Below are positions 1-64,000 of a stretch of DNA of 64,000 nucleotides, piece after piece. The stretch lies in the NCBI RefSeq assembly GCF_030704535.1, contig NC_081817.1, positions 28,769,001 to 28,833,000 on the forward strand, written 5' to 3'. How positions within the stretch are numbered: position 1 is the first letter of the stretch; every line of letters begins with the position of its first letter. Origin of the DNA: Vitis vinifera. Taxonomy: Eukaryota; Streptophyta; Magnoliopsida; Vitales; Vitaceae. Position numbers and translations under genes: made by a program. Below the pieces are notes generated by a model, which saw only the letters and a list, made by a program, of their open reading frames with translations, was not told the DNA's origin and did no database searches.

Positions 1-1123
1 GATGAGTAGATATGCATGGTGGGATTTGCCCCAGCGGTCCATGATGATAGAAGGCTATTATCCTTTTACACAAGCACTAAAAGAAAAAGGAAAAATTAAG
101 CCGCCATGCTTTGTCTTTTCATCCGCCCAAAAGTCTTGCAATATGCACCTCAAATCAAACCTAAGAGTATCAATCACTCTCTTTCTCTCCATCCATTAAA
201 AAGTATTAATTTCAAACTTGTGATATCTCACATTGTAGGAAATAATAGCCTAATATTATATATGTATAGGTTTTTTAATTTTGTACATGTACTTTAAAGT
301 TGTGAATATTGTTGAACTTAAAATGGATAATATCTACATGAAAAAGAGTAAGTCATTACAAATGATATTAAAATTGATCATCAATCTTAATGTGAGAGTT
401 TATTTGACCCTGCAATGAATCTTTTTATTTCTATGATCCTATGAGATACCACAAAGATATTGTGTACTCATATGAGGGTGCGTTATATATGTATTGATTC
501 TTCTTCTTCTTATAAATAAATTTTAAAGTTGTGAGTGCCTATGAGACCCAAAGCGGATTAGTACAAATATTTATATAGACTTACATTTAAATCTAATAAA
601 ATATTATTTGTTATATTAAAATAAATTGTTGTTTTTTTAAATGAATTGGAAATATTTTGAAGTGTTTGTTTATAAAGAATTTTAATAAATAATTGAAGAT
701 ATGAAGATTGATTGTAGGGGACTCCTGACATGTGTTCAACATTTCAAATATTGGCGAGTACCTAAGATATTTATTTGATATTATTCCAAAGGAGACTTTA
801 GCTAATATGCTTTAATTTTCTTAATAGTTTTGGTCCCACCCTCTATTTGTTTGTTCCCTAGAGCTTCATATATATATATTAGACTAGTCAAAATTTGAAA
901 GGTAATATAATTTGACATGATTTGTCTTCAGACTTGGACGCTACATTCCCCCTGTACAAAAGTTTGACTGTTAATTCGGTTTTTTTCTATAGTCAGATTA
1001 AGCTGGCAGCAGCCGGCACGATTGTCACAGGAAGCGCAAGGGAATTTACCATCTCATAGATTAATCAATTAGCTTTCCTTGCTATGCAAGTAAATCAACC
1101 CTACTTCCATTTCATATCTGCAT

Positions 1124-1130
1124 TATAAAT
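1124..1130 (+). promoter_or_regulatory. TATA box of small gene copy 1
   Basis: TATAAAT about 90 bases upstream of the ATG at 1221. The same motif sits at the same distance before the other three copies, so position and sequence are conserved through the duplications. Confidence 0.7.
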
Positions 1131-1220
1131 AGAGAAGCATATGTTAGTCTAATATTTCATCAAATGTCACACACTTCCTCTCATTTCTAGTTTTCTCAGG
1201 AAAATTAAGACGGGTTAAAA

Positions 1221-1397
1221 ATGGTCTTCTCAGCCATATTAAGTTGCTTTGTGCCATCATCTTCCTCGTCCCGAGTCTTCAATGATGCTGGTGGGTCTAG
1301 TGTGAAGGAACCTAAGAGCAAGTCATCGAAATCTTCATCAAGAGCTCCGATCCCGGTCTCTTACTTCCCTGTTAACTCATACCTCTCTCGCTTGTAG
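1221..1397 (+). CDS. Small Ser-rich protein, copy 1 (58 aa, unrecognised family)
   Basis: Single-exon ORF of 58 codons plus stop. The protein opens MVFSAILSCFVPSSSSSRVF, continues with a Ser/Lys-rich middle (about residues 24-41), and ends with a distinctive tail, RAPIPVSYFPVNSYLSRL. I do not recognise a named family and assign no function. The N-terminal hydrophobic stretch is short and holds a Cys; it is too weak to call a signal peptide. Support for coding: the same frame is kept intact in copies at 3420 and 7656 (minus), with mostly silent or conservative differences, while flanking DNA has diverged with indels. A TATA box lies about 90 bases upstream. Confidence 0.72.
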   Translation: MVFSAILSCFVPSSSSSRVFNDAGGSSVKEPKSKSSKSSSRAPIPVSYFPVNSYLSRL

Positions 1398-2592
1398 TGA
1401 TTAATTTCATGGCAAGGTGGAGTTAGAATTTGAAGAATATCAATCGATTATTCATTCAGTCTAGGTATCATATGATGGGGTTCTTCATCATGCAGTTGCT
1501 TGAGGAGCGATGATGGAGTTTGTTTTAATGTACAGTTTGATGATTAATTTGCAATAATTTGATTGAAGAATATTGTATTAGCTAGATCTTCATCTTGTTA
1601 ATTTCCTCCAACTGCATGCAATGAAACAGGTGTTTGATGATACCATGGAATTACCTGCAAATAAATAAGACATCAAAACCAATCTGAAAATTCAGAAACA
1701 GCAAAAAATTAAGTTCAGTTGGCCGGGGATTCCATTGGAAATTAAGAATCGGTACTTGAAATGGAAATTAGTGATTACCATATGGATAACAGCTAATAAA
1801 ACCCCAGAATCAATTAGGGTTTATCATCATATATTAAGCAAAAACTACGTGCATTATACAGATGATGATTGGTAAAGGAAGAAGTCTTAAAAATGCATGC
1901 CAATGGAAAAATTAGGGTGAAATTTGATCAACAGAGTGATGATTAGGTATGCATGATGGGATTTTCCCAATCCGTCCATGATGATAAAAGCCTATTATTC
2001 TTGTAAACATGTACTAAAAGAAAAAGGAAAAATTAAGCCCTCCTACTTTTCCTTTTCACCCCCCAAAAAGTCTCCACTATGCACCTCAAATCAAACCTAA
2101 AAATCTCTATCACTCTCTTTGTGTCCATTGGTTAAGAAGTACTAATTTCAATATTGTGATATCTCACAAGTATAGAAAAAAAGTTTTTAACACTATATAT
2201 ACACGAACTCCTTTTAATCTAATAAAGTCATGAGTATCTGTCATACTAAGAACAAACAATATCTATGTGAGAGAAAAAAAGTTGTTATAAATAGTATTAG
2301 AGTTTATCTTTGATTTCGTTGTAGAAGTTTGTTTGACCCCACGAGGGGTATCTGTTTCTTTAATCCCACAATCCTACTGAACATAGTTAAGACGTTGTAT
2401 TCGTATGAGAGTCTATTCATGTATTAATTCCTCTTAACCTAATACACTACTTATAAAGTTGTGAGTACGTATTAAACTTAGAATATGTACTCATAGTAGG
2501 TCATTACAAATATTTATGCGGACTTACATTTAAATCCAATAAAATAGTGTTACACAAATATTATATAAGTATGAAACACACTCTCATTTGAG

Positions 2593-2625
<33 letters not shown>

Positions 2626-3234
2626 TACCGAATAATGGTTCCTTAATTTGATTATATGTCTAAACTAGACAATTGATAAAAAAAATACTTTGAAATGAAA
2701 TTGATGTAAAAGAAAATAATGAGTTATATAAAGAGTAATTAATGCGACCTTTGGCCTTATAATTAAGTATGGTTAAATTACATTTTTTAATTCTCTTAGT
2801 ATGTGAGACCCAAATTATTGAATATTTTTTTAGGTTGTTATTCAATTGATGAGAATGACAAATTTATGGCTACCAACAATGATGTTTATTATTTAAAGCT
2901 ACTCATTTTGAAGAAGTCGCATACCAATCCTTAAACTAAATCAATTAGGTCTTAACTACTTTTTTATTTAATTTTTTTTTTGTAATGAGTTGGTCAACAC
3001 TGAAGCCTTAATTTTATGTTTGAAAACTTTATTTTAAATACACTTCTATTAAAAATAAGAATAATGTTAGTATATTTAATAGTTATTACTACTTTGGTCC
3101 CACTCTGGATGTGTTCGTTCTCTGAAGCTTCCCATTTTCTCTCGAAGGTAATTTTTGTCTAATGTCTCTCTAAGTTTTGAAAAGTTTTCTCAAAGACTTG
3201 GCCACCACATCCCCCCTGGACAAAAGTTTAATTT

Positions 3235-3240
3235 GGTCAA
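3235..3240 (-). promoter_or_regulatory. W-box-like element upstream of copy 2
   Basis: GGTCAA (TTGACC on the minus strand), the WRKY-factor core, about 90 bases upstream of the TATA box. The homologous site is intact in the inverted copy (8036-8041), has lost one base in the broken copy 3, and is altered in copy 1. Six-base motifs occur often by chance; only the positional conservation gives it weight. Confidence 0.4.
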
Positions 3241-3327
3241 ATTAAGCAGCCAGAATTTTCTCCAGAAGCTCAAGGGAACCATCTCACATATTATTTGGAT
3301 TTCCTTTCTATGCAAGCAAATCAGCAC

Positions 3328-3336
3328 TATAAATAG
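3328..3336 (+). promoter_or_regulatory. TATA box of small gene copy 2
   Basis: TATAAATAG, 84 bases before the last base preceding the ATG at 3420. It matches the motif at 6068-6076 and, inverted, at 7914-7922. Confidence 0.7.
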
Positions 3337-3419
3337 CGAACATCTTGGCATAATGTTTCATCGGTCATACTTCCTCTCAATATTTCTGGTTTTCTCAGAC
3401 AAATTAAGAAGGGTGAAGA

Positions 3420-3596
3420 ATGGGGTTCTCAGCTATACTAAGTTGCTTTGTGCCATCATCTTCCTCATCCCGAGTCTTCAATGATGCTGGTGGGTCTAGT
3501 GTGAAGGAACCTAAGAGCAAGTCATCGAAATCTTCATCAAGAGCTCCTATCCCTGTCTCTTACTTCCCCGTTAACTCCTACCTCTCTCGCTTGTAG
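3420..3596 (+). CDS. Small Ser-rich protein, copy 2 (58 aa)
   Basis: Intact 58-codon ORF. It is nearly identical to copy 1: residue 2 is Gly instead of Val, and the other differences seen are silent (for example the third bases of Pro and Asn codons). Same poly-Ser run near residues 13-17, same Lys/Ser middle and same C-terminal VSYFPVNSYLSRL. A predominance of silent changes between copies suggests selection on the protein. Function unknown. A larger overlapping frame at 3155-3484 is read through promoter and coding DNA and is a shadow. Confidence 0.72.
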   Translation: MGFSAILSCFVPSSSSSRVFNDAGGSSVKEPKSKSSKSSSRAPIPVSYFPVNSYLSRL

Positions 3597-6067
3597 TGAT
3601 TAATTTCACTGCAAGAGTTAGAATTTGAAGAGTATGAATGGATCATTGATTCAGTCTAGGTATCATATGATGGGGTTCTTCATCATGCAGTCGCTCAAGG
3701 AGTGATGATGGAGCTGGTTTTCATGTATTGTTTGATGATTAATTTGCAATAATTTGATTCAAGAATATCGTATTAGATCTTCATCTTGTTAATTTCCTCC
3801 AACTGCATGCAATGAAACAGCTGTTCGATGATACCATGGAATTACCTGCAAACAAATAAGACATCAATCCCAATTCTGAAAATTCAGAAACAAGAAGAAA
3901 TTAAGTTCAGTTGGGGTTTCCATTGGAAATTAAGAATTGGTACTTGAAATGGCAATAAGTGATAACCATATGCGTACAGCTAGTTAAACCCCAGAATCAG
4001 TTAGGGTTTATCATCATGTATTAAGCAAAAACTACTAATTACATTATACAGATGATGATCTAAAAGGAAGAAGTCTTAAAAGCCTATTATTCTTGTTTCC
4101 ACATGCACTAAAGGAAAACGGAAAAATAAAGCCACCTGCTTTGCCTTTTCATTCTCCCAAAAGTCTCCAATATGCACCTCAAATCAAACCTATGAATCTC
4201 TGTCACTCTCTTTCTCTCCATTAGTTAAGAAGTACTAATTTCAATACTGTGAAATCTCACAAATATAGGAAAAAATTTCCTAATGCTATATATACATGAA
4301 TTCCTTTAAATTTTATAAATTCATTTTGAAGTTGAGTACCTTTTAAACTTAGAACGAGAACAAGTTGTTATAAATAGTATTAAAGCCGATCTTTGACCTT
4401 ATGTGAGAGTTTGTTTGACTCTATAAGGGATATTTGACTTCTTTTTTTTTGTTCCACAAACTTATGAAACATAATGAAAACATTGTATTTGTATGAGAAT
4501 ATGTTATTTATGTATGGACTTCTCTTAACCTGGTATGAAACTTTTGAAGTTATGAGTATTTATTGAACTCCGAGTAAGTTATTATAAATATTTATGCAGA
4601 CTTATATTCAAATCCAGTAAAATAGTGGGGAAAAGATAAAAAACATAACTTCAATATTATTTGTTACACTTTTGGACTCATGACCTCCTATTGCATAAAC
4701 CTGATTTTAATATACCATCTTAAGTTATTAATTTTTTTAAATACATAAATTGTTAGGTAATAGACTAGTGATGTATCGGCTCTAACATGTTGGACTTATC
4801 TTTAAATTGAACATGTCCAACATACTTGTTAGTGGAACCTAATTAATTGTTCATTTGAAAGTGTCTTTTCCATTCATCTAAAACGTGCACAGTAAATTCA
4901 CAAACCCACCAAACTTGATGGAACCATTGGCTGAACATACCAACTATATGTTAGCTAGCTTGCTCTTCCTTTCTCTACATGGTAAGTAACAAAGGGGTAT
5001 TTAATGTTTTAATTAAAGTCATTAAATTTGGTAACTTCGCTGTTACAAAGATCAACAACAAAAGTACCAAGATTCATAAATAAGTTCATCATTTTCTTGT
5101 TCTTAGCATTTGTATCTAAGTGAAGCTATGAAAAGAGTTCAATTCTTTGTTACCCCACAAACCACAATCATTTTTCTTGCTATTAGCATCACTTCTAATA
5201 AGTCAATGTTGCCATAACTCTTTCGGGTGTTCTACACTTTTAAAACTGCATTGATTTTTTTTTTTTTTTTTAATTATGAGTTTCTTTGTTCTCTAAAATA
5301 TGGGTGAATTATACTAAGAAGTATAAATTCAGGATTGAGATTTATATCTAAAAATTCATAAAAGTTACATTTGATTTTTAAAATAATGCTTTTAGTATTT
5401 TAAAAACTTTGCCAATTGGGTTTAAAAATTAGGCCATTGATAAAAAAAATATAAGGTTAAAAAAAAGAGAGTTATATATAAAGTAGTGAGACCTTATTTG
5501 ACCTTACAATTAAGTGTGGTTAAATTACATTTTTTAATCCTTTTGGAATGTAGAGACCCAAATTAATGAACATTTTTTTAAGGGTGTTATTCAATTTATG
5601 AGAATGGCAAATTTCCGGCTACCAACAATGATGTTTATTATTTAAGGCTACTAATTTTGAAGAAGTCAACCACCAATCCTTAAACTAAATCAATTAGGTC
5701 TTAACTACTTTTTTTCTTTAATTTTTCTTGTAATGAGTTGGTCAACCCTGAAGCCTTAATTTTATGTTTGAAAACTTTATTTTAAATACACTTCTATTAA
5801 AAATAAGAATAATGTTACCACCATGGATGTGTTTGTTCTCTGAAGCTTCCCATTTTCTCTCAAAGGTAATTTTTGTCTAATGTCTTCCTATTATGATTGT
5901 ATGTAAGAGTCTAAGTTTTGAAAAGTTTTCTCAAAGACTTGGCCACCACATCCCCCGTGGACAAAAGTTTAATTTGTCAAATTAAGCAGCCAGAATTTTC
6001 TCCACAAGCTCAAGGGAACCATCTCAAATATTATGTGGATTTCCTTTCTATGCTACCAAATCAGCAC

Positions 6068-6076
6068 TATAAATAG
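6068..6076 (+). promoter_or_regulatory. TATA box of small gene copy 3 (pseudogene)
   Basis: TATAAATAG at the same distance from the start codon as in copies 1 and 2; the promoter core is retained although the coding frame is broken. Confidence 0.55.
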
Positions 6077-6150
6077 AGAGGCATCTTGGCCTAATACGTC
6101 ATCGGTCATACTTCCTCTCAATATTTCTAGTTTTCTAAGGAGGGTGAAGA

Positions 6151-6326
6151 ATGGAGTTCTCAGCCATACGAAGTTGCCTTGTGCCATCATCTTCCTCATC
6201 CCGAGTCTTCAATGATGCCGGTGGTCTATTGTGAAGGAACCTAAGAGCAAGTCATCAAAATCATCAGCAAGAGCTCCGATCCCGGTCTCTTACTTCACTG
6301 TTAACTCCTTCCTCTCTCGATTGTAG
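6151..6326 (+). pseudogene. Small Ser-rich protein, copy 3, frameshifted
   Basis: Clear homolog of the 58-aa copies, but 176 instead of 177 bases long. One G is missing in the GGT-GGG-TCT segment near codon 25, so translation runs into TGA after 27 codons. The usual stop at 6324-6326 and the sequence for the conserved C-terminal tail are still present out of frame. It also carries missense changes unlike the other copies (residues 2, 7 and 10 become Glu, Arg and Leu), consistent with relaxed selection. Confidence 0.8.
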
Positions 6327-6704
6327 TGATTAATTTCATTGCAAGGTGGAGTTAGAATTTGAAAAGAATATCAATGGATCATTGATTCAGTCTAGGTATT
6401 ATATGATGGGTTCTTCATCATGCGGTTGATTGAGAAGTGATGATAGAGTTTGTTTTTCATGTACTGTACTTTGATGATTGATTTGTAATTTGATTCAAGC
6501 GCATTATGTTAGATCTTCATATCGTGAATTTCCTCCTACCGGCTGCAATGAAACAGCTGTTTTAATACAAATAATTAAGACATCAACCCCAGGTCGATTT
6601 TGTCATAAGTACTTTTTCAGGTGTTCTATACTTTTTTGAAAGCGCGGACACGACATTTCTTGAGAGAATTAAAATTAGAGTCAAAGCCGTCTCAACGCAA
6701 ACGT

Positions 6705-7031
6705 CATCCATTAGAGTTTGAGATCAGGATAAGAAAAGAAAAAAAAGAAGGTTGAATGAATCAATGGATGTTAATTGATGTCCAATTTGTGAACGTGCTT
6801 GTGTGTCTATATATATATATATATAGAAAGAAAGTATCTCATCCGTTAAAGTTTGTGATCAGGATAAGAGAAAAAAAAAAAAAGGCCGGTTGAATGAATC
6901 AATGGGGTTAATTGATGTATAATTTGTGAGCGTGATTGTGTGCCTAGAAAGTATCTCGTCCATTAGAGTTTGTGATCAGGATAAGAGAAAGAAAAAGGTT
7001 GAATGAATCAATGGGGGTTAATTGATGACTA

Positions 7032-7033
<2 letters not shown>
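6705..7033. repeat. Three diverged tandem units (about 115-135 bp)
   Basis: A phrase with GTTTGTGATCAGGATAAGAG, followed by an A-rich run and then GTTGAATGAATCAATGG, occurs three times, starting near 6705, 6840 and 6956. The first unit is lengthened by a TA microsatellite (about 6810-6825). It has no coding potential. Confidence 0.75.

Positions 7034-7035
<2 letters not shown>

Positions 7036-7070
<35 letters not shown>
7036..7070. repeat. (GA)n microsatellite
   Basis: About 17 uninterrupted GA units directly after the tandem array. Confidence 0.95.
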
Positions 7071-7074
<4 letters not shown>

Positions 7075-7655
7075 GCATACTTTTTGGAGGATTAAAAGGC
7101 AAAGGGCATAGGCTTTTATGATCATGGACCTATAGGGCAAATCCCACCATGCATACCTAATCATCACTCTGTGGATCAAATTTCACCCGAATTCCTCCAA
7201 AATTCATCTGTATTATGTAGGTAGTTTTTGCTTAATACATGATAAACCCTAATTGATTTTGGGCTTTAATTAGCTCTTATCCCTATGGTTTACCTATATT
7301 GCTCAATTCTTTCCATTGGAAAATTCTTACTGAACTTCTTTTGTTGTTTCTAAATTTTCAGAATAGGGTTGATGCCTTATTTGGTTGCAGTTAATTTCAT
7401 GGTATCATTGTGCCGGACTTTCGATTAAAAACAGCTGTTTTATGGCATGCAGTTGGAGAAAATTAACAAGATGAAGATCTAATACCATATTCTTGAATCA
7501 AATTATTGCAAATCAATCATCAAACTGTACATGAAAACCAGCTCCATCATCACTCTGCATGACGAAGAACTCCATCATATAATAATACCTAGACTGAATC
7601 AATGACCCATTGATACTCTTCAAATTCTAACTCCACCTAGCAGTGAAATTAATCA

Positions 7656-7832
7656 CTACAAGCGAGAGAGGTAGGAGTTAACGGGGAAGTAAGAGACCGG
7701 GATCGGAGCTCTTGATGAAGATTTTGATGACTTGCTCTTAGGTTCCTTCACACTAGAGCCACCAGCATCATTGAAGACTCGGGACGAGGAAGATGATGGC
7801 ACAAAGCAACTTAGTATGGCTGAGAACACCAT
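7656..7832 (-). CDS. Small Ser-rich protein, copy 4, inverted (58 aa)
   Basis: Reverse-strand ORF of 58 codons plus stop, start codon at 7832-7830. The protein equals copy 1 as far as read: MVF start, poly-Ser, Lys/Ser middle, and the RAPIPVSYFPVNSYLSRL tail. Upstream on this strand lie a TATA box (7914-7922) and a TTGACC-type element (8036-8041), followed by sequence homologous to the upstream region of copy 2. The inverted orientation of a 1-kb unit next to three direct units implies a rearrangement after, or alongside, tandem duplication. Function unknown. Confidence 0.72.
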   Translation of the reverse strand: MVFSAILSCFVPSSSSSRVFNDAGGSSVKEPKSKSSKSSSRAPIPVSYFPVNSYLSRL

Positions 7833-7913
7833 TTTTAACCCTTCTTTTGCCTGATCAGAAAACTTGAAATGAGAGGCAGTATGATTGATGAGATATTAGG
7901 CTAAGATGTTTCT

Positions 7914-7922
7914 CTATTTATA
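7914..7922 (-). promoter_or_regulatory. TATA box of small gene copy 4
   Basis: CTATTTATA on +, which is TATAAATAG on the coding strand, about 82 bases upstream of the ATG. Confidence 0.7.
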
Positions 7923-8111
7923 CAGTAGATTGGAAATGGAAGTGGGGTTGATTTACTTGCATAGCAAGGAAATAAAGCCAAATCATATATGAGATGGTTC
8001 CCTTGAGTTTCTGGGGAAAATTCTGGCTGCTTAGTTTGACCAATAGAAAAAGACCCAATGACTGAACTTTTCTCCAGGGGAATGTTGTGGTCAAACTAAG
8101 CGTCGTTTTCA

Positions 8112-8232
8112 TTCATCCAAAACGTGCACGGTCAAGGTATTCACAACCCCGCGAAACTTGTGGAACCATCATAGAAATGGCCAAAAACGTATTCAGCTAG
8201 CTTGCTCTTCCTTTCTCTATACGGTAATTAAC
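8112..8232. repeat. 120-bp repeat shared with 4873-4993
   Basis: The stretch beginning near AAAACGTGCACGGT and ending near TTAACAAA matches about 4873-4993 in the same orientation, including GCTAGCTTGCTCTTCCTTTC. It is another fragment of the duplicated block, placed upstream of the inverted copy. From about 8233 to 9049 I see only AT-rich sequence without features. Confidence 0.7.
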
Positions 8233-9049
8233 AAATACAAATTCCTCATTTGATCAATCACTCTAACATTAGTTCTTGCCCAAGTCCATAACCATTTAGC
8301 TAACAAGAGAAGTTCTCCAACCAAGCAATAATGTCTCTCTTTTTCAACAATTTTCAGTAGCTTGGGGTTACCATCCTTATCTCAAGTCTGCAAGTCTCTG
8401 AAAAAGAGCTTCCTTGGAAAAAAATGCAATTCAAATCGTAGGCCACCTTTGCTTGTGGGAAATATTTTTAACATTTTTACGGTTTTTAAAATAAAATATT
8501 TGAAAAAAAAAGTAGTTGTAAAAATAATTTAGAATTTGTGATAGGTGAAAAACAATTTCTAAATTTATAATAATTTGTGAAAAATGTTTCTTCACTCAAG
8601 ACTCTATTGTAAATTCAAAAATTTAAAATTGGATTTTTAAGATGCTACTTCAAAATTTAGTAATCAAATTGAAATTTTCTATTATTTAACTCCTTATAAG
8701 CTATTGTAAATTTTGAAACAATTTTTCAGCTTGTCTTTCTTTTTTATTTATTTATTTATTTATTTTAAAGAAAAAAAAAACCTTTTTCCAACTTCCCTAA
8801 ACCAAATATAAGATAAATATTTCTTTGAAAAATCATTTTTTATTAATTTTATTGAATAAAAATATGTTTCTTACCCTACATCGTTTTTTTAGAAAAAACA
8901 TGAGCTAGTTTTAAAAATTATGAGAAGTATAAGACTCGACTTAAGAATTCTATTTAAACATCTCTAAGGTAGCACACATTTGATTAAGATCAATTTACAC
9001 AAGATTCATTTGATCATTTTATGATATGATGCACTTAGTGCTTGCTATA

Positions 9050-9618
9050 TGTCATGGACTTAGGCCTTTCCTAAGTTCACATGCGACATTTAGGCAACTC
9101 ACCCCGCTTAAAGTTGCAAAGTTAGTCTTTCCCTTGTACTTAGCTAGCCAAGCTAAGTTAGAGACAATTTGAAAGCTAGGAGAACCATAGGCAATACTTA
9201 AATAATAGGAAGCTTTGTTGCTCAAAGAAAGCTTTATAAGTACTTGGAGGCTCACTTGCTTGATTGGTTAGATTCTTAGGTGGTGTCTTGGCCAATGAGA
9301 CCCTTACCTATTTATAGGTACTAGTGGAACTCTCTAGAACTTGAGAGAATTCCTTACAAATCAAGAATGTTCTAGATTATCCTAGACACTACCTATGTAC
9401 AAGTATTTATAAGACATGTTTGGAAGTCTCTAGAATATCCCATAGGCTCCCCTTGTCTTCCACCCTTGGTGTAGAGATGTGTGGGTGCCTCTAACCATTT
9501 CTAGAACCTTCCTCACTCTTCCCACTAATGGCTAAGTGTAGATGGCTTTAGGAGTCTCTAGAAGCTTCCAGTCCTCTATATAAGCCAATGGGGAGAGTCA
9601 TTTGAGCAAGTCATGACA
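9050..9618 (+). mobile_element. Probable LTR of an LTR retrotransposon
   Basis: Starts TGTCATGGACTTAGG and ends GTCATGACA, fitting the TG...CA form. It contains a TATATAAG promoter-like motif near 9575. The last 90 bases recur in shorter form at about 10850-10944, as expected for a partner LTR remnant. No clean target duplication was found and no coding domain is recognisable in the following kilobase, so the element is truncated or non-autonomous. Confidence 0.5.
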
Positions 9619-9857
9619 CTCTCTCCCACCCATGCCATCTACATCCCTGTTGTTACCTCGGCTTGAAATCTCTCGATGTGTTTCCAGAACTCTTTCAAGG
9701 CATTGCGCGTTCCCAACTTGTCTACCTCTTAGGTAGTCCTTTCCATTGGACTAAATACTTTATCATAGGAGGGACTCCTTGTCTCTTGGTGACCCGTTCA
9801 ACTAAAATATTTTTCACCTCCTTCTCCCGTGAAGCCTCGGATAGATGCAACACCTAT

Positions 9858-10330
9858 TGTGGACTTGCATTTTTCATGTGCTTTCCCACTCGTTGGCGAG
9901 ACTTGCTTTTTAATGGTGAAAAATTAGTTTTGGAAAAGTTAGAGTCACCACTTATTTTATTTTAAAAAGGAAAAATAAAACAAGAAAGAAAACTCTAAAG
10001 AAATGACTACAAAGTTTTGGAAAAGCATGTATTAGAAAAGTCTGAGTTTAGGTACGAAAATTAGGTTACCTATTGAGAAGATACCTCAAAGAGGTAGTAT
10101 AACACCTCTAAGCCCTAAAAAGGTCTCTATAGACTAAATCAAAGGAAATGTGACAATTAATCAATTGATTAAGGATACCTAAAAGAGGTGAAGTGATTTT
10201 AAAAGAATCTACTAACACTAGCATTCCAAACAAGAATTCAAATCACAAACATAATTATAAAGAGTTAAGGTGCATACCTGGATTGCTTCTCAAGTGTTAT
10301 CATAAGACATAAAAGTTTGTTCAAAAAATA
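9858..10330 (+). mobile_element. Gypsy-type LTR fragment
   Basis: Begins TGTGGACTTGC, then a CTTTCCCACTCG phrase and an AGTCACCACTTATTTTA phrase. The same order of phrases occurs, on the opposite strand, at the edge of the solo LTR ending at 24728, and in degraded form near 31140. Its right end was not located; sequence up to about 10833 is AT-rich and without features. Confidence 0.45.
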
Positions 10331-10833
10331 AAGCATACAATATTCCAAAAAAATAGGTATAGATCTCACTAATACACATACTTATAGAATTTTGAAATTT
10401 GAAGGATAGGAAGCAAACCTGGGTAGCGAATTGAGTGCTTCAATGGGACACAAGGTTAGTTCATCAACAATTAAAACAATCTCATGTGTAACACAATATA
10501 AATAAGAGTCAAAAAAATATCAAACAATCACATCACTTGAATCATTATCTTAAGAAAATATTATAGTTGTCAGCCCACCAAGGCCAAATTTATTTTTGCA
10601 CGAGTTAATTCTATGAATTTCACTATTTGGAACCATGGAATCATTCTCGCTCATCAAAGATTGATAAAATTTTAAAGTTAATTCAAAAAGAAAAAAAATA
10701 AAAGTTGCTTGGCGAAAGAAATATGACAACAAGTTCTTTTGGAAAATGGAATTTTATTAGCTTAAGAGTAAGGCAAAATTTTAAAAGGAAAATTTAAGGG
10801 AATTACATTTATTGAAATTAGAATTTTGAAAAC

Positions 10834-11034
10834 ATTAAAAGATATGTTTAACAATGGCTAAGTGTAGGTGGCTTTAGGAGTCTCCGAAAGCTTTCTGTTC
10901 TCTATAAAAGCCCATAGGAATGGTCATTTGAGCAGGTCCTGACATATAACTAACTAGTTATTAACAATCACCAACTTAAATTGTAAGTCCCTTTGTAAAT
11001 TTGCTCTGAATTATTAAAAATATGTTTAACAATG
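10834..11034. repeat. LTR fragment flanked by a 22-bp direct repeat
   Basis: A 22-23 base sequence ending ATGTTTAACAATG occurs at 10834-10856 and 11013-11034. Between them lies a fragment homologous to 9528-9616 of the nearby LTR plus about 65 bases of unknown origin. This looks like a small insertion with a duplicated target, or repair filler. Confidence 0.5.
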
Positions 11035-12262
11035 ATTTTAGAAAATGTTTTTAGCAGTTTTAATACTTAAAAGATAAAAAATTTCAAGTGTTAAAAAAGT
11101 AAAAAAAAAACTTTTTAAAATCACTGTCAAATGTCAAATGAGCTCTAAGTCATATAATCTTTCAATATATTAAAAAAAAAATGCCAAAGCTTTGAAAAAT
11201 TGGCCATGTCATTTTGGCCATATATCAATTTGAAAACCAGAAACAATGAGGCTTGAACGATCACAGAACTAGCAGAGGCCGAGTTGGTATTGGACACTAA
11301 ACGTTTACACAGGCTGATTTTTGTTGGGCTTAATTCTTCACAGGCCTACACCCATCCAGCCCATTGGCATAACCGCCTTTTCATTCCTCTGCGACCCCAT
11401 TTAGGCTAGTAAGACAGTTGGACCAATTGATGAACTACACGTGTCTTCCTGCTCATATAGCAAAAAAAAAAATCATAAATTTATAAGGCCAACAATATTT
11501 TAATGGCATAAAACCTTCATTTTTTTTTTCTTGCTAGTAAAAGGGTTTTTATAATGCATTTAAATTACTACTTAAAATATTTCAAAATAAAAGAAAGTAT
11601 TTGAAAGGTTATTTCAATAAAAATAAATAAAAAAAGGAAATGAAAAATGATTGGATACAAAAGTAATACTTGTTGAATTTTTGTTTAACGAATAAAGTGA
11701 AATTTATATTATTGAATAAAAATATAAACAAATAAAAATAAAAATATCGAAATATAAACAAATATAACTAGGTTATAAATAAATTAGACCTTGAAATGTT
11801 ACATATTAGATGGTGTCTTTTTGGTACCATACCCAAAAAATATCACATTAGCCAAATTTGTTAGCAAATATTATTAAATATATATATATTTTTTTAATAT
11901 TATACCAATTTTTCTTATCAAATCTTACTTTATTTCAAATAGCTTAAAAATAGAAATAGAATCATGGATATTAGAATTTGACAAATAATTCATAAAATGT
12001 AATTAAAATATAAAAAATAATCATCAATGAAAAATATAAGCTTAGTACAAATAATGGGACAAGATAGGAAGCTTTATTAATAACCAAGATGATAACTCTT
12101 TGATACTAGAATTTATTTTTTATTTTTTATTTCTATTTTTATTTTTATTTTATTTTACCTTTTATACCATGGTAAGATACTAAGATAAGACTTGTTGAGA
12201 TATATTCTTCACCCCAAGTTCAATGAATCTAGACTAGAAAATCTGAAAAAAGCTTGACCATT

Positions 12263-12265
<3 letters not shown>
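11035..12265. other. Intergenic, no gene seen
   Basis: AT-rich except for about 11230-11460, which is closer to 45% GC and includes an ACACGTGT G-box-like palindrome near 11438. I recognise no gene or repeat family there. Confidence 0.5.

Positions 12266-12301
<36 letters not shown>
12266..12301. repeat. (TA)n microsatellite in UPM1 promoter
   Basis: About 18 TA units roughly 270 bases upstream of the UPM1 start codon. It may double as a TATA region, but no discrete TATA box can be picked out inside it. Confidence 0.9.
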
Positions 12302-12303
<2 letters not shown>

Positions 12304-12574
12304 CCACCATATACTGTGTGTGGGTGAAAGTTTACAATAGGACCCCTCTCTTCCAAAGCCCCTCGGCATCCCCAAACCCCAACATTGTCCCTTTCAAAGC
12401 CCAAAAAGCTACCCCAAAAGGCAAAAAGCCACGCTTGCCTTCTCGCCTTCACCAAAGCTCACAATCCAAATCAAACCAGAACTCTTCTCTTCGGATCAAG
12501 CCTATACATATATAGTCTTCCCAGTTTCAGTTTTTGTATCAGATTAAGCATTTTTTTCCTCTTTCTTGGTGTCA

Positions 12575-15500
12575 ATGGCTCTTGTGAATAGAGTCTCAGG
12601 TTTCTCTTCTTGTTCTGTTTCATCCCATTTTGGGAAAGCTAAGACCTTTGGGCTTAACCCCATTTGCTCTCTCAATTGCACCTCTTCTTCTTCTTCTTCT
12701 TCTTCTTCTTCTTCTTCTTCTTCTTCTTCGCCCTTCACTGAGAAGCATTCCGTTGAGAGGTACCAGAGGGACAGTTGGGTGTACAATACCCAGGTGGAGG
12801 ATGCCTCCTCATGGAATCTCCCATTTGATTCCAATTCAGTGAGGGAGAATGACATTGCTCTGCAGCTTCCAGAGCTTAAGAAGATGCTTGGAGTGTTGAG
12901 GGAGAAGAGGGAGAGTGGAGGATGTGATGGAGGAGGGGGGAGCTGTGGACCTGGGAATGTGTATTTGGTGGGGACTGGGCCTGGGGACCCTGAGCTTTTG
13001 ACACTGAAGGCTGTGAGAGTGATTCAGAGTGCTCATCTTTTGCTTTATGATAGACTGGTCTCCAATGATGTGTTGGAATTTGTTGGGCCTGATGCTAGAC
13101 TTCTCTACGTTGGGAAGACTGCCGGATACCACAGCAGAACCCAGGTATAAATCTCTCTCTCTTTCTCTCTCAAGACTACATTTTTGGAGTTTCTGTGAAT
13201 TGGGCATCTTTGATTTCCAACTGGGTGTCTGATATGATTGAAAAGTTTGAAGATTTCTGTGAATTGGGTTTCTTTTGTTTGTGAGATGGGGCCAAAGTTT
13301 TGATGATTTGGGGTTATGAGTTTGCTTGATTTCTTGATTTGGTTTCACAATTTTTTAATTTCTGTGAGTGGGTGTGTTCTTGATTGAGGAAATGAGTAAT
13401 TATTGACTGTAATTGCAGGAGGAGATACATGAATTACTTCTGAGTTTTGCTGAAGCTGGAGCTACAGTTGTGAGACTTAAAGGAGGGGATCCACTGGTGA
13501 GTTTCTATTGCAAAACGTGAAAAAGATGAGTATGGCATTGCAAGTTGTTTCACGGAATCATCTCAGAAATGTTGTGTTTAGTGTTTTTTATTGAACTTTT
13601 TTTCAAATATTTTCTGGGTGTATTAGGTATTTGGGAGAGGTGGAGAGGAGATGGACTTTTTGCAAAAGCAGGGGATTCAAGTGAAAGTTATTCCAGGTAT
13701 GATACATTGCAATTGTATTCAATTGTGTTGAACGAAGAACACCACCTGAAAATTGAATGACTCCATTGTGTTTTACATAGCTTTTCAAAGTAGAAATGCA
13801 TAATTTATGGATGATGTGCATTGCATAAATGCCGGGTTTCTTAGTAATATTATGGCTATAACTTGAAAATGTCACCATTTAAAGAAAAACTAGATTGATT
13901 GTATAACATCAGGTTGTGGTGATCGCTCTCATTTTCTTTAAAACCCCATTCCAATGACGAATTTTTACTTCGAATTTGCCAAGAGAAATTGGATCATTTG
14001 AATTTTTTGGAGGATGTCTGAACTCCCTTCAAAATCACTATTTTTGTTGTTGTTTTAAGAATCTTTTGATGATTTTTATGATGGAAATCTTGTTAAGGGC
14101 TTTATTTTGCAGTTCGTTGCCTTGTCAAACAAGTTGATGTTTGATTGAATATGATTGGGAGTCGAGACTATTGTTCATAGCATGAGTGTGATGTGTGAAA
14201 TTTGTCTTGATGAATCTAAATTACTCTGTTAGGAATGTCTTGACCTCTTGATTTAATATCTTAATGAAATGGAATCAAGACAAATGGGAATGCCATAATG
14301 CTGAAAGCATTGCCTGCTGCCTTTATTTTTCTTTTTTGATAAGTAATAGCAATTGTATAAAGAAAGCCTGAAGTACACCTGAAAGTATACACGAAGTGTA
14401 CAAGGCAACAAGGCCAAAGGGGGAAGAAAAAAACAAAAAAAAAACCCTTAGTTACAACCCAACCAATCAATGAAATCGAAAATGGACCATGAAGCACAAT
14501 CTACATGCACCCTAACCCAATCCGAAAACATGTACAAAAAAGACCGTAAAATAGCTTGATTCGCTAATTCAATATCTTCAAAGATTCTTCTATTTCTTTC
14601 GTTCCATAAAGTCCAAAATAAGCATAAAGGGGCTGCATTCCACGCCTTTTTTCTTTTCTTTCCAACAAAAGTGTCATTCCAACCAAGAATGATTTCCTTG
14701 ATAGAATTGGGCAAAACCCAATGAACACCAAAAAGAGCAAAAATAAGGTGCCAAATCATAGCTGCCTTGGGACAATGAATAAGCACATGATTTGCTGATT
14801 CTTCATCTGCTTTACACAAATAGCACCTACTTGGTAAGGCCCAACCCCTCCTTTTTAGTTGATCCATAGTTAGAATTCTTCCCCAAATAGCTCCCAAGCA
14901 AAAAAGCTGACTCTCTTTGGAACCCAAGGATTCCAAACTAAGCTTGAAGGGAACTCTCTACCGATGCATGGAGCTAGGGATGAGAAGAAAGACTTAACTA
15001 TAAAGAAATCTTTCTTTGCCTGCTGCCTTTATTATAATACTGTCCTGCAAGCACGGGAAACTCCCAAACACTTGCACTGGTGGAGCTACAACTATAATGC
15101 TCATATATATAGCAGGCAGTAGGATAAAACTACAAGGAATTTGCAGCAAAAAAAAAAAAGAAAAAAAAAACTGATGATTCATCAACAGTTGATCCAAATC
15201 TTGCCATATTTTCAGAAAAGTAGGAAATTAAAAGAGATATCTGTTGTACTTGTGAAATCTCATCTTGTTTGAGCATGGGTTCTCTTGACAGAGACACCTA
15301 AGGCATATCCTTGCAGAGGATCAGTTGCTTTACCTGCTGTCATTCTGTTGTGGTGGTGGCCTGTCCATCACTGATAAAAAAAATTTAGGGCCCTTAACAC
15401 CCAATTTAGGTCTTTTGAAAATGTCAATTTAGTCAATGAGTGAAGACCTGGACTGTCTAAAGTATAGATTCTTATGCATAGTAGTGAGTTGCAATCACCC

Positions 15501-16321
15501 TCATACATGCAAACCCTTGTACAAAACATTAGGTTCATGGAATACATGACAGTGGTTGCCACATGCGATCTTAGACAGCTATATTATTCCTAAGCACTTG
15601 TATTAGTCCAGGAGAAGTAGTCCCAAACTGTACTTTTCTGTTATGTTTACACTTGTGTGCCTTAGATTGCTTTAGGGTATAGTGGTATGATATTTTCCTC
15701 ACTTCTTTGCAGGCATAACCGCTGCATCGGGAATAGCAGCAGAGCTGGGGATCCCATTAACTCACAGGGGTATTGCAAATAGTGTTAGATTTCTAACAGG
15801 GCACTCAAGGAAAGGAGGAACAGATCCTCTTTTTGTAGCAGAGAATGCAGCTGACCCTGATTCAACCTTGGTTGTTTACATGGGCTTGTCTACCCTCCCT
15901 TCTCTTGCCCTAAAGTTGATGCATCATGGTCTGCCATCTAATACACCAGCTGTTGCAGTTGAGCGAGGGACCACACCACAGCAGCGCTTGGTAAGCATGA
16001 AAATCATTTTATTTTCCCTTATCTATCACAATGTAAACATCTCTTATTTCAAGTTCTTATCAAAACAATAATAAAAATGTGAGGCAAGGTTTTGGATTTT
16101 TTTTAAACATGAGGTTATGCCCCTGATGTTACTGTCAGAAACCAATTTTATTTGCTTTTGCAACCTTGCAGGTGTTTGCAGAACTGAAGGATCTTGCTGA
16201 TGAGATTTCCTCTGCAGAGCTAGTATCACCGACACTGATCGTCATTGGAAAGGTTGTTGCACTTTCACCCTTCTGGCCTCATTCTTCTATAGAAGCATCC
16301 CTCCTGGTAGAGGCGAAATAG
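12575..16321 (+). CDS. UPM1: Uroporphyrinogen-III C-methyltransferase, plastid (siroheme synthesis)
   Basis: Five exons: 12575-13144, 13419-13496, 13627-13696, 15713-15990, 16172-16321; all introns GT-AG; 381 aa, close to plant UPM1 length. The enzyme uses S-adenosylmethionine to methylate uroporphyrinogen III at C2 and C7, giving precorrin-2, the siroheme precursor for nitrite and sulfite reductase. Residues 1 to about 60 form a Ser-rich plastid transit-type leader with a long poly-Ser run. The methyltransferase domain covers about 127-365: GTGPGDPELLTLKA (glycine-rich SAM loop) near 133-146, VVRLKGGDP near 207-215, GITAASGIAAELGIPLTHRG opening exon 4, and VAVERGTTPQQ near its end. The first ATG in frame after the stop-free leader was chosen; a TTG three codons upstream is not credible. 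Intron 3 is about 2 kb because of a LINE insertion. Confidence in family is high. Confidence 0.95.
12683..12729 (+). repeat. (TTC/TCT)n microsatellite encoding poly-Ser
   Basis: A pure trinucleotide run inside UPM1 exon 1, read as serine codons in the transit-peptide region. Length changes here stay in frame and fall outside the catalytic domain. Confidence 0.95.
14310..14327. repeat. LINE target-site duplication, left copy
   Basis: 18 bases identical to 15016-15033, directly bordering the A-rich LINE tail. Confidence 0.9.
14328..15015 (-). mobile_element. 5'-truncated LINE in UPM1 intron 3
   Basis: Minus-strand insertion of about 690 bp. Its open frame (14936-14448) encodes the C-terminal zinc-binding domain of plant L1-type reverse transcriptases (zf-RVT type: CYLC, then HVLIHC, followed by WHLIF and WTLWNERNRRIFED). 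The 3' end on the minus strand is A-rich and abuts the left copy of an 18-bp direct repeat. Perfect target duplications lie at 14310-14327 and 15016-15033 (TTGCCTGCTGCCTTTATT). The reverse transcriptase core is missing, as usual for 5'-truncated LINE copies. Its frame is antisense to UPM1. Confidence 0.9.
15016..15033. repeat. LINE target-site duplication, right copy
   Basis: 18 bases identical to 14310-14327, bordering the truncated 5' end of the LINE. Confidence 0.9.
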
Positions 16322-17674
16322 ACATTTGAGGCACAATTTATATCATCCAAGGTTTATTTTTTGGGGGTTGGGCCTCCCATTTTGATCCATTCCAACATTT
16401 TTAACAAAGAGCAACCAATTTAGAAGTCTGATTGGCTTATTTCTTCTGGGTGGTGGAGGGACATCTTTTTTTAATATTTATCTCAAGCGAATTAATTGAG
16501 ACCAGGTAGAATCCACAGATAGCAGTAGATCACATCCAACAGATAGCAGCTTCCCAGCAAGCTTGCATTATATCCAATTAGAGAAGTAACTCATTGGTCA
16601 GGTAAAATTTTTTTGTAAGATCTCAATTTTATGAGCCTGATTTTGTAATGCAGATGATCCACGGATTTTGATCTGATTCTTTCAATAAATTGGTTGAAAT
16701 TTCGCAATGATATCTGAAATTACAGACGCGTGTAGACCTGCAGCTCTGTTGATTACTAACTGTTGAACATGCCCACTTGAGAACTAGTTTTGAGGGATAT
16801 ACGCATTAATGATTGGGGATTGACGAGTGTTTTAGCAGATAGATTGTTGCTGAATCTGTGAGAATGCATGATGATTAGTGATACAACCTCTGTCATTATA
16901 AAAATATCGTTATGCGTGCTTGAAAATTCCTGGCTGTTAGAAGCCAGAGCAGGTAGCTAGATTGATAACAATTAACACTGTCATCATATATTTGTAGGGT
17001 ATGCAGGAAGATAGTTTTCTTAGCTAAGACAAAGCCCAAAAACGAAATTTTAGATGTCATCTAGTAGATTGTAGTGAAGATTAGAGTCCAACAATATTGA
17101 GAACTGTTTCCTATCTCTGTTCCCAGAAAGTTTGAGGGAAAGAAAATAAAAAGAACAAATAATAGAAGAGAAAGAAGTGAGGAAAAGTTTTATAATTTTC
17201 TCTTGTTTGACTGTTTGCTTGTTCTAAATCTAAGTTATAACTTTAGTGCATGGTGCGTTTGATAAAGGGTGGATGATGAGCTGCATGGTGGTCTGTAAAA
17301 ACCGGGTCTTGATCAATGTACAACAACCTAATGCTGTTGAACATGCTTATCTTAGAATAAAATCTTTAGGGTGCGTTTGATAGATGAGAATTGAGAATAA
17401 GAATGAAAATAGAATGAGAATGAAGGTGAATCATAGTAAGAGCAATCAAAATTGTTATAAGAGCGTAGGATTTGGTTTCTATTGGAATAAACTTTTGATT
17501 GTAGGTGTGGTATGCATATTATATAAAAGTATATCAAACAATGTGGTAGTCAGGTCTCAGAGAACATGGAGATGGAAAATAAGACGGCTTTTGAGGACAC
17601 GAGAACCAATGGATTAAAAGCAGATAATATTTACATAAGACAAGGAGTTGTAAAAGATAAAGCCAGATGAGAAG
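16322..17674. other. UPM1 3' flank and intergenic, no gene seen
   Basis: Contains presumably the UPM1 3' UTR. From about 17370 a GGTGCGTTTGATAGATGAGA phrase resembles the start of a MITE, but I could not find a matching inverted end. Confidence 0.4.
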
Positions 17675-20360
17675 TGTAGAATTGGATCCATAGCCTAAAA
17701 CTAGATCCAAGCCCATTTGAGAATTTCAGGTCAAAATGCAACCCGACCCACATCGAATTTCGATATGAGCTCAGATGGTGTGCCAAGGCTTGAATTGATT
17801 TTTAAGATTAAGGTGGTGTTTGTTTTTTTTACTCAATTTTAAATAGAACCTTAGTGTTTAATAGTGTTAAATATTAGGTTGTTTGTTTTTGTAGTATTTT
17901 ATTTCTATTAAATATTAAAAAGTAAAAAAAAATCAATATATTATTTTTTCTATTTAGAAAAAGCTACATATTTTAACTTTTTTTATTATGTAAAAAGTTT
18001 ATAATAAGTCATGAAAAAATAGAAAAACAAACAACCTAAATTCTAAAATTAAATTGCTTTCAGCAAAAATCTAAAAAAACAAACACCATCTAAGCCTGGC
18101 TTAAGCTAATCTTTTAACCCTAGGCTTGACCTAAGAATTGAGGTCAGGACTACCATGTAAGATTCTCCCCCAAAAAATAAAATAAATGAATAAACCCTTC
18201 CTCCTAAGAATTGCCACTTTTAAGAATGCCCTTCAAAATGGTTTGGACACATCAAAGAATGCTTCTAACTCTAAATTTTTTATCACAAAGGAGCCAAATT
18301 GATGGGGTCTACCACAAGGAAGATCATGATCTACTTAGGTTTGATTTGTTCTGATTTGATTCTTCACCTAAAATATCCACTGTCAAGTGTCAGCCATGGC
18401 ATTGGCCCATATCCCAAATTCAAATCTCATCAATCAAAGAGTGCTTTTATATTATTGATTGATGTCATATATATTTCAAGTTGTGATTATCATATTTGTA
18501 AAAAAGATTTATGGATAATTAATCTAATGAAGTACATAAACAATAAGTTGTGTATATATTGACTTTGCACAACCATTATTTTCTGATAATGTATAACCCA
18601 AAAATGATATGTGAAATTAATGTTCAAATAGCATGTTTTTATTTTTTAAAATTAATTTGAAATTGGATTTTGAAAATATGGCTTTTATAGAAATTAAAAG
18701 TCACGTTTCAAAATATGGTTTCTAAATTGTATTAAAATCCAATTTTCAAGATTTTTTTTCAAGCTTTTAGAAGCATTTTAAAACATATTTTTTGAAAAAA
18801 ATAAATAATAAAAAAATAAAGTAGAACTGTTGTTTGAATATTTAATTTAAAAAATAGAAGGGTTCTTCAATGTATTTATTTTTTAATAATTCGTAAAGAC
18901 TACTTTGAGCTCAAACTCTTATTTAAAAGGACGATGATAAGTAGATTTAAATCAAATAATATCTATTTTATACGATGAATCATAAGGATCAAAGACAAAT
19001 TATCGTATATTTGATTCTTCTTATTACCGTGATCCTACAATGAGATCTATGACATGAGCAAGACGTATAGAATTAGATTTCTATTCGAAGTTTGATCTAA
19101 CTTCGTTTAAGAATTTTAGGTCAAAGCATAATTCCACCCACATCTAACTCCAACCCGAGCTAGCAGGACTTTTAGAACAAGGTTCGTATTGATTTTTTAA
19201 ACCAAACTTAGGTTAAGTTGATTTTTTAAGTTTAAGCCTGGTCTAAACATCGAAGCCAAGTGTATTACATGAGACCCCCAAAAAAAACCCTTCCATTAAA
19301 AATGTTTTATAAGATAAAAAATTGAAAATAATAAACATTAATATTGCTATATATTTTATTTTATGGCATTGATTAATATATTTTATTACTAATATATTAA
19401 TTTTATTATTTTTATCATAAACCATTTAATAAAATAAGTGTTATTATAGTTTTCACACATCAATGATTGCTTCTAACTTTAATTTTTTTAATCATAATGA
19501 AGCCAAATTAATGGGGTCCATCCATCAGGACCAAGTTTGATTTCACCTAAAATATTCATTCCATGATTGATTAATGGTATTGCCTGCCAGCCATGGCAGT
19601 GGCCCATGCCCCAATTTCAAATCTCATAAATCAAAATTTTCAACATGTTATAATAATGTTAATTATCATATTTGTAGAAGGGATTTATGATTAATTAATC
19701 TAATCAAGTACATAAAAATGGCGTTTAAAACATAAAAATTGATGTTTGACAAAAAAAAAAAAAAAAAAAGAGAAAAGAAAAGAAAAAAGAAGAGAGTTTT
19801 GAAGGAATTTTGAATAAATTTGATTTTTTTGATGTAGCAAAATGTATGTTACTGGTCTTATGTATGATTGATGTTGAAAGTGGTCTCAGTTAAATTTATT
19901 TTTAAAATAATGTTATTGTTTATGATTCCTTAGCTCTAGAATAATGTCTTGGAAAACTAATGAAAATGTTTTAAATATATTTTAAACATCAAGAGTTTGT
20001 TTAGACATATGATTTAAAAATAAATTTTTATTTTTAAAAACAGTCTTTTATTTTTTAAAAATGAAAAATCATTTTTGAAAATTTTATCAAATGGGTGTTA
20101 AAATATTTTAAATTTTGTTTTAAAATATGGTCTCATTTTGAAAACAATGTCTTAAAAATTAAAAGTTAGCTTAAAGTCGAAAAACGATTTTTTTTTTCTT
20201 TTTTTGGTTGTATAATAACTTAACGGGATTTGATTAGGTTCAATTGTTAACTTTTATTTGATTGGTTTAAATTATAAAAAAAAAACTTATTATTAATAAT
20301 ATATATTAATTTTATTATTCTTCTCAAAAACTATTTAACTAAATAAGTTTAATTTAATTG
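17675..20360 (+). repeat. Two diverged tandem units of about 1.1-1.4 kb
   Basis: The sequence at 17675-17811 is matched at about 19068-19210, and 18240-18560 is matched at about 19450-19720 (shared phrases include GCTTCTAACT, GCCAAATT.ATGGGGTC, CAGCCATGGCA.TGGCCCAT and ATTAATCTAAT.AAGTACATAAA). A fainter third copy appears at about 20360-20620. Unit 1 is longer by the MITE at 17812-18090. It has no coding potential. Confidence 0.65.
17812..18090. mobile_element. PIF/Harbinger (Tourist)-type MITE
   Basis: 279 bp with terminal inverted repeats GGTGGTGTTTGTTTTTTTAC and, at the right end reversed, GATGGTGTTTGTTTTTTTAG. It is flanked by the 3-bp duplication TAA (17809-17811, 18091-18093), which is diagnostic of the Tourist/Harbinger class. 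No ORF. It is absent from the homologous place in the second tandem unit near 19210. Confidence 0.8.
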
Positions 20361-20423
20361 TACACATCAATGGCATCTATTTGAATTTTCCAAAACATGA
20401 TGATCAAATTAACGGGTGAAAGT

Positions 20424-20453
20424 GATTTGATTTGATTTGATTTGATTTGATTT
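20424..20453. repeat. (GATTT)n pentanucleotide microsatellite
   Basis: About six GATTT units in a row. The rest of 20600-23013 is AT-rich with no gene seen. Confidence 0.85.
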
Positions 20454-23018
20454 TAATATCATTTCATATTAGTGGTCCACACCTCAATTTCAAATTTCCT
20501 AAATCAAAGGTTAGGTTTAGATTATTGAGCTTACTTTATACGTGATTCTCATGTTGGTTATCATGATTGTAAAAGATTTATCATCTTTTAATATGATAAA
20601 GAATATAAATACTTTATACATTGTATATATGGGAGTTTGAATAGGGGATTGAGGAGTTGTTGACCCTCAAAAAATAGAGGAAGATTTAAGTCATTTAGAT
20701 AATAACATGACAACGATGTTTTAAAATTATTATTTAATACTAATATTAATTATATATGCTAACTTATGATTATCGTGATGATTATCATATTTCTAGAAGA
20801 ATTGTAATTAATTAATTGAATAAGAATATAAATAGTAAATTATACATATGTGAAAATCAAGCTAGTTGTATATGTCAGATTGAAGAAGGAAATGTGTTCT
20901 TTGTGGATACCGGGTACCAAATAGGGTGCCTAGGAAAATGATAGATGACATCGGTAGAGGTATCTGCTAGGTAAATAGCTCGAATAAAAAAATCCGAAGA
21001 AGAAGTTAAGCATCAAATAAAACTGTTGAACCATAAAATTGGCCACCCTTAAGAGCAACTTAATGATCTAGGCTTTAATAATCATACGTTACATAATCAA
21101 AACATCTTAAGAAGAAAGAAGAAACGAATTGCGTTACATATAGAGGAAATTGATTATAAAATGACTAGGGACTCCAAGTAACATGGCAAGTCAATTCACC
21201 TTGGTATTCTGAAATTTTCTACCTTGACTAACTTAACCATCAAAGAGCGTTGCCCGAATACCTCCTAGACGTCCCTTTGTGCAAGTATTAAAGGTGGGAA
21301 GGAAGCAGAGATGATCGAACACCAACATTCATGACCCGTAAAAGATACAGAGATTTAAGTCATTTAGGTAATAAACTAATAACGAGGTTATTATAAGCAT
21401 TATTTTATAATAATGTTGATTATCATATTATAAGAGATTTATAATTAACTAATCTAATAAAAACATAAATAGTAAATATAGGAAATGTGAGAATCAAATT
21501 AGGTGCGTGTACTAGACTTTGAAGAAAGGAAGGAAGAAATCCTAGCCACAAAAGACAAAAAAAGAGGATTTAAGTCTTTAGCTAATAATATTATTTTATA
21601 ATAATATATTTAAAATAAATTTTCTTATTCTTTATAATCATAATATTCTTATTTGTAAATCTAAAAAGTCAAAAATCAAGATTTCTTTTCTTTTCTCTTT
21701 TTCATATTAATGACCAAAAAAAAAAAACATTGTATTTGAAATAGTTGTTTGGATTATTTATTATACACAATTAAAAACAAGTTTTTACTAATAATAAAAG
21801 AGACATTAAATGTAAGCACTATTCTTATGTGTAAATTTGAAAAGTTGAGAAGTTGTTATATTAAGATTAATTTTTTAAAGTCATTTTTTCTCTTATTCAT
21901 ATTAATAATAGAAGAAAGATTTTGTGTTTAAAGTAGTTATTCAAAAATTTTAAATATAAATATTTTATAGATTTATATTTTAAGACTGAGCTTTGATAAT
22001 AATTTTAAAATGTATTTATAATATTTCTAATTTAATTTTTTTTTCTTTTAAGTATTAGAAATTAAAGTCTAAAAATTAATATTTCTTAAAATATTTGTCA
22101 AATACACTCTTATTTCTTCGAGAGAAAAAAACACTATATGCGATATCTCAATATTGTAAGTGATTTTTCAAAAATTTTAAAGTATTTCCTAAAATTTGTC
22201 AAACATTTAATTTTTTTTTAAAATATTTTAGAGTTAAAAACGCTTTTATGAATTACTATCAAATGAACCCTAAATATCATACAATTTCTAAACCCTAATT
22301 AATTATCATATTGTAAAGATCTAGATTTTAAGTAGTGTATTATCTTATTCCAAACATTGGGCATGGCTTTTGTGCTTAGTAAAATGAATAGAAACAAAAG
22401 GGTGTGCTATAAAGAAAAAGAGATTAGATTTTTTTTAAAAAAAAAAAATAGTATTTTTAATACAAAAAAATCCACATCATCATCCAACATAATCAAACAT
22501 GGAGGGATCGTTGTCCAACAACATTTCAACACACGTAAGATAAGATCCCTAAATATGGGACTTTTTTATTTGTATGCATGGATCACTTTGATCTCATTCT
22601 CAATAATTCACCCACCCTTCAATAAATGGTGACCCTTCATTTTCAGATCTAGCCAGGGTTTGGAGTTGAGAAGTCAGAAAAAACTTTAAATTTGAAAGGA
22701 GAAATTGTTTTTCCCAAAATAGAAGGAAAATAAAAACATGTTCTTGGGATTTTATTTTTCATTTTTTTTAATTTTAAAAATATTTTTAATTTTTATCTAT
22801 ATATCTTTTATAAAAAAATCTAGAAAATCCAAGTGGTACCTTCAAAATTTGGGATGCCAATCATTTATTTATATGCTTCAATTTAAATCATTAGATAAAG
22901 ATATGATGAGTGCCGAGAAATAAAATCATAAAATTTAGATGAAGTGTAAATAAATTAGTGATTTCTTATAATTGTTTTTTTATAATATTAAAAATTGTTG
23001 TTTTATATCATAGATGAC

Positions 23019-24728
23019 TGTAGACTTCCATTTGACTATCAGCCTTTTTCCCACCACCTTTGAGGAGTGGCTGGGTGGGGACGACTTCTAAGGGCGAGCT
23101 ACTGGAGACGCGTGGCTGGGGGAACTAACCATCACCATGGTGGTGGTTGAGAATGGAGACGGGGCTGATGGCTGGAATAGGAGAGCAGTTGGGAAAGAAA
23201 AAGAGAAGAAAAAGGGGGAGGAGGTTGTTCTGTTTGGGAGAGGAGGCTCAGGCGGAGTCGCGGAGAGTAGGGAAAGAGCTTGTTAGTTCGATCCAAAGCC
23301 ACAAGATGGTTTTGGGTTGAATGTGATTATCTGCCCATATATGCTCTGTTTTGGTCCTCTTTGCTATTCTCGTTTTTTTTTTCCCTTGTAAATGACCCAT
23401 GTGCATGGAGAAAAGTTTAACTTGTCCAAGCAAAGGCTTCATGTTCTCATGATGAATAACACAGTTACCACATGCCTACGCCTTCTTCACTGTTCGCGTC
23501 AGCCATACCCATTTCCTCACTCAGGCTTGTAGGAATCAAGCATCCTCCACCACACCCATTTTCCTCTCATTCATTCTCCATCTCACTCCCTCACTTACAT
23601 GGAGTCTCACGGGTGCATGCTATCCTTCACTCCTTCACATACCCATTAAAACCACTCACTCAAGCCTCCATAACCATACAACCCATACACATCCTTCATG
23701 CTACTCATAACCATGTTCTACCATATATACCCATGTGTATACCCATTTAACCATACCTCCAAACCCGTTTCTCTCTCTAAACCTTCACCTATCTGTGGGA
23801 TCCTCTCTAAAAAATGCCACGTGGCTCTCTCTCCCTTGCACACGCAGACGGCCCCCCTTGCGACGCGCGGCATAGCTCATTCCACCCGGGGAAGAATTCT
23901 GTCCGACCGACGTTCAACCTTCTCTGGATATCTCACATCCGGAATTCTGTCCGCCCGACGTTCCACCTTCTCTGGATATCTCACATCCAGAATTCTATCC
24001 GCCCGACGTTCAACTTTCTTCGGATATCTCACATTCGAAATTCTATCCGGCCGACGTTCCACCTTCTCCGGATATCTCACATCCGGCGCCTGATGCCAGA
24101 TGGGAGAGGAGGGCGATTCAACTTCCTCGGTCAGACATGTCCGGATCCTCTGGTAGCGCTTACCCGGAGAGCATCCGCAGCCAACAATTCAGATTCCCCG
24201 GATAGCTTGGCTCGTCAGACACTCGCGATTCGCCAGATCCATTTCCGTCCACAATCAAAAGGCAAACTCCGATAACACTGACGGTCAAGTCTCCTGAACT
24301 GTCACTCATTTTTAATTAAACCGGTTCATCACTCAGGTACATCCTTTGCCTTTCATATTCATTCAGTTATTTTGTTTTGAGTGATATTCATTTGGTATCC
24401 ATACTCGATTAATCAATTACCATGATTGCTTCATTTTATTAGTAGAGACCCATTTTAGGGGCGTAGAAGGATGTTACGGTCTTTACTGTACCTTCCCAAT
24501 AAGTAACCTGACCCCCGAACCCGATCCGGTTTTTCACATACCACCTTGTCCAAAGTAAGGAGTCACACTTAAGGTTTTTCTTTCTTATTTTGTTTACTCT
24601 TTAAAAATAAAGCAAAAATAAGTGGCGACTCCAAGTCATTTTCTTAATCAATAAAAATCAATTTTTTCAAATAAAAATCAAGTTCGCTATCGAGTGGGAA
24701 AGGCATGAGCCGAAATACGGGGTCCACA
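23019..24728 (-). mobile_element. Solo LTR, 1.7 kb, gypsy type
   Basis: Begins TGTAGACTTCC and ends GGGGTCCACA on +, so TG...CA form. It is flanked by perfect 5-bp duplications ATGAC at 23014-23018 and 24729-24733. GC content is clearly higher than the surroundings. On the minus strand it starts TGTGGACCCCGTATTTCGGC and continues with a GGAGTCGCCACTTATTTTTG phrase, so its sense is minus. There is no internal retrotransposon sequence, so it is the product of LTR-LTR recombination. Three ORFs across it are not genes. Confidence 0.85.
23894..24085. repeat. Four tandem 48-bp units inside the solo LTR
   Basis: Units start at 23894, 23942, 23990 and 24038, each with GAATTCT.TCCG.CCGACGTT and GGATATCTCACAT. 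Unit length is a multiple of three, so frames stay open on both strands. Confidence 0.95.
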
Positions 24729-24733
24729 ATGAC

Positions 24734-25368
24734 CCATTTTTTTAAATTGAAATATATTTAAGCGATATTCTTATTAATATCTGAACCTTTTTTTTTCTTT
24801 TCAAATTTTAAGAGAAATTTGATAATATTAAATTGACATTTTTATATTTTTAGAACTCAAAACTCTTTTAAATGAAAATTACATATACTCAAACATGTTT
24901 TTTTTTAAAATAAAAAATAAAAACTAAAAACTATTTAAATAGTATTTGTTTCTTGATTGAATAAAAATAATTAAAATATTTAATTTTTTATTCAATTTAA
25001 AATAATTCATAAATTTTATTAATAATAAATTTATTTTAATTATATAAATTGATATTCGTGAGTCATTTTTGGCAGAGTAAAAAGTAAAATAATTTGATAT
25101 TTTTTATTTAAATTAAAAAATAAAAAAACAAACAAACAAACAATCAAACCCACTTAAGTCTTGAGAGAGAGTTTGCTCATTGAATGGACTAATTTTTGGA
25201 TAAGTTTAAATAAAAAGGCATCTTATTTCATGTCACATCACATCATAAAAAAATATAAAAAGATTTATTTTATTTTATACCTCTATAAAAAACAAAAAAT
25301 GCATTTGATAATCAAAAAATAAAATATTCATAGAGATATCACTGCACAACAGTCTATGGATCTACCTC
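24734..25368. other. LOX upstream region, no discrete element seen
   Basis: Very AT-rich homopolymer-rich DNA between the solo LTR and the LOX TATA box. Confidence 0.4.
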
Positions 25369-25375
25369 TATAAAT
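25369..25375 (+). promoter_or_regulatory. TATA box of LOX gene
   Basis: TATAAAT, 90 bases before the ATG at 25465, within a short non-AT-rich segment typical of a plant core promoter. Confidence 0.65.
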
Positions 25376-25464
25376 TCTGGCCTTAGCATACATACATTTA
25401 CACAAAGAGAGATATCAGAGACAGTCTTCTTCCTTATCATTTCTCCTTGAAATCTCCACCAAAG

Positions 25465-28400
25465 ATGATGATGAATGCTTCTCATTATCAGCTCCATAGA
25501 CTGAACCCTACTCAATCCTCCTCCTCCCTCTTACACAAACCCTTCATCCTCAGCCATGGAAGAAGTATCAGCAGCCCTGCATATCTCCCCAGCAGGACAA
25601 CCCTGAATTTCCATGGAAAGAAAAAGTGCTTCTGCATAAGAGCTTCTGCCACTGATGTAAGAGGAGTGGAGACGTCGAAGGAGAATGCGGCATCGGTTAA
25701 GGCTGTCGTTAGGGCGGCTGCTGCAGGGTTGCTGTCCGATCTAGGGATTACGAAGCCTCTTGATGTGTATGCGGATTTGGTTGGGAAAACGCTGCTTTTG
25801 GAGCTTGTTAGCGCAGAGGTCGACTCGGGTAAGTTGTAGGAAGGAGATGATAGCAGTTAAAGAAGGATTTGGTCTCTTAGATCCTGCAAGCTCAGTTGAA
25901 TTCTGAAACGATGTTGCACCATTTTTTCTCTCTAGATGCTGAGATATGTCAAGTCTTCAGGCATGTATTGAATTAGAGGTCTATTTTTTAAAACTGTTGT
26001 TAAGTTCCGTGTAAATTATTATTATTTTTTTTAAAATTAGAAATTATTTTCTATTTTCTATTTCAAAAAATAAAAAATAAAGAGTTCATTATTTTTGGGA
26101 GTTTTTACTTATTTTTTTAATTATTTTAAAAAATAATTATATAAACATATAAAATAATTAAAAATAAAATACTAAATATAAAAAATACTTTTAAAACATA
26201 CTTAAAATTATTAAAAATATTTTAAGCCCTTAAATATACTTCTACTCAACAAAATATTAAGAAATAATTTTTAAAACCTATTTTTTAAAATCGTTTTTAA
26301 AACAATTATCAAATAAGAGTTTTTAAAATTTATTTTTAAAAGTAATTACCAAACATAAGTTTCTAAAATCAAATTTGAATTGTTTCAAAGAACAAAATTT
26401 TACTTGAAGATTCAATTCAATATAAATAATAGTTTTCTCTACAATATGTTATAGTAATTGTACATACAATTGAAAATTTTTTATAATATTTTTTATGTTT
26501 TTTATTATTACTCAAAATATGTGACAAAAAACAATTGAAAACAAAGTTCTTAAAAAACGGCTTCCGATTCAAAGTTTGGTATCCAAAACAATCATTCAGT
26601 CGGGGGAATCTACTAGAAATTTAAATAAACTACTTGACCATGTGCTCATATGATGGGTCATGTCTCTTTGCTATCATTGATGTGCCTGATTAAAATGTTG
26701 GGTAAAATATATCACTCAGATCATTCTATCCACGTGGCTATTTCTCATTGGATGATACTCTTCCATGTGATGTGATAACATAGAAAAACCCTAATGGAAT
26801 TAGTGTTACCATGTGTTGATTTAATGGGTGATGAACTTTTATTCTTTGTAAAAAGTTAAAAGCAAATATTATAAAAATAAAGTTGACTTTGTTATCATAT
26901 CTTCACAACTTTATACATGAGATGAAAGATGATAGGGAAGTGGCATATTTTTTAAGGTATTAAATATTATTTATTTTATTTTTATAATTTGCTTTTATTT
27001 GTGGTGTTAATTTAAATAGGGACAGGCTTGGAGAAGGGAACAATCAAGGGGTATGCCCACAAAGTGAGGCATGAAAAGGAGGAGGTGGTATATGAGAGTG
27101 AATTCATAGTTCCTGCAGGTTTTGGAGAGATTGGTGCAATTTTGGTAGAGAATGAACACCACAAGGAGATGTTCATCAACAACATAGTGCTTGATGGATT
27201 ACACAATGGCCCCATTCATATCAATTGCAGCTCATGGGTTCATTCCAAGTTTGATAACCCTAAGAAGAGAATCTTCTTCACCAACAAGGTTTTATATCTT
27301 TTTAATCTCCCCTTCTATATTTCCTTTTCTTGGGTCATTAGTTTAAAAGATTGTTATCCTTGAGAACCATCAATTAGTTTTAGGCACATAAACAAATCAA
27401 GTCAAGTTGGGCTTGAGTTAGGCTCCGGCTAGCCTTAGTTAGGCAGTGCAGGTTGAGGGCTAGGGTCGGCCCAAGGCCCATCTTAACTTTAGCTTCATGT
27501 TGGGCTTCTAAGCCCACTTAACTTTGGATTGAAACTTGCAACTAATCATTTTGAGTAACAAGAAGATTAAAAAGAAAAAAAGGGGTATATGACATGCATG
27601 GAAGTGTATTTTCTAGATTTTAATGCATGTTTGTGCATGAATTATGAAATAGTCTTACTTGCCGGACGAGACACCAAGCGGGTTGACGAAGCTAAGGGAG
27701 ATGGAGTTGGAGAATCTGCGCGGAAATGGAAAGGGAGAACGCAAGACGTCTGATAGGATCTATGATTACGATACTTACAATGATCTTGGGGATCCTGATG
27801 ATAGTGAGGATCTTGCCCGCCCTATTATTGGCGGCAAGGATCATCCTTACCCTAGGAGATGCAGAACCGGGCGTCCTAGTTCCAAGAAAGGTATGTAATG
27901 AGTGGTATTATTTATGTATTGTGTTTTGATGATGAATTTGTTTGAAGTTTTGAGCTGATTGATGTAGACCCGTTGTCGGAGAAGAGAACCAGCAGTGTGT
28001 ATGTGCCGAGGGATGAAGCGTTTGAAGAAGTGAAGCAGATGACATTCTCGACGAAGACGCTGAAATCAGTGCTGCACGCGCTGCTGCCTCAGGTGGAGAT
28101 CATGCTGCTGGATCCACACCTTGGATTTCCCTACTTCACTGCCATAGACTCACTGTTTCAAGAAGGAGTCCCCTTGCCCAAGAGCAAGAACTTCTTTCAG
28201 TCAATCATCCCAAGACTGGTGAAGACTATAGCTGAAAGAGAAGGAGATATTTTGCTCTTTGAAACCCCTGCAATGATCGACAGTATGCCTGATCTCTTTC
28301 TCTCTTCCTCTCTTCCTCTCCTTTTTCTTGAGATTGATCTAGTCCTTGCTCAATCAAAGTTCCTCTGTTGCAGGAGATAAATTTGCTTGGTTCAGGGATG

Positions 28401-30326
28401 AGGAGTTTTCTCGGCAGGCTCTTGCTGGTCTCAACCCGTATAGCCTACAGTTGGTTACAGTATGTTCATTCTGTCAAACACTAGTAATGTAGTAGGAGAT
28501 AAGAGTCCAAACAATCCGTTTTTTCCGATCAAATTACATGAATTCAAGCCCTTCTCATGCAGGAGTGGCCCTTGAAGAGTGAACTGGATCCTGAGATCTA
28601 TGGTCCTCCAGAATCATTGATCACAGCAGAACTGATCGAGAAAGAGATCAAAGGGGTCATGACTATTGATGAGGTAACGCCCATTCTACTCCCTTGTGAG
28701 CTTGTTTAGTTGGACCCCATTTTGCCTTTGGCTCCGTTTTTGGGCTTTGTATGAGTAAGATCTTAAGGGGGTTTGAAGAACTGGTTCTGTTGTCTCTGTC
28801 ACTGCAGGCCTTGAAACAAAAGAAGTTGTTCATATTGGATTATCATGACCTTCTCTTACCTTATGTGAACAAAGTGAGGGAGATTGAAGGCACGACATTG
28901 TATGGATCTCGAACTCTGTTCTTCCTAACCATGGAGGGCACATTGAGGCCTCTTGCAATCGAGCTAACTAGGCCGCCAGTTGGTGACAAGCCGCAGTGGA
29001 AGCAAGTGTTCACACCAGGCTGGGATGCCACGAGTTGCTGGCTATGGAGGCTGGCCAAAACTCATGTTTGTGCTCATGACTCTGGTTATCACCAGCTTGT
29101 TGTTCACTGGTAAAATGATTCGAGACTCTGCTCATTGTCTATAAACCGGGCTTTTACCAATTCAACGATCAGAACAAGCTGATACCACTTGGTTGGGATT
29201 GTATTTTTTGCAGGCTAAGGACTCACTGTTGTACTGAGCCATACATCATTGCAGCTAACCGGCAACTAAGCGCTATGCACCCAATCTATAGACTCCTGCA
29301 TCCTCATCTCAGGTACACAATGGAGATCAATGCTCTTGCTCGGGAAAGCCTCATAAATGCAGGTGGAATCATTGAGAGCTGCTTCTCGCCGGGCAAGTAT
29401 GCCATTGAGCTCAGTTCTGCTGCCTATGACCAGCTCTGGAGATTTGACATGGAAGCTTTGCCTGCTGACCTGATCCGAAGGTATAGGAGATGGTTTCAAG
29501 GATATGATAAAAGATATTGTACTCTATTTGGTTACCTCTGAATCAGAATTTGTCGTTTTCTTTCAGGGGGATGGCAGTTGAGGATCCAACAGCTGAGCAT
29601 GGGCTGAAGCTCACCATTGAGGATTACCCTTTTGCCAACGACGGTCTAGTCCTTTGGGATGCCATCAAGCAGTGGGTTAGGGACTATGTGAACCACTACT
29701 ACCCAGACCCAAGCCTGGTTGAGTCTGATAAGGAGCTACAAGGTTGGTGGACCGAAGTTCGAACCAAAGGGCATGCAGACAAGAAGGATGAGCCATGGTG
29801 GCCTGTCATGAAAACCCCAGAAGATCTAATCCATGTTTTAACAACCATAATCTGGGTTACAGCAGGGCACCATGCAGCTGTGAACTTCGGTCAATATGTA
29901 TATGCCGGGTATTTCCCTAATCGGCCCACAATAGCTCGAACCAACATGCCAACTGAGGACCCATCAGATGAGGAGTTCAAGAACTTTCTGCATAAGCCAG
30001 AAATTGCCTTGTTAAAGTGCTTCCCTTCACAGATTCAAGCAACAAAAATAATGGCAGTTTTGGATGTTCTGTCAAGTCATTCACCAGATGAGGAGTACCT
30101 CGGTGACCAGATGGAGCCATCCTGGACAGAAAACCCAATCATAAAGGCTGCATTCGAACGGTTCAATGGCAGATTGAAGGAGCTTGAGGGGATCATTGAT
30201 GGGAGGAACACCAATTTGAACCTGAAGAACAGAACTGGAGCTGGGGTTGTTCCATATGAACTCTTGAAGCCATTCTCAAAACCAGGGGTCACAGGAATGG
30301 GAGTTCCTAATAGCATCTCTATCTAA
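25465..30326 (+). CDS. Type-2 13-lipoxygenase, chloroplast (LOX2-like), complete
   Basis: Nine exons: 25465-25828, 27020-27288, 27653-27890, 27968-28282, 28374-28459, 28563-28673, 28808-29109, 29214-29480, 29567-30326; 903 aa; all junctions GT-AG and in phase. Lipoxygenases oxygenate linolenic/linoleic acid; plastid 13-LOX feeds jasmonate and green-leaf-volatile synthesis. Residues 1 to about 60 are a Ser-rich transit leader. The PLAT domain spans about 90-215 and the catalytic domain the rest. Iron ligands are visible: His556 and His561 (YHQLVVHW), His753 and Asn757 ([10 protein letters not shown]), and the C-terminal Ile903 (NSISI). The ATG at 25465 is the first of three consecutive ATGs. 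Oddity: the position before His561 is Val where LOX usually has Ser. Intron 1 is about 1.2 kb and AT-rich. Exact paralog identity is not assigned. Confidence 0.95.
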
Positions 30327-31012
30327 ATTATGATGCTACACTGCATCGTAAAATAGCTAATATAAATAAGCATATCTAGATTCCATGTCTCGAGAACTTC
30401 CAACATTCTTAACATGTTTTTGGCCTCGATGGAAGGTAGTTTCTCGAATCTTATGAAATCTAAATTATTTACTCACAATGTTCCACAAGTTATGCCATGT
30501 CTGAAACAGAAACAAAACCTGCGAAAAAACTGAAACAGGGCATTTAGACAACAAAGGGAAAGAAGTACAAAAACAAGAAAAATCCATGCATATAGAGTGA
30601 ACATGCCCAAAGAAGAACAAATAAATAAATCTTACCTCTCATGCCAGTTCCTGATTTAAGTTCCTGATGGCCTTGTAGGGGTTCAGGGGTGGAACATGAA
30701 TGGGAAAGCCTAGAATTAGATGGGGTTAGCATTGAAAAATGCAGAAAACAGGGGGAAAAGTGCTTATAACAGGTGGGATTGAAGGGGTTGCAGCTGGGTT
30801 TTGGGTTAATCTTCTCTTCTTCCCCTGACATTTTAACAATCAAGGTAGCAAACCCAGCATACCTGAAACTACAGCAAAGGCATGTGTATACTTGTTTTCT
30901 ACTCAATTCAAACCGATTTCTGCACATTTCTATGTGCATATCTGCATATTTGAGAAGTTGAACCGGAAGCAAGATGAAAAATTCTTGGGGATATACTAAC
31001 ATTCATGGGAGT
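27629..31012 (+). repeat. Segment duplicated at 48964-52363 (copy A)
   Basis: From the last 24 bases of LOX intron 2 through exon 9 and about 690 bases of 3' flank, the sequence is repeated with a low level of substitutions and small indels. The match includes introns and 3' flank, so the copy arose from genomic DNA, not mRNA. Confidence 0.9.
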
Positions 31013-31139
31013 CATTAAATAAAGATATAAAAAAATAAGAACACGGAAGGTTGAAGTGTCAAGAAAAAAATATTTAAATAAAAATAAATTAAATTTAAGT
31101 GTAGCACAAATGAATAAAGTTATATGTAAACTTAGTATT

Positions 31140-31740
31140 TTTCATGTGCGTCTCACTTGATGAGATTCACTTTTTATTATGAAAAATTGATTATTTGAAA
31201 AAATTGGAGAAATCACTTATTTTAGTTTAGTTTTAAAATGAAAATGAAATAAGAAATAAAACCCTACATGACTTTTTATTCGAAAAAGACAAGTTTGTGA
31301 ACCAAAAACGGATTTGAGAATTAATTTACTTATCGAGAAAATACAATAATAACCTGTAACACCCCTCTAAACCCATACACCTATGATCATTACTAAATGA
31401 ATGGAATAAATTATGATAATTAATTAATTAATAATGAGGTAAAAAAAGCAAATTACAAAAATATATCAATATATATATAAAACAGAGTGTATAAAATGAT
31501 TTATTAAAAGAGATGTTTATTCTTCCACATAACACAATATAATTTTGAGAAATCTTAAAAGAGTTTATTTACATTATGACCCCAATTTGATTACTCACAA
31601 AGCTTCCATTTATTCATCAAAAGATTTAACTTTATTTAAATTTATTTTCAAATATTTTTTTTCTTATTTTTATCAAAAGAATTTATTGAGTACAGTTCTA
31701 CGAGAGATGTTTGAATAATTTTTGTTACAGTAAAAATGAA
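31140..31740 (+). mobile_element. Degraded gypsy-type LTR fragment beside the MULE
   Basis: Phrases resembling those at 9858-10130 occur in the same order: TGTGCGTCTCACTTGATGAG, a CACTTATTTTAGTTT stretch, TTACTTATCGAGAAAATAC and TAACACCCCTCTAAACCCAT. The MULE target duplication lies at its right edge, so the MULE probably inserted into older LTR-derived DNA that may resume after 42068. Confidence 0.4.
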
Positions 31741-31749
31741 TTTTTATAA
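31741..31749. repeat. MULE target-site duplication, left
   Basis: TTTTTATAA, identical to 42060-42068. Nine bases is the typical Mutator duplication length. Confidence 0.9.
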
Positions 31750-31905
31750 GGGAAAACTGATCAGAAGGGACAAAAATCCCTCAATATTGTAAAACTAACC
31801 CTCCACTTTTAATAGCCTCTAAAATGGTCCGATCTGGACAAAAATACCCCTCAGCTACATCAACTCCTTTTTCCCTCCCATTCTAATTTTATTTCCCTCC
31901 ATTCA
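31750..31905 (+). repeat. MULE left terminal inverted repeat
   Basis: Starts GGGAAAACTGATCAGAAGGG; its reverse complement is matched, with mismatches and small indels, by the right end. The inner limit is approximate. Confidence 0.85.
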
Positions 31906-32262
31906 CCTCCTTTTTATTATTTCTTCCACTTTCTCATTTTTTTCATTTTCTCCTGTTATTCCGTTTCTCTCTTTTCAGTGCATTTCTTCAAGTCTCACAC
32001 AGTTTCTCTTCAGATTTCTTCAACTTAAAGCGCTTTAAATTGTGGTTGGATAAACAGTGTACGTTTATTTTTATTTTTCCATATTTTTTTCTTTCATGTT
32101 TTATTTATTGAATATTTTCAAACATTTAATGAGATGTAGTAAATATTTAAATAAGTTTGAAATTGTTATAATTTTTTTAATATCATTTACAGCCATGAAA
32201 AAATGGATTAAAAGAAGGAAACAATCAGCTTAAAAAGTGTAGCGTGGAGAAATATTGTCTAT

Positions 32263-35200
32263 ATGGAAAAATCAAATGATGGTAAGTAATAAAACTTATG
32301 GAATTTTATGATGGTTTTGGTATTGTTTGCACATTTGTGCTTTATATAGATGTAAATATATGTGTTAATAGGGTTTTGACATAATATATAAAGTTATCTT
32401 TTTTAGTTATATATCAAAACCTTACGGATATTAAGTTGAACTTGACGTGTGTTAAGTTGAACTTGAAGTAAGTTAAGATTGTATATAGTTATTTTATAGT
32501 AACATTATATTTTTGTTATTGTATTTAATTATACTCAATTTGAGTTGAATCATTTGCAAATTAGCCTTGACATTAAATAAATTACAACATAACCAATCTT
32601 TTAGTAAACAAATATATTTTTATTGTTTAAAATAGTTTAGAGTTACAATGTCTGAATTTATTTAATAACTATATACATTGTATTTCTATATCATTATTGG
32701 TATTATTTGAGGTAGTAAAGATGATTAATAATGTTATTTATTTGTTGTTTATTAAAAAAATAAATATGTGTAATGAAATAATATGTATTTAATAATGAAT
32801 GAGTTTTTTAAAATTAATACCTACTTATTGGTGCTAATGCTATGATGTAACTAAAAAATATTCTAATATTGTTTGTTGATGCCACTAATTGAATTATTCT
32901 GTTATTTCAGTGGTTGATGAAGTAGGAATAATGTTTTTATATGAAGGAGAATGGGTACGAGATGGAAATGTTTTCTATTTCGAAGGAAGTAAAGGTAAAG
33001 GCATTGAGATCCCGAAAACTATATCATATAAAGAGTTATTAGGGGTTGTCCATCATATTTTGAAGCTAGATCCAACAAATTGTTTTCTTTCAATGAAGTA
33101 TGTATTCAATGCCAACATACCCACAAGTCCTATACAACTAACTGATGATGGGGATGTGAAATTCTTTATTGGTTTAAATTGTACAAATGGTAAGCTGCCT
33201 GTTCCATTGTGCATCACAGTTGAAAAGAGAATTGATAATCACAATCAGAAATCAATTTGCAATTCTTATTTCGAATGTCATATGTCTTCTGAGATTGATA
33301 AAGAATTGAATGAGGACTCAATGTTGATGCATAAAAGTAGACACATTCATTGTGATTCAGTTGAAACTCTTACTGTTGATGGTGAAAATGGACCAAGATT
33401 TCAAAATGAGTCACATGAAGGGTATAAAGTTCATGATTGGAACATGAATGAGACTGCAATTAATGAGGAGGATTATAGAATGAATACTAACCCTACTAGT
33501 GATAAGCAAGTGACCCAAATTGGCTCATTCAGAACTGGTTCAGCTCAGAGTGCAGAAATCTTGACCATGATTGATACAAGTGATGGGTTCATACATGACA
33601 ATCCCACTATAATCGAAGATGTAGCAAATGAAAGACAAAACATGATGCAACAACCTATAGTTAGTGGAATTAGTGATGACCATCTAGAAGAACACCAAAT
33701 TTACTCAAGTAAGAAAGAATTACAAAGGAAGTTGTATATGATGGCTCTGAAAAGGAAGTTTGAGTTCAAAACAACTAAATCCACTACTAAGTTATTGCTT
33801 GTTGAATGTTTTGATAAAGAATGCAAGTGGCGAGTTCGTGCTACCAAGTTGGGGATTTCCAATATGTTTCAAATAATGAAATTCTATTCAACACACACTT
33901 GTCGGTTAGATATGATGTCTCGTGACAATCGACATGCAAGTAGTTGGTTGATTGGTGAGAGTATAAGAGAAACATATCAAGGGATTGGTTGTGAATTTCG
34001 ACCAAAAGACATTGTAGCAGACATTCGAAAGCAGTATGGCATTCAAATCAGTTATGATAAGGCGTGGAGAGCCAAAGAACTTGCTCTAGGTTCTATTAGG
34101 GGATCACCTGAGGAGTCTTATAACACTTTACCATCCTATTGCTATGTTTTAGAGCAAAAAAATCCTGGTACCATTACTGATATAGTTACTGATTGTGATA
34201 ATCAATTCAAATACTTTTTTATGTCGATTGGTGCATCTCTTGCTGGGTTTCACACATCAATAAGGCCTGTGGTTGCAGTTGATGGGACATTTTTGAAAGC
34301 AAAGTACTTAGGGACTTTATTTATTGCAGCGTGTAAAGATGGCAACAATCAGATATACCCTTTAGCTTTTGGGATTGGTGATTCAGAAAATGATGCCTCA
34401 TGGGAGTGGTTTTTACAAAAACTACATGATGCACTTGGACACATTGATGATTTGTTTGTGATATCAGATCGACATGGTAGCATTGAGAAAGCAGTACATA
34501 AAGTATTTCCCCATGCGAGGCATGGTGTCTGCACTTATCACGTTGGACAAAATTTGAAGACAAAGTTCAAGAATCCTGCAATTCATAAGTTGTTCCATGA
34601 TGCTGCCCATGCTTATCGTGTTTCAGAGTTTAATTTTATATTTGGGCAACTAGAGATGATTGACCCAAGAGCAGCAAGATATTTGATGGATATAGGTGTT
34701 GATCGATGGGCACGTTCATATTCTATCGAAAAAAGATATAATATCATGACGACAGGGATCGTTGAAAACCTTAATGCTGTGTTGAAAAATGCTAGAGATC
34801 TTCCGGTTTTGCAATTGGTTGAAGAATTGAGAAACTTACTTCAAAAATGGTTTGTGACTCGTCAACAACAAGCAATGTCAATGTCAACTGAACTTACCAT
34901 GTGGGCTGATGGAGAACTTCGTTCTAGGTATAATATGTCAGCAACATATCTAGTGGAACCTATCAACTCCAAGGAGTGTAATGTTAACTATGCTGGCATT
35001 AGTGCTCAAGTGAATTTAGACACTCGTTCATGCACATGTCGACAATTTGATCTTGATCATATTCCATGTGCACATGCTATTGCTGCTTGTAGATTTTACA
35101 ACATTTCATGTTACACTTTGTGCTCCAAGTATTTTACTACTAAAGCATTGTTATCTTCATATTCAGAGTGTATTTATCCAACTGGAAATGAAATAGATTG

Positions 35201-35378
35201 GGTAGTACCTAATCATATTCGTGATAAAGTTGTGTTACCACCTAAAACAAGACGCCCAACAGGAAGACCAAGGAAAGTAAGAATTCCTTCTGGTGGAGAG
35301 GGCAAGCGCACATCTCGTTGTAGTCGATGTGGTCAATATGGGCATAATCGGAAAACATGCAAACGACCAATCCCTTGA
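32263..35378 (+). CDS. MURA transposase of Mutator-like element
   Basis: Two exons: 32263-32281 and 32911-35378; 828 aa. The long frame has no ATG at its 5' end, only TTG inside what reads as an intron. An acceptor TTATTTCAG at 32910 and a donor GTAAGT at 32282 join a six-codon first exon in phase, giving MEKSNDV then VDEVG. The transposase cuts element ends and inserts with a 9-bp duplication. Visible: an N-terminal PB1-like region (about 1-105), an acidic linker, a MuDR-type zinc-binding region (near FDKECKWRVRATKL and YSTHTC), the catalytic domain with VVAVDGTFLKAKY (Asp) and FVISDRHGSIEKAV (Asp), a SWIM finger (CTCRQFDLDHIPCAHAI) and a C-terminal CCHC knuckle (CSRCGQYGHNRKTC). The frame is intact, unlike most elements here. 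It converges on the protease gene. Confidence 0.93.
32430..32476. repeat. Sub-terminal AACTTGA/TTAAGTT motifs, left side
   Basis: Two or three copies of a TTAAGTTGAACTTGA phrase inside the transposase gene's intron. They share their core with the 74-bp array units and with 41045-41068 and 41205-41228. Confidence 0.5.
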
Positions 35379-35680
35379 TATCATGATAGCTTTGGCACTC
35401 TATGAACTTACATGGAATGAAAATTGTAATAGTGAGCTTTTTTGTTTTTTTGGTACCCATGTGAACAGAAATGTAAGTTACTTTTTTGTATAAGGTGATA
35501 GGATAAGCACATAGATGAATATTGTAATAATGATCCCCTTTTTTTGCATAACCATAGAAATGGAGATATTTGTTACTTTTGTACATATATGTTATGATGA
35601 GTTATGTATAAAGTATAAATGAAAATTACATGTTTATTCTCAAACTATGGACTCAACTGTTCTCACGTTTATTGATAAGG

Positions 35681-36222
35681 AACTTGACAATAGTTAAGTT
35701 CAGGTTTTGTCTGAAGACTGTGGACTTAACTACCTTCAAGTTTGTACATAAAACAACTTGACAATAGTTAAGTTCAGGTTTTGTCTGAAGACTGTGAACT
35801 TAACTACCTTCAAGTTTGTTCATAAAACAACTTGACAATAGTTAAGTTCAGGTTTTGTCTGAAGACTGTGGACTTAACTACCTTCAAGTTTGTACATAAA
35901 ACAACTTGACAATAGTTAAGTTCAGGTTTTGTCTGAAGACTGTGAACTTAACTACCTTCAAGTTTGTTCATAAAACAACTTGACAATAGTTAAGTTCAGG
36001 TTTTGTCTGAAGACTGTGGACTTAACTACCTTCAAGTTTGTTCATAAAATAACTTGACAATAGTTAAGTTCAGTTTTTGTCTGAAGACTGTGAACTTAAC
36101 TACCTTCAAGTTTGTTCATAAAATAACTTGACAATAGTTAAGTTCAGTTTTTGTCTGAAGACTGTGAACTTAACTACCTTCAAGTTTGTTCATAAAATAA
36201 CTTAACAATAGTTAAGTTCAGG
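35681..36222. repeat. Seven tandem 74-bp units, each an imperfect palindrome
   Basis: CAGGTTTTGTCTGAAGACTG (or CAGTTTTTG in later units) starts at 35701, 35775, 35849, 35923, 35997, 36071 and 36145. Within each unit AACTTGACAATAGTTAAGTT is followed, after a loop of about 20 bases, by its near reverse complement ACTTAACTACCTTCAAGTT. Units 1-4 alternate (GTGGAC with GTACAT, GTGAAC with GTTCAT), so a 148-bp dimer was the amplified unit; units 6 and 7 are almost identical. Decayed units continue to about 36440. It lies between the convergent transposase and protease genes. Confidence 0.95.
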
Positions 36223-36630
36223 TAAAAATGACAATTGTAGACACAACTTCTTATGAGTCTATAGAAGATCAACTTGATACCTGTTAAGTCCAGATTAAAT
36301 ATGTTATTCTGGAATAGATTTCGACTTAATATCTGTCAAGTTTGTTCACAGTTAACTTGATAGTAGTTAAGTTCATGTGTTCTATTAAGACTGTGGACTT
36401 AATTACCTTCAAGTTTGTACCCATAACAACTTGACAACATTGAAGTTTAGTTTAAAAGGTCAATTGTATACATAACTATCGAACAACATTCATCAAAATA
36501 TCCAAGTAGATATATCAACCTGTCCAACTACATTTATCAAAATGCCTAACTACATATATGAAGCTATCCAATTACATATAACAAACCATCCAACTACATT
36601 ATCAAAATGTGAAATATCAACATGAATTCA

Positions 36631-39600
36631 TTACATAGGCAAGTATTTCATATAAAATAACTCTGCTGCCATCTTTTCCCGAAACCAGTCCATTCGTGCA
36701 CTTGTTAATGACTTCAATGGATGGTTGTGCATTAAGTATTCAGCATATTTGATAACAAACATGCCACAATCACCACTGCATGGTACACAAATAATCAATG
36801 TTAGGGCTATTATTAAAGATTAAGTGTATAAGTTATGAAAGTAAATTTAAGATCACTTACTCATTTTCCTGTTGAGGAATATCTTGCAGCCGTTCAATTT
36901 CCCATTCTTGGTAGTTAACTTTTGTGTCACCATGAAAACCATAATATGCTATTGCATTCAATATATGCGGCAACAATTTGGCTAATGGTTTAATGGCAAC
37001 TTGCAATCTTGCATTATTATTGATGCCCATCAATGAGTCATATACGTATATAATCCTTCGATGAAGGTGGACAACTCCTAATACCCAGTGACTAGTCCGA
37101 ACATTGATAGGGACATACACAATGTCAACATCAGGCCATTTGACAGAATAAAGAGGCTGCAAACCATTGGCATAATCAATAAGGATGTCATTCTCTAGTA
37201 ATTTGAATTGGTTCCACTTCTTGCCATGCTTAATCCATCTTGCTTGAGCATTTTGCTACATAGAATAAAGTTAATATACATAAATAAATAACCAAGATCA
37301 TAAGATTCATTATTACAAAAAAATTAAAAATGTTAACTAAAATTCAAACTACACATACCCAAAACATAGTATCCACTGTGGTAAACTTTTGGGAAAAAAG
37401 ATGAGGATTTTCTATTCGCCGCTTCCGGAAAAAGAAGAAGGCAACATCAATGTGCTAACAATTACAATAAAGTAAATTAGTTATATTATTTGGTTGTAAG
37501 CTGAACATAATAATAAATAAAAATAAAAACAAAATGCATCATTTACAAACCGTGTCAGCAAGCCATGAACCATGATTAGACAGTGATTGAAACCATTTTT
37601 TATCTATATGCATGTAGTCAATGTCAATTGTGGACCTTTGACATAAAAAAAATAATAAAAACATTAGTAATTTTATAACTTGTGAAGAACACAAATTTAC
37701 AAGTATGGATGTATACAACTTACCCTTGGTCATCACTCATCCACTTTTGAAAGGACTCTAATGCTTCTTCAGAGATTGGATGCAAAGGATCAAATGAAGT
37801 TAATGGTTTCTCAATCTCTTTTCTTAGTTTCTTTCTCTTGGTGGGATCTGTAAAAGGGTGCTGTAAGATATGAGACTTTTTAATCTCAGGCCTTCGCTTA
37901 AAAATGGCAGGAGATAGATGGTGAGGTATGACATATACTGAAAACTCGCCCGACATAGTTGGGGTACCAAACAACTTGGCAATATCAATAACTGGATCAT
38001 CAATAGAGTAGTCATCTTTCAACTCTTTAGTCACGTGTTTTTCTGCAAGCTGAAGGTTTCTAGAAGCTTCCATATCAATGTTCACATCCATGGGAATGTC
38101 ATTTCTCTCCACTTCATCATCTGTAACATCCTCAAAAATTCCAGTCTGGAAATCAAAGCCCATATTGTTATCATTTTCTTTTGTACTAGATTTTCTGAAT
38201 CTAGTGTCATGCATACCGTGTTCCTCATTCGAACTCTTAACCTAAAATTGCATACACCACCCAATAATAATAAATATGAGAAAACACAAATGTCAAAACA
38301 TTGAAGTATTAGAAAATTTAAACAAGTAAACATGTCACTAACTTCTAATAAAAGTTGTTTCAATTCATCCATCTTCAAGTTGAGTCCTTCAATTTCTTTC
38401 TTTAGATGATTGAAATTTAACTCTGAGCTTTGTCTGAATTTCACAAACTCCATCCATAATTTCTGCACATATTGCACATAAATGAAATAAAAATTTAACA
38501 CTTACAATATTTATATATATATTATGACAAGTTTGTTCACTTTGTGATTACTACCAAAAAGTGCTATTTTGTAGACCTAATTATAATGGTTTTAAGCACC
38601 TTTGAGTAGTAATCATATTCATTTAACCCAATTAATTCATTAAGGTCCTTAGTAATTGGTTTTAACCATTTTGTGGCAAGTTTACATGTTTTTATCAGCT
38701 TATGAACCAATTCAAGCATGCCAATTGTTGGAGGAGCTACTTGGGCGAGTTAAGCAAGGATTTTGTACGTTTATAGGCTTGAATTTCAAGTGGAAACACG
38801 AGCACAAGCAATGGAGAAGAGGAAAACAGAGTGAAGAAAACAGCTGCAGTCTTCTTTCGAACTTTTGAGGCACTTCCCGAAGTCCAATTTTTGCATGTTA
38901 TATACCATTTGAAAGCTTAGGAAGTCAAAAATCCAACGCTTCAAACCGTGTATGATTTGGAGCTGAAATGAGGAAGATATGGCCTTCGGAAGACAACTGC
39001 ATCATGTCAAATGGCCAATTTCGCAAGGTGAATTTCACATTGCGAAAATTTCGCAATGGGATTTTCTTCATGGTGCGAAATTTTGCCATTTCGCACCATG
39101 AAGAGCCACATTGCGAAAATTTCGCAAGGGGATTTTCTTCATGGTGCGAAATTTTGCCATTTCGCACCATGAAGAAACACATTGCGAAAATTTCGCAAGG
39201 AGGATTAGGCACATTGCGAAATTCCTTTGAATCCCCTGTTTTGAGACATTGTTGATGTTATTCCACTACCGGTTCTCCAAGATATTTTGCTTGATTTTTA
39301 GCTTTGTAAATACCTATTTTACCCTTGTAATCAACCAATGAATAGGTTGCTTTTGTAATAGCTCTTGTTTATTTATAGTTAAGGTCAGGTTCCACATGTT
39401 AATTATGGAATGAACATCTTATATTAAATAAAGTACCAAAAAAAAAAAAACATGCATGCATTATTTATGATGGCTAAGTTTAGTTTAAGTTACCTCTATT
39501 GATGGGGTGATTGCATCATTTGTTGTTTCTTCTGCCATTGCAGCAGTAGCAGCAGCAACATATGCAGCAGTGTCAGATGAGCTTTTTTCATGCCTTAAGT

Positions 39601-41553
39601 CATCATTCTTGGCATCTTGTGAGGCATTTGATTGGTGCAACATTTCTGCTGAAGCTCCTTGTTTATCTACATGCTTGTAATAGTCTTGTTGTTGCTCCTC
39701 TAAAGTGGGTGTTAGAAGCGAATGAAAAGTTAACTACAAAGTCCAAATCAAATATAATTATTAATAAACAACAATACAATAATATTTATAATTGCATTCT
39801 TAAAATGTAAAGGTAAAGAATTACTTACATGAGGCTCTAGAAATACATTTTCAACCTCAGTAGACCTTGGAGCACTTGTTGCACTCCAATTTAATATTCG
39901 AGGATACCTCTCAGATACACGAGTGGCATATTTCAATCCAATAAGTGGAATAGCCTCGTATGCCCAAACCTGGAATGCATATGGAAATCCAACAAGACTA
40001 TATGCTTCAACTGCAGCTTCTCCCTTTGTTTTCTTTTTATCTTGGTATTTGGATACCCGGTTCTCCAAAGCTCTTTGCAAACCAAATAGTGTCCTCTCAT
40101 AACAAATCCCCCCCCCCCTCTCCCCATGGATACTTGTTAAAAGCCTCCAAATTATCAACCAAAGCAACCCATTCCATATCTATCAAATTTTTTCCTTCTT
40201 TCCCAAATAAAACATGCTCTAAAAAATACAAAAGTGCCAACTTTATCACCTCTTCATCTTCAAATCCTTTTTTTTTATTTTTCTTATTCTTTTTCTTTTT
40301 CTTTTCCTCTCCTAAAGAAAGAAAAACTTTCTCCAACTCATCATTACGCACCTTGTTTTCTCCTTTAAAGTATGTGTCCCTTATTCGTAATGATTTTTTA
40401 TCACATTTTGTAATAGGACCAAAACTCAAGCCCGTAATCAATGCAAACTCTTCTTTACTAAATCTTAAGCCCTTTGACTTTAATAAAATCCATACTTCAT
40501 TGTCTTTTTTGGTTTCACATTGACGTAACAACAATTGATGAACAATTTGGGCTGAAAATCTAAGTTCGGGAAGGAGTAAAAAATGACCAAAACATGATTT
40601 TCTAAACATCTCCAATTGTGGTTCAGTCAATTTCTTCTTAATATTTTCAATGGCTACCAAGTGAGACAAACATGCAATTTTTCCAGGAAAGTACTCCTCT
40701 TTAGATATTTTAGATATAAAAGATAGGAGAGGAGGAGGAATGTCAATCTGCAAAATAATAACAAATTGTAAAAATATCAATATAAATTGAGCAAAATTAT
40801 ATTACCAAACTTATCCAACTATGTTAAATCCATCATTTTGTATTACTTCTTAACATAGACTTTATTTTCCTATTATTTAAGGATGTCGTGTCAAATGCTA
40901 ATATTCTAAAGATATTATTTTACTAATGCAATTGAAGCTATTATATTTTAGTAAGTTGCAGCTACAAAAAATTGGAGACATTATTCTAGTGTTTATTGAA
41001 ATTTGAAACAAAACAAAACCATTTTGAAATTGCAACCTGACAATGAACTTGATAGCAGTTAAGTTCAGTTTCTTCTTAACATATATATTTAAATCAAAAT
41101 TCTAAATATTTGGATAAAATAATTTTACAAAAATTATATTCAAATACGTTATAAATTCATAACAAATAACTTCATTACACAAAATTTCAAAACCTTTTGA
41201 TGGTAAACTTGATAGTAGTTAAGTTTAGTTTTTTCTAATAATTCAAATATTGCTTTAAACCTTGGACTATAACCTCACTGAGAAAATTTCCAACAATTAG
41301 ATTATCAATTCATGAAAAATAAATTCACAAAAAAAAATCTATTAAAAATGATAAAATTAAAAAAAAAATTAAAAATCAAAATTTCAAGTAGACAATTAAT
41401 GCTTACTGAATCAGTTGATTTCTTCTCATTTTCTGATGACGATGAAGAGGTTTCAAAACCTGGCTTTCTTTCACTTCTCTTTTTTCCCAAAATTTTATAC
41501 CTCTTCTGTTTCGTATTTTTCATCACAGAATTTTTTTCTTCCTCCATTTTCAT
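36631..41553 (-). CDS. MULE-borne DUF1985 / Ulp1 (C48) protease-like gene, one frameshift
   Basis: Nine exons in transcription order: 41553-41407, 40747-39829, 39733-39494, 38462-38343, 38241-37724, 37635-37551, 37454-37359, 37255-36861, 36775-36631. Joined phases agree except for one extra base in a G11 tract at 40108-40118. Allowing for it, the product is about 887 aa. Domains: basic Ser-rich N-terminus; DUF1985-type domain (about 55-290); Ala/Glu-rich linker; coiled-coil-like segment (436-475); C-terminal Ulp1-type cysteine protease with His764 (SHWVLGV), Asp781 (VYDS) and Cys843 (GDCGMF). This family cleaves SUMO or SUMO-like substrates; the role in transposons is unknown. As written, translation would stop just after the G tract. 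Start: first ATG after a possible acceptor, so an upstream exon cannot be excluded. Gene body confidence is high, individual exon edges moderate. Confidence 0.8.
38545..39440 (+). mobile_element. Repetitive insertion within intron of the Ulp1-like gene
   Basis: The intron between 38463 and 39493 is much longer than its neighbours and holds about 0.9 kb of different composition, ending in an A13 run near 39437. No coding domain is seen. It may be a solo LTR or small retroelement; ends were not fixed and no clean target duplication was found. Confidence 0.45.
39039..39200. repeat. 71-bp tandem repeat made of two palindromes
   Basis: ATTGCGAAAATTTCGCAA occurs at 39039, 39110 and 39181. Between these lies CTTCATGGTGCGAAAT, then TTTGCC, then the perfect 16-base reverse complement. 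So each unit has a small and a large hairpin. Confidence 0.92.
41045..41228. repeat. Sub-terminal AACTTGATAG(C/T)AGTTAAGTT motifs, right side
   Basis: Two copies (41045-41068 and 41205-41228) of the same motif that forms the arms of the 74-bp units. Here they lie in the first intron of the protease gene. Confidence 0.6.
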
Positions 41554-41830
41554 GAACTGAATCAACACACAATATCAGAAAGATGAAAAATCGGGTTTGA
41601 TTAAAAGAAAAAAATAAGAACCAAAATAAGACACTTACGGTTTCTTCTCATTTCATGGATGAAGATTCATATATACAGTTCGAAAAACCAAAATCAAAGA
41701 ATGAAACAGTGAAACTTACTTTCTGTTTTTTCTTTGTATTGTGTTGCCTTTTTGTTCTCTTGCAATAAACGGAAAAATCCTTCGTGATTTCTTTCTCGCA
41801 GGTTAACAGATGGAACAAATGGGTTTGCAG

Positions 41831-41930
41831 GGTAACGAAGAGACACAATACAAGAGAAAATTGGAGTTGGAGGGAAAAAGGGTAACGAAGAGACACAATA
41901 CAAGAGAAAATTGGAGTTGGAGGGAAAAAG
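41831..41930. repeat. Perfect 2x50-bp tandem duplication at right MULE end
   Basis: 41831-41880 and 41881-41930 are identical, beginning GGTAACGAAGAGACACAATA. The second copy overlaps the inner part of the right terminal inverted repeat. Confidence 0.95.
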
Positions 41931-42059
41931 GGCTGAAAAAGATAACTGAGGGGGTGAGGGGGTATTTTTGTCCGAATTGGGTCATTTTTGAGACCTAAAT
42001 AAGTAAAGGGTTAGTTTTGCAATATTGAGGGATTTTTGTCTCTTTTAATCGGTTATCCC
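41900..42059 (-). repeat. MULE right terminal inverted repeat
   Basis: Reverse complement begins GGGATAACCGATTAAAAGAG and matches the left end with mismatches; GACAAAAATCCCTCAATATT is shared exactly. Confidence 0.85.
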
Positions 42060-42068
42060 TTTTTATAA
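42060..42068. repeat. MULE target-site duplication, right
   Basis: TTTTTATAA, identical to 31741-31749. Confidence 0.9.
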
Positions 42069-44477
42069 TTTTATTCACAAAATTATTTAAATTTAAAATT
42101 TCTTTTTTTAAAAAATTAAAAATTATTTATAAAAATATTTTTAAAAATTTATTTACAAAAGAATATTCCAATTTGATTTTATTTGTAAAGGAATTGATCA
42201 TGTTATTTTTGTTAAAAACAAGATTCTACAATTTTATTAAAAAAAGTATTGACTAAATTCTCATCAAGGAGAAGTGATTTTGCCAAGAAGTGAGGTTTTT
42301 ACTACTCTATTTACAAAAGGAAAGTTTCAATTCAATTCTAAAAGAAGATTTTTTTTTTTTTTGGATATTATCTAGAAAAACATTTTTTTTTTACTAATTT
42401 ATTAGTCAATTCAATTTTTATTTAAAAGGTTTTTGTAACTTTTATTTATGAAAATTATTTCCAAATCAATTTTTATTCAATTCCTTTAAAAAATTGATTT
42501 AGAAAAAAAAACTTTATTTAAAGAAAAAAAGAATGTTCATCAATTTATTCAAAAGAGCTTTACAATTTTATCTTAAAATTTACAAAGAAAATCAAATTTG
42601 TTAGAAAAGGTTATTATTTTAAGAAAAAAGGTTTAAGAGATATTTAAGGTAAGAAAAATTTCTAAAACTTATTTTCATTAAATGAAATTTCTAGGTCCCT
42701 CAAGAAACCGTCCACTACCTCTGCCATTGCCTAAGGTTTCATGTCCTTAAAATAACCTTCCGAACCTTCCATTCTCTTCAACCATGTATCCATAGTTCAA
42801 CCACTAACCAAGAAATGGGCCCATGCAATAGCATAAAATAAATCCTAGAGTAAATGCATGAACCAAATAACCTAAACCCGTTGGAGCATACGTCGTGCGG
42901 TGGTTGGCAGCTTATGCGGTGGCGACACCGAGTGCGAGTTGTGACCGACCATGGTGTGTCAAGGATGGTGCAGATTTGGCATGAGGGAGGCGGAAAAGGA
43001 GTTGTAGTGGGTATGGAGAAGAAAGGGTTACGAAGGAAGGAAGAAACCAAAGAAAGAGACATGGGTTTCATGGGATGGGGGTCTAGAGAGAGAGAAAGAT
43101 AACAAAGGTAGGTTGTAGAATGGGTAGAGGTCATAGTGTTGGATTGTGAAATTTGAATTAGTTTTGTTGCACTTTAAGTGGATGTCAAAGAGTTCGATTA
43201 GCTTGGAGTTGAAAGGAGTAGTGTCCTATAGGGATTTTTTTATGTGATGGTGGACAAGTATATCCCTATTATATATTTAACCTTTTATGTTTGAAGTTTT
43301 AATTTTTAGAAAGAGTGATCGTAATTAAGAGGTTTTTTTTTTAGAGTTTCATTATTGTAATTCTTTTCGTTTTTTTTTTTTTTATTGATGGATTGTTAGG
43401 TGATGGTACACTTCGTGAACGTAGGGATTACATTGATTGTCGAACCACATTAAAAATCTTGTATTTTTATTTATTTTTCTATTTGTATATGTGGTTTGGT
43501 TAATAGGTCGTGTTGATGGGAGACACGATAAGAGGGAGTAGAGAGGAGGGGGGCCAAAATGTGGGTCACATGGGGGAGTGAGCTGGTAGAGTGCATGGAT
43601 GAAAATATTGAGATATTTCGATGATATATCACCCAAATATTGAATATCAACATAGCCATATTTTTGCGATATATTCAACCTTTAAAAAATAAATGTATTA
43701 ATTTTATGGAAGTCGGTTTATTGGTGATAAAGCAACATTTTTGTGATATATTATATCATTGAAATATTGAATGTTGACAACCTTTGATAAATATAAGGGT
43801 TAGATATTTTGGTTGGACTAGATCAACAATTTTTCCCTGATATATCACATATCGAATATTAATATTAGTAGCCTTCAATGTACATAAGGGTTAGATATTT
43901 TAGTTAAACAACATTTTCACAAGATTAGTAATTTTTCATCGATTTATCAATAATAAAGTGACATTTTTGTGATATATTCAACCTTTGAAAAATAAATAGG
44001 TAAATTTTATGCATGTCAATTTATCAACGACAAAGCGAACATTTTTACTATATATTCAACCTTTAAAAAATAAATATATAAACTTTTTGCATGCTTGTGG
44101 GTGCAAGGGCAAGGGTTTGAACACAAGACTTCACACTTAATTAGGCACCCAAACAATTTTTATTTTGATTATAAATGGACATATCTTTATATATGTTACA
44201 TTATAAACATTATATATAACATCTTAATAAAATTATCAATATTTTAATAAAAAAATACTTATATATATATCATTATTTATTTTATGTTATTGAATACACA
44301 TCCAAATTAGATAGACACGTATAAAAAATGTTTTCAATTTATGAGCATCATTACTAAATATTACAAATTATATCATACATTTATCAAAATTTTTAATAAA
44401 ATAACATCAATTGTTTGTTATTATTTTTTATAGTTTTTTTTCAATATTTTCATAAGTTTTAATCAAATTTTATCTGT
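42069..44477. other. Intergenic, degraded repeats, no gene seen
   Basis: 42069-42700 is AT-rich and may continue the LTR debris left of the MULE. Around 43410-43470 a GTCGAACCACATTAAAAATC phrase resembles the polyadenylation region of plant LTRs. From about 43600 to 44100 a degenerate repeat recurs with GATATATTCAACCTTT.AAAAATAAAT (three times). The ORFs in 42778-43134 look like chance. Confidence 0.4.
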
Positions 44478-44556
44478 CATTAAAAAACCATGCAATATTA
44501 TTCGGGTCGGGTCGTCAAACCGGATCAAACAAAACTAGGCTCCACAAAACCCAACA
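44478..44556 (-). repeat. Truncated 3' LTR of copia element
   Basis: Matches 48882-48962 with few changes (shared CATGCAATATTATTC.GGTCG phrase). Sequence left of 44478 no longer matches the 5' LTR. Confidence 0.85.
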
Positions 44557-44648
44557 AATCTCCCACTTGGAGACTAGTTCAATCACCAACATCAAACCGC
44601 TATCATCCAAGAAACAATCCCTCATCCCTGCAACTCATCCTCCTGTCC

Positions 44649-47394
44649 TCAAGCTAGAAGACCAATTAAAGTTGCGCACAGCTTCAACTTCTCAATAGTG
44701 ACACCCTTAGTCAACATGTCTGTCGGGTTCTTAGATTCACAAATCTTCTCAAGTATTACCACTTTATCTTCAACAAGATAACAGATAAAGTGGTATTTTG
44801 TTTGTATATGCTTCAACTTTGAATGAAAAGCCGAATTTTTGGCAAGAAAAATTGCACTCTGACTGTCACTATGTAAAATGTCCATCTCCTGCTTCTTACC
44901 CAATTCATCTAAGAAACCATGTAGCCAAATCATCTCATTTCCAGTTTCAGTTGCTGCAACATACTCAGCTTCTGTGGTAGAAAAAGTAACAATCTTCTGT
45001 AGATTTGAAGCCCATGATATAGCTGTACCACCTAGAGTAAAAACAAACCTAGTGGTACTTTTTCTACTATCAATATCACCAGCAAAATCAGCATCTACAT
45101 AACCTTGCAATTTCAAACTTGCACCTATGAAGCAAAGACATGTATCTAATGAACCCTTCAGATATCTTAGAATCCACTTGACTGCCTCCCAATGCTGCTT
45201 TCCAGGCCTACTCATGAATTTGCTCACAACTCCCACTGCATGTGCAATGTTTGGCCTTGTACACACCATAACATACATCAAGCTGCCAATAGCTGAGGCA
45301 TAGGGCACCTTGCTCATATGGTCCATTTCTTCTTCTGTCTTCGGTGACTGTTCTTTGCTTAGTTTGAAATGACTACCCAAGGGTGTGCTCACTGGTTTAG
45401 CTTCATTCATGTTGAACCTACTGAGAACTTTCTTCACATACTTTGACTGTGAAAGCTTCAATGTACCATTAGCCTTGTCTCTAATCATTCTCATACCAAG
45501 GATTTGTTTTGCAGCTCCCAAATCCTTCATTGCAAACTGTTTGGACAATTGCTTCTTCAGATTATTAATTTTCTCAATGTCAGACCCTGCAATAAGCATA
45601 TCATCCACATACAACAGAAATATGATGTAAGAATTGTCAAAGGACTTAACATAGCAACAGTGATCAGCTTCACATCTCTTGAACCCAATTCTATGCATAA
45701 AATCGTCAAACTTCTTGTACCACTGTCTAGGAGCTTGTTTAAGGTCATACAAGCTTTTTCTTAGTTTGCAGACTAGATTATCTTGTCCCTGAACAATGAA
45801 CCCTTCTGGTTGAATCATGTAAAGGTCTTCCTCCAAGTCACCATGAAGGAATGTTGTATTCACATCTAACTGCTCAAGATGTAAGTTTTCTGCAGCCACC
45901 ATTCCCAGTGCAAGTTGATTGTTGACATCTTCACAACTGGAGAAAATATCTCTGTGTAATCAATGCCCTCCTTCTGCTAGAACCCTTTAACAACTAATCT
46001 GGCCTTGTAACGTTTCCTACCATCATGCTCATTCTTTATTCTGTATACCCACTTGTTGTGCAAAGCCTTCTTTCCTACTGGCAATTCAGTCAGTTCCCAT
46101 GTCTGATTCCCTAACAGGGAATCCATCTCATCCTTCATGGCTAACTCCCACTTGCTTGAATTCTCATCTTACAAGGCTTCATCATAACACTCTAGCTCAC
46201 CACCATCAGTCAACAAGAGATAATTTAAAACAGGTGAATAACGCTGCGGAGGTCTAATGTTCCTGGAAGATCTACGAACTTCAGCTATAGGTGTACTCAG
46301 ATCTACCTGTGAATTTACATTCTCCTTATCTTCTTCACCCCCTTTTTAGACAGTACTTTTAGTCAATTCATCTAAGTTGACAAACTCAGATTTCTTTTGA
46401 TCTATCTCTGTAACATCTGACACTACAGTTAACCTGTCCTTGTACATAACATGTTCATTAAATATCACATTTCTACTTCTGATGATTTTCCTGTTTTGTT
46501 CATCCAAAAACCTATAACCAAATTTCTCATCACCATAGCCAATGAAAAAACATATTTTTGACTTTGCATCAAGTTTACTACGAGCATGAGAATCAATATG
46601 AACATAAGAAACACAACAAAAAACTTTTAAATGTGAAAACTTCACCTCTTTACCGCTCCAAATCTCCTCAGGAAGTCTGAACTCCATGGGAACTGATGGT
46701 CCTCGGTTTATCAAGTAAGGTGCAGTGCTAACAGCATCAGCCCAAGAAGTTTTTGGTAGTCCAACATGGAACCTCATACTTCTAGCACGCTCATTGAGAG
46801 TTCTATTCATGCGCTCAGCCACACCATTCTGTTGTGGTGTCCCAAGAATAGTCTTCTCCATCCTAATTCCCTGTGCAGCACAATACTCACTGAACCCTCC
46901 ATCTATGTACTCTTCTCCATTATCTGACCTCAAACATTTTACTTTCAAACCTGTTTCTGTCTCAACCATGACCTTCCACTTCTTAAAAGTTTCAAATACA
47001 TCAGATTTATTTTTTAGAAAATAAATTCATATCTTTCTGCTTGAGTCATCAATAGAAGTGATGTAGTACCTTGAACCTCCCAGGGATGCAACCAGAGAAG
47101 GCCCCCACAAATCAGTGTGTACTAGTTCCAATTTTTCAGCCTTCGGTGTCCTGCCAGTTTTCAAAAAACTCACATTTTTTTGCTTTCCTAAGATGCAACT
47201 TTCACACATGTCAAATCAATGGACTTCAATTCTGGTAGTTTTCGTTTTGACAATAGCATCTTCATCTCTTTCTCACTCATGTGACTAAGTCTGCGGTGCC
47301 ATAGACTTGTATCAGTACTTGCATTAGCAACTGCAATTGTGTCTCTTGGACTTGAGGTCATATACAGAGTACCAGTCTTCTTTCCACGAGCCAA
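44649..47394 (-). pseudogene. Copia pol: integrase and reverse transcriptase/RNase H, broken
   Basis: Pieces in order on the minus strand: pre-integrase zinc domain (LWHRRLSHMSEKEM, then CESCILGKQ), integrase core (VHTDLWGP, then PQQNGVAERMNRT), and the reverse transcriptase (45902-44649, 417 codons open) with QLDVNTTFLHGDLEEDLYM, the catalytic FLLYVDDMLI and the RNase H region with VDADFAGD and STTEAEYVA. Frame breaks lie between 47394 and 46969 and between 46346 and 45902. The RT part alone remains uninterrupted and keeps catalytic residues. Confidence 0.9.
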
Positions 47395-47699
47395 TACCTT
47401 AGCTCCCTTTGTAACCTTCCAAGTACCACCAACAAATAGTATTGTTTGTCCTTCATCATCAAGTTGTCCAACAGAAATCAGATTCCTCCTCAGGTCAAGA
47501 ATATGTCGAACCTTCTCCAGTAACTAAACAAACCCATTGGGCAATGATATCCGAATGTCTCTCAGACCCACAACATCCAAGGCTGAACCATCAGCCAAAT
47601 ACACCTTACCAAAATCACCTGCAACATAATTCTGTATGATTTCTTGGTGTGGAGCGGTATGAAACGAAGCTCTTGAATCCAAAACCCAATCATCAAGTG

Positions 47700-48552
47700 G
47701 ACTGTCTACTGCAAGAAGTAATGCATCTTGTACCTCTTCTGTTACAGCATTAGCAGAATCATCTTCATTCTTCTTCTTAGGACTTTTGCATTGCCTTTTA
47801 AAGTGACCTGTTTTCCCATAGTTCCAGCATTGTACTTGTTGGCCTGATTTAGATTTACTTCTATTCCTTTTAGAATTTCTAGATTTTGATCTACCCTGGT
47901 TTGAATTTCTGTCATTACCTCTGCCTTTTGTCTCAAGGTTTAGGGCAGAACCAGATCCTGAGGTTTCGCCTGCATCTCTTCGGCGAATCTCCTCAGCCAG
48001 AATTAAATCTCATATATCATTGTACTTGAGCTTTTCCTTTCCTATAGAATTGTTTACTGCCATCCTCATTGTCTCCCAACTGTTTGGCAAAGAAGCCAAG
48101 ACGATCAGAGCACGAATCTCTTCATCAAAATCAATTTCTACAGATGACAATTGATTTGTGATTGTATTAAATTCATTCAGATGTTATGCTACTGATGCAT
48201 TCTCTGCCATCTTCAAATTGAACAATTTCTTCATCAGATGCACCTTATTGTTTGCAGACGGCTTTTCATACATACCGGACAAAGCCTTCATCAGATTTGC
48301 TGTGGTCTTCTCCTTTACAACATTGTGTGCAACAGACCTAAATAGAGTTAACCTAATAACTCCTAGAACCTGTCTGTCAAGAAGCGCCCATTCCTCAGCC
48401 TTCATACTCTCAGGTTTTGTCCCCAAAAGAGGCAAATGCAATTTCCTCCCATAGAGATAATCTTCAATCTGCATCCTCCAATACGCAAAGTCAATGTCAT
48501 CAAACTTTTCTATTCCAGACGCCTTTCCTGCTTCCTCTGCCATTGCTCCCAC
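47700..48552 (-). pseudogene. Copia gag and protease, broken
   Basis: Gag starts at 48552 and is open to 48184, then hits an in-frame stop; a further stop follows near 48010. The zinc knuckle reads CWNYGKTGHFKRQC, in which the second Cys is Tyr. The protease site just downstream reads LDSRASFH, where the usual Asp-Ser-Gly has Arg instead of Gly. Both are loss-of-function type changes. Confidence 0.85.
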
Positions 48553-48569
48553 TCAAACTTAACCCTAGA

Positions 48570-48580
48570 CTCTGATACCA
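48570..48580 (-). other. Primer binding site of copia element
   Basis: TGGTATCAGAG on the minus strand, two bases inside the 5' LTR end; complementary to the 3' end of plant initiator Met tRNA. Confidence 0.85.
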
Positions 48581-48582
48581 GT

Positions 48583-48962
48583 TGTAGGGAATTAAACTAA
48601 ATCCCCAACCTGTGAGAAACAAAAAAAAAAAGAGAAAACACACGTCAAAGAAAAAACAATTACACGCACAAGACAGTATTTACGTGGTTCGACAATTTTC
48701 CCTACATCCACAGAGTTGCAGGGATATCACTATTATCAAGGAATAATACAGAGTACAACCACGACGGCTACAACATTTTCTCTCTATATATAACACGACA
48801 ACCACACCACACTAAAAAACCCTAATTACAAAAGGTGGTTCTACAATGGCCTAAACGGGCCCAATAGGCCTCAGTAAATCTTCCATTAAAAAACCATGCA
48901 ATATTATTCAGGTCGGGTCGTCAAACCGGATCAAACAAAACTAGGCTCCACAAAGCCTAAGA
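48583..48962 (-). repeat. 5' LTR of copia element (380 bp)
   Basis: On the minus strand it ends in CCCTACA just before the primer site. The other end matches the start of the 3' LTR at 44556, although its terminal TG appears mutated to TC. Confidence 0.8.
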
Positions 48963-48963
48963 G

Positions 48964-51900
48964 TTTGTGCATGAATTATGAAATAGTCTTACTTGCCGGA
49001 CGATACAGCAAGCGGGTTGAAGAAGCTAAGGGAGATAGAGTTGGAGAATCTGCGCGGAAATGGAAAGGGAGAACGCAAGACGTCTGATAAGATCTATGAT
49101 TACGACACTTACAATGACCTTTGGGATCCTGATGATAGTAAGGATCTTGCCCGTCCCATTCTTGGCGGACAGGATCATCCTTACCCTAGGAGATGCAGAA
49201 CCGGGCGTCCTAGTTCCAAGAAAGGTATGTAATGAGTGGTATTATTTATGTATTATGTTTTGCCCATTAATTTATTTGAAGTTTTGAGCTGATTGATGTA
49301 GACCCGTTGTCGGAGACGAGAAGCAGCAGTGTGTATGTGCCAAGGGATGAAGCATTTGAAGAAGTGAAGCAGATGACATTCTCGACGAAGACGCTGAAAT
49401 CAGTGCTGCACGCGCTGCTACCTCAGGTGGAGATCATGCTGCTGGATCCACACCTTGTATTTCCCTACTTCACTGCCATAGACTTACTGTTTCAAGGAGT
49501 CCCTTTGCCCAAGAGCAAGAACTTCTTTCAGTCAATCATCCCAAGACTAGTGAAGACCATAGCTGAAGGAGAAGGAGATATTTTGCTCTTTGAAACCCCT
49601 GCAATGATCGACAGTATGCCTGATCTCTTCCTTGCTTCCTCTTCTCTTCTTGAGATGGATCGAGTCGTTGATGAATCAGTGTTCTTCTGTTGCAGGAGAT
49701 AAATTTGCTTGGTTTAGGGATGAGGAGTTTTCTAGGTAGACTCTTGCTGGTCTCAACCCGTATAGCCTTCAGTTGGTTTCAGTATGTTCATTCTGTCAAA
49801 CGCATGAGTAATGTAGTAGGAGATAAGAGTCCAAACAATCCATTTTTTCCAATCAGTTTACATGAATTCAAGCCTATGGTCCATGCCTTCTCCTGCAGGA
49901 GTGGCCCTTGAAGAGTAAACTGGATCCTGGGATCTATGGTCCTCCAGAATCATTGATCACAGCAAAACTGATCGAGAGAGAGATCAAAGGGGTCATGACT
50001 ATTGATGAGGTAACGCCCATTCTACTCCCTTGTAAGCTTGTTTAGTTGGACCCCATTTTGCGTTTAACTCGGTTTTTGGGCTTTGTATGACTAAGATCTT
50101 AAGGGGGTTTGAAGAACTGGTTCTGTTGTTGTGTGTCACTGCAGGCCTTGAAACAGAAGAAGATGTTCATATTGGATTATCACGACCTTCTCTTACCTTA
50201 TGTGAACAAAGTGAGGGAGATTGAAGGCACTACATTGTATGGATCTCGAACTCTGTTCTTCCTAACCATGGATGGCACATTGAGGCCTCTTGCAATCGAG
50301 CTAACTAGGCCGCCAGTTGGTGACAAGCTGCAGTGGAAGCAAGTGTTCACACCAGGCTGGGATGGCACAAGTTGCTGGCTATGGAGGCTGGCTAAAGCTC
50401 ATGTTTGTGCTCATGACTCTGGTTATCACCAGCTTGTTCACTGGTAAAATGATTTGAGACTCTGCTCATTGTCTATAAACCGGGCTTTTACCAATTCAAC
50501 AATCAGAACAAGCTGAAACCACATGGTTGGGATTGTATTTTTTGCAGGCTAAGGACTCACTGTTGTACTGAGCCATACATCATTGCAGCTAACCGGCAAC
50601 TAAGCGCTATGCACCCAATCTATAGACTCCTGCATCCTCATTTCAGGTACACAATGGAGATCAATGCTCTTGCTCAGGAAAGCCTCATAAATGCAGGTGG
50701 AATCATTGAGAGCTGCTTCTCGCCAGGCAAGTATGCCATTGAGCTCAGTTCTGCTGCCTATGACCGGCTCTAGAGATTTGACATTGAAGCTTTGCCTGCT
50801 GACCTGATCCGAAGGCATAGGAGACAGTTTCAACGATATGATAAAAGATATTGTACTCTATATGGTTACCTCTGAATCAGAATTTGTCGTTTTCTTTCAG
50901 AGGAATGGCAGTTGATCCAACAGCTGAGCATGGGCTGAAGCTCACCATGAAGGATTACCCTTTTGCCAACGACGGTCTAGTCCTTTGGGATGCCATCAAG
51001 CAGTGGGTTAGGGACTATGTGAACCATTACTACCCAGACCCAAGCCTGGTTGAGTCTGATAAGGAGCTACAAGGTTGGTGGACAGAAGTTCGAACCAAAG
51101 GGCATGCAGACAAGAAGGATGAGCCATGGTGGCCTGTCATGAAAACCCCAGAAGATCTAATCCATGTTTTAACAACCATAATCTGGGTTACAGCAGGGCA
51201 CCATGCAGCCGTGAACTTCGGTCAATATGTATATGCCGGGTACTTTCCTAATCGGCCCACAATAGCTCGAACCAACATGCCAACTGAGAACCCATCAGAT
51301 GAGGAGTTCAAGAACTTTCTGCATAAGCCAGAAATTGCCTTGTTAAAGTGCTTCCCTTCACAGATTCAAGCAACAAAAGTGATGGCAGTTTTGGATGTTC
51401 TGTCGAGTCATTCACCAGATGAGGAGTACCTCGGTGACCAGATGGAGCCATCCTGGACGGAAAACCCAATCATAAAGGCTGCATTTGAACGGTTCAATGG
51501 CAGATTGAAGGAGCTTGAGGGGATCATTGATGGGAGGAACACCAATTTGAACCTGAAGAACAGAACTGGAGCCGGGGTTGTTCCATATGAACTCTTGAAG
51601 CCATTCTCAAAACCAGGGGTCACAGGAATGGGAGTTCCTAATAGCATCTCTATCTAAATTATGATGCTACACTGCATCGTAAAATAGCTAATATAAATAA
51701 GCATATCTAGATTCCATGTCTCGAGAACTTCCAACATTCTTACCATGTCTTTTGCCTCAATGGAAGGTAGTTTGTCGAATCTTATGAAATCTAATTTATT
51801 TACTTACAAATGTTCAACAAGTTATGCCATGTCTGAAACAGAAACTAAACCTGGGAAAAAACTGAAACAGGGCATTTAGACAACAAAGGGAAAGAAGTAC

Positions 51901-52363
51901 AAAAACAAGAAAAATCCATGCATATAGAGTGAACATGCCTAAAGAACAAATAAATAAATCTTACCTCTCATGCCAGTTCCTGATTCAAGTTCCTGATGGC
52001 CTTGTAGGGGTTCAGGGGTGGAACATGAATGGGAAAGCCTAGAATTAGATGGGGTTAGCATTGAAAAATGCAGAGAACAGGGGGAAAAGTACTGATAACA
52101 GGTGGGATGGAAGTGGTCGCAGCTAGATTTTCAGGTAATTTTCTCTTCTTCCCCTGACATTTTAGCATTCAAGGAAGCAAACACAACATACCTGAAACTA
52201 CAGCAAAAGCATGTGCTTCCCACTAGTTTCTGGGCTGTACAATACCTGTTTTCCACTCAACTCAAACCGATTTCTGCACATTTCAATGTGCATACCTCCG
52301 TACTTGAGAAGCTGAGCTGGATGCAAGATGAAAAATTCTTGGGGATATACTAATATTCATGGG
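48964..52363 (+). repeat. Segment duplicated from LOX locus (copy B)
   Basis: Homologous to 27629-31012 over LOX intron 2 end, exons 3-9, all introns between, and about 700 bases of 3' flank. It ends near GGGGATATACTAA.ATTCATGGGAGTC. Up to 52932 nothing else is recognisable. Confidence 0.9.
48987..51657 (+). pseudogene. 5'-truncated lipoxygenase pseudogene
   Basis: Corresponds to exons 3-9 of the intact LOX: 48987-49224, 49302-49613, 49696-49781, 49899-50009, 50145-50443, 50548-50814, 50901-51657. Exons 1-2 (transit peptide and most of the PLAT domain) are missing. Defects: TAG at 49737-49739 (CAG in the intact copy); TAG at 50771-50773 (TGG in the intact copy); the donor after 50814 is GC instead of GT; one codon is lost between the two iron-ligand histidines (YHQLVHW), which alters their spacing. 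Other changes are in-frame 3-base deletions in exons 4 and 9. Exon 9 is almost unchanged and still encodes [10 protein letters not shown] and NSISI. Confidence 0.95.
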
Positions 52364-52932
52364 AGTCTTGTTTGAGACAATACATCTTCAAGAAAAAAGT
52401 GAAAAATTGGAACTCGTATACACTTTTAACGGTTCTTGTTCTAGGTACTACAATGAAATAACTCGTAAAATAAAACAAAGTTGTGAACCCAATGTTATTG
52501 AATTTCAATAGAATACTTTCATGTACAACTATACATGTATTGGCCTGTGAAACAGGGATGCAGTACAAAAGAATGAAGCAGAACACAAATATATCTATCC
52601 TCAACACCCCCAGCCCTAAGTAAAGAATAAAAAAAAATATGTCATAAGACATGCGTGATTGATTTCACTTGACATGCATACAAGGATAAGCACAATTACT
52701 ATATGTATATGCAAGTATGAATATCAGAGTGTACTTGCAGAGAGAAATGCCGTCCAAAACTGCCCTTCCAAGGTGGCATTCTTCTTCCTTAGAAGCATCA
52801 TCAGCCTGAAAAAGATGAGCAACTGTTGTGTTCTCAAGGGACCCTGGATTCAGGGGCATGTTGAAGAGATTTCATCAGTCCAATGATGATATCTATCGTG
52901 GTATGATCATGTGGGAAGCTGTAGCAATTATC

Positions 52933-53934
52933 TCATAACATGGAATGTGTGCTTGAAGTACTATTACACATGCACTCAGGGACAGGGTACTTTGTAACAT
53001 CCCTTCCAGCTTTGGTAGCCCTGAGCTCTGGCTGACCGAAGGAATCGCGGTGCAGTTCCATTATAACCCTGTTGAACTCTGCTTCAGGGAGAGGAGAGTT
53101 CAGAAAGTAAGGAATCATCTGTCTTTTATTCGGGGTAATATACTTCTTGTGACCTGCATAAGCCCGATGTCCCTGCATCAACAACAAATTTTAGTCAGTA
53201 GGAGTAGTAGCTTAAATTCTTCTCTTGTCTTCTAAAATGGCAGCGTTATACGATTATATATGCTCCATGTTCTTCTCAAGAAGGTATTGAAAGAACAAAT
53301 ATGTTTTTGGTTGATCAGGTTGGGTGTTTTTGGCAAGTTTTATTTTTCCTTTTTGGCTTTTCCATACCTGTGAATTATCAACTTCAACTTCAATTGATAG
53401 ATTAGCAACAAATATGTTGGAGCTGAAAATGATGGTTCTCATGAAGGTATTGAAATCACGTTGGATCTTTTTGGCAAGTTTTCTTTTTCCCTCTTGATCT
53501 TTCCATATTTGTGAATTATTAACTTTAACCACAATCTATAAATTAGTGACAAATAAGTTGGAGCTGAAAATAATGGTGATGGCATCAATACCTGAATTGC
53601 ATGGCCCATGTTTCCCCCATGAGACGGTATGAAAACATCACTCTTCTCACAAACAATATAGTCAATGGCAGCCATGAAGGAGGCTTTCTTTGAAAATGGC
53701 TCTAGTTCACCAGGCAAGGCAAGGTCCTCCTTATTGTAGAAATTAGGAAACTCTCGGGTTAATGGCAGCAAAGCTTCTTCCCCACCGAATGGTTGCCCTC
53801 CAGCCCAGTATATCCTTGCACTTTTTGGAGCTCCAAGAGCTTTAAGCAGCCTAAAACATACAACATATGAATCCAAACAAACATTTCAGTCTACTACAAA
53901 ACTATAAACAAAAAACCAAAGCACTTGGTAGGGC

Positions 53935-53967
<33 letters not shown>

Positions 53968-56382
53968 TCAGAGAATTGAGTTAAAATTCTGACCTTGTAA
54001 CCTCCAAGGCGTTTAAGGGGCAGAGGCCTGCAAGCTTTCTTTCATGGTAAGTCATGTTTGATCTAGCAGTTAGGAGCTCGGGTCTTAGTTTCCTCTCATT
54101 GTTTATTATCTCATCATACTGAGAGCTCAAACCAGGAAGACAACCTGTTCTCACCCATACATCCTTTTCCATTCGTAGATGAAGGGCAAGGTAAGGTCCT
54201 TTGCTCCTCATCCTCTCTGCCATTTTGTTACCGAGTTCCAAAATTGGCTGCGAGAACCTCAATGCATGAAAAGCCACCTACAATCAAGCAAGATGAGGTA
54301 AAGAACAAGAACAAAATCAGGAAAATATAGAAGGGAAGAACACTGCTTGCTAGGATAAAGCTAGACTCTCATGAATTATTTGAGAAATATTTGCAATAAA
54401 CAGGAAATTCCTTATGATGATAAGGGATTGTTGTATAAAATCTAAGACATTTTCAAAATTCCAGAAAATATTCTGTGCTCATCCCAATTATGAAGTTCTT
54501 TGGCTCTGCAAGCCCTAGGTTCTCCCAATGGAAAGGCGTGAATATCAAACAAAATTGAACATCAAAACTAAAATGAAACCCCACAAATACCTTGCATCGA
54601 AGCTTCTGAAGATCAGAAGGGAGATCCTTAGAAAGCCTTGAATCCAACCCACGTAGAAGCAAAACCCCTTCCCTCCTAAGCTGCAGAAACCAACAGAAAA
54701 TAACATCACCATAACTTCTAAATGAATAAAAATATTTCTATTTTAAGCAGCAGCAAAATCTTTTACTGATGGAAACTTTGACTGGAAAATTTCTAGGAAA
54801 ATTATTCCTCTGAAAAGGACAATCCATCCACCAGCTACAAACATTTACTAACTACAAGAATTTAACCAATGACTGAAACAGACAGCCCATAAGCTGATCA
54901 AGTCCATTACAAAAATAGAACCATTTCAACAGCTCAAACTCTTAACTGTCCCCCCATATTACTGAAACTGAAAATTCAGTAAAACATGGATGGCGGCTTG
55001 AGACTTGACCAATTCGATGTTTCCCTAACTACCAGAATACAACATTTCTAGAGCTCAAAATATACCTGGGGCAACAACGCCAACAAGGCCCACAACAAAG
55101 CTCAGCCTCTATGATACCAATATTGAATTGTGGGCCATTTATGCCTAATCACAAACTAACACCATTAAGGACCTCTTGTCTGCTCTCCTACATTTTCTGC
55201 TTTACTTACTATATCAACGGTTCACATGAAAATCATCCACGAAGAAACCAAAGTGGATACTTCAAAGGAGAAAAGGAAAAGGAAGCAATGGCCCTTACCC
55301 TTTTGAGGTACCGTGCACGGATCCATTGAGGAGAGACATGAAGTGGCGTTCTCTTCTCCTCTACCGGCCTTGACATCAGATGCGTGGACGGCAATGATGA
55401 AACTATTCTCACATCATTGGCCAGAACTCTCTTGAAATGCTCCATATCAAATATATCAGAAAATTCACTACAACCCAAACAACAAAAGAACAAAAGGGGA
55501 AAAACCAAATAAGCAATCACATCTATGAAACAGTCAAAGAACTGAACAGAGTTAATTGAGATTAGCTATAATGCAAAAATGGGCATTTTGTGGATTGAAC
55601 CACAATGAAATAATTGGATTCATTGAGCCAAAATGACAAACAATCATGAAACTAAACCAAAAAATGGTACTAACTATGAAGGCATTGAAAACGGGTGTTT
55701 GATAAATTGAATCAAAATGGTAATAGATGCTTGAATCAAACAAACTTAAAATTATGGTTGAAAGAAAAAAAAATCAAAGGAAAGATGTGCTGTTCAGTGT
55801 TCTTCTTCTTTACCTTTCATCACCCCAAATGACGTTGACTTGCAGGATGGGAACAACCAGAGCAGCGCCGAGAATTCTGGCAATCACAACGGCGTCAACT
55901 ATCTGATTCCTCTGCTGATTCATCCCACCTGAGACTACCACCATCAAATACTTGGTCCTGTCCTCCACAATCTCCAGGCTCGTCTTCTTATACTCTTTGC
56001 TGAACTCCAAACACGGTCTGTACCCCAACCCATCAGGCTGCTCCCAGAACTCACTCTTTTCCCCATCTTCCTTAACACCCAGATGAGAACTCAACGACCC
56101 AGCAGAGACTATCCCCTGGGACTGGGTAATACCACAAGGGTTTGGCGAGAAGGGGATCAAAGGCTCGAGATTGAACCCCATTTTCAGCATGGCTATGAAG
56201 CCAAAAAGAAAGAAAGCAAGGAACCAGAGCCTTGGGTTCTTGAACAAGAAAGAAAAGAACTTGCTTGAGCTCCTGGAGGACTTCTTGGGGGAGACAAGCA
56301 GAGACTGAAGGGAGGAAGAAGAAAGAGAGTTGATTATTTGTGAAGGCACAGAGATGTAAGAGACTTTCTTTGATTTAGCCAT
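52933..56382 (-). CDS. GDP-fucose protein O-fucosyltransferase family protein, complete
   Basis: Six exons in transcription order: 56382-55814, 55467-55299, 54680-54591, 54277-53994, 53850-53592, 53172-52933; 536 aa; all introns GT-AG and phases agree. Plant members of this family (OFT, formerly DUF246) are Golgi type II membrane proteins that transfer or are presumed to transfer fucose; the acceptor here is unknown. Features: cytosolic Ser/Lys-rich N-terminus (1-50), one membrane anchor (about 51-67, LWFLAFFLFGFIAMLKM), donor-binding SGGMNQQRNQIVDAVVIARI (151-170), ALHLRMEKDVW in exon 4, IYWAGGQPFGGEE and FIPSHGGNMGHAIQGHRAY in exons 5-6. The start is the first ATG, with stops upstream. The paralog is not identified. 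The frame is intact. Confidence 0.93.
53281..53580. repeat. 163-bp tandem duplication in OFT intron 5
   Basis: AAGGTATTGAAA at 53281 and 53444 opens two similar units with TTTTTGGCAAGTTTT, CCATA..TGTGAATTAT and GTTGGAGCTGAAAATGATGG-like phrases. It is intronic and non-coding. Confidence 0.8.
53935..53968. repeat. Compound (TA)n(CA)n microsatellite in OFT intron 4
   Basis: About 11 TA units followed by about five CA units, close to the donor of exon 4. Confidence 0.9.
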
Positions 56383-56620
56383 TGTAAGATAGAAAACAGA
56401 GGCTCTTGCTCAGTTGGTTTCTCCAGAGCTGGGAGAGAGAGGTTTTAGAGAGAGAGAAAATGGGGTTCAGAGGTCAGAGTAGGCCGCGGGAACACGAAAA
56501 CCGAGCCAATACGCGTTGGGAAGAAGAAGAAAAAAGAGAGATAGAGGAAGCAGGGGGGGCAGAGACAGAGGTGTCTCTTCTGGACCGTTTTGGGTTTGGG
56601 TTTTGGGTTTTGAAAAGTGG

Positions 56621-56640
56621 GTTTATATATATATATTTAA
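56621..56640 (-). promoter_or_regulatory. Possible TATA region of OFT gene
   Basis: TATATATATATAAAC on the minus strand, about 240 bases upstream of the ATG. It is the only TATA-like run in the nearby leader, which otherwise is GA-rich. Confidence 0.4.
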
Positions 56641-57211
56641 ATGGGAATTTTCTGTTTTTAATTTTTTTTTAATTTGTAATTTATTTTTTTATGTAATAAT
56701 TTAGATAAAAAATAATTTTTCCTTAAATATTACGTGGGAAGTAGATTAAATATTAAAATTATTTTTTTAATAAAAATATTTTCAAAATATAATTTTCAAA
56801 TAAAAAAAAATTAACAACACAACAAATATGGTTATTTTTATTTTTAATTTTTTAAAATATAAATAAAGAAAATGGTAAAATGGATAAAAAAAAATTATTA
56901 AAATTTTTAATTTTTAAAATTTAATATTATTTAAATAATAAAATAAATAAATGGAATATCCAAAACTATGTGTGTGGGAATATATATATATATATATAAC
57001 AAGGGTGATTTGGTGAAAATCTAGAATTTAAAAATGAGTGTGAGAAATGAGGGGGACAAAACGTTGTCGTTTTTTGGAGGACGCCAGCTGTGAGCAAACA
57101 AATGGAAGAGAAAGGAATCATGTGACCTGCCGCCATTACCAGACAGGCTGGTCAGATGCCTTCTACATCTTCCACCCAATTACTATAAAGCTCCACTCCT
57201 CTTTTCTTTTG

Positions 57212-57490
57212 CCAGCTGGCGTCCACTCTCTCTCCACGCTGGCAAATTTGGCCGCGTGGCAATAGTGGCCCCACCTATGCCTCATGCCACGTTGGTCATC
57301 CTTGTTCGGCTGCTATGCGTATGGCCCTGACCTTCCACGGTTCCACCCAATATACTCGTTTTTTCGGCTGGCGCCACTCCCAATCCACGCTGGCTTTTTC
57401 GCCACGTGTCAGTCTTAACCCACCAAACCCTCATGCCACGTTGTTCATTCTTCTTTGGTTGCTATAATTATTGCGCTGACGTGGACCCCT
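57212..57490. repeat. GC-rich diverged tandem duplication upstream of OFT gene
   Basis: Two units about 149 bp apart share CCACGCTGGC, GCC(G/A)CGTG and TCATGCCACGTTG, each ending near GCTGAC or CCTGAC. The second unit contains GCCACGTGTC with a perfect CACGTG G-box near 57402. It stands out from AT-rich DNA on both sides (57040-57560). Confidence 0.7.
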
Positions 57491-57696
57491 CAGAAAGTGT
57501 CTTGTCCCCAACCCCCCCAGCCACATGTTGATTAGGTCTTTCTATTTTGGTTGAAGAATCCTATTTTCCATATTTATTAATTTCTCTTCTTTTTTTTTCG
57601 ATAGTTACATTCATGGTAGCGTGTATTTAAAATTTTATAATATTGAAAATGATGTGTTATTAAAATACAAAAATATTATAATGGTGAGTAAGCTTA

Positions 57697-57700
<4 letters not shown>

Positions 57701-57739
<39 letters not shown>
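57701..57739. repeat. (TA)n microsatellite
   Basis: About 19 TA units. Apart from the features listed, 57560-64000 is AT-rich with A and T runs and no gene that I can support. Confidence 0.9.
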
Positions 57740-57742
<3 letters not shown>

Positions 57743-59474
57743 CAATATTCACGATAACAATTTGTTCAACTAATTTGATAAGATTGATGTATATATTTAC
57801 TATTACTATTTATTCAACTAATTTGATAAGATTAATTTGATAAGATTGATGTATATATTTATTATTACTATTTATGATATTAAATTAAGAAAGGACAATA
57901 TATTTACTATACTAATATATAAAAATTTTGTAAATATTTATCAAAAATACAAAATATTCTAATTCTGAGTTGGTTTATTCATATGGATTTGTCCACAAAA
58001 ACTAATTTTCCTCTTTTTTTAAAAAAAAAAAATTGAAGAGTAACTCATTTTATATATAAATATTCTTCAATATTTTGATTATTTACATTCATATTTTAAA
58101 GGAAGAAATTATTTTTGTAAGAAAAATATTAAGGTATTTTTGTCAAAAATAAATATTTTTTAGAGTGAAAAAAGTAGAGAATTAGTTTTACAAATTAGGG
58201 ATAATTTTATTCTTTTTAATTAAATAACCTCTAAATAAAGAGAGAAATAACCTTTTTTTTTTTTCTCTTGAAAGAAATAAAACTTAGGATTATTATTATT
58301 AATTTTTAATTATTTATCACCATTCAAAGTGAGCGGTGGGGTATTTTCATTTTCTCTTCTTATCTTACATTATTATAAAAATATTAGAGCTTGTTTGAAC
58401 ATATGTTTCAAAATTTTGTTTTTAAAAATTGTTTTTAAAAACAAGTTTCAAAAACATGGTTAAATAAGTCAATGTTTTTCTTTTATTTTTAAAATTTGTT
58501 AAAACAACATCTACTTATTCTCTATTTCATTTTGCTTTTAAAAATTGATTTGGAAAAACAACGGTCAAACAATGTTAAAAAAATTTTAAAATAATATTTT
58601 GTTTTTAAAAACATAAAATTATTTTTAAATTATACAGTCAAACAGACTCTTAATTTTCTTACCTTATCTCAATAATTCCTTACTTTTGACCAATATTTTA
58701 AATAACAAAATTGTGATTAAAAAAAAAAAAAAAAGGCAACTATTGCACCACAAAAATTGTCTTTGATTCAAAAACCCCTTTAAGAAAAATCATTCAAACA
58801 TGTGGTAGAAATTTTATGAGTAAATACAAATTGTGGATATGACTTTGTGAGAGTATTGGGTTATCTTTCATGATACAATGGCAATGAATGTGCACCATAA
58901 AAATAATTCTTGAAGTCAAAAAGTCTTTTGAGAAAAATTATTCAAATGCATAATGATGCTCTTATTGAATTGAAAATTTGGAAAAGGGGGTTTGATTTTT
59001 CATAAGTCAATCCAAAATGGGAATATGAGTTATCATACACTAACATATCTCCCATGATTCAACAACATCCACACAATACCATTAAAAAAAAAATTCTTAT
59101 AGTCAACTAGGCTTTTATAAAACATAAAATTGTGACTTTAAAAAATTCAGGAAATTTTGATTTTATCAAGCTTTTAAAAAGAGAGGGTTTTTATTTTTTA
59201 TTTTAAAAAAATATTTAATAATTAAAAAAAAAAAAAAAAAACTAGATCCAAACAAAAGTATCTAGTTATTTTTAATATTGGGAAAAGCTGATAGCATTGC
59301 TAGAGCATGAGACAATACCATCAACCTCACCATAAGAAAAGACCAAATTCAATTTTCATTTTCAAAGACAATCACATTTTTTTTTTTTTAAATTGAACTT
59401 TAAAAAAAAAAGGTTTTTGATTTTGAACGAGCTGAGCTAGACAAAGACTAAAACTTCGAAAGACCAATAATTAG

Positions 59475-59816
59475 TGGGTGTTTGATAAACCAACTTAATA
59501 ATTTAAAATGATTTAATAACTAAATTTAAGTCATTAAATGAATTAAGTATATTTAATAAAATAATTTAATGATATGATTTAAAACAACAAATAGTTTAAA
59601 ATGATAAGTAAAAAAATTAACTTATTTTTAAGTCTATATTTTTATTTTATCATTTTATCTTTATTTATCCAAATCATCTTCATCATTTTTTTATTATTTC
59701 ACTACCTTCATGGTTACTCAACCATTTGACCTTTACCTTAATTATAATTTATGAGGATAAATATATTAATTTGATAATTTAAAATAATTTTTAAATTAAA
59801 TATTATTAAACAACCC
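59475..59816. mobile_element. Possible MITE
   Basis: GGGTGTTTGATAAACC at the left and, inverted, GGGTTGTTTAATAATA at the right enclose about 340 bp of AT-rich, partly self-complementary DNA. Flanking 8-mers agree only partly, so the class (possibly hAT) is unsure. Confidence 0.35.
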
Positions 59817-60359
59817 TAACACTTAAAATAAAAATTAAATAATAAATTTTAAATCAATAACTTAAATTCAACTTAAATAGTTAAATAATAATACCATCCT
59901 TTTAAATTTAAAAATATCCATATTTCAAAATTAGGGGAAAAAAAATAATAGCATTGCCAACATGGTACAATAGCCTGCACTGAAAGAAAAAATTTTGAGC
60001 CTAAAAAAATAAGGTGCTTAATTCCATACTCCTCAATATTTTTTTTAAAGAAAAAAATATGTAAAATAAATTTGGTTAAATTTTAAAATTTAAAAGAACA
60101 AACAAATGTTGTACAAATTGGCAACCACCACCCAATATCCGTCTTTTTAAATTAAAAAAAATACCCATATTTTAAAATTAAAAAAGAAAAAGAAAAAAAA
60201 AGAATTAATAATTAGGGAAGGTGAGACCATATGGAAGTGAACAATGGGAGCGGCTAGCGTTTATATTACGCTATTCTCCGCGTCTGGTACACCCTCCCTA
60301 TCACGCTCTACAAATTTCCAGCTACCTAATCATATTTTTTCTGAATTTTCGTGAAGCCA

Positions 60360-60365
<6 letters not shown>

Positions 60366-60417
<52 letters not shown>

Positions 60418-60430
60418 TCCCTCTCCCTCT
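60366..60430. repeat. (CT)n / (CCCTCT)n microsatellite
   Basis: Some 23 CT units followed by several CCCTCT units, then TTC repeats to about 60470. Such runs are common in plant 5' leaders. Confidence 0.95.
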
Positions 60431-60474
60431 CCCTCTCTCTCCTTTCTTTCTTCTTCTTCTTCTTCTCTTCCATC

Positions 60475-60639
60475 ATGGCTGCTCTGTGGGTCCATACCCT
60501 TTATTATCGTCTAGCTGCCCACTTCATACTCTTTCTTATTCTTTTATATATTTCAACTCAAACTTGTACAATTTATTTACGCAAAGATGCTTCAACTTTC
60601 ATTGTCGTTCACTCCTCATTTCATTGTCTTTACACCTAA
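60475..60639 (+). CDS. Doubtful 54-aa ORF after a CT-rich leader
   Basis: The first ATG after the pyrimidine-rich run opens 54 codons (MAALWVHTLYYRLAAHFILF start, one hydrophobic stretch at about 12-27). I do not recognise the protein. The local setting (GC-richer upstream segment from 60230, CT-rich leader, ATGGCT start context) resembles the 5' end of a plant gene, perhaps the first exon of one extending past the window, but no clear donor site or downstream exon was found. Confidence 0.2.
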   Translation: MAALWVHTLYYRLAAHFILFLILLYISTQTCTIYLRKDASTFIVVHSSFHCLYT

Positions 60640-62401
60640 CTCCATCACCTTTAATTTATGGCACTTGGGTTTTCTTTCTTTCTTTCTTTCTTTCTTTTTT
60701 TCTCAGTTATCTTCTATAATTATTATAATAATTTTTTTGTCTCATTAAATTTCAATCATTTTTGCTTCCCCTAAAAGATGTGGTTTAATAATTGTCCTTG
60801 AGTCTTTTCCCATCATTTTTACTTTTCTATTACAAGATTTTGTTAGTAATAATTTGGAGGTGGGATTTTTCTAGAGAAAATAATGGTTATTTACCCTCTA
60901 AAGAAGGGGAAAAATGATAGAGAATTAAAATCAAAGTTTAACTTTGTTGAGATTGGATTGGGTTTCAAGATGGATTGCATTGGAGTAAATTTTTAAATTG
61001 AATTTATGTAATTTATCTATATTATAGTAAATAAATTAAACTCTTTATAAAAATTTTTATCTAAATATTTTTAAATTATTTTTTACCTATATTTAACCTT
61101 TAACATTTTAAAAAGTCAATTGTTTTTTAAAAATTGTTTAGATTCGATGTTATTATTAAGTGATTTTTTTTATATTAAATAGAAAAAGTCAAATATTTTA
61201 TTTTTTCTATTAAATTAAAAATAACATGTTAATATCAATTAATATAATTAAACTGAATTTATTAATATAATAAATTGATTTTAATTATATTAGTTGATAT
61301 TAAAACATTACTTTTAGTTGAATAAAAAAAATAAAATATTTAACTTTTTTTTATTTGACTAAAAAATAAGTACCATCCAAAAAAAGACTATATTTTTCTT
61401 GGATACTTTTTACTTTTAAATGTGTCATAATTATCCTTAATTTCAACAAAAGTATTTTAAAATATTTTCAAAATACAAATTTCAATAATTATTTCACATT
61501 TTAAAATTCAAAAGTTAAAAATCTATCAAAAAAAAAATTCAAAAGTTAAACATCGTCTCAAATGGGGCCTATTTTTGCAATAATAAATTAAAATATTTAA
61601 TAAAATAATAAACTTTATATTATATAATGGAAAATTCATAAATAGGTATAATAGAAAGTTTTAGTATTTACTTTTGAGGCATATTTTGTGGACTCCCCAT
61701 CAAGGAAACACAAAAATTTGGTGGCTTTCCAGGTAAGGTTAGCATCTTCAAATAATTGATGAGGATGTCTCATAAGTCCAACTTTTGTGGTCTACCAATT
61801 GGATTTCTTCACGTGGCAACTATAAATTGCATGATGTCATACATAGACTTTTGTAAAAGCCATAATTGACTTAGAAGTTTCGTGCAGTGTTGGCCAACTG
61901 TAACAAGCCACTAATTTTTATAATTTTGACAATAATTTAATAATTTCCAAAAAAATTCAAATTAATTTTTAGGGAAAAATTATTTTCATAGTTGGGTGTG
62001 TGATACTTTAATATTATTCGGTTATTAAATGTGATATAAGTGAAAATAAAGGGAAATTTAAAAAAAATATATAATTGATATTAAAAAGTATGATTAATAT
62101 ATAAAAAATATTAAAAAATAAGAAAAATATAATCAAGTAAAAAAGAGTAATTGAAGTAAATCAAAATAGTAATTCTTAATTATTAATAAAATCGGTTTTG
62201 ATATAGCATTGACTAGATATATAGGAAAAATGGCAATAAATCAAATAGTGTTATGTGTGTATTTTGATTCCATAGTTTTATATATGTTATTTTATATCGT
62301 GATCACATTTATTTGTACCTTAGTCTCATTCTTCATAGTCTGTTTTGTTATCTATCTATTGACTCTAATATTTTTATTTCCATTTATAAAATTCTTTTTT
62401 G

Positions 62402-62711
62402 GTATATTTTTCAAAATAGTGATTGAAAATTCAATCGACATCGAATTCTTGATGAAAGCGGTTGACTTTTTAGAACTTGATAGCTAATATTAAACTTTAA
62501 TATCTCATATTTTAGAATTTTTCTCCATGTCATTTTTTAATAAAATTTTGAGAATGGTACATTTTTCAAAATAGTGATTGAAAATTCAACCGACAGTGAA
62601 TTCTTAATGAAAGCGTTTGCTTTTTTAGAACTTGATAGCTAATATTAAACTTTAATATCTCATATGTTAGAATTTTTCTCCATGTCATTTTTTAATAAAA
62701 TTTTGAGAAAA
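62402..62711. repeat. 155-bp tandem duplication
   Basis: Two units about 155 bp apart share TTTTTCAAAATAGTGATTG, GAACTTGATAGCTAATATTA and TTCTCCATGTCATTTTTTAA with few differences, so the duplication is fairly recent. It is AT-rich and not coding. Confidence 0.9.
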
Positions 62712-64000
62712 AAAGTCGAAGAAGAAAGTATTAAAGGAGTTAACTAAAATATTTAAAAAGTATGGACTATTAAAATTCAAACATGAATTAATAATTTATT
62801 TGGAAAGAAAGTTTAATAAATATCCCTCAACTAAACCCTAACTTGTTTATGAGCTTAAGGAAGAAGGGACCTATAATATGATGTAATAAAAAAAAGTATA
62901 AATTTGATAAAATTTAAGGTTTCTTTTTGAGCTTCTAAAGGTACTAAGAAAAATAATTAAAATAAAATAAAATAAAAGAATTTAATTTAATTTTTTCTTC
63001 CTTATATGCTTTTATCATTTCGATGTTCAAACCTTTCATCGTTAATAAAAATACGAGTATCATAAGACGTTAATAACGACTAAACAAAATATAAATATGT
63101 AGAATCAAATTCGTTAAAAAAAATATTATACTTCATCATCATTCATCATCGATTTCATTATTAATTATTATCGATTAAGATTATATAGATTCATTTAGTC
63201 TAAAAAAAATATATGGACCTAAATTTTAAAATTTTTACTTAATAACAAAATGTTATTTTACATCAATTTTTTATTAAGAAAAAGAATAGAAAAATGCAAG
63301 ACATCACATGAGGTATATATCTAGACCATATTAAAATATGATGGGCTCATAGGTGTACAGTCTGACATCACATGTCACACATTTATTTGATAAATAATAA
63401 AAATTATTATTACTCTTTTTTATACATCAAACCTCAATTGTTGACTCTCATTTTTCAAACCAAAAAGTTTGGTCAAAATCCAATTTAATTAATTTAATTA
63501 ATCACCTCTCAAACTCACATGAGTTTCATCACTTCAACCCACATATAATATTAGAAGATGCATGCTCCATTTCTAGATCATGACCTTTCCTTTCACTAAT
63601 TAATAATGATTTGCACCTTCCATAGAGATTTTTTAATCCAAAAAAATAATTTTTAATGATTTTGTATTTTATTACAATATTACAAGTTGTGAGGTAAGAT
63701 CAGGGCATCATGGAAGTTTGTGCATAGCATTTAATTTTAATTTTATTTTTTTGGTAGTTTTTATTATTTAAATTAATATATCCGACATTATGCATCCTTT
63801 GGATGCGTGTCCATGTTACATTTTACAAAGGTCTCTTATCCTCACCATTGAAAATTGTGAATCAAGTTTAATTAAATTAATCTTTTCTGTTTTTTTTTAA
63901 ATAAAAGTTATTTTTACAAGAAAAAAAAAGTAAAAATTGATTATGTTAAAAATGAATATTTTTTATGGTTTGAAGAAATACGGAGCGTTTGATTTTCAAA

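What the first reader, a model, noticed from the sequence alone, without database searches (positions are those of the whole stretch)
31741..42068. Near-intact Ulp1-carrying MULE with perfect 9-bp target duplication
Seen: terminal inverted repeats, target duplication, open MURA frame with DDE-type motifs, SWIM and CCHC fingers, and a nine-exon protease gene with His-Asp-Cys residues all present. Established: Ulp1-type genes recur in plant MULEs, role unknown. The convergent two-gene layout with retained catalytic residues suggests the protease serves the transposon.
Basis: partly seen in the sequence, partly recalled or inferred. Interest (0 to 1): 0.72.

Follow-up and report, generated by a model that had tools for sequence, protein, structure and literature searches.

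The report
Transposon protease with candidate target repeats
A recently active grapevine-like jumping gene carries, besides its transposase, a SUMO-protease-like gene kept by natural selection, and rows of a palindromic DNA word that look like the landing sites through which that protein could protect the element from being silenced.

Summary
A Mutator-like element lies at 31750-42059, with TIRs and a perfect 9-bp duplication. It has an intact 828-aa transposase gene and a convergent nine-exon DUF1985 + Ulp1 (C48) gene. One correction: in this copy exon 2 of the protease gene is out of frame at a poly-G run. The genome scan shows 40 copies at 93-100% over the 5' end; of 21 read in full, 19 have perfect duplications. 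Both genes are open in 2 of 10 young copies. Against four related loci (two groups, 55-59% identical), the protease gene has dN/dS 0.19-0.26; the transposase has 0.24-0.37 against three. So it is a working part of the element, not a dead capture.

Non-coding parts carry arrays of a dyad, AACTTAAC-N4-GTTAAGTT, spaced mostly 32 and 41-42 bp (7 helical turns per unit). The four related loci and two gene-free mini-elements share it. Genome-wide there are 1000 exact strand matches against 2 for the reversed control. DUF1985 plus such repeats matches the VANC/KIU anti-silencing systems of Arabidopsis. Best reading: the protein binds the dyads and lifts silencing, perhaps by deSUMOylation. Binding and demethylation are untested. 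It is a new variant of a known kind.

The parts
31741..31749 (.). left 9-bp target site duplication TTTTTATAA
42060..42068 (.). right 9-bp target site duplication TTTTTATAA
31750..31850 (+). left terminal inverted repeat (begins GGGAAAACTGATC)
   Evidence: (I1), alignment
41959..42059 (-). right terminal inverted repeat
   Evidence: (I1), alignment
32263..32281 (+). MURA exon 1 (ATG; inferred from splice signals)
32911..35378 (+). MURA exon 2: DBD_Tnp_Mut, MULE domain, SWIM finger, C-terminal CX2CX4HX4C (the last by eye)
32418..32479 (.). three dyads (21-bp spacing; 3, 1 and 3 mismatches) in the inferred MURA intron 1
35681..36447 (.). intergenic dyad array: 74-bp unit, 19 dyads AACTTAAC-N4-GTTAAGTT at <=3 mismatches; the TRF-defined core is 35681-36223
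41046..41225 (.). two more dyads (2 mismatches each) in intron 1 of the protease gene
41407..41553 (-). protease gene exon 1
39829..40747 (-). protease gene exon 2: DUF1985 (PF09331); this copy frame-shifted at the poly-G run 40108-40118
39494..39733 (-). protease gene exon 3 (linker)
38544..39367 (.). about 820 bp of filler in intron 3, present in the window copy and its nine close relatives, in place of about 60 bp in the four older full-length copies
   Evidence: BLAST joints; base by base for window against L024 only
38343..38462 (-). protease gene exon 4 (linker)
37724..38241 (-). protease gene exon 5 (linker)
37551..37635 (-). protease gene exon 6 (start of the C48 domain)
37359..37454 (-). 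protease gene exon 7 (C48)
36861..37255 (-). protease gene exon 8 (C48: catalytic His, Asp, Gln)
36631..36775 (-). protease gene exon 9 (C48: catalytic Cys; stop)

Best explanation
This is a recently active TIR-type Mutator-like element that encodes its own anti-silencing factor. The minus-strand DUF1985-Ulp1 protein is inferred to bind, probably as a dimer, the palindromic dyads AACTTAAC-N4-GTTAAGTT that lie as phased arrays in the element's non-coding DNA. The arrays put the dyads on about one face of the helix. Bound there, its Ulp1 domain would strip SUMO from silencing proteins, so that methylation is lost and the convergent MURA gene is expressed. It would act in trans on every element carrying the array, including deletion derivatives and gene-free mini-elements. 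Shown here: the anatomy, selection on the gene, and the array's sequence, spacing, non-coding location, presence in two other related groups, association with the gene in the stretch examined, and retention in derivatives. Inferred: binding, the SUMO step, demethylation.
For: Protease-gene dN/dS 0.19-0.26 against four related loci, with the C48 domain at 0.12-0.22 and DUF1985 at 0.19-0.20 in the two loci where it could be computed. DUF1985 (6e-22) plus C48 (7e-36) in one 884-aa spliced frame of L012. Dyad: 26 sites in the window at <=3 mismatches, 25 inside the element, against 0.83 expected for the whole window by shuffling. Genome-wide exact AACTYRAC-N4-GTTAAGTT 485+515 against 1+1 for the reversed-pattern control (palindromic sites count on both strands). 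In the listed stretch all 11 Ulp1 exon-8 loci have dyads nearby (by eye), and 5 of 5 examined clusters without such a hit are derivatives of Ulp1-bearing elements. All four related loci have a 73-74-bp-type array, lying between the transposase and protease genes in three. 0 of 103 dyads touch coding sequence. Spacings mostly 32 and 41-42, mean cosine 0.81 at 10.5 bp, n=88 spacings between 15 and 170 bp. Gene-free L043 keeps 8 dyads. VANC proteins have DUF1985 and bind short motifs in non-coding tandem repeats (PMC5735166 passages). KIU-carrying Vandals are reported to do likewise (review PMC13317346 passages).
Against: No binding, expression or methylation data. The control 'transposase relatives without Ulp1 lack the array' did not complete by the tool (last try). 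No DUF287 hit, although VANC proteins have one. TIRs are long, whereas VANDAL TIRs are degenerate (PMC10398659 passage). PMC6117577 holds KIU unlikely to act on SUMO (passage). The four related loci form only two groups (L039/L042, 78% identical in the protease; L040/L041, 84% in C48), share arrays by descent, and tandem duplication copies spacings, so independent observations are few. The dyad was defined on these sequences with <=3 mismatches, which favours conserved half-sites. L039 has Tyr at the catalytic His. The gene is broken in 11 of 14 full-length copies.
Confidence: 0.58

Rival explanations
1. The dyad array is a binding site of the MURA transposase or a transposition enhancer, and the Ulp1 protein helps transposition in another way, for example by acting on MURA.
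For: Mini-element L043 keeps TIRs, 5' end sequence and array, and L046 resembles it, as a transposition signal would. The array lies next to the transposase gene in 3 of 4 related loci.
Against: In the window element the array is central, about 4 kb from the nearer end, and further dyads lie in introns of the Ulp1 gene in the window element, L039 and L042, and 5' of its exon 2 in L041. Transposases of MuDR type are known for binding the TIRs (recalled).
Confidence: 0.19
2. The array is a non-protein signal: an RNA hairpin, a small-RNA source or a terminator between the convergent genes.
For: It lies between convergent genes; each dyad could fold as an 8-bp stem with a 4-nt loop; tandem repeats can be siRNA sources (PMC10398659 passage).
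Against: No sign of compensatory change: 4 double changes, 2 of them Watson-Crick, against 11.5 expected if independent, and 117 single changes that break a pair (the <=3 mismatch limit lowers doubles). Dyads also occur in introns.
Confidence: 0.11
3. The Ulp1 gene is a captured host gene carried passively (transduplication).
For: Benjak 2008 reads grapevine ULP sequences in MULEs as repeated transduplication, or as frequent loss (PMC2528002 passages). Deletion derivatives without most of the gene still moved, with their own duplications. The gene is broken in 11 of 14 full-length copies. Within-family singletons look neutral.
Against: dN/dS 0.19-0.26 against related loci, as low as the transposase; catalytic four kept in 13 of 14 copies. 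All seven deletion derivatives read also have a broken transposase, so they were probably moved in trans and say nothing about need for the gene.
Confidence: 0.05

Closest known systems
VANC anti-silencing systems of Arabidopsis VANDAL elements (VANC21, VANC6; Fu 2013, Hosaka 2017, Sasaki 2022)
   Same: MULE with a second gene holding DUF1985; short motifs repeated in tandem in non-coding parts, including introns of the second gene and upstream of the transposase gene (PMC5735166 passages).
   Different: Ulp1 domain present and no DUF287 hit; long TIRs; the motif is a 20-bp dyad shared by three lineages with proteins 53-64% identical, where VANDAL target repeats are said to diverge rapidly (PMC10398659 abstract); function untested here. 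Fu 2013 and Sasaki 2022 were seen only as citations.
Kaonashi / KIU elements (KI-MULE, Hoen 2006)
   Same: C48 gene in reverse orientation to the transposase gene inside a MULE (described in PMC2528002); reported anti-silencing of KIU-carrying Vandals (review PMC13317346 passage).
   Different: KI-MULEs are non-TIR elements of Arabidopsis; this one has TIRs of about 110 bp and sits in a grapevine-like genome. Hoen 2006 itself was not seen.
Grapevine Mutavine MULE families with ULP regions (Benjak 2008, PMC2528002)
   Same: Same kind of genome by size and contig number (inferred); ULP in both orientations, in TIR and non-TIR families; 9-bp duplications.
   Different: No anti-silencing role or repeat array is mentioned in the passages and section read; which Mutavine family this is was not established.
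Maize MuDR (MURA + MURB)
   Same: Convergent two-gene MULE (recalled).
   Different: MURB is unrelated to Ulp1 (recalled); no comparison was run.

Membership tests
Mutator-like element (MULE) | MULE transposase domain | tested here: met
   PF10551 9.1e-21
Mutator-like element (MULE) | 9-bp target site duplication | tested here: met
   window 9/9; 19 of 21 copies 9/9
Mutator-like element (MULE) | terminal inverted repeats | tested here: met
   112 nt, 79%
Ulp1/SENP peptidase (C48) | C48 signature with catalytic His-Asp-Gln-Cys | tested here: met
   PF02902 7.2e-36 in sister copy L012, 1.1e-18 for exon 8 of the window copy; alignment to SENP1; 13 of 14 copies keep all four
Ulp1/SENP peptidase (C48) | cleaves SUMO or another ubiquitin-like protein | not testable with these tools
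   needs biochemistry
Kaonashi/KIU MULE | C48 gene opposite to the transposase gene in a MULE | tested here: met
Kaonashi/KIU MULE | non-TIR element (KI-MULE in the strict sense) | tested here: not met
   long TIRs
VANC-type anti-silencing system | DUF1985 in the second gene | tested here: met
   PF09331 7.7e-23 (window), 5.6e-22 (L012)
VANC-type anti-silencing system | DUF287 | tested here: not met
   no hit at E<=1 in the one full-length protein scanned; HMMER filters can drop weak matches
VANC-type anti-silencing system | short motif in non-coding tandem repeats | tested here: met
VANC-type anti-silencing system | the protein binds the motif and removes methylation from carriers | not testable with these tools
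   needs EMSA, ChIP and bisulfite data
VANC-type anti-silencing system | array absent from MULE families without the gene | not tested
   the genome search with the transposase did not complete (last)

The most novel reading that the evidence does not exclude
A single palindromic address, AACTTAAC-N4-GTTAAGTT phased at seven helical turns per unit, is shared by at least three grapevine-like MULE lineages whose proteins are only 53-64% identical, and by gene-free mini-elements. If so, one working DUF1985-Ulp1 copy could lift silencing from all of them at once: a common anti-silencing code kept by selection, rather than the rapidly diverging private codes described for Arabidopsis VANDALs, with targeted deSUMOylation as the effector.
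Probability: 0.28. Interest if true: 0.7.

Novelty: new variant of a known kind. Interest (0 to 1): 0.52.

Why it matters
The function of the Ulp1 domain in plant transposons is still called unknown in a 2026 review (PMC13317346 passage). Here the gene shows constraint as strong as the transposase's, and a concrete 20-bp candidate target comes with it. That turns 'role unknown' into one binding assay and one methylation comparison. If right, it extends VANC/KIU-type anti-silencing to TIR elements of a woody crop, offers a sequence-specific demethylation module, and explains why gene-free derivatives keep the array.

Tried and rejected
Passive capture: spoken against by dN/dS with related loci. 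RNA hairpin for the dyad: not supported. Clean transposon insertion in intron 3: not supported; it looks like filler replacing about 60 bp. Reading the deletion derivatives as proof that the protease is dispensable: rejected, because their transposase genes are broken too. Within-family N/S test: inconclusive. ULP 107N/39S singletons against 13N/11S shared plus fixed, p=0.09; MURA 105/27 against 10/5, p=0.32 (14 copies). Before those counts were dropped: sites in the two homopolymer tracts of ULP exon 2, sites with more than two states, sites present in under 70% of copies, and inserted bases. Structure of the DUF1985 part from a single sequence: mean pLDDT 36, not used. No target duplication was found for L044 and L045 or L046 and L047 in the searches made. 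The dyad clusters next to Ulp1 loci were counted by eye from the listings, not by script.

Full report
Observation. The element runs from 31750 to 42059 with the perfect 9-bp duplication TTTTTATAA on both sides. Its ends form an inverted repeat of 112 nt at 79%. The plus-strand gene reads as a 19-nt first exon plus a long second exon, 828 aa, open, with MULE transposase, MuDR DNA-binding and SWIM domains. The minus-strand gene has nine exons bounded by GT and AG. It encodes DUF1985 in exon 2 and a C48 peptidase domain in exons 6-9, with the catalytic His, Asp, Gln and Cys in a stretch that aligns to SENP1. One correction: in this copy a poly-G run in exon 2 (40108-40118) puts the rest of the gene out of frame.

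The genome. The window lies in a 495.6-Mb assembly of 21 contigs, at C13:28769001-28833000. Size, contig number and nearby lipoxygenase genes suggest grapevine; that is inference. The 5' end has 40 matches at 93-100%, the window's own included, and one at 78%; only the best candidates are scored, so this is a lower bound. I read 20 of the 39 other copies in full, the 20 nearest by 5' end. Of 21 copies with the window's own, 19 have perfect duplications.

State of the copies. Ten full-length copies, called young here, differ by 0.41% on average over the first 3.9 kb. The transposase is open in 9 of these 10, the protease gene in 3 of 10, both in 2 of 10. All seven broken protease genes among the young have a length change in a poly-G or a poly-A tract of exon 2; some have further breaks (L010 an earlier stop, L011 a one-base loss in exon 3, L014 a changed acceptor). 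In the four older full-length copies both genes are broken. Seven deletion derivatives keep the transposase region but lost most of the protease gene; five share one deletion, and all seven have a broken transposase frame. Sixteen rows of the exon-8 search cover exactly residues 52-132, as expected for that deletion class; five of them were confirmed by sequence.

Selection. Within the family, singleton changes look neutral in both genes, as expected after insertion, and older changes are too few to decide. Four related loci were fetched, chosen for an open exon 8. They form two groups: L039/L042 (78% identical in the protease) and L040/L041 (84% in the C48 domain). Their Ulp1 genes are 55-59% identical to ours over the codons compared, with dN/dS 0.26 (L039), 0.19 (L040, C48 only), 0.19 (L041) and 0.22 (L042). 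Three carry a transposase gene at 57-64% with dN/dS 0.37, 0.35 and 0.24; L039 shows none in the 10 kb read. The C48 domain gives 0.12-0.22 in the four. DUF1985 gives 0.20 and 0.19 in L039 and L042; in L041 synonymous sites are saturated and in L040 it was not aligned. Saturation makes these values approximate. Closer pairs give higher values: L039-L042 0.74 and L040-L041 0.52 for ULP, L040-L041 0.80 for MURA, as expected when decaying copies are compared. The catalytic four are kept in three of four loci; L039 has Tyr for His.

The dyad array. Between the two genes lies a 74-bp tandem array. Its core is a dyad of two 8-bp half-sites with exactly 4 nt between them, AACTTAAC-N4-GTTAAGTT. At up to 3 mismatches the window holds 26, of which 25 lie inside the element, against 0.83 expected in the whole window. 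Further dyads lie in the inferred intron 1 of MURA and in intron 1 of the protease gene. All four related loci have a comparable array: periods 73, 74/148, 73/146 and 73/219 among the rows found. In the five elements 0 of 103 dyads touch coding sequence (for the relatives coding means tblastn pieces, so unaligned exons are not covered). Spacings are mostly 32 and 41-42 bp, three and four helical turns. Pairs 32 bp apart also occur outside the arrays: in an intron of the Ulp1 gene in L039 and L042, and 5' of its exon 2 in L041. Half-site positions carry 0.9-1.9 bits, the central four and the flanks 0.1-0.9. The definition of the dyad favours this, but the repeat-finder units and the genome-wide exact count do not depend on the mismatch limit. 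The 21 copies of the family hold 17-29 dyads each and none in the flanks read.

Genome-wide. The exact pattern AACTYRAC-N4-GTTAAGTT occurs 485 + 515 times against 1 + 1 for the reversed pattern. Sites with a fully palindromic core count on both strands. Only the first 100 places were listed: C1, C2 and C3 up to 8.49 Mb. By eye they form 21 clusters. Eleven lie next to the 11 Ulp1 exon-8 loci of that stretch, so 11 of 11 such loci have dyads. Of the other ten clusters I read five, and all five are derivatives of Ulp1-bearing elements. L043 is a gene-free element of 1.40 kb with inverted repeats, an 8/9 duplication and 8 dyads. L046 resembles it (88-92% over pieces) and shows no gene match in the 3 kb read. 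L044 and L047 resemble L041, and L045 resembles L039/L042; these three keep remnants of both genes. Five clusters were not read: C1:6367084, C1:20395548, C1:27647542, C3:3711740 and C3:5888840.

Mechanism. In Arabidopsis, VANC proteins of VANDAL MULEs have DUF1985 and DUF287. VANC21 binds YAGTATTAY, and VANC6 targets AGTTGTCC/AGTTGTAC; these motifs form tandem repeats in non-coding DNA, for VANC21 upstream of the transposase gene and in introns, and the proteins cause loss of methylation (PMC5735166, passages). A review says that Ulp1-bearing VANC genes (KIU) likewise act on motifs in KIU-bearing elements, citing Sasaki 2022, and that the function of the Ulp1 domain is unknown (PMC13317346, passages). 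I could not open Sasaki 2022; from recall its abstract names DUF1985, DUF287 and Ulp1 as gained and lost domains, and motif sequence, density and helical periodicity as determinants. The anatomy here fits: DUF1985 as the likely aiming part, Ulp1 as the likely effector, the dyad array as the address. Shown: anatomy, selection, array, association in the stretch examined, retention in derivatives. Inferred: binding, deSUMOylation, demethylation. The test that would best separate this from transposase binding, a genome search with the transposase, did not complete (last).

What is known. ULP sequences in grapevine MULEs, in both orientations and in TIR and non-TIR families, were reported in 2008 and read as transduplication (PMC2528002, passages and section 8). 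KIU elements are described in PMC6117577 (passages), which holds them unlikely to act on SUMO. A search for Vitis + VANC + anti-silencing listed seven papers, none with grapevine VANC in its title; one is the MULE survey PMC6446971, whose two VANC passages concern Arabidopsis. Mutavine occurs in one paper. So a VANC-like reading of grapevine ULP-MULEs and this dyad were not found in those searches, but Sasaki 2022 covers eudicots by its title and could contain it. Verdict: real, well supported, a new variant of a known kind.

Noticed in passing
29511-30326 and 50845-51657: Two similar lipoxygenase C-terminal reading frames (Pfam 1e-115 and 2e-112) lie on either side of the element.
   Followed up: no
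44652-45959 and 46349-47026: Reverse transcriptase (RVT_2, Copia-type by recall) and integrase-region pieces just outside the element.
   Followed up: no
exon 2 of the protease gene, window 40108-40118 and 40268-40305: A poly-G and a lysine-coding poly-A tract change length from copy to copy; all seven broken young protease genes have such a change. The G run reaches 27 in L019.
   Followed up: partly
38544-39367: About 820 bp of filler replaced about 60 bp in intron 3 of the young lineage; all four older full-length copies (L019, L020, L023, L024) have a dyad in that region that the young ones lack.
   Followed up: partly
L043:2163-3565 and L046: Gene-free mini-elements with 5' end sequence and dyad array like the L039/L042 group; TIRs were shown for L043.
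   Followed up: partly
41829-41932: A perfect 50-bp tandem duplication near the 3' TIR. A 10-nt core of it occurs twice in the window copy and L009-L016, once in L017 and in the older copies, and once or not at all in the deletion derivatives.
   Followed up: partly
G000:C13:28716633: A copy of the shared-deletion class (by its exon-8 row) lies about 84 kb from the window's element on the same contig.
   Followed up: no
12548-13150 and 55810-56409: Reading frames with partial tetrapyrrole methylase and O-fucosyltransferase matches.
   Followed up: no
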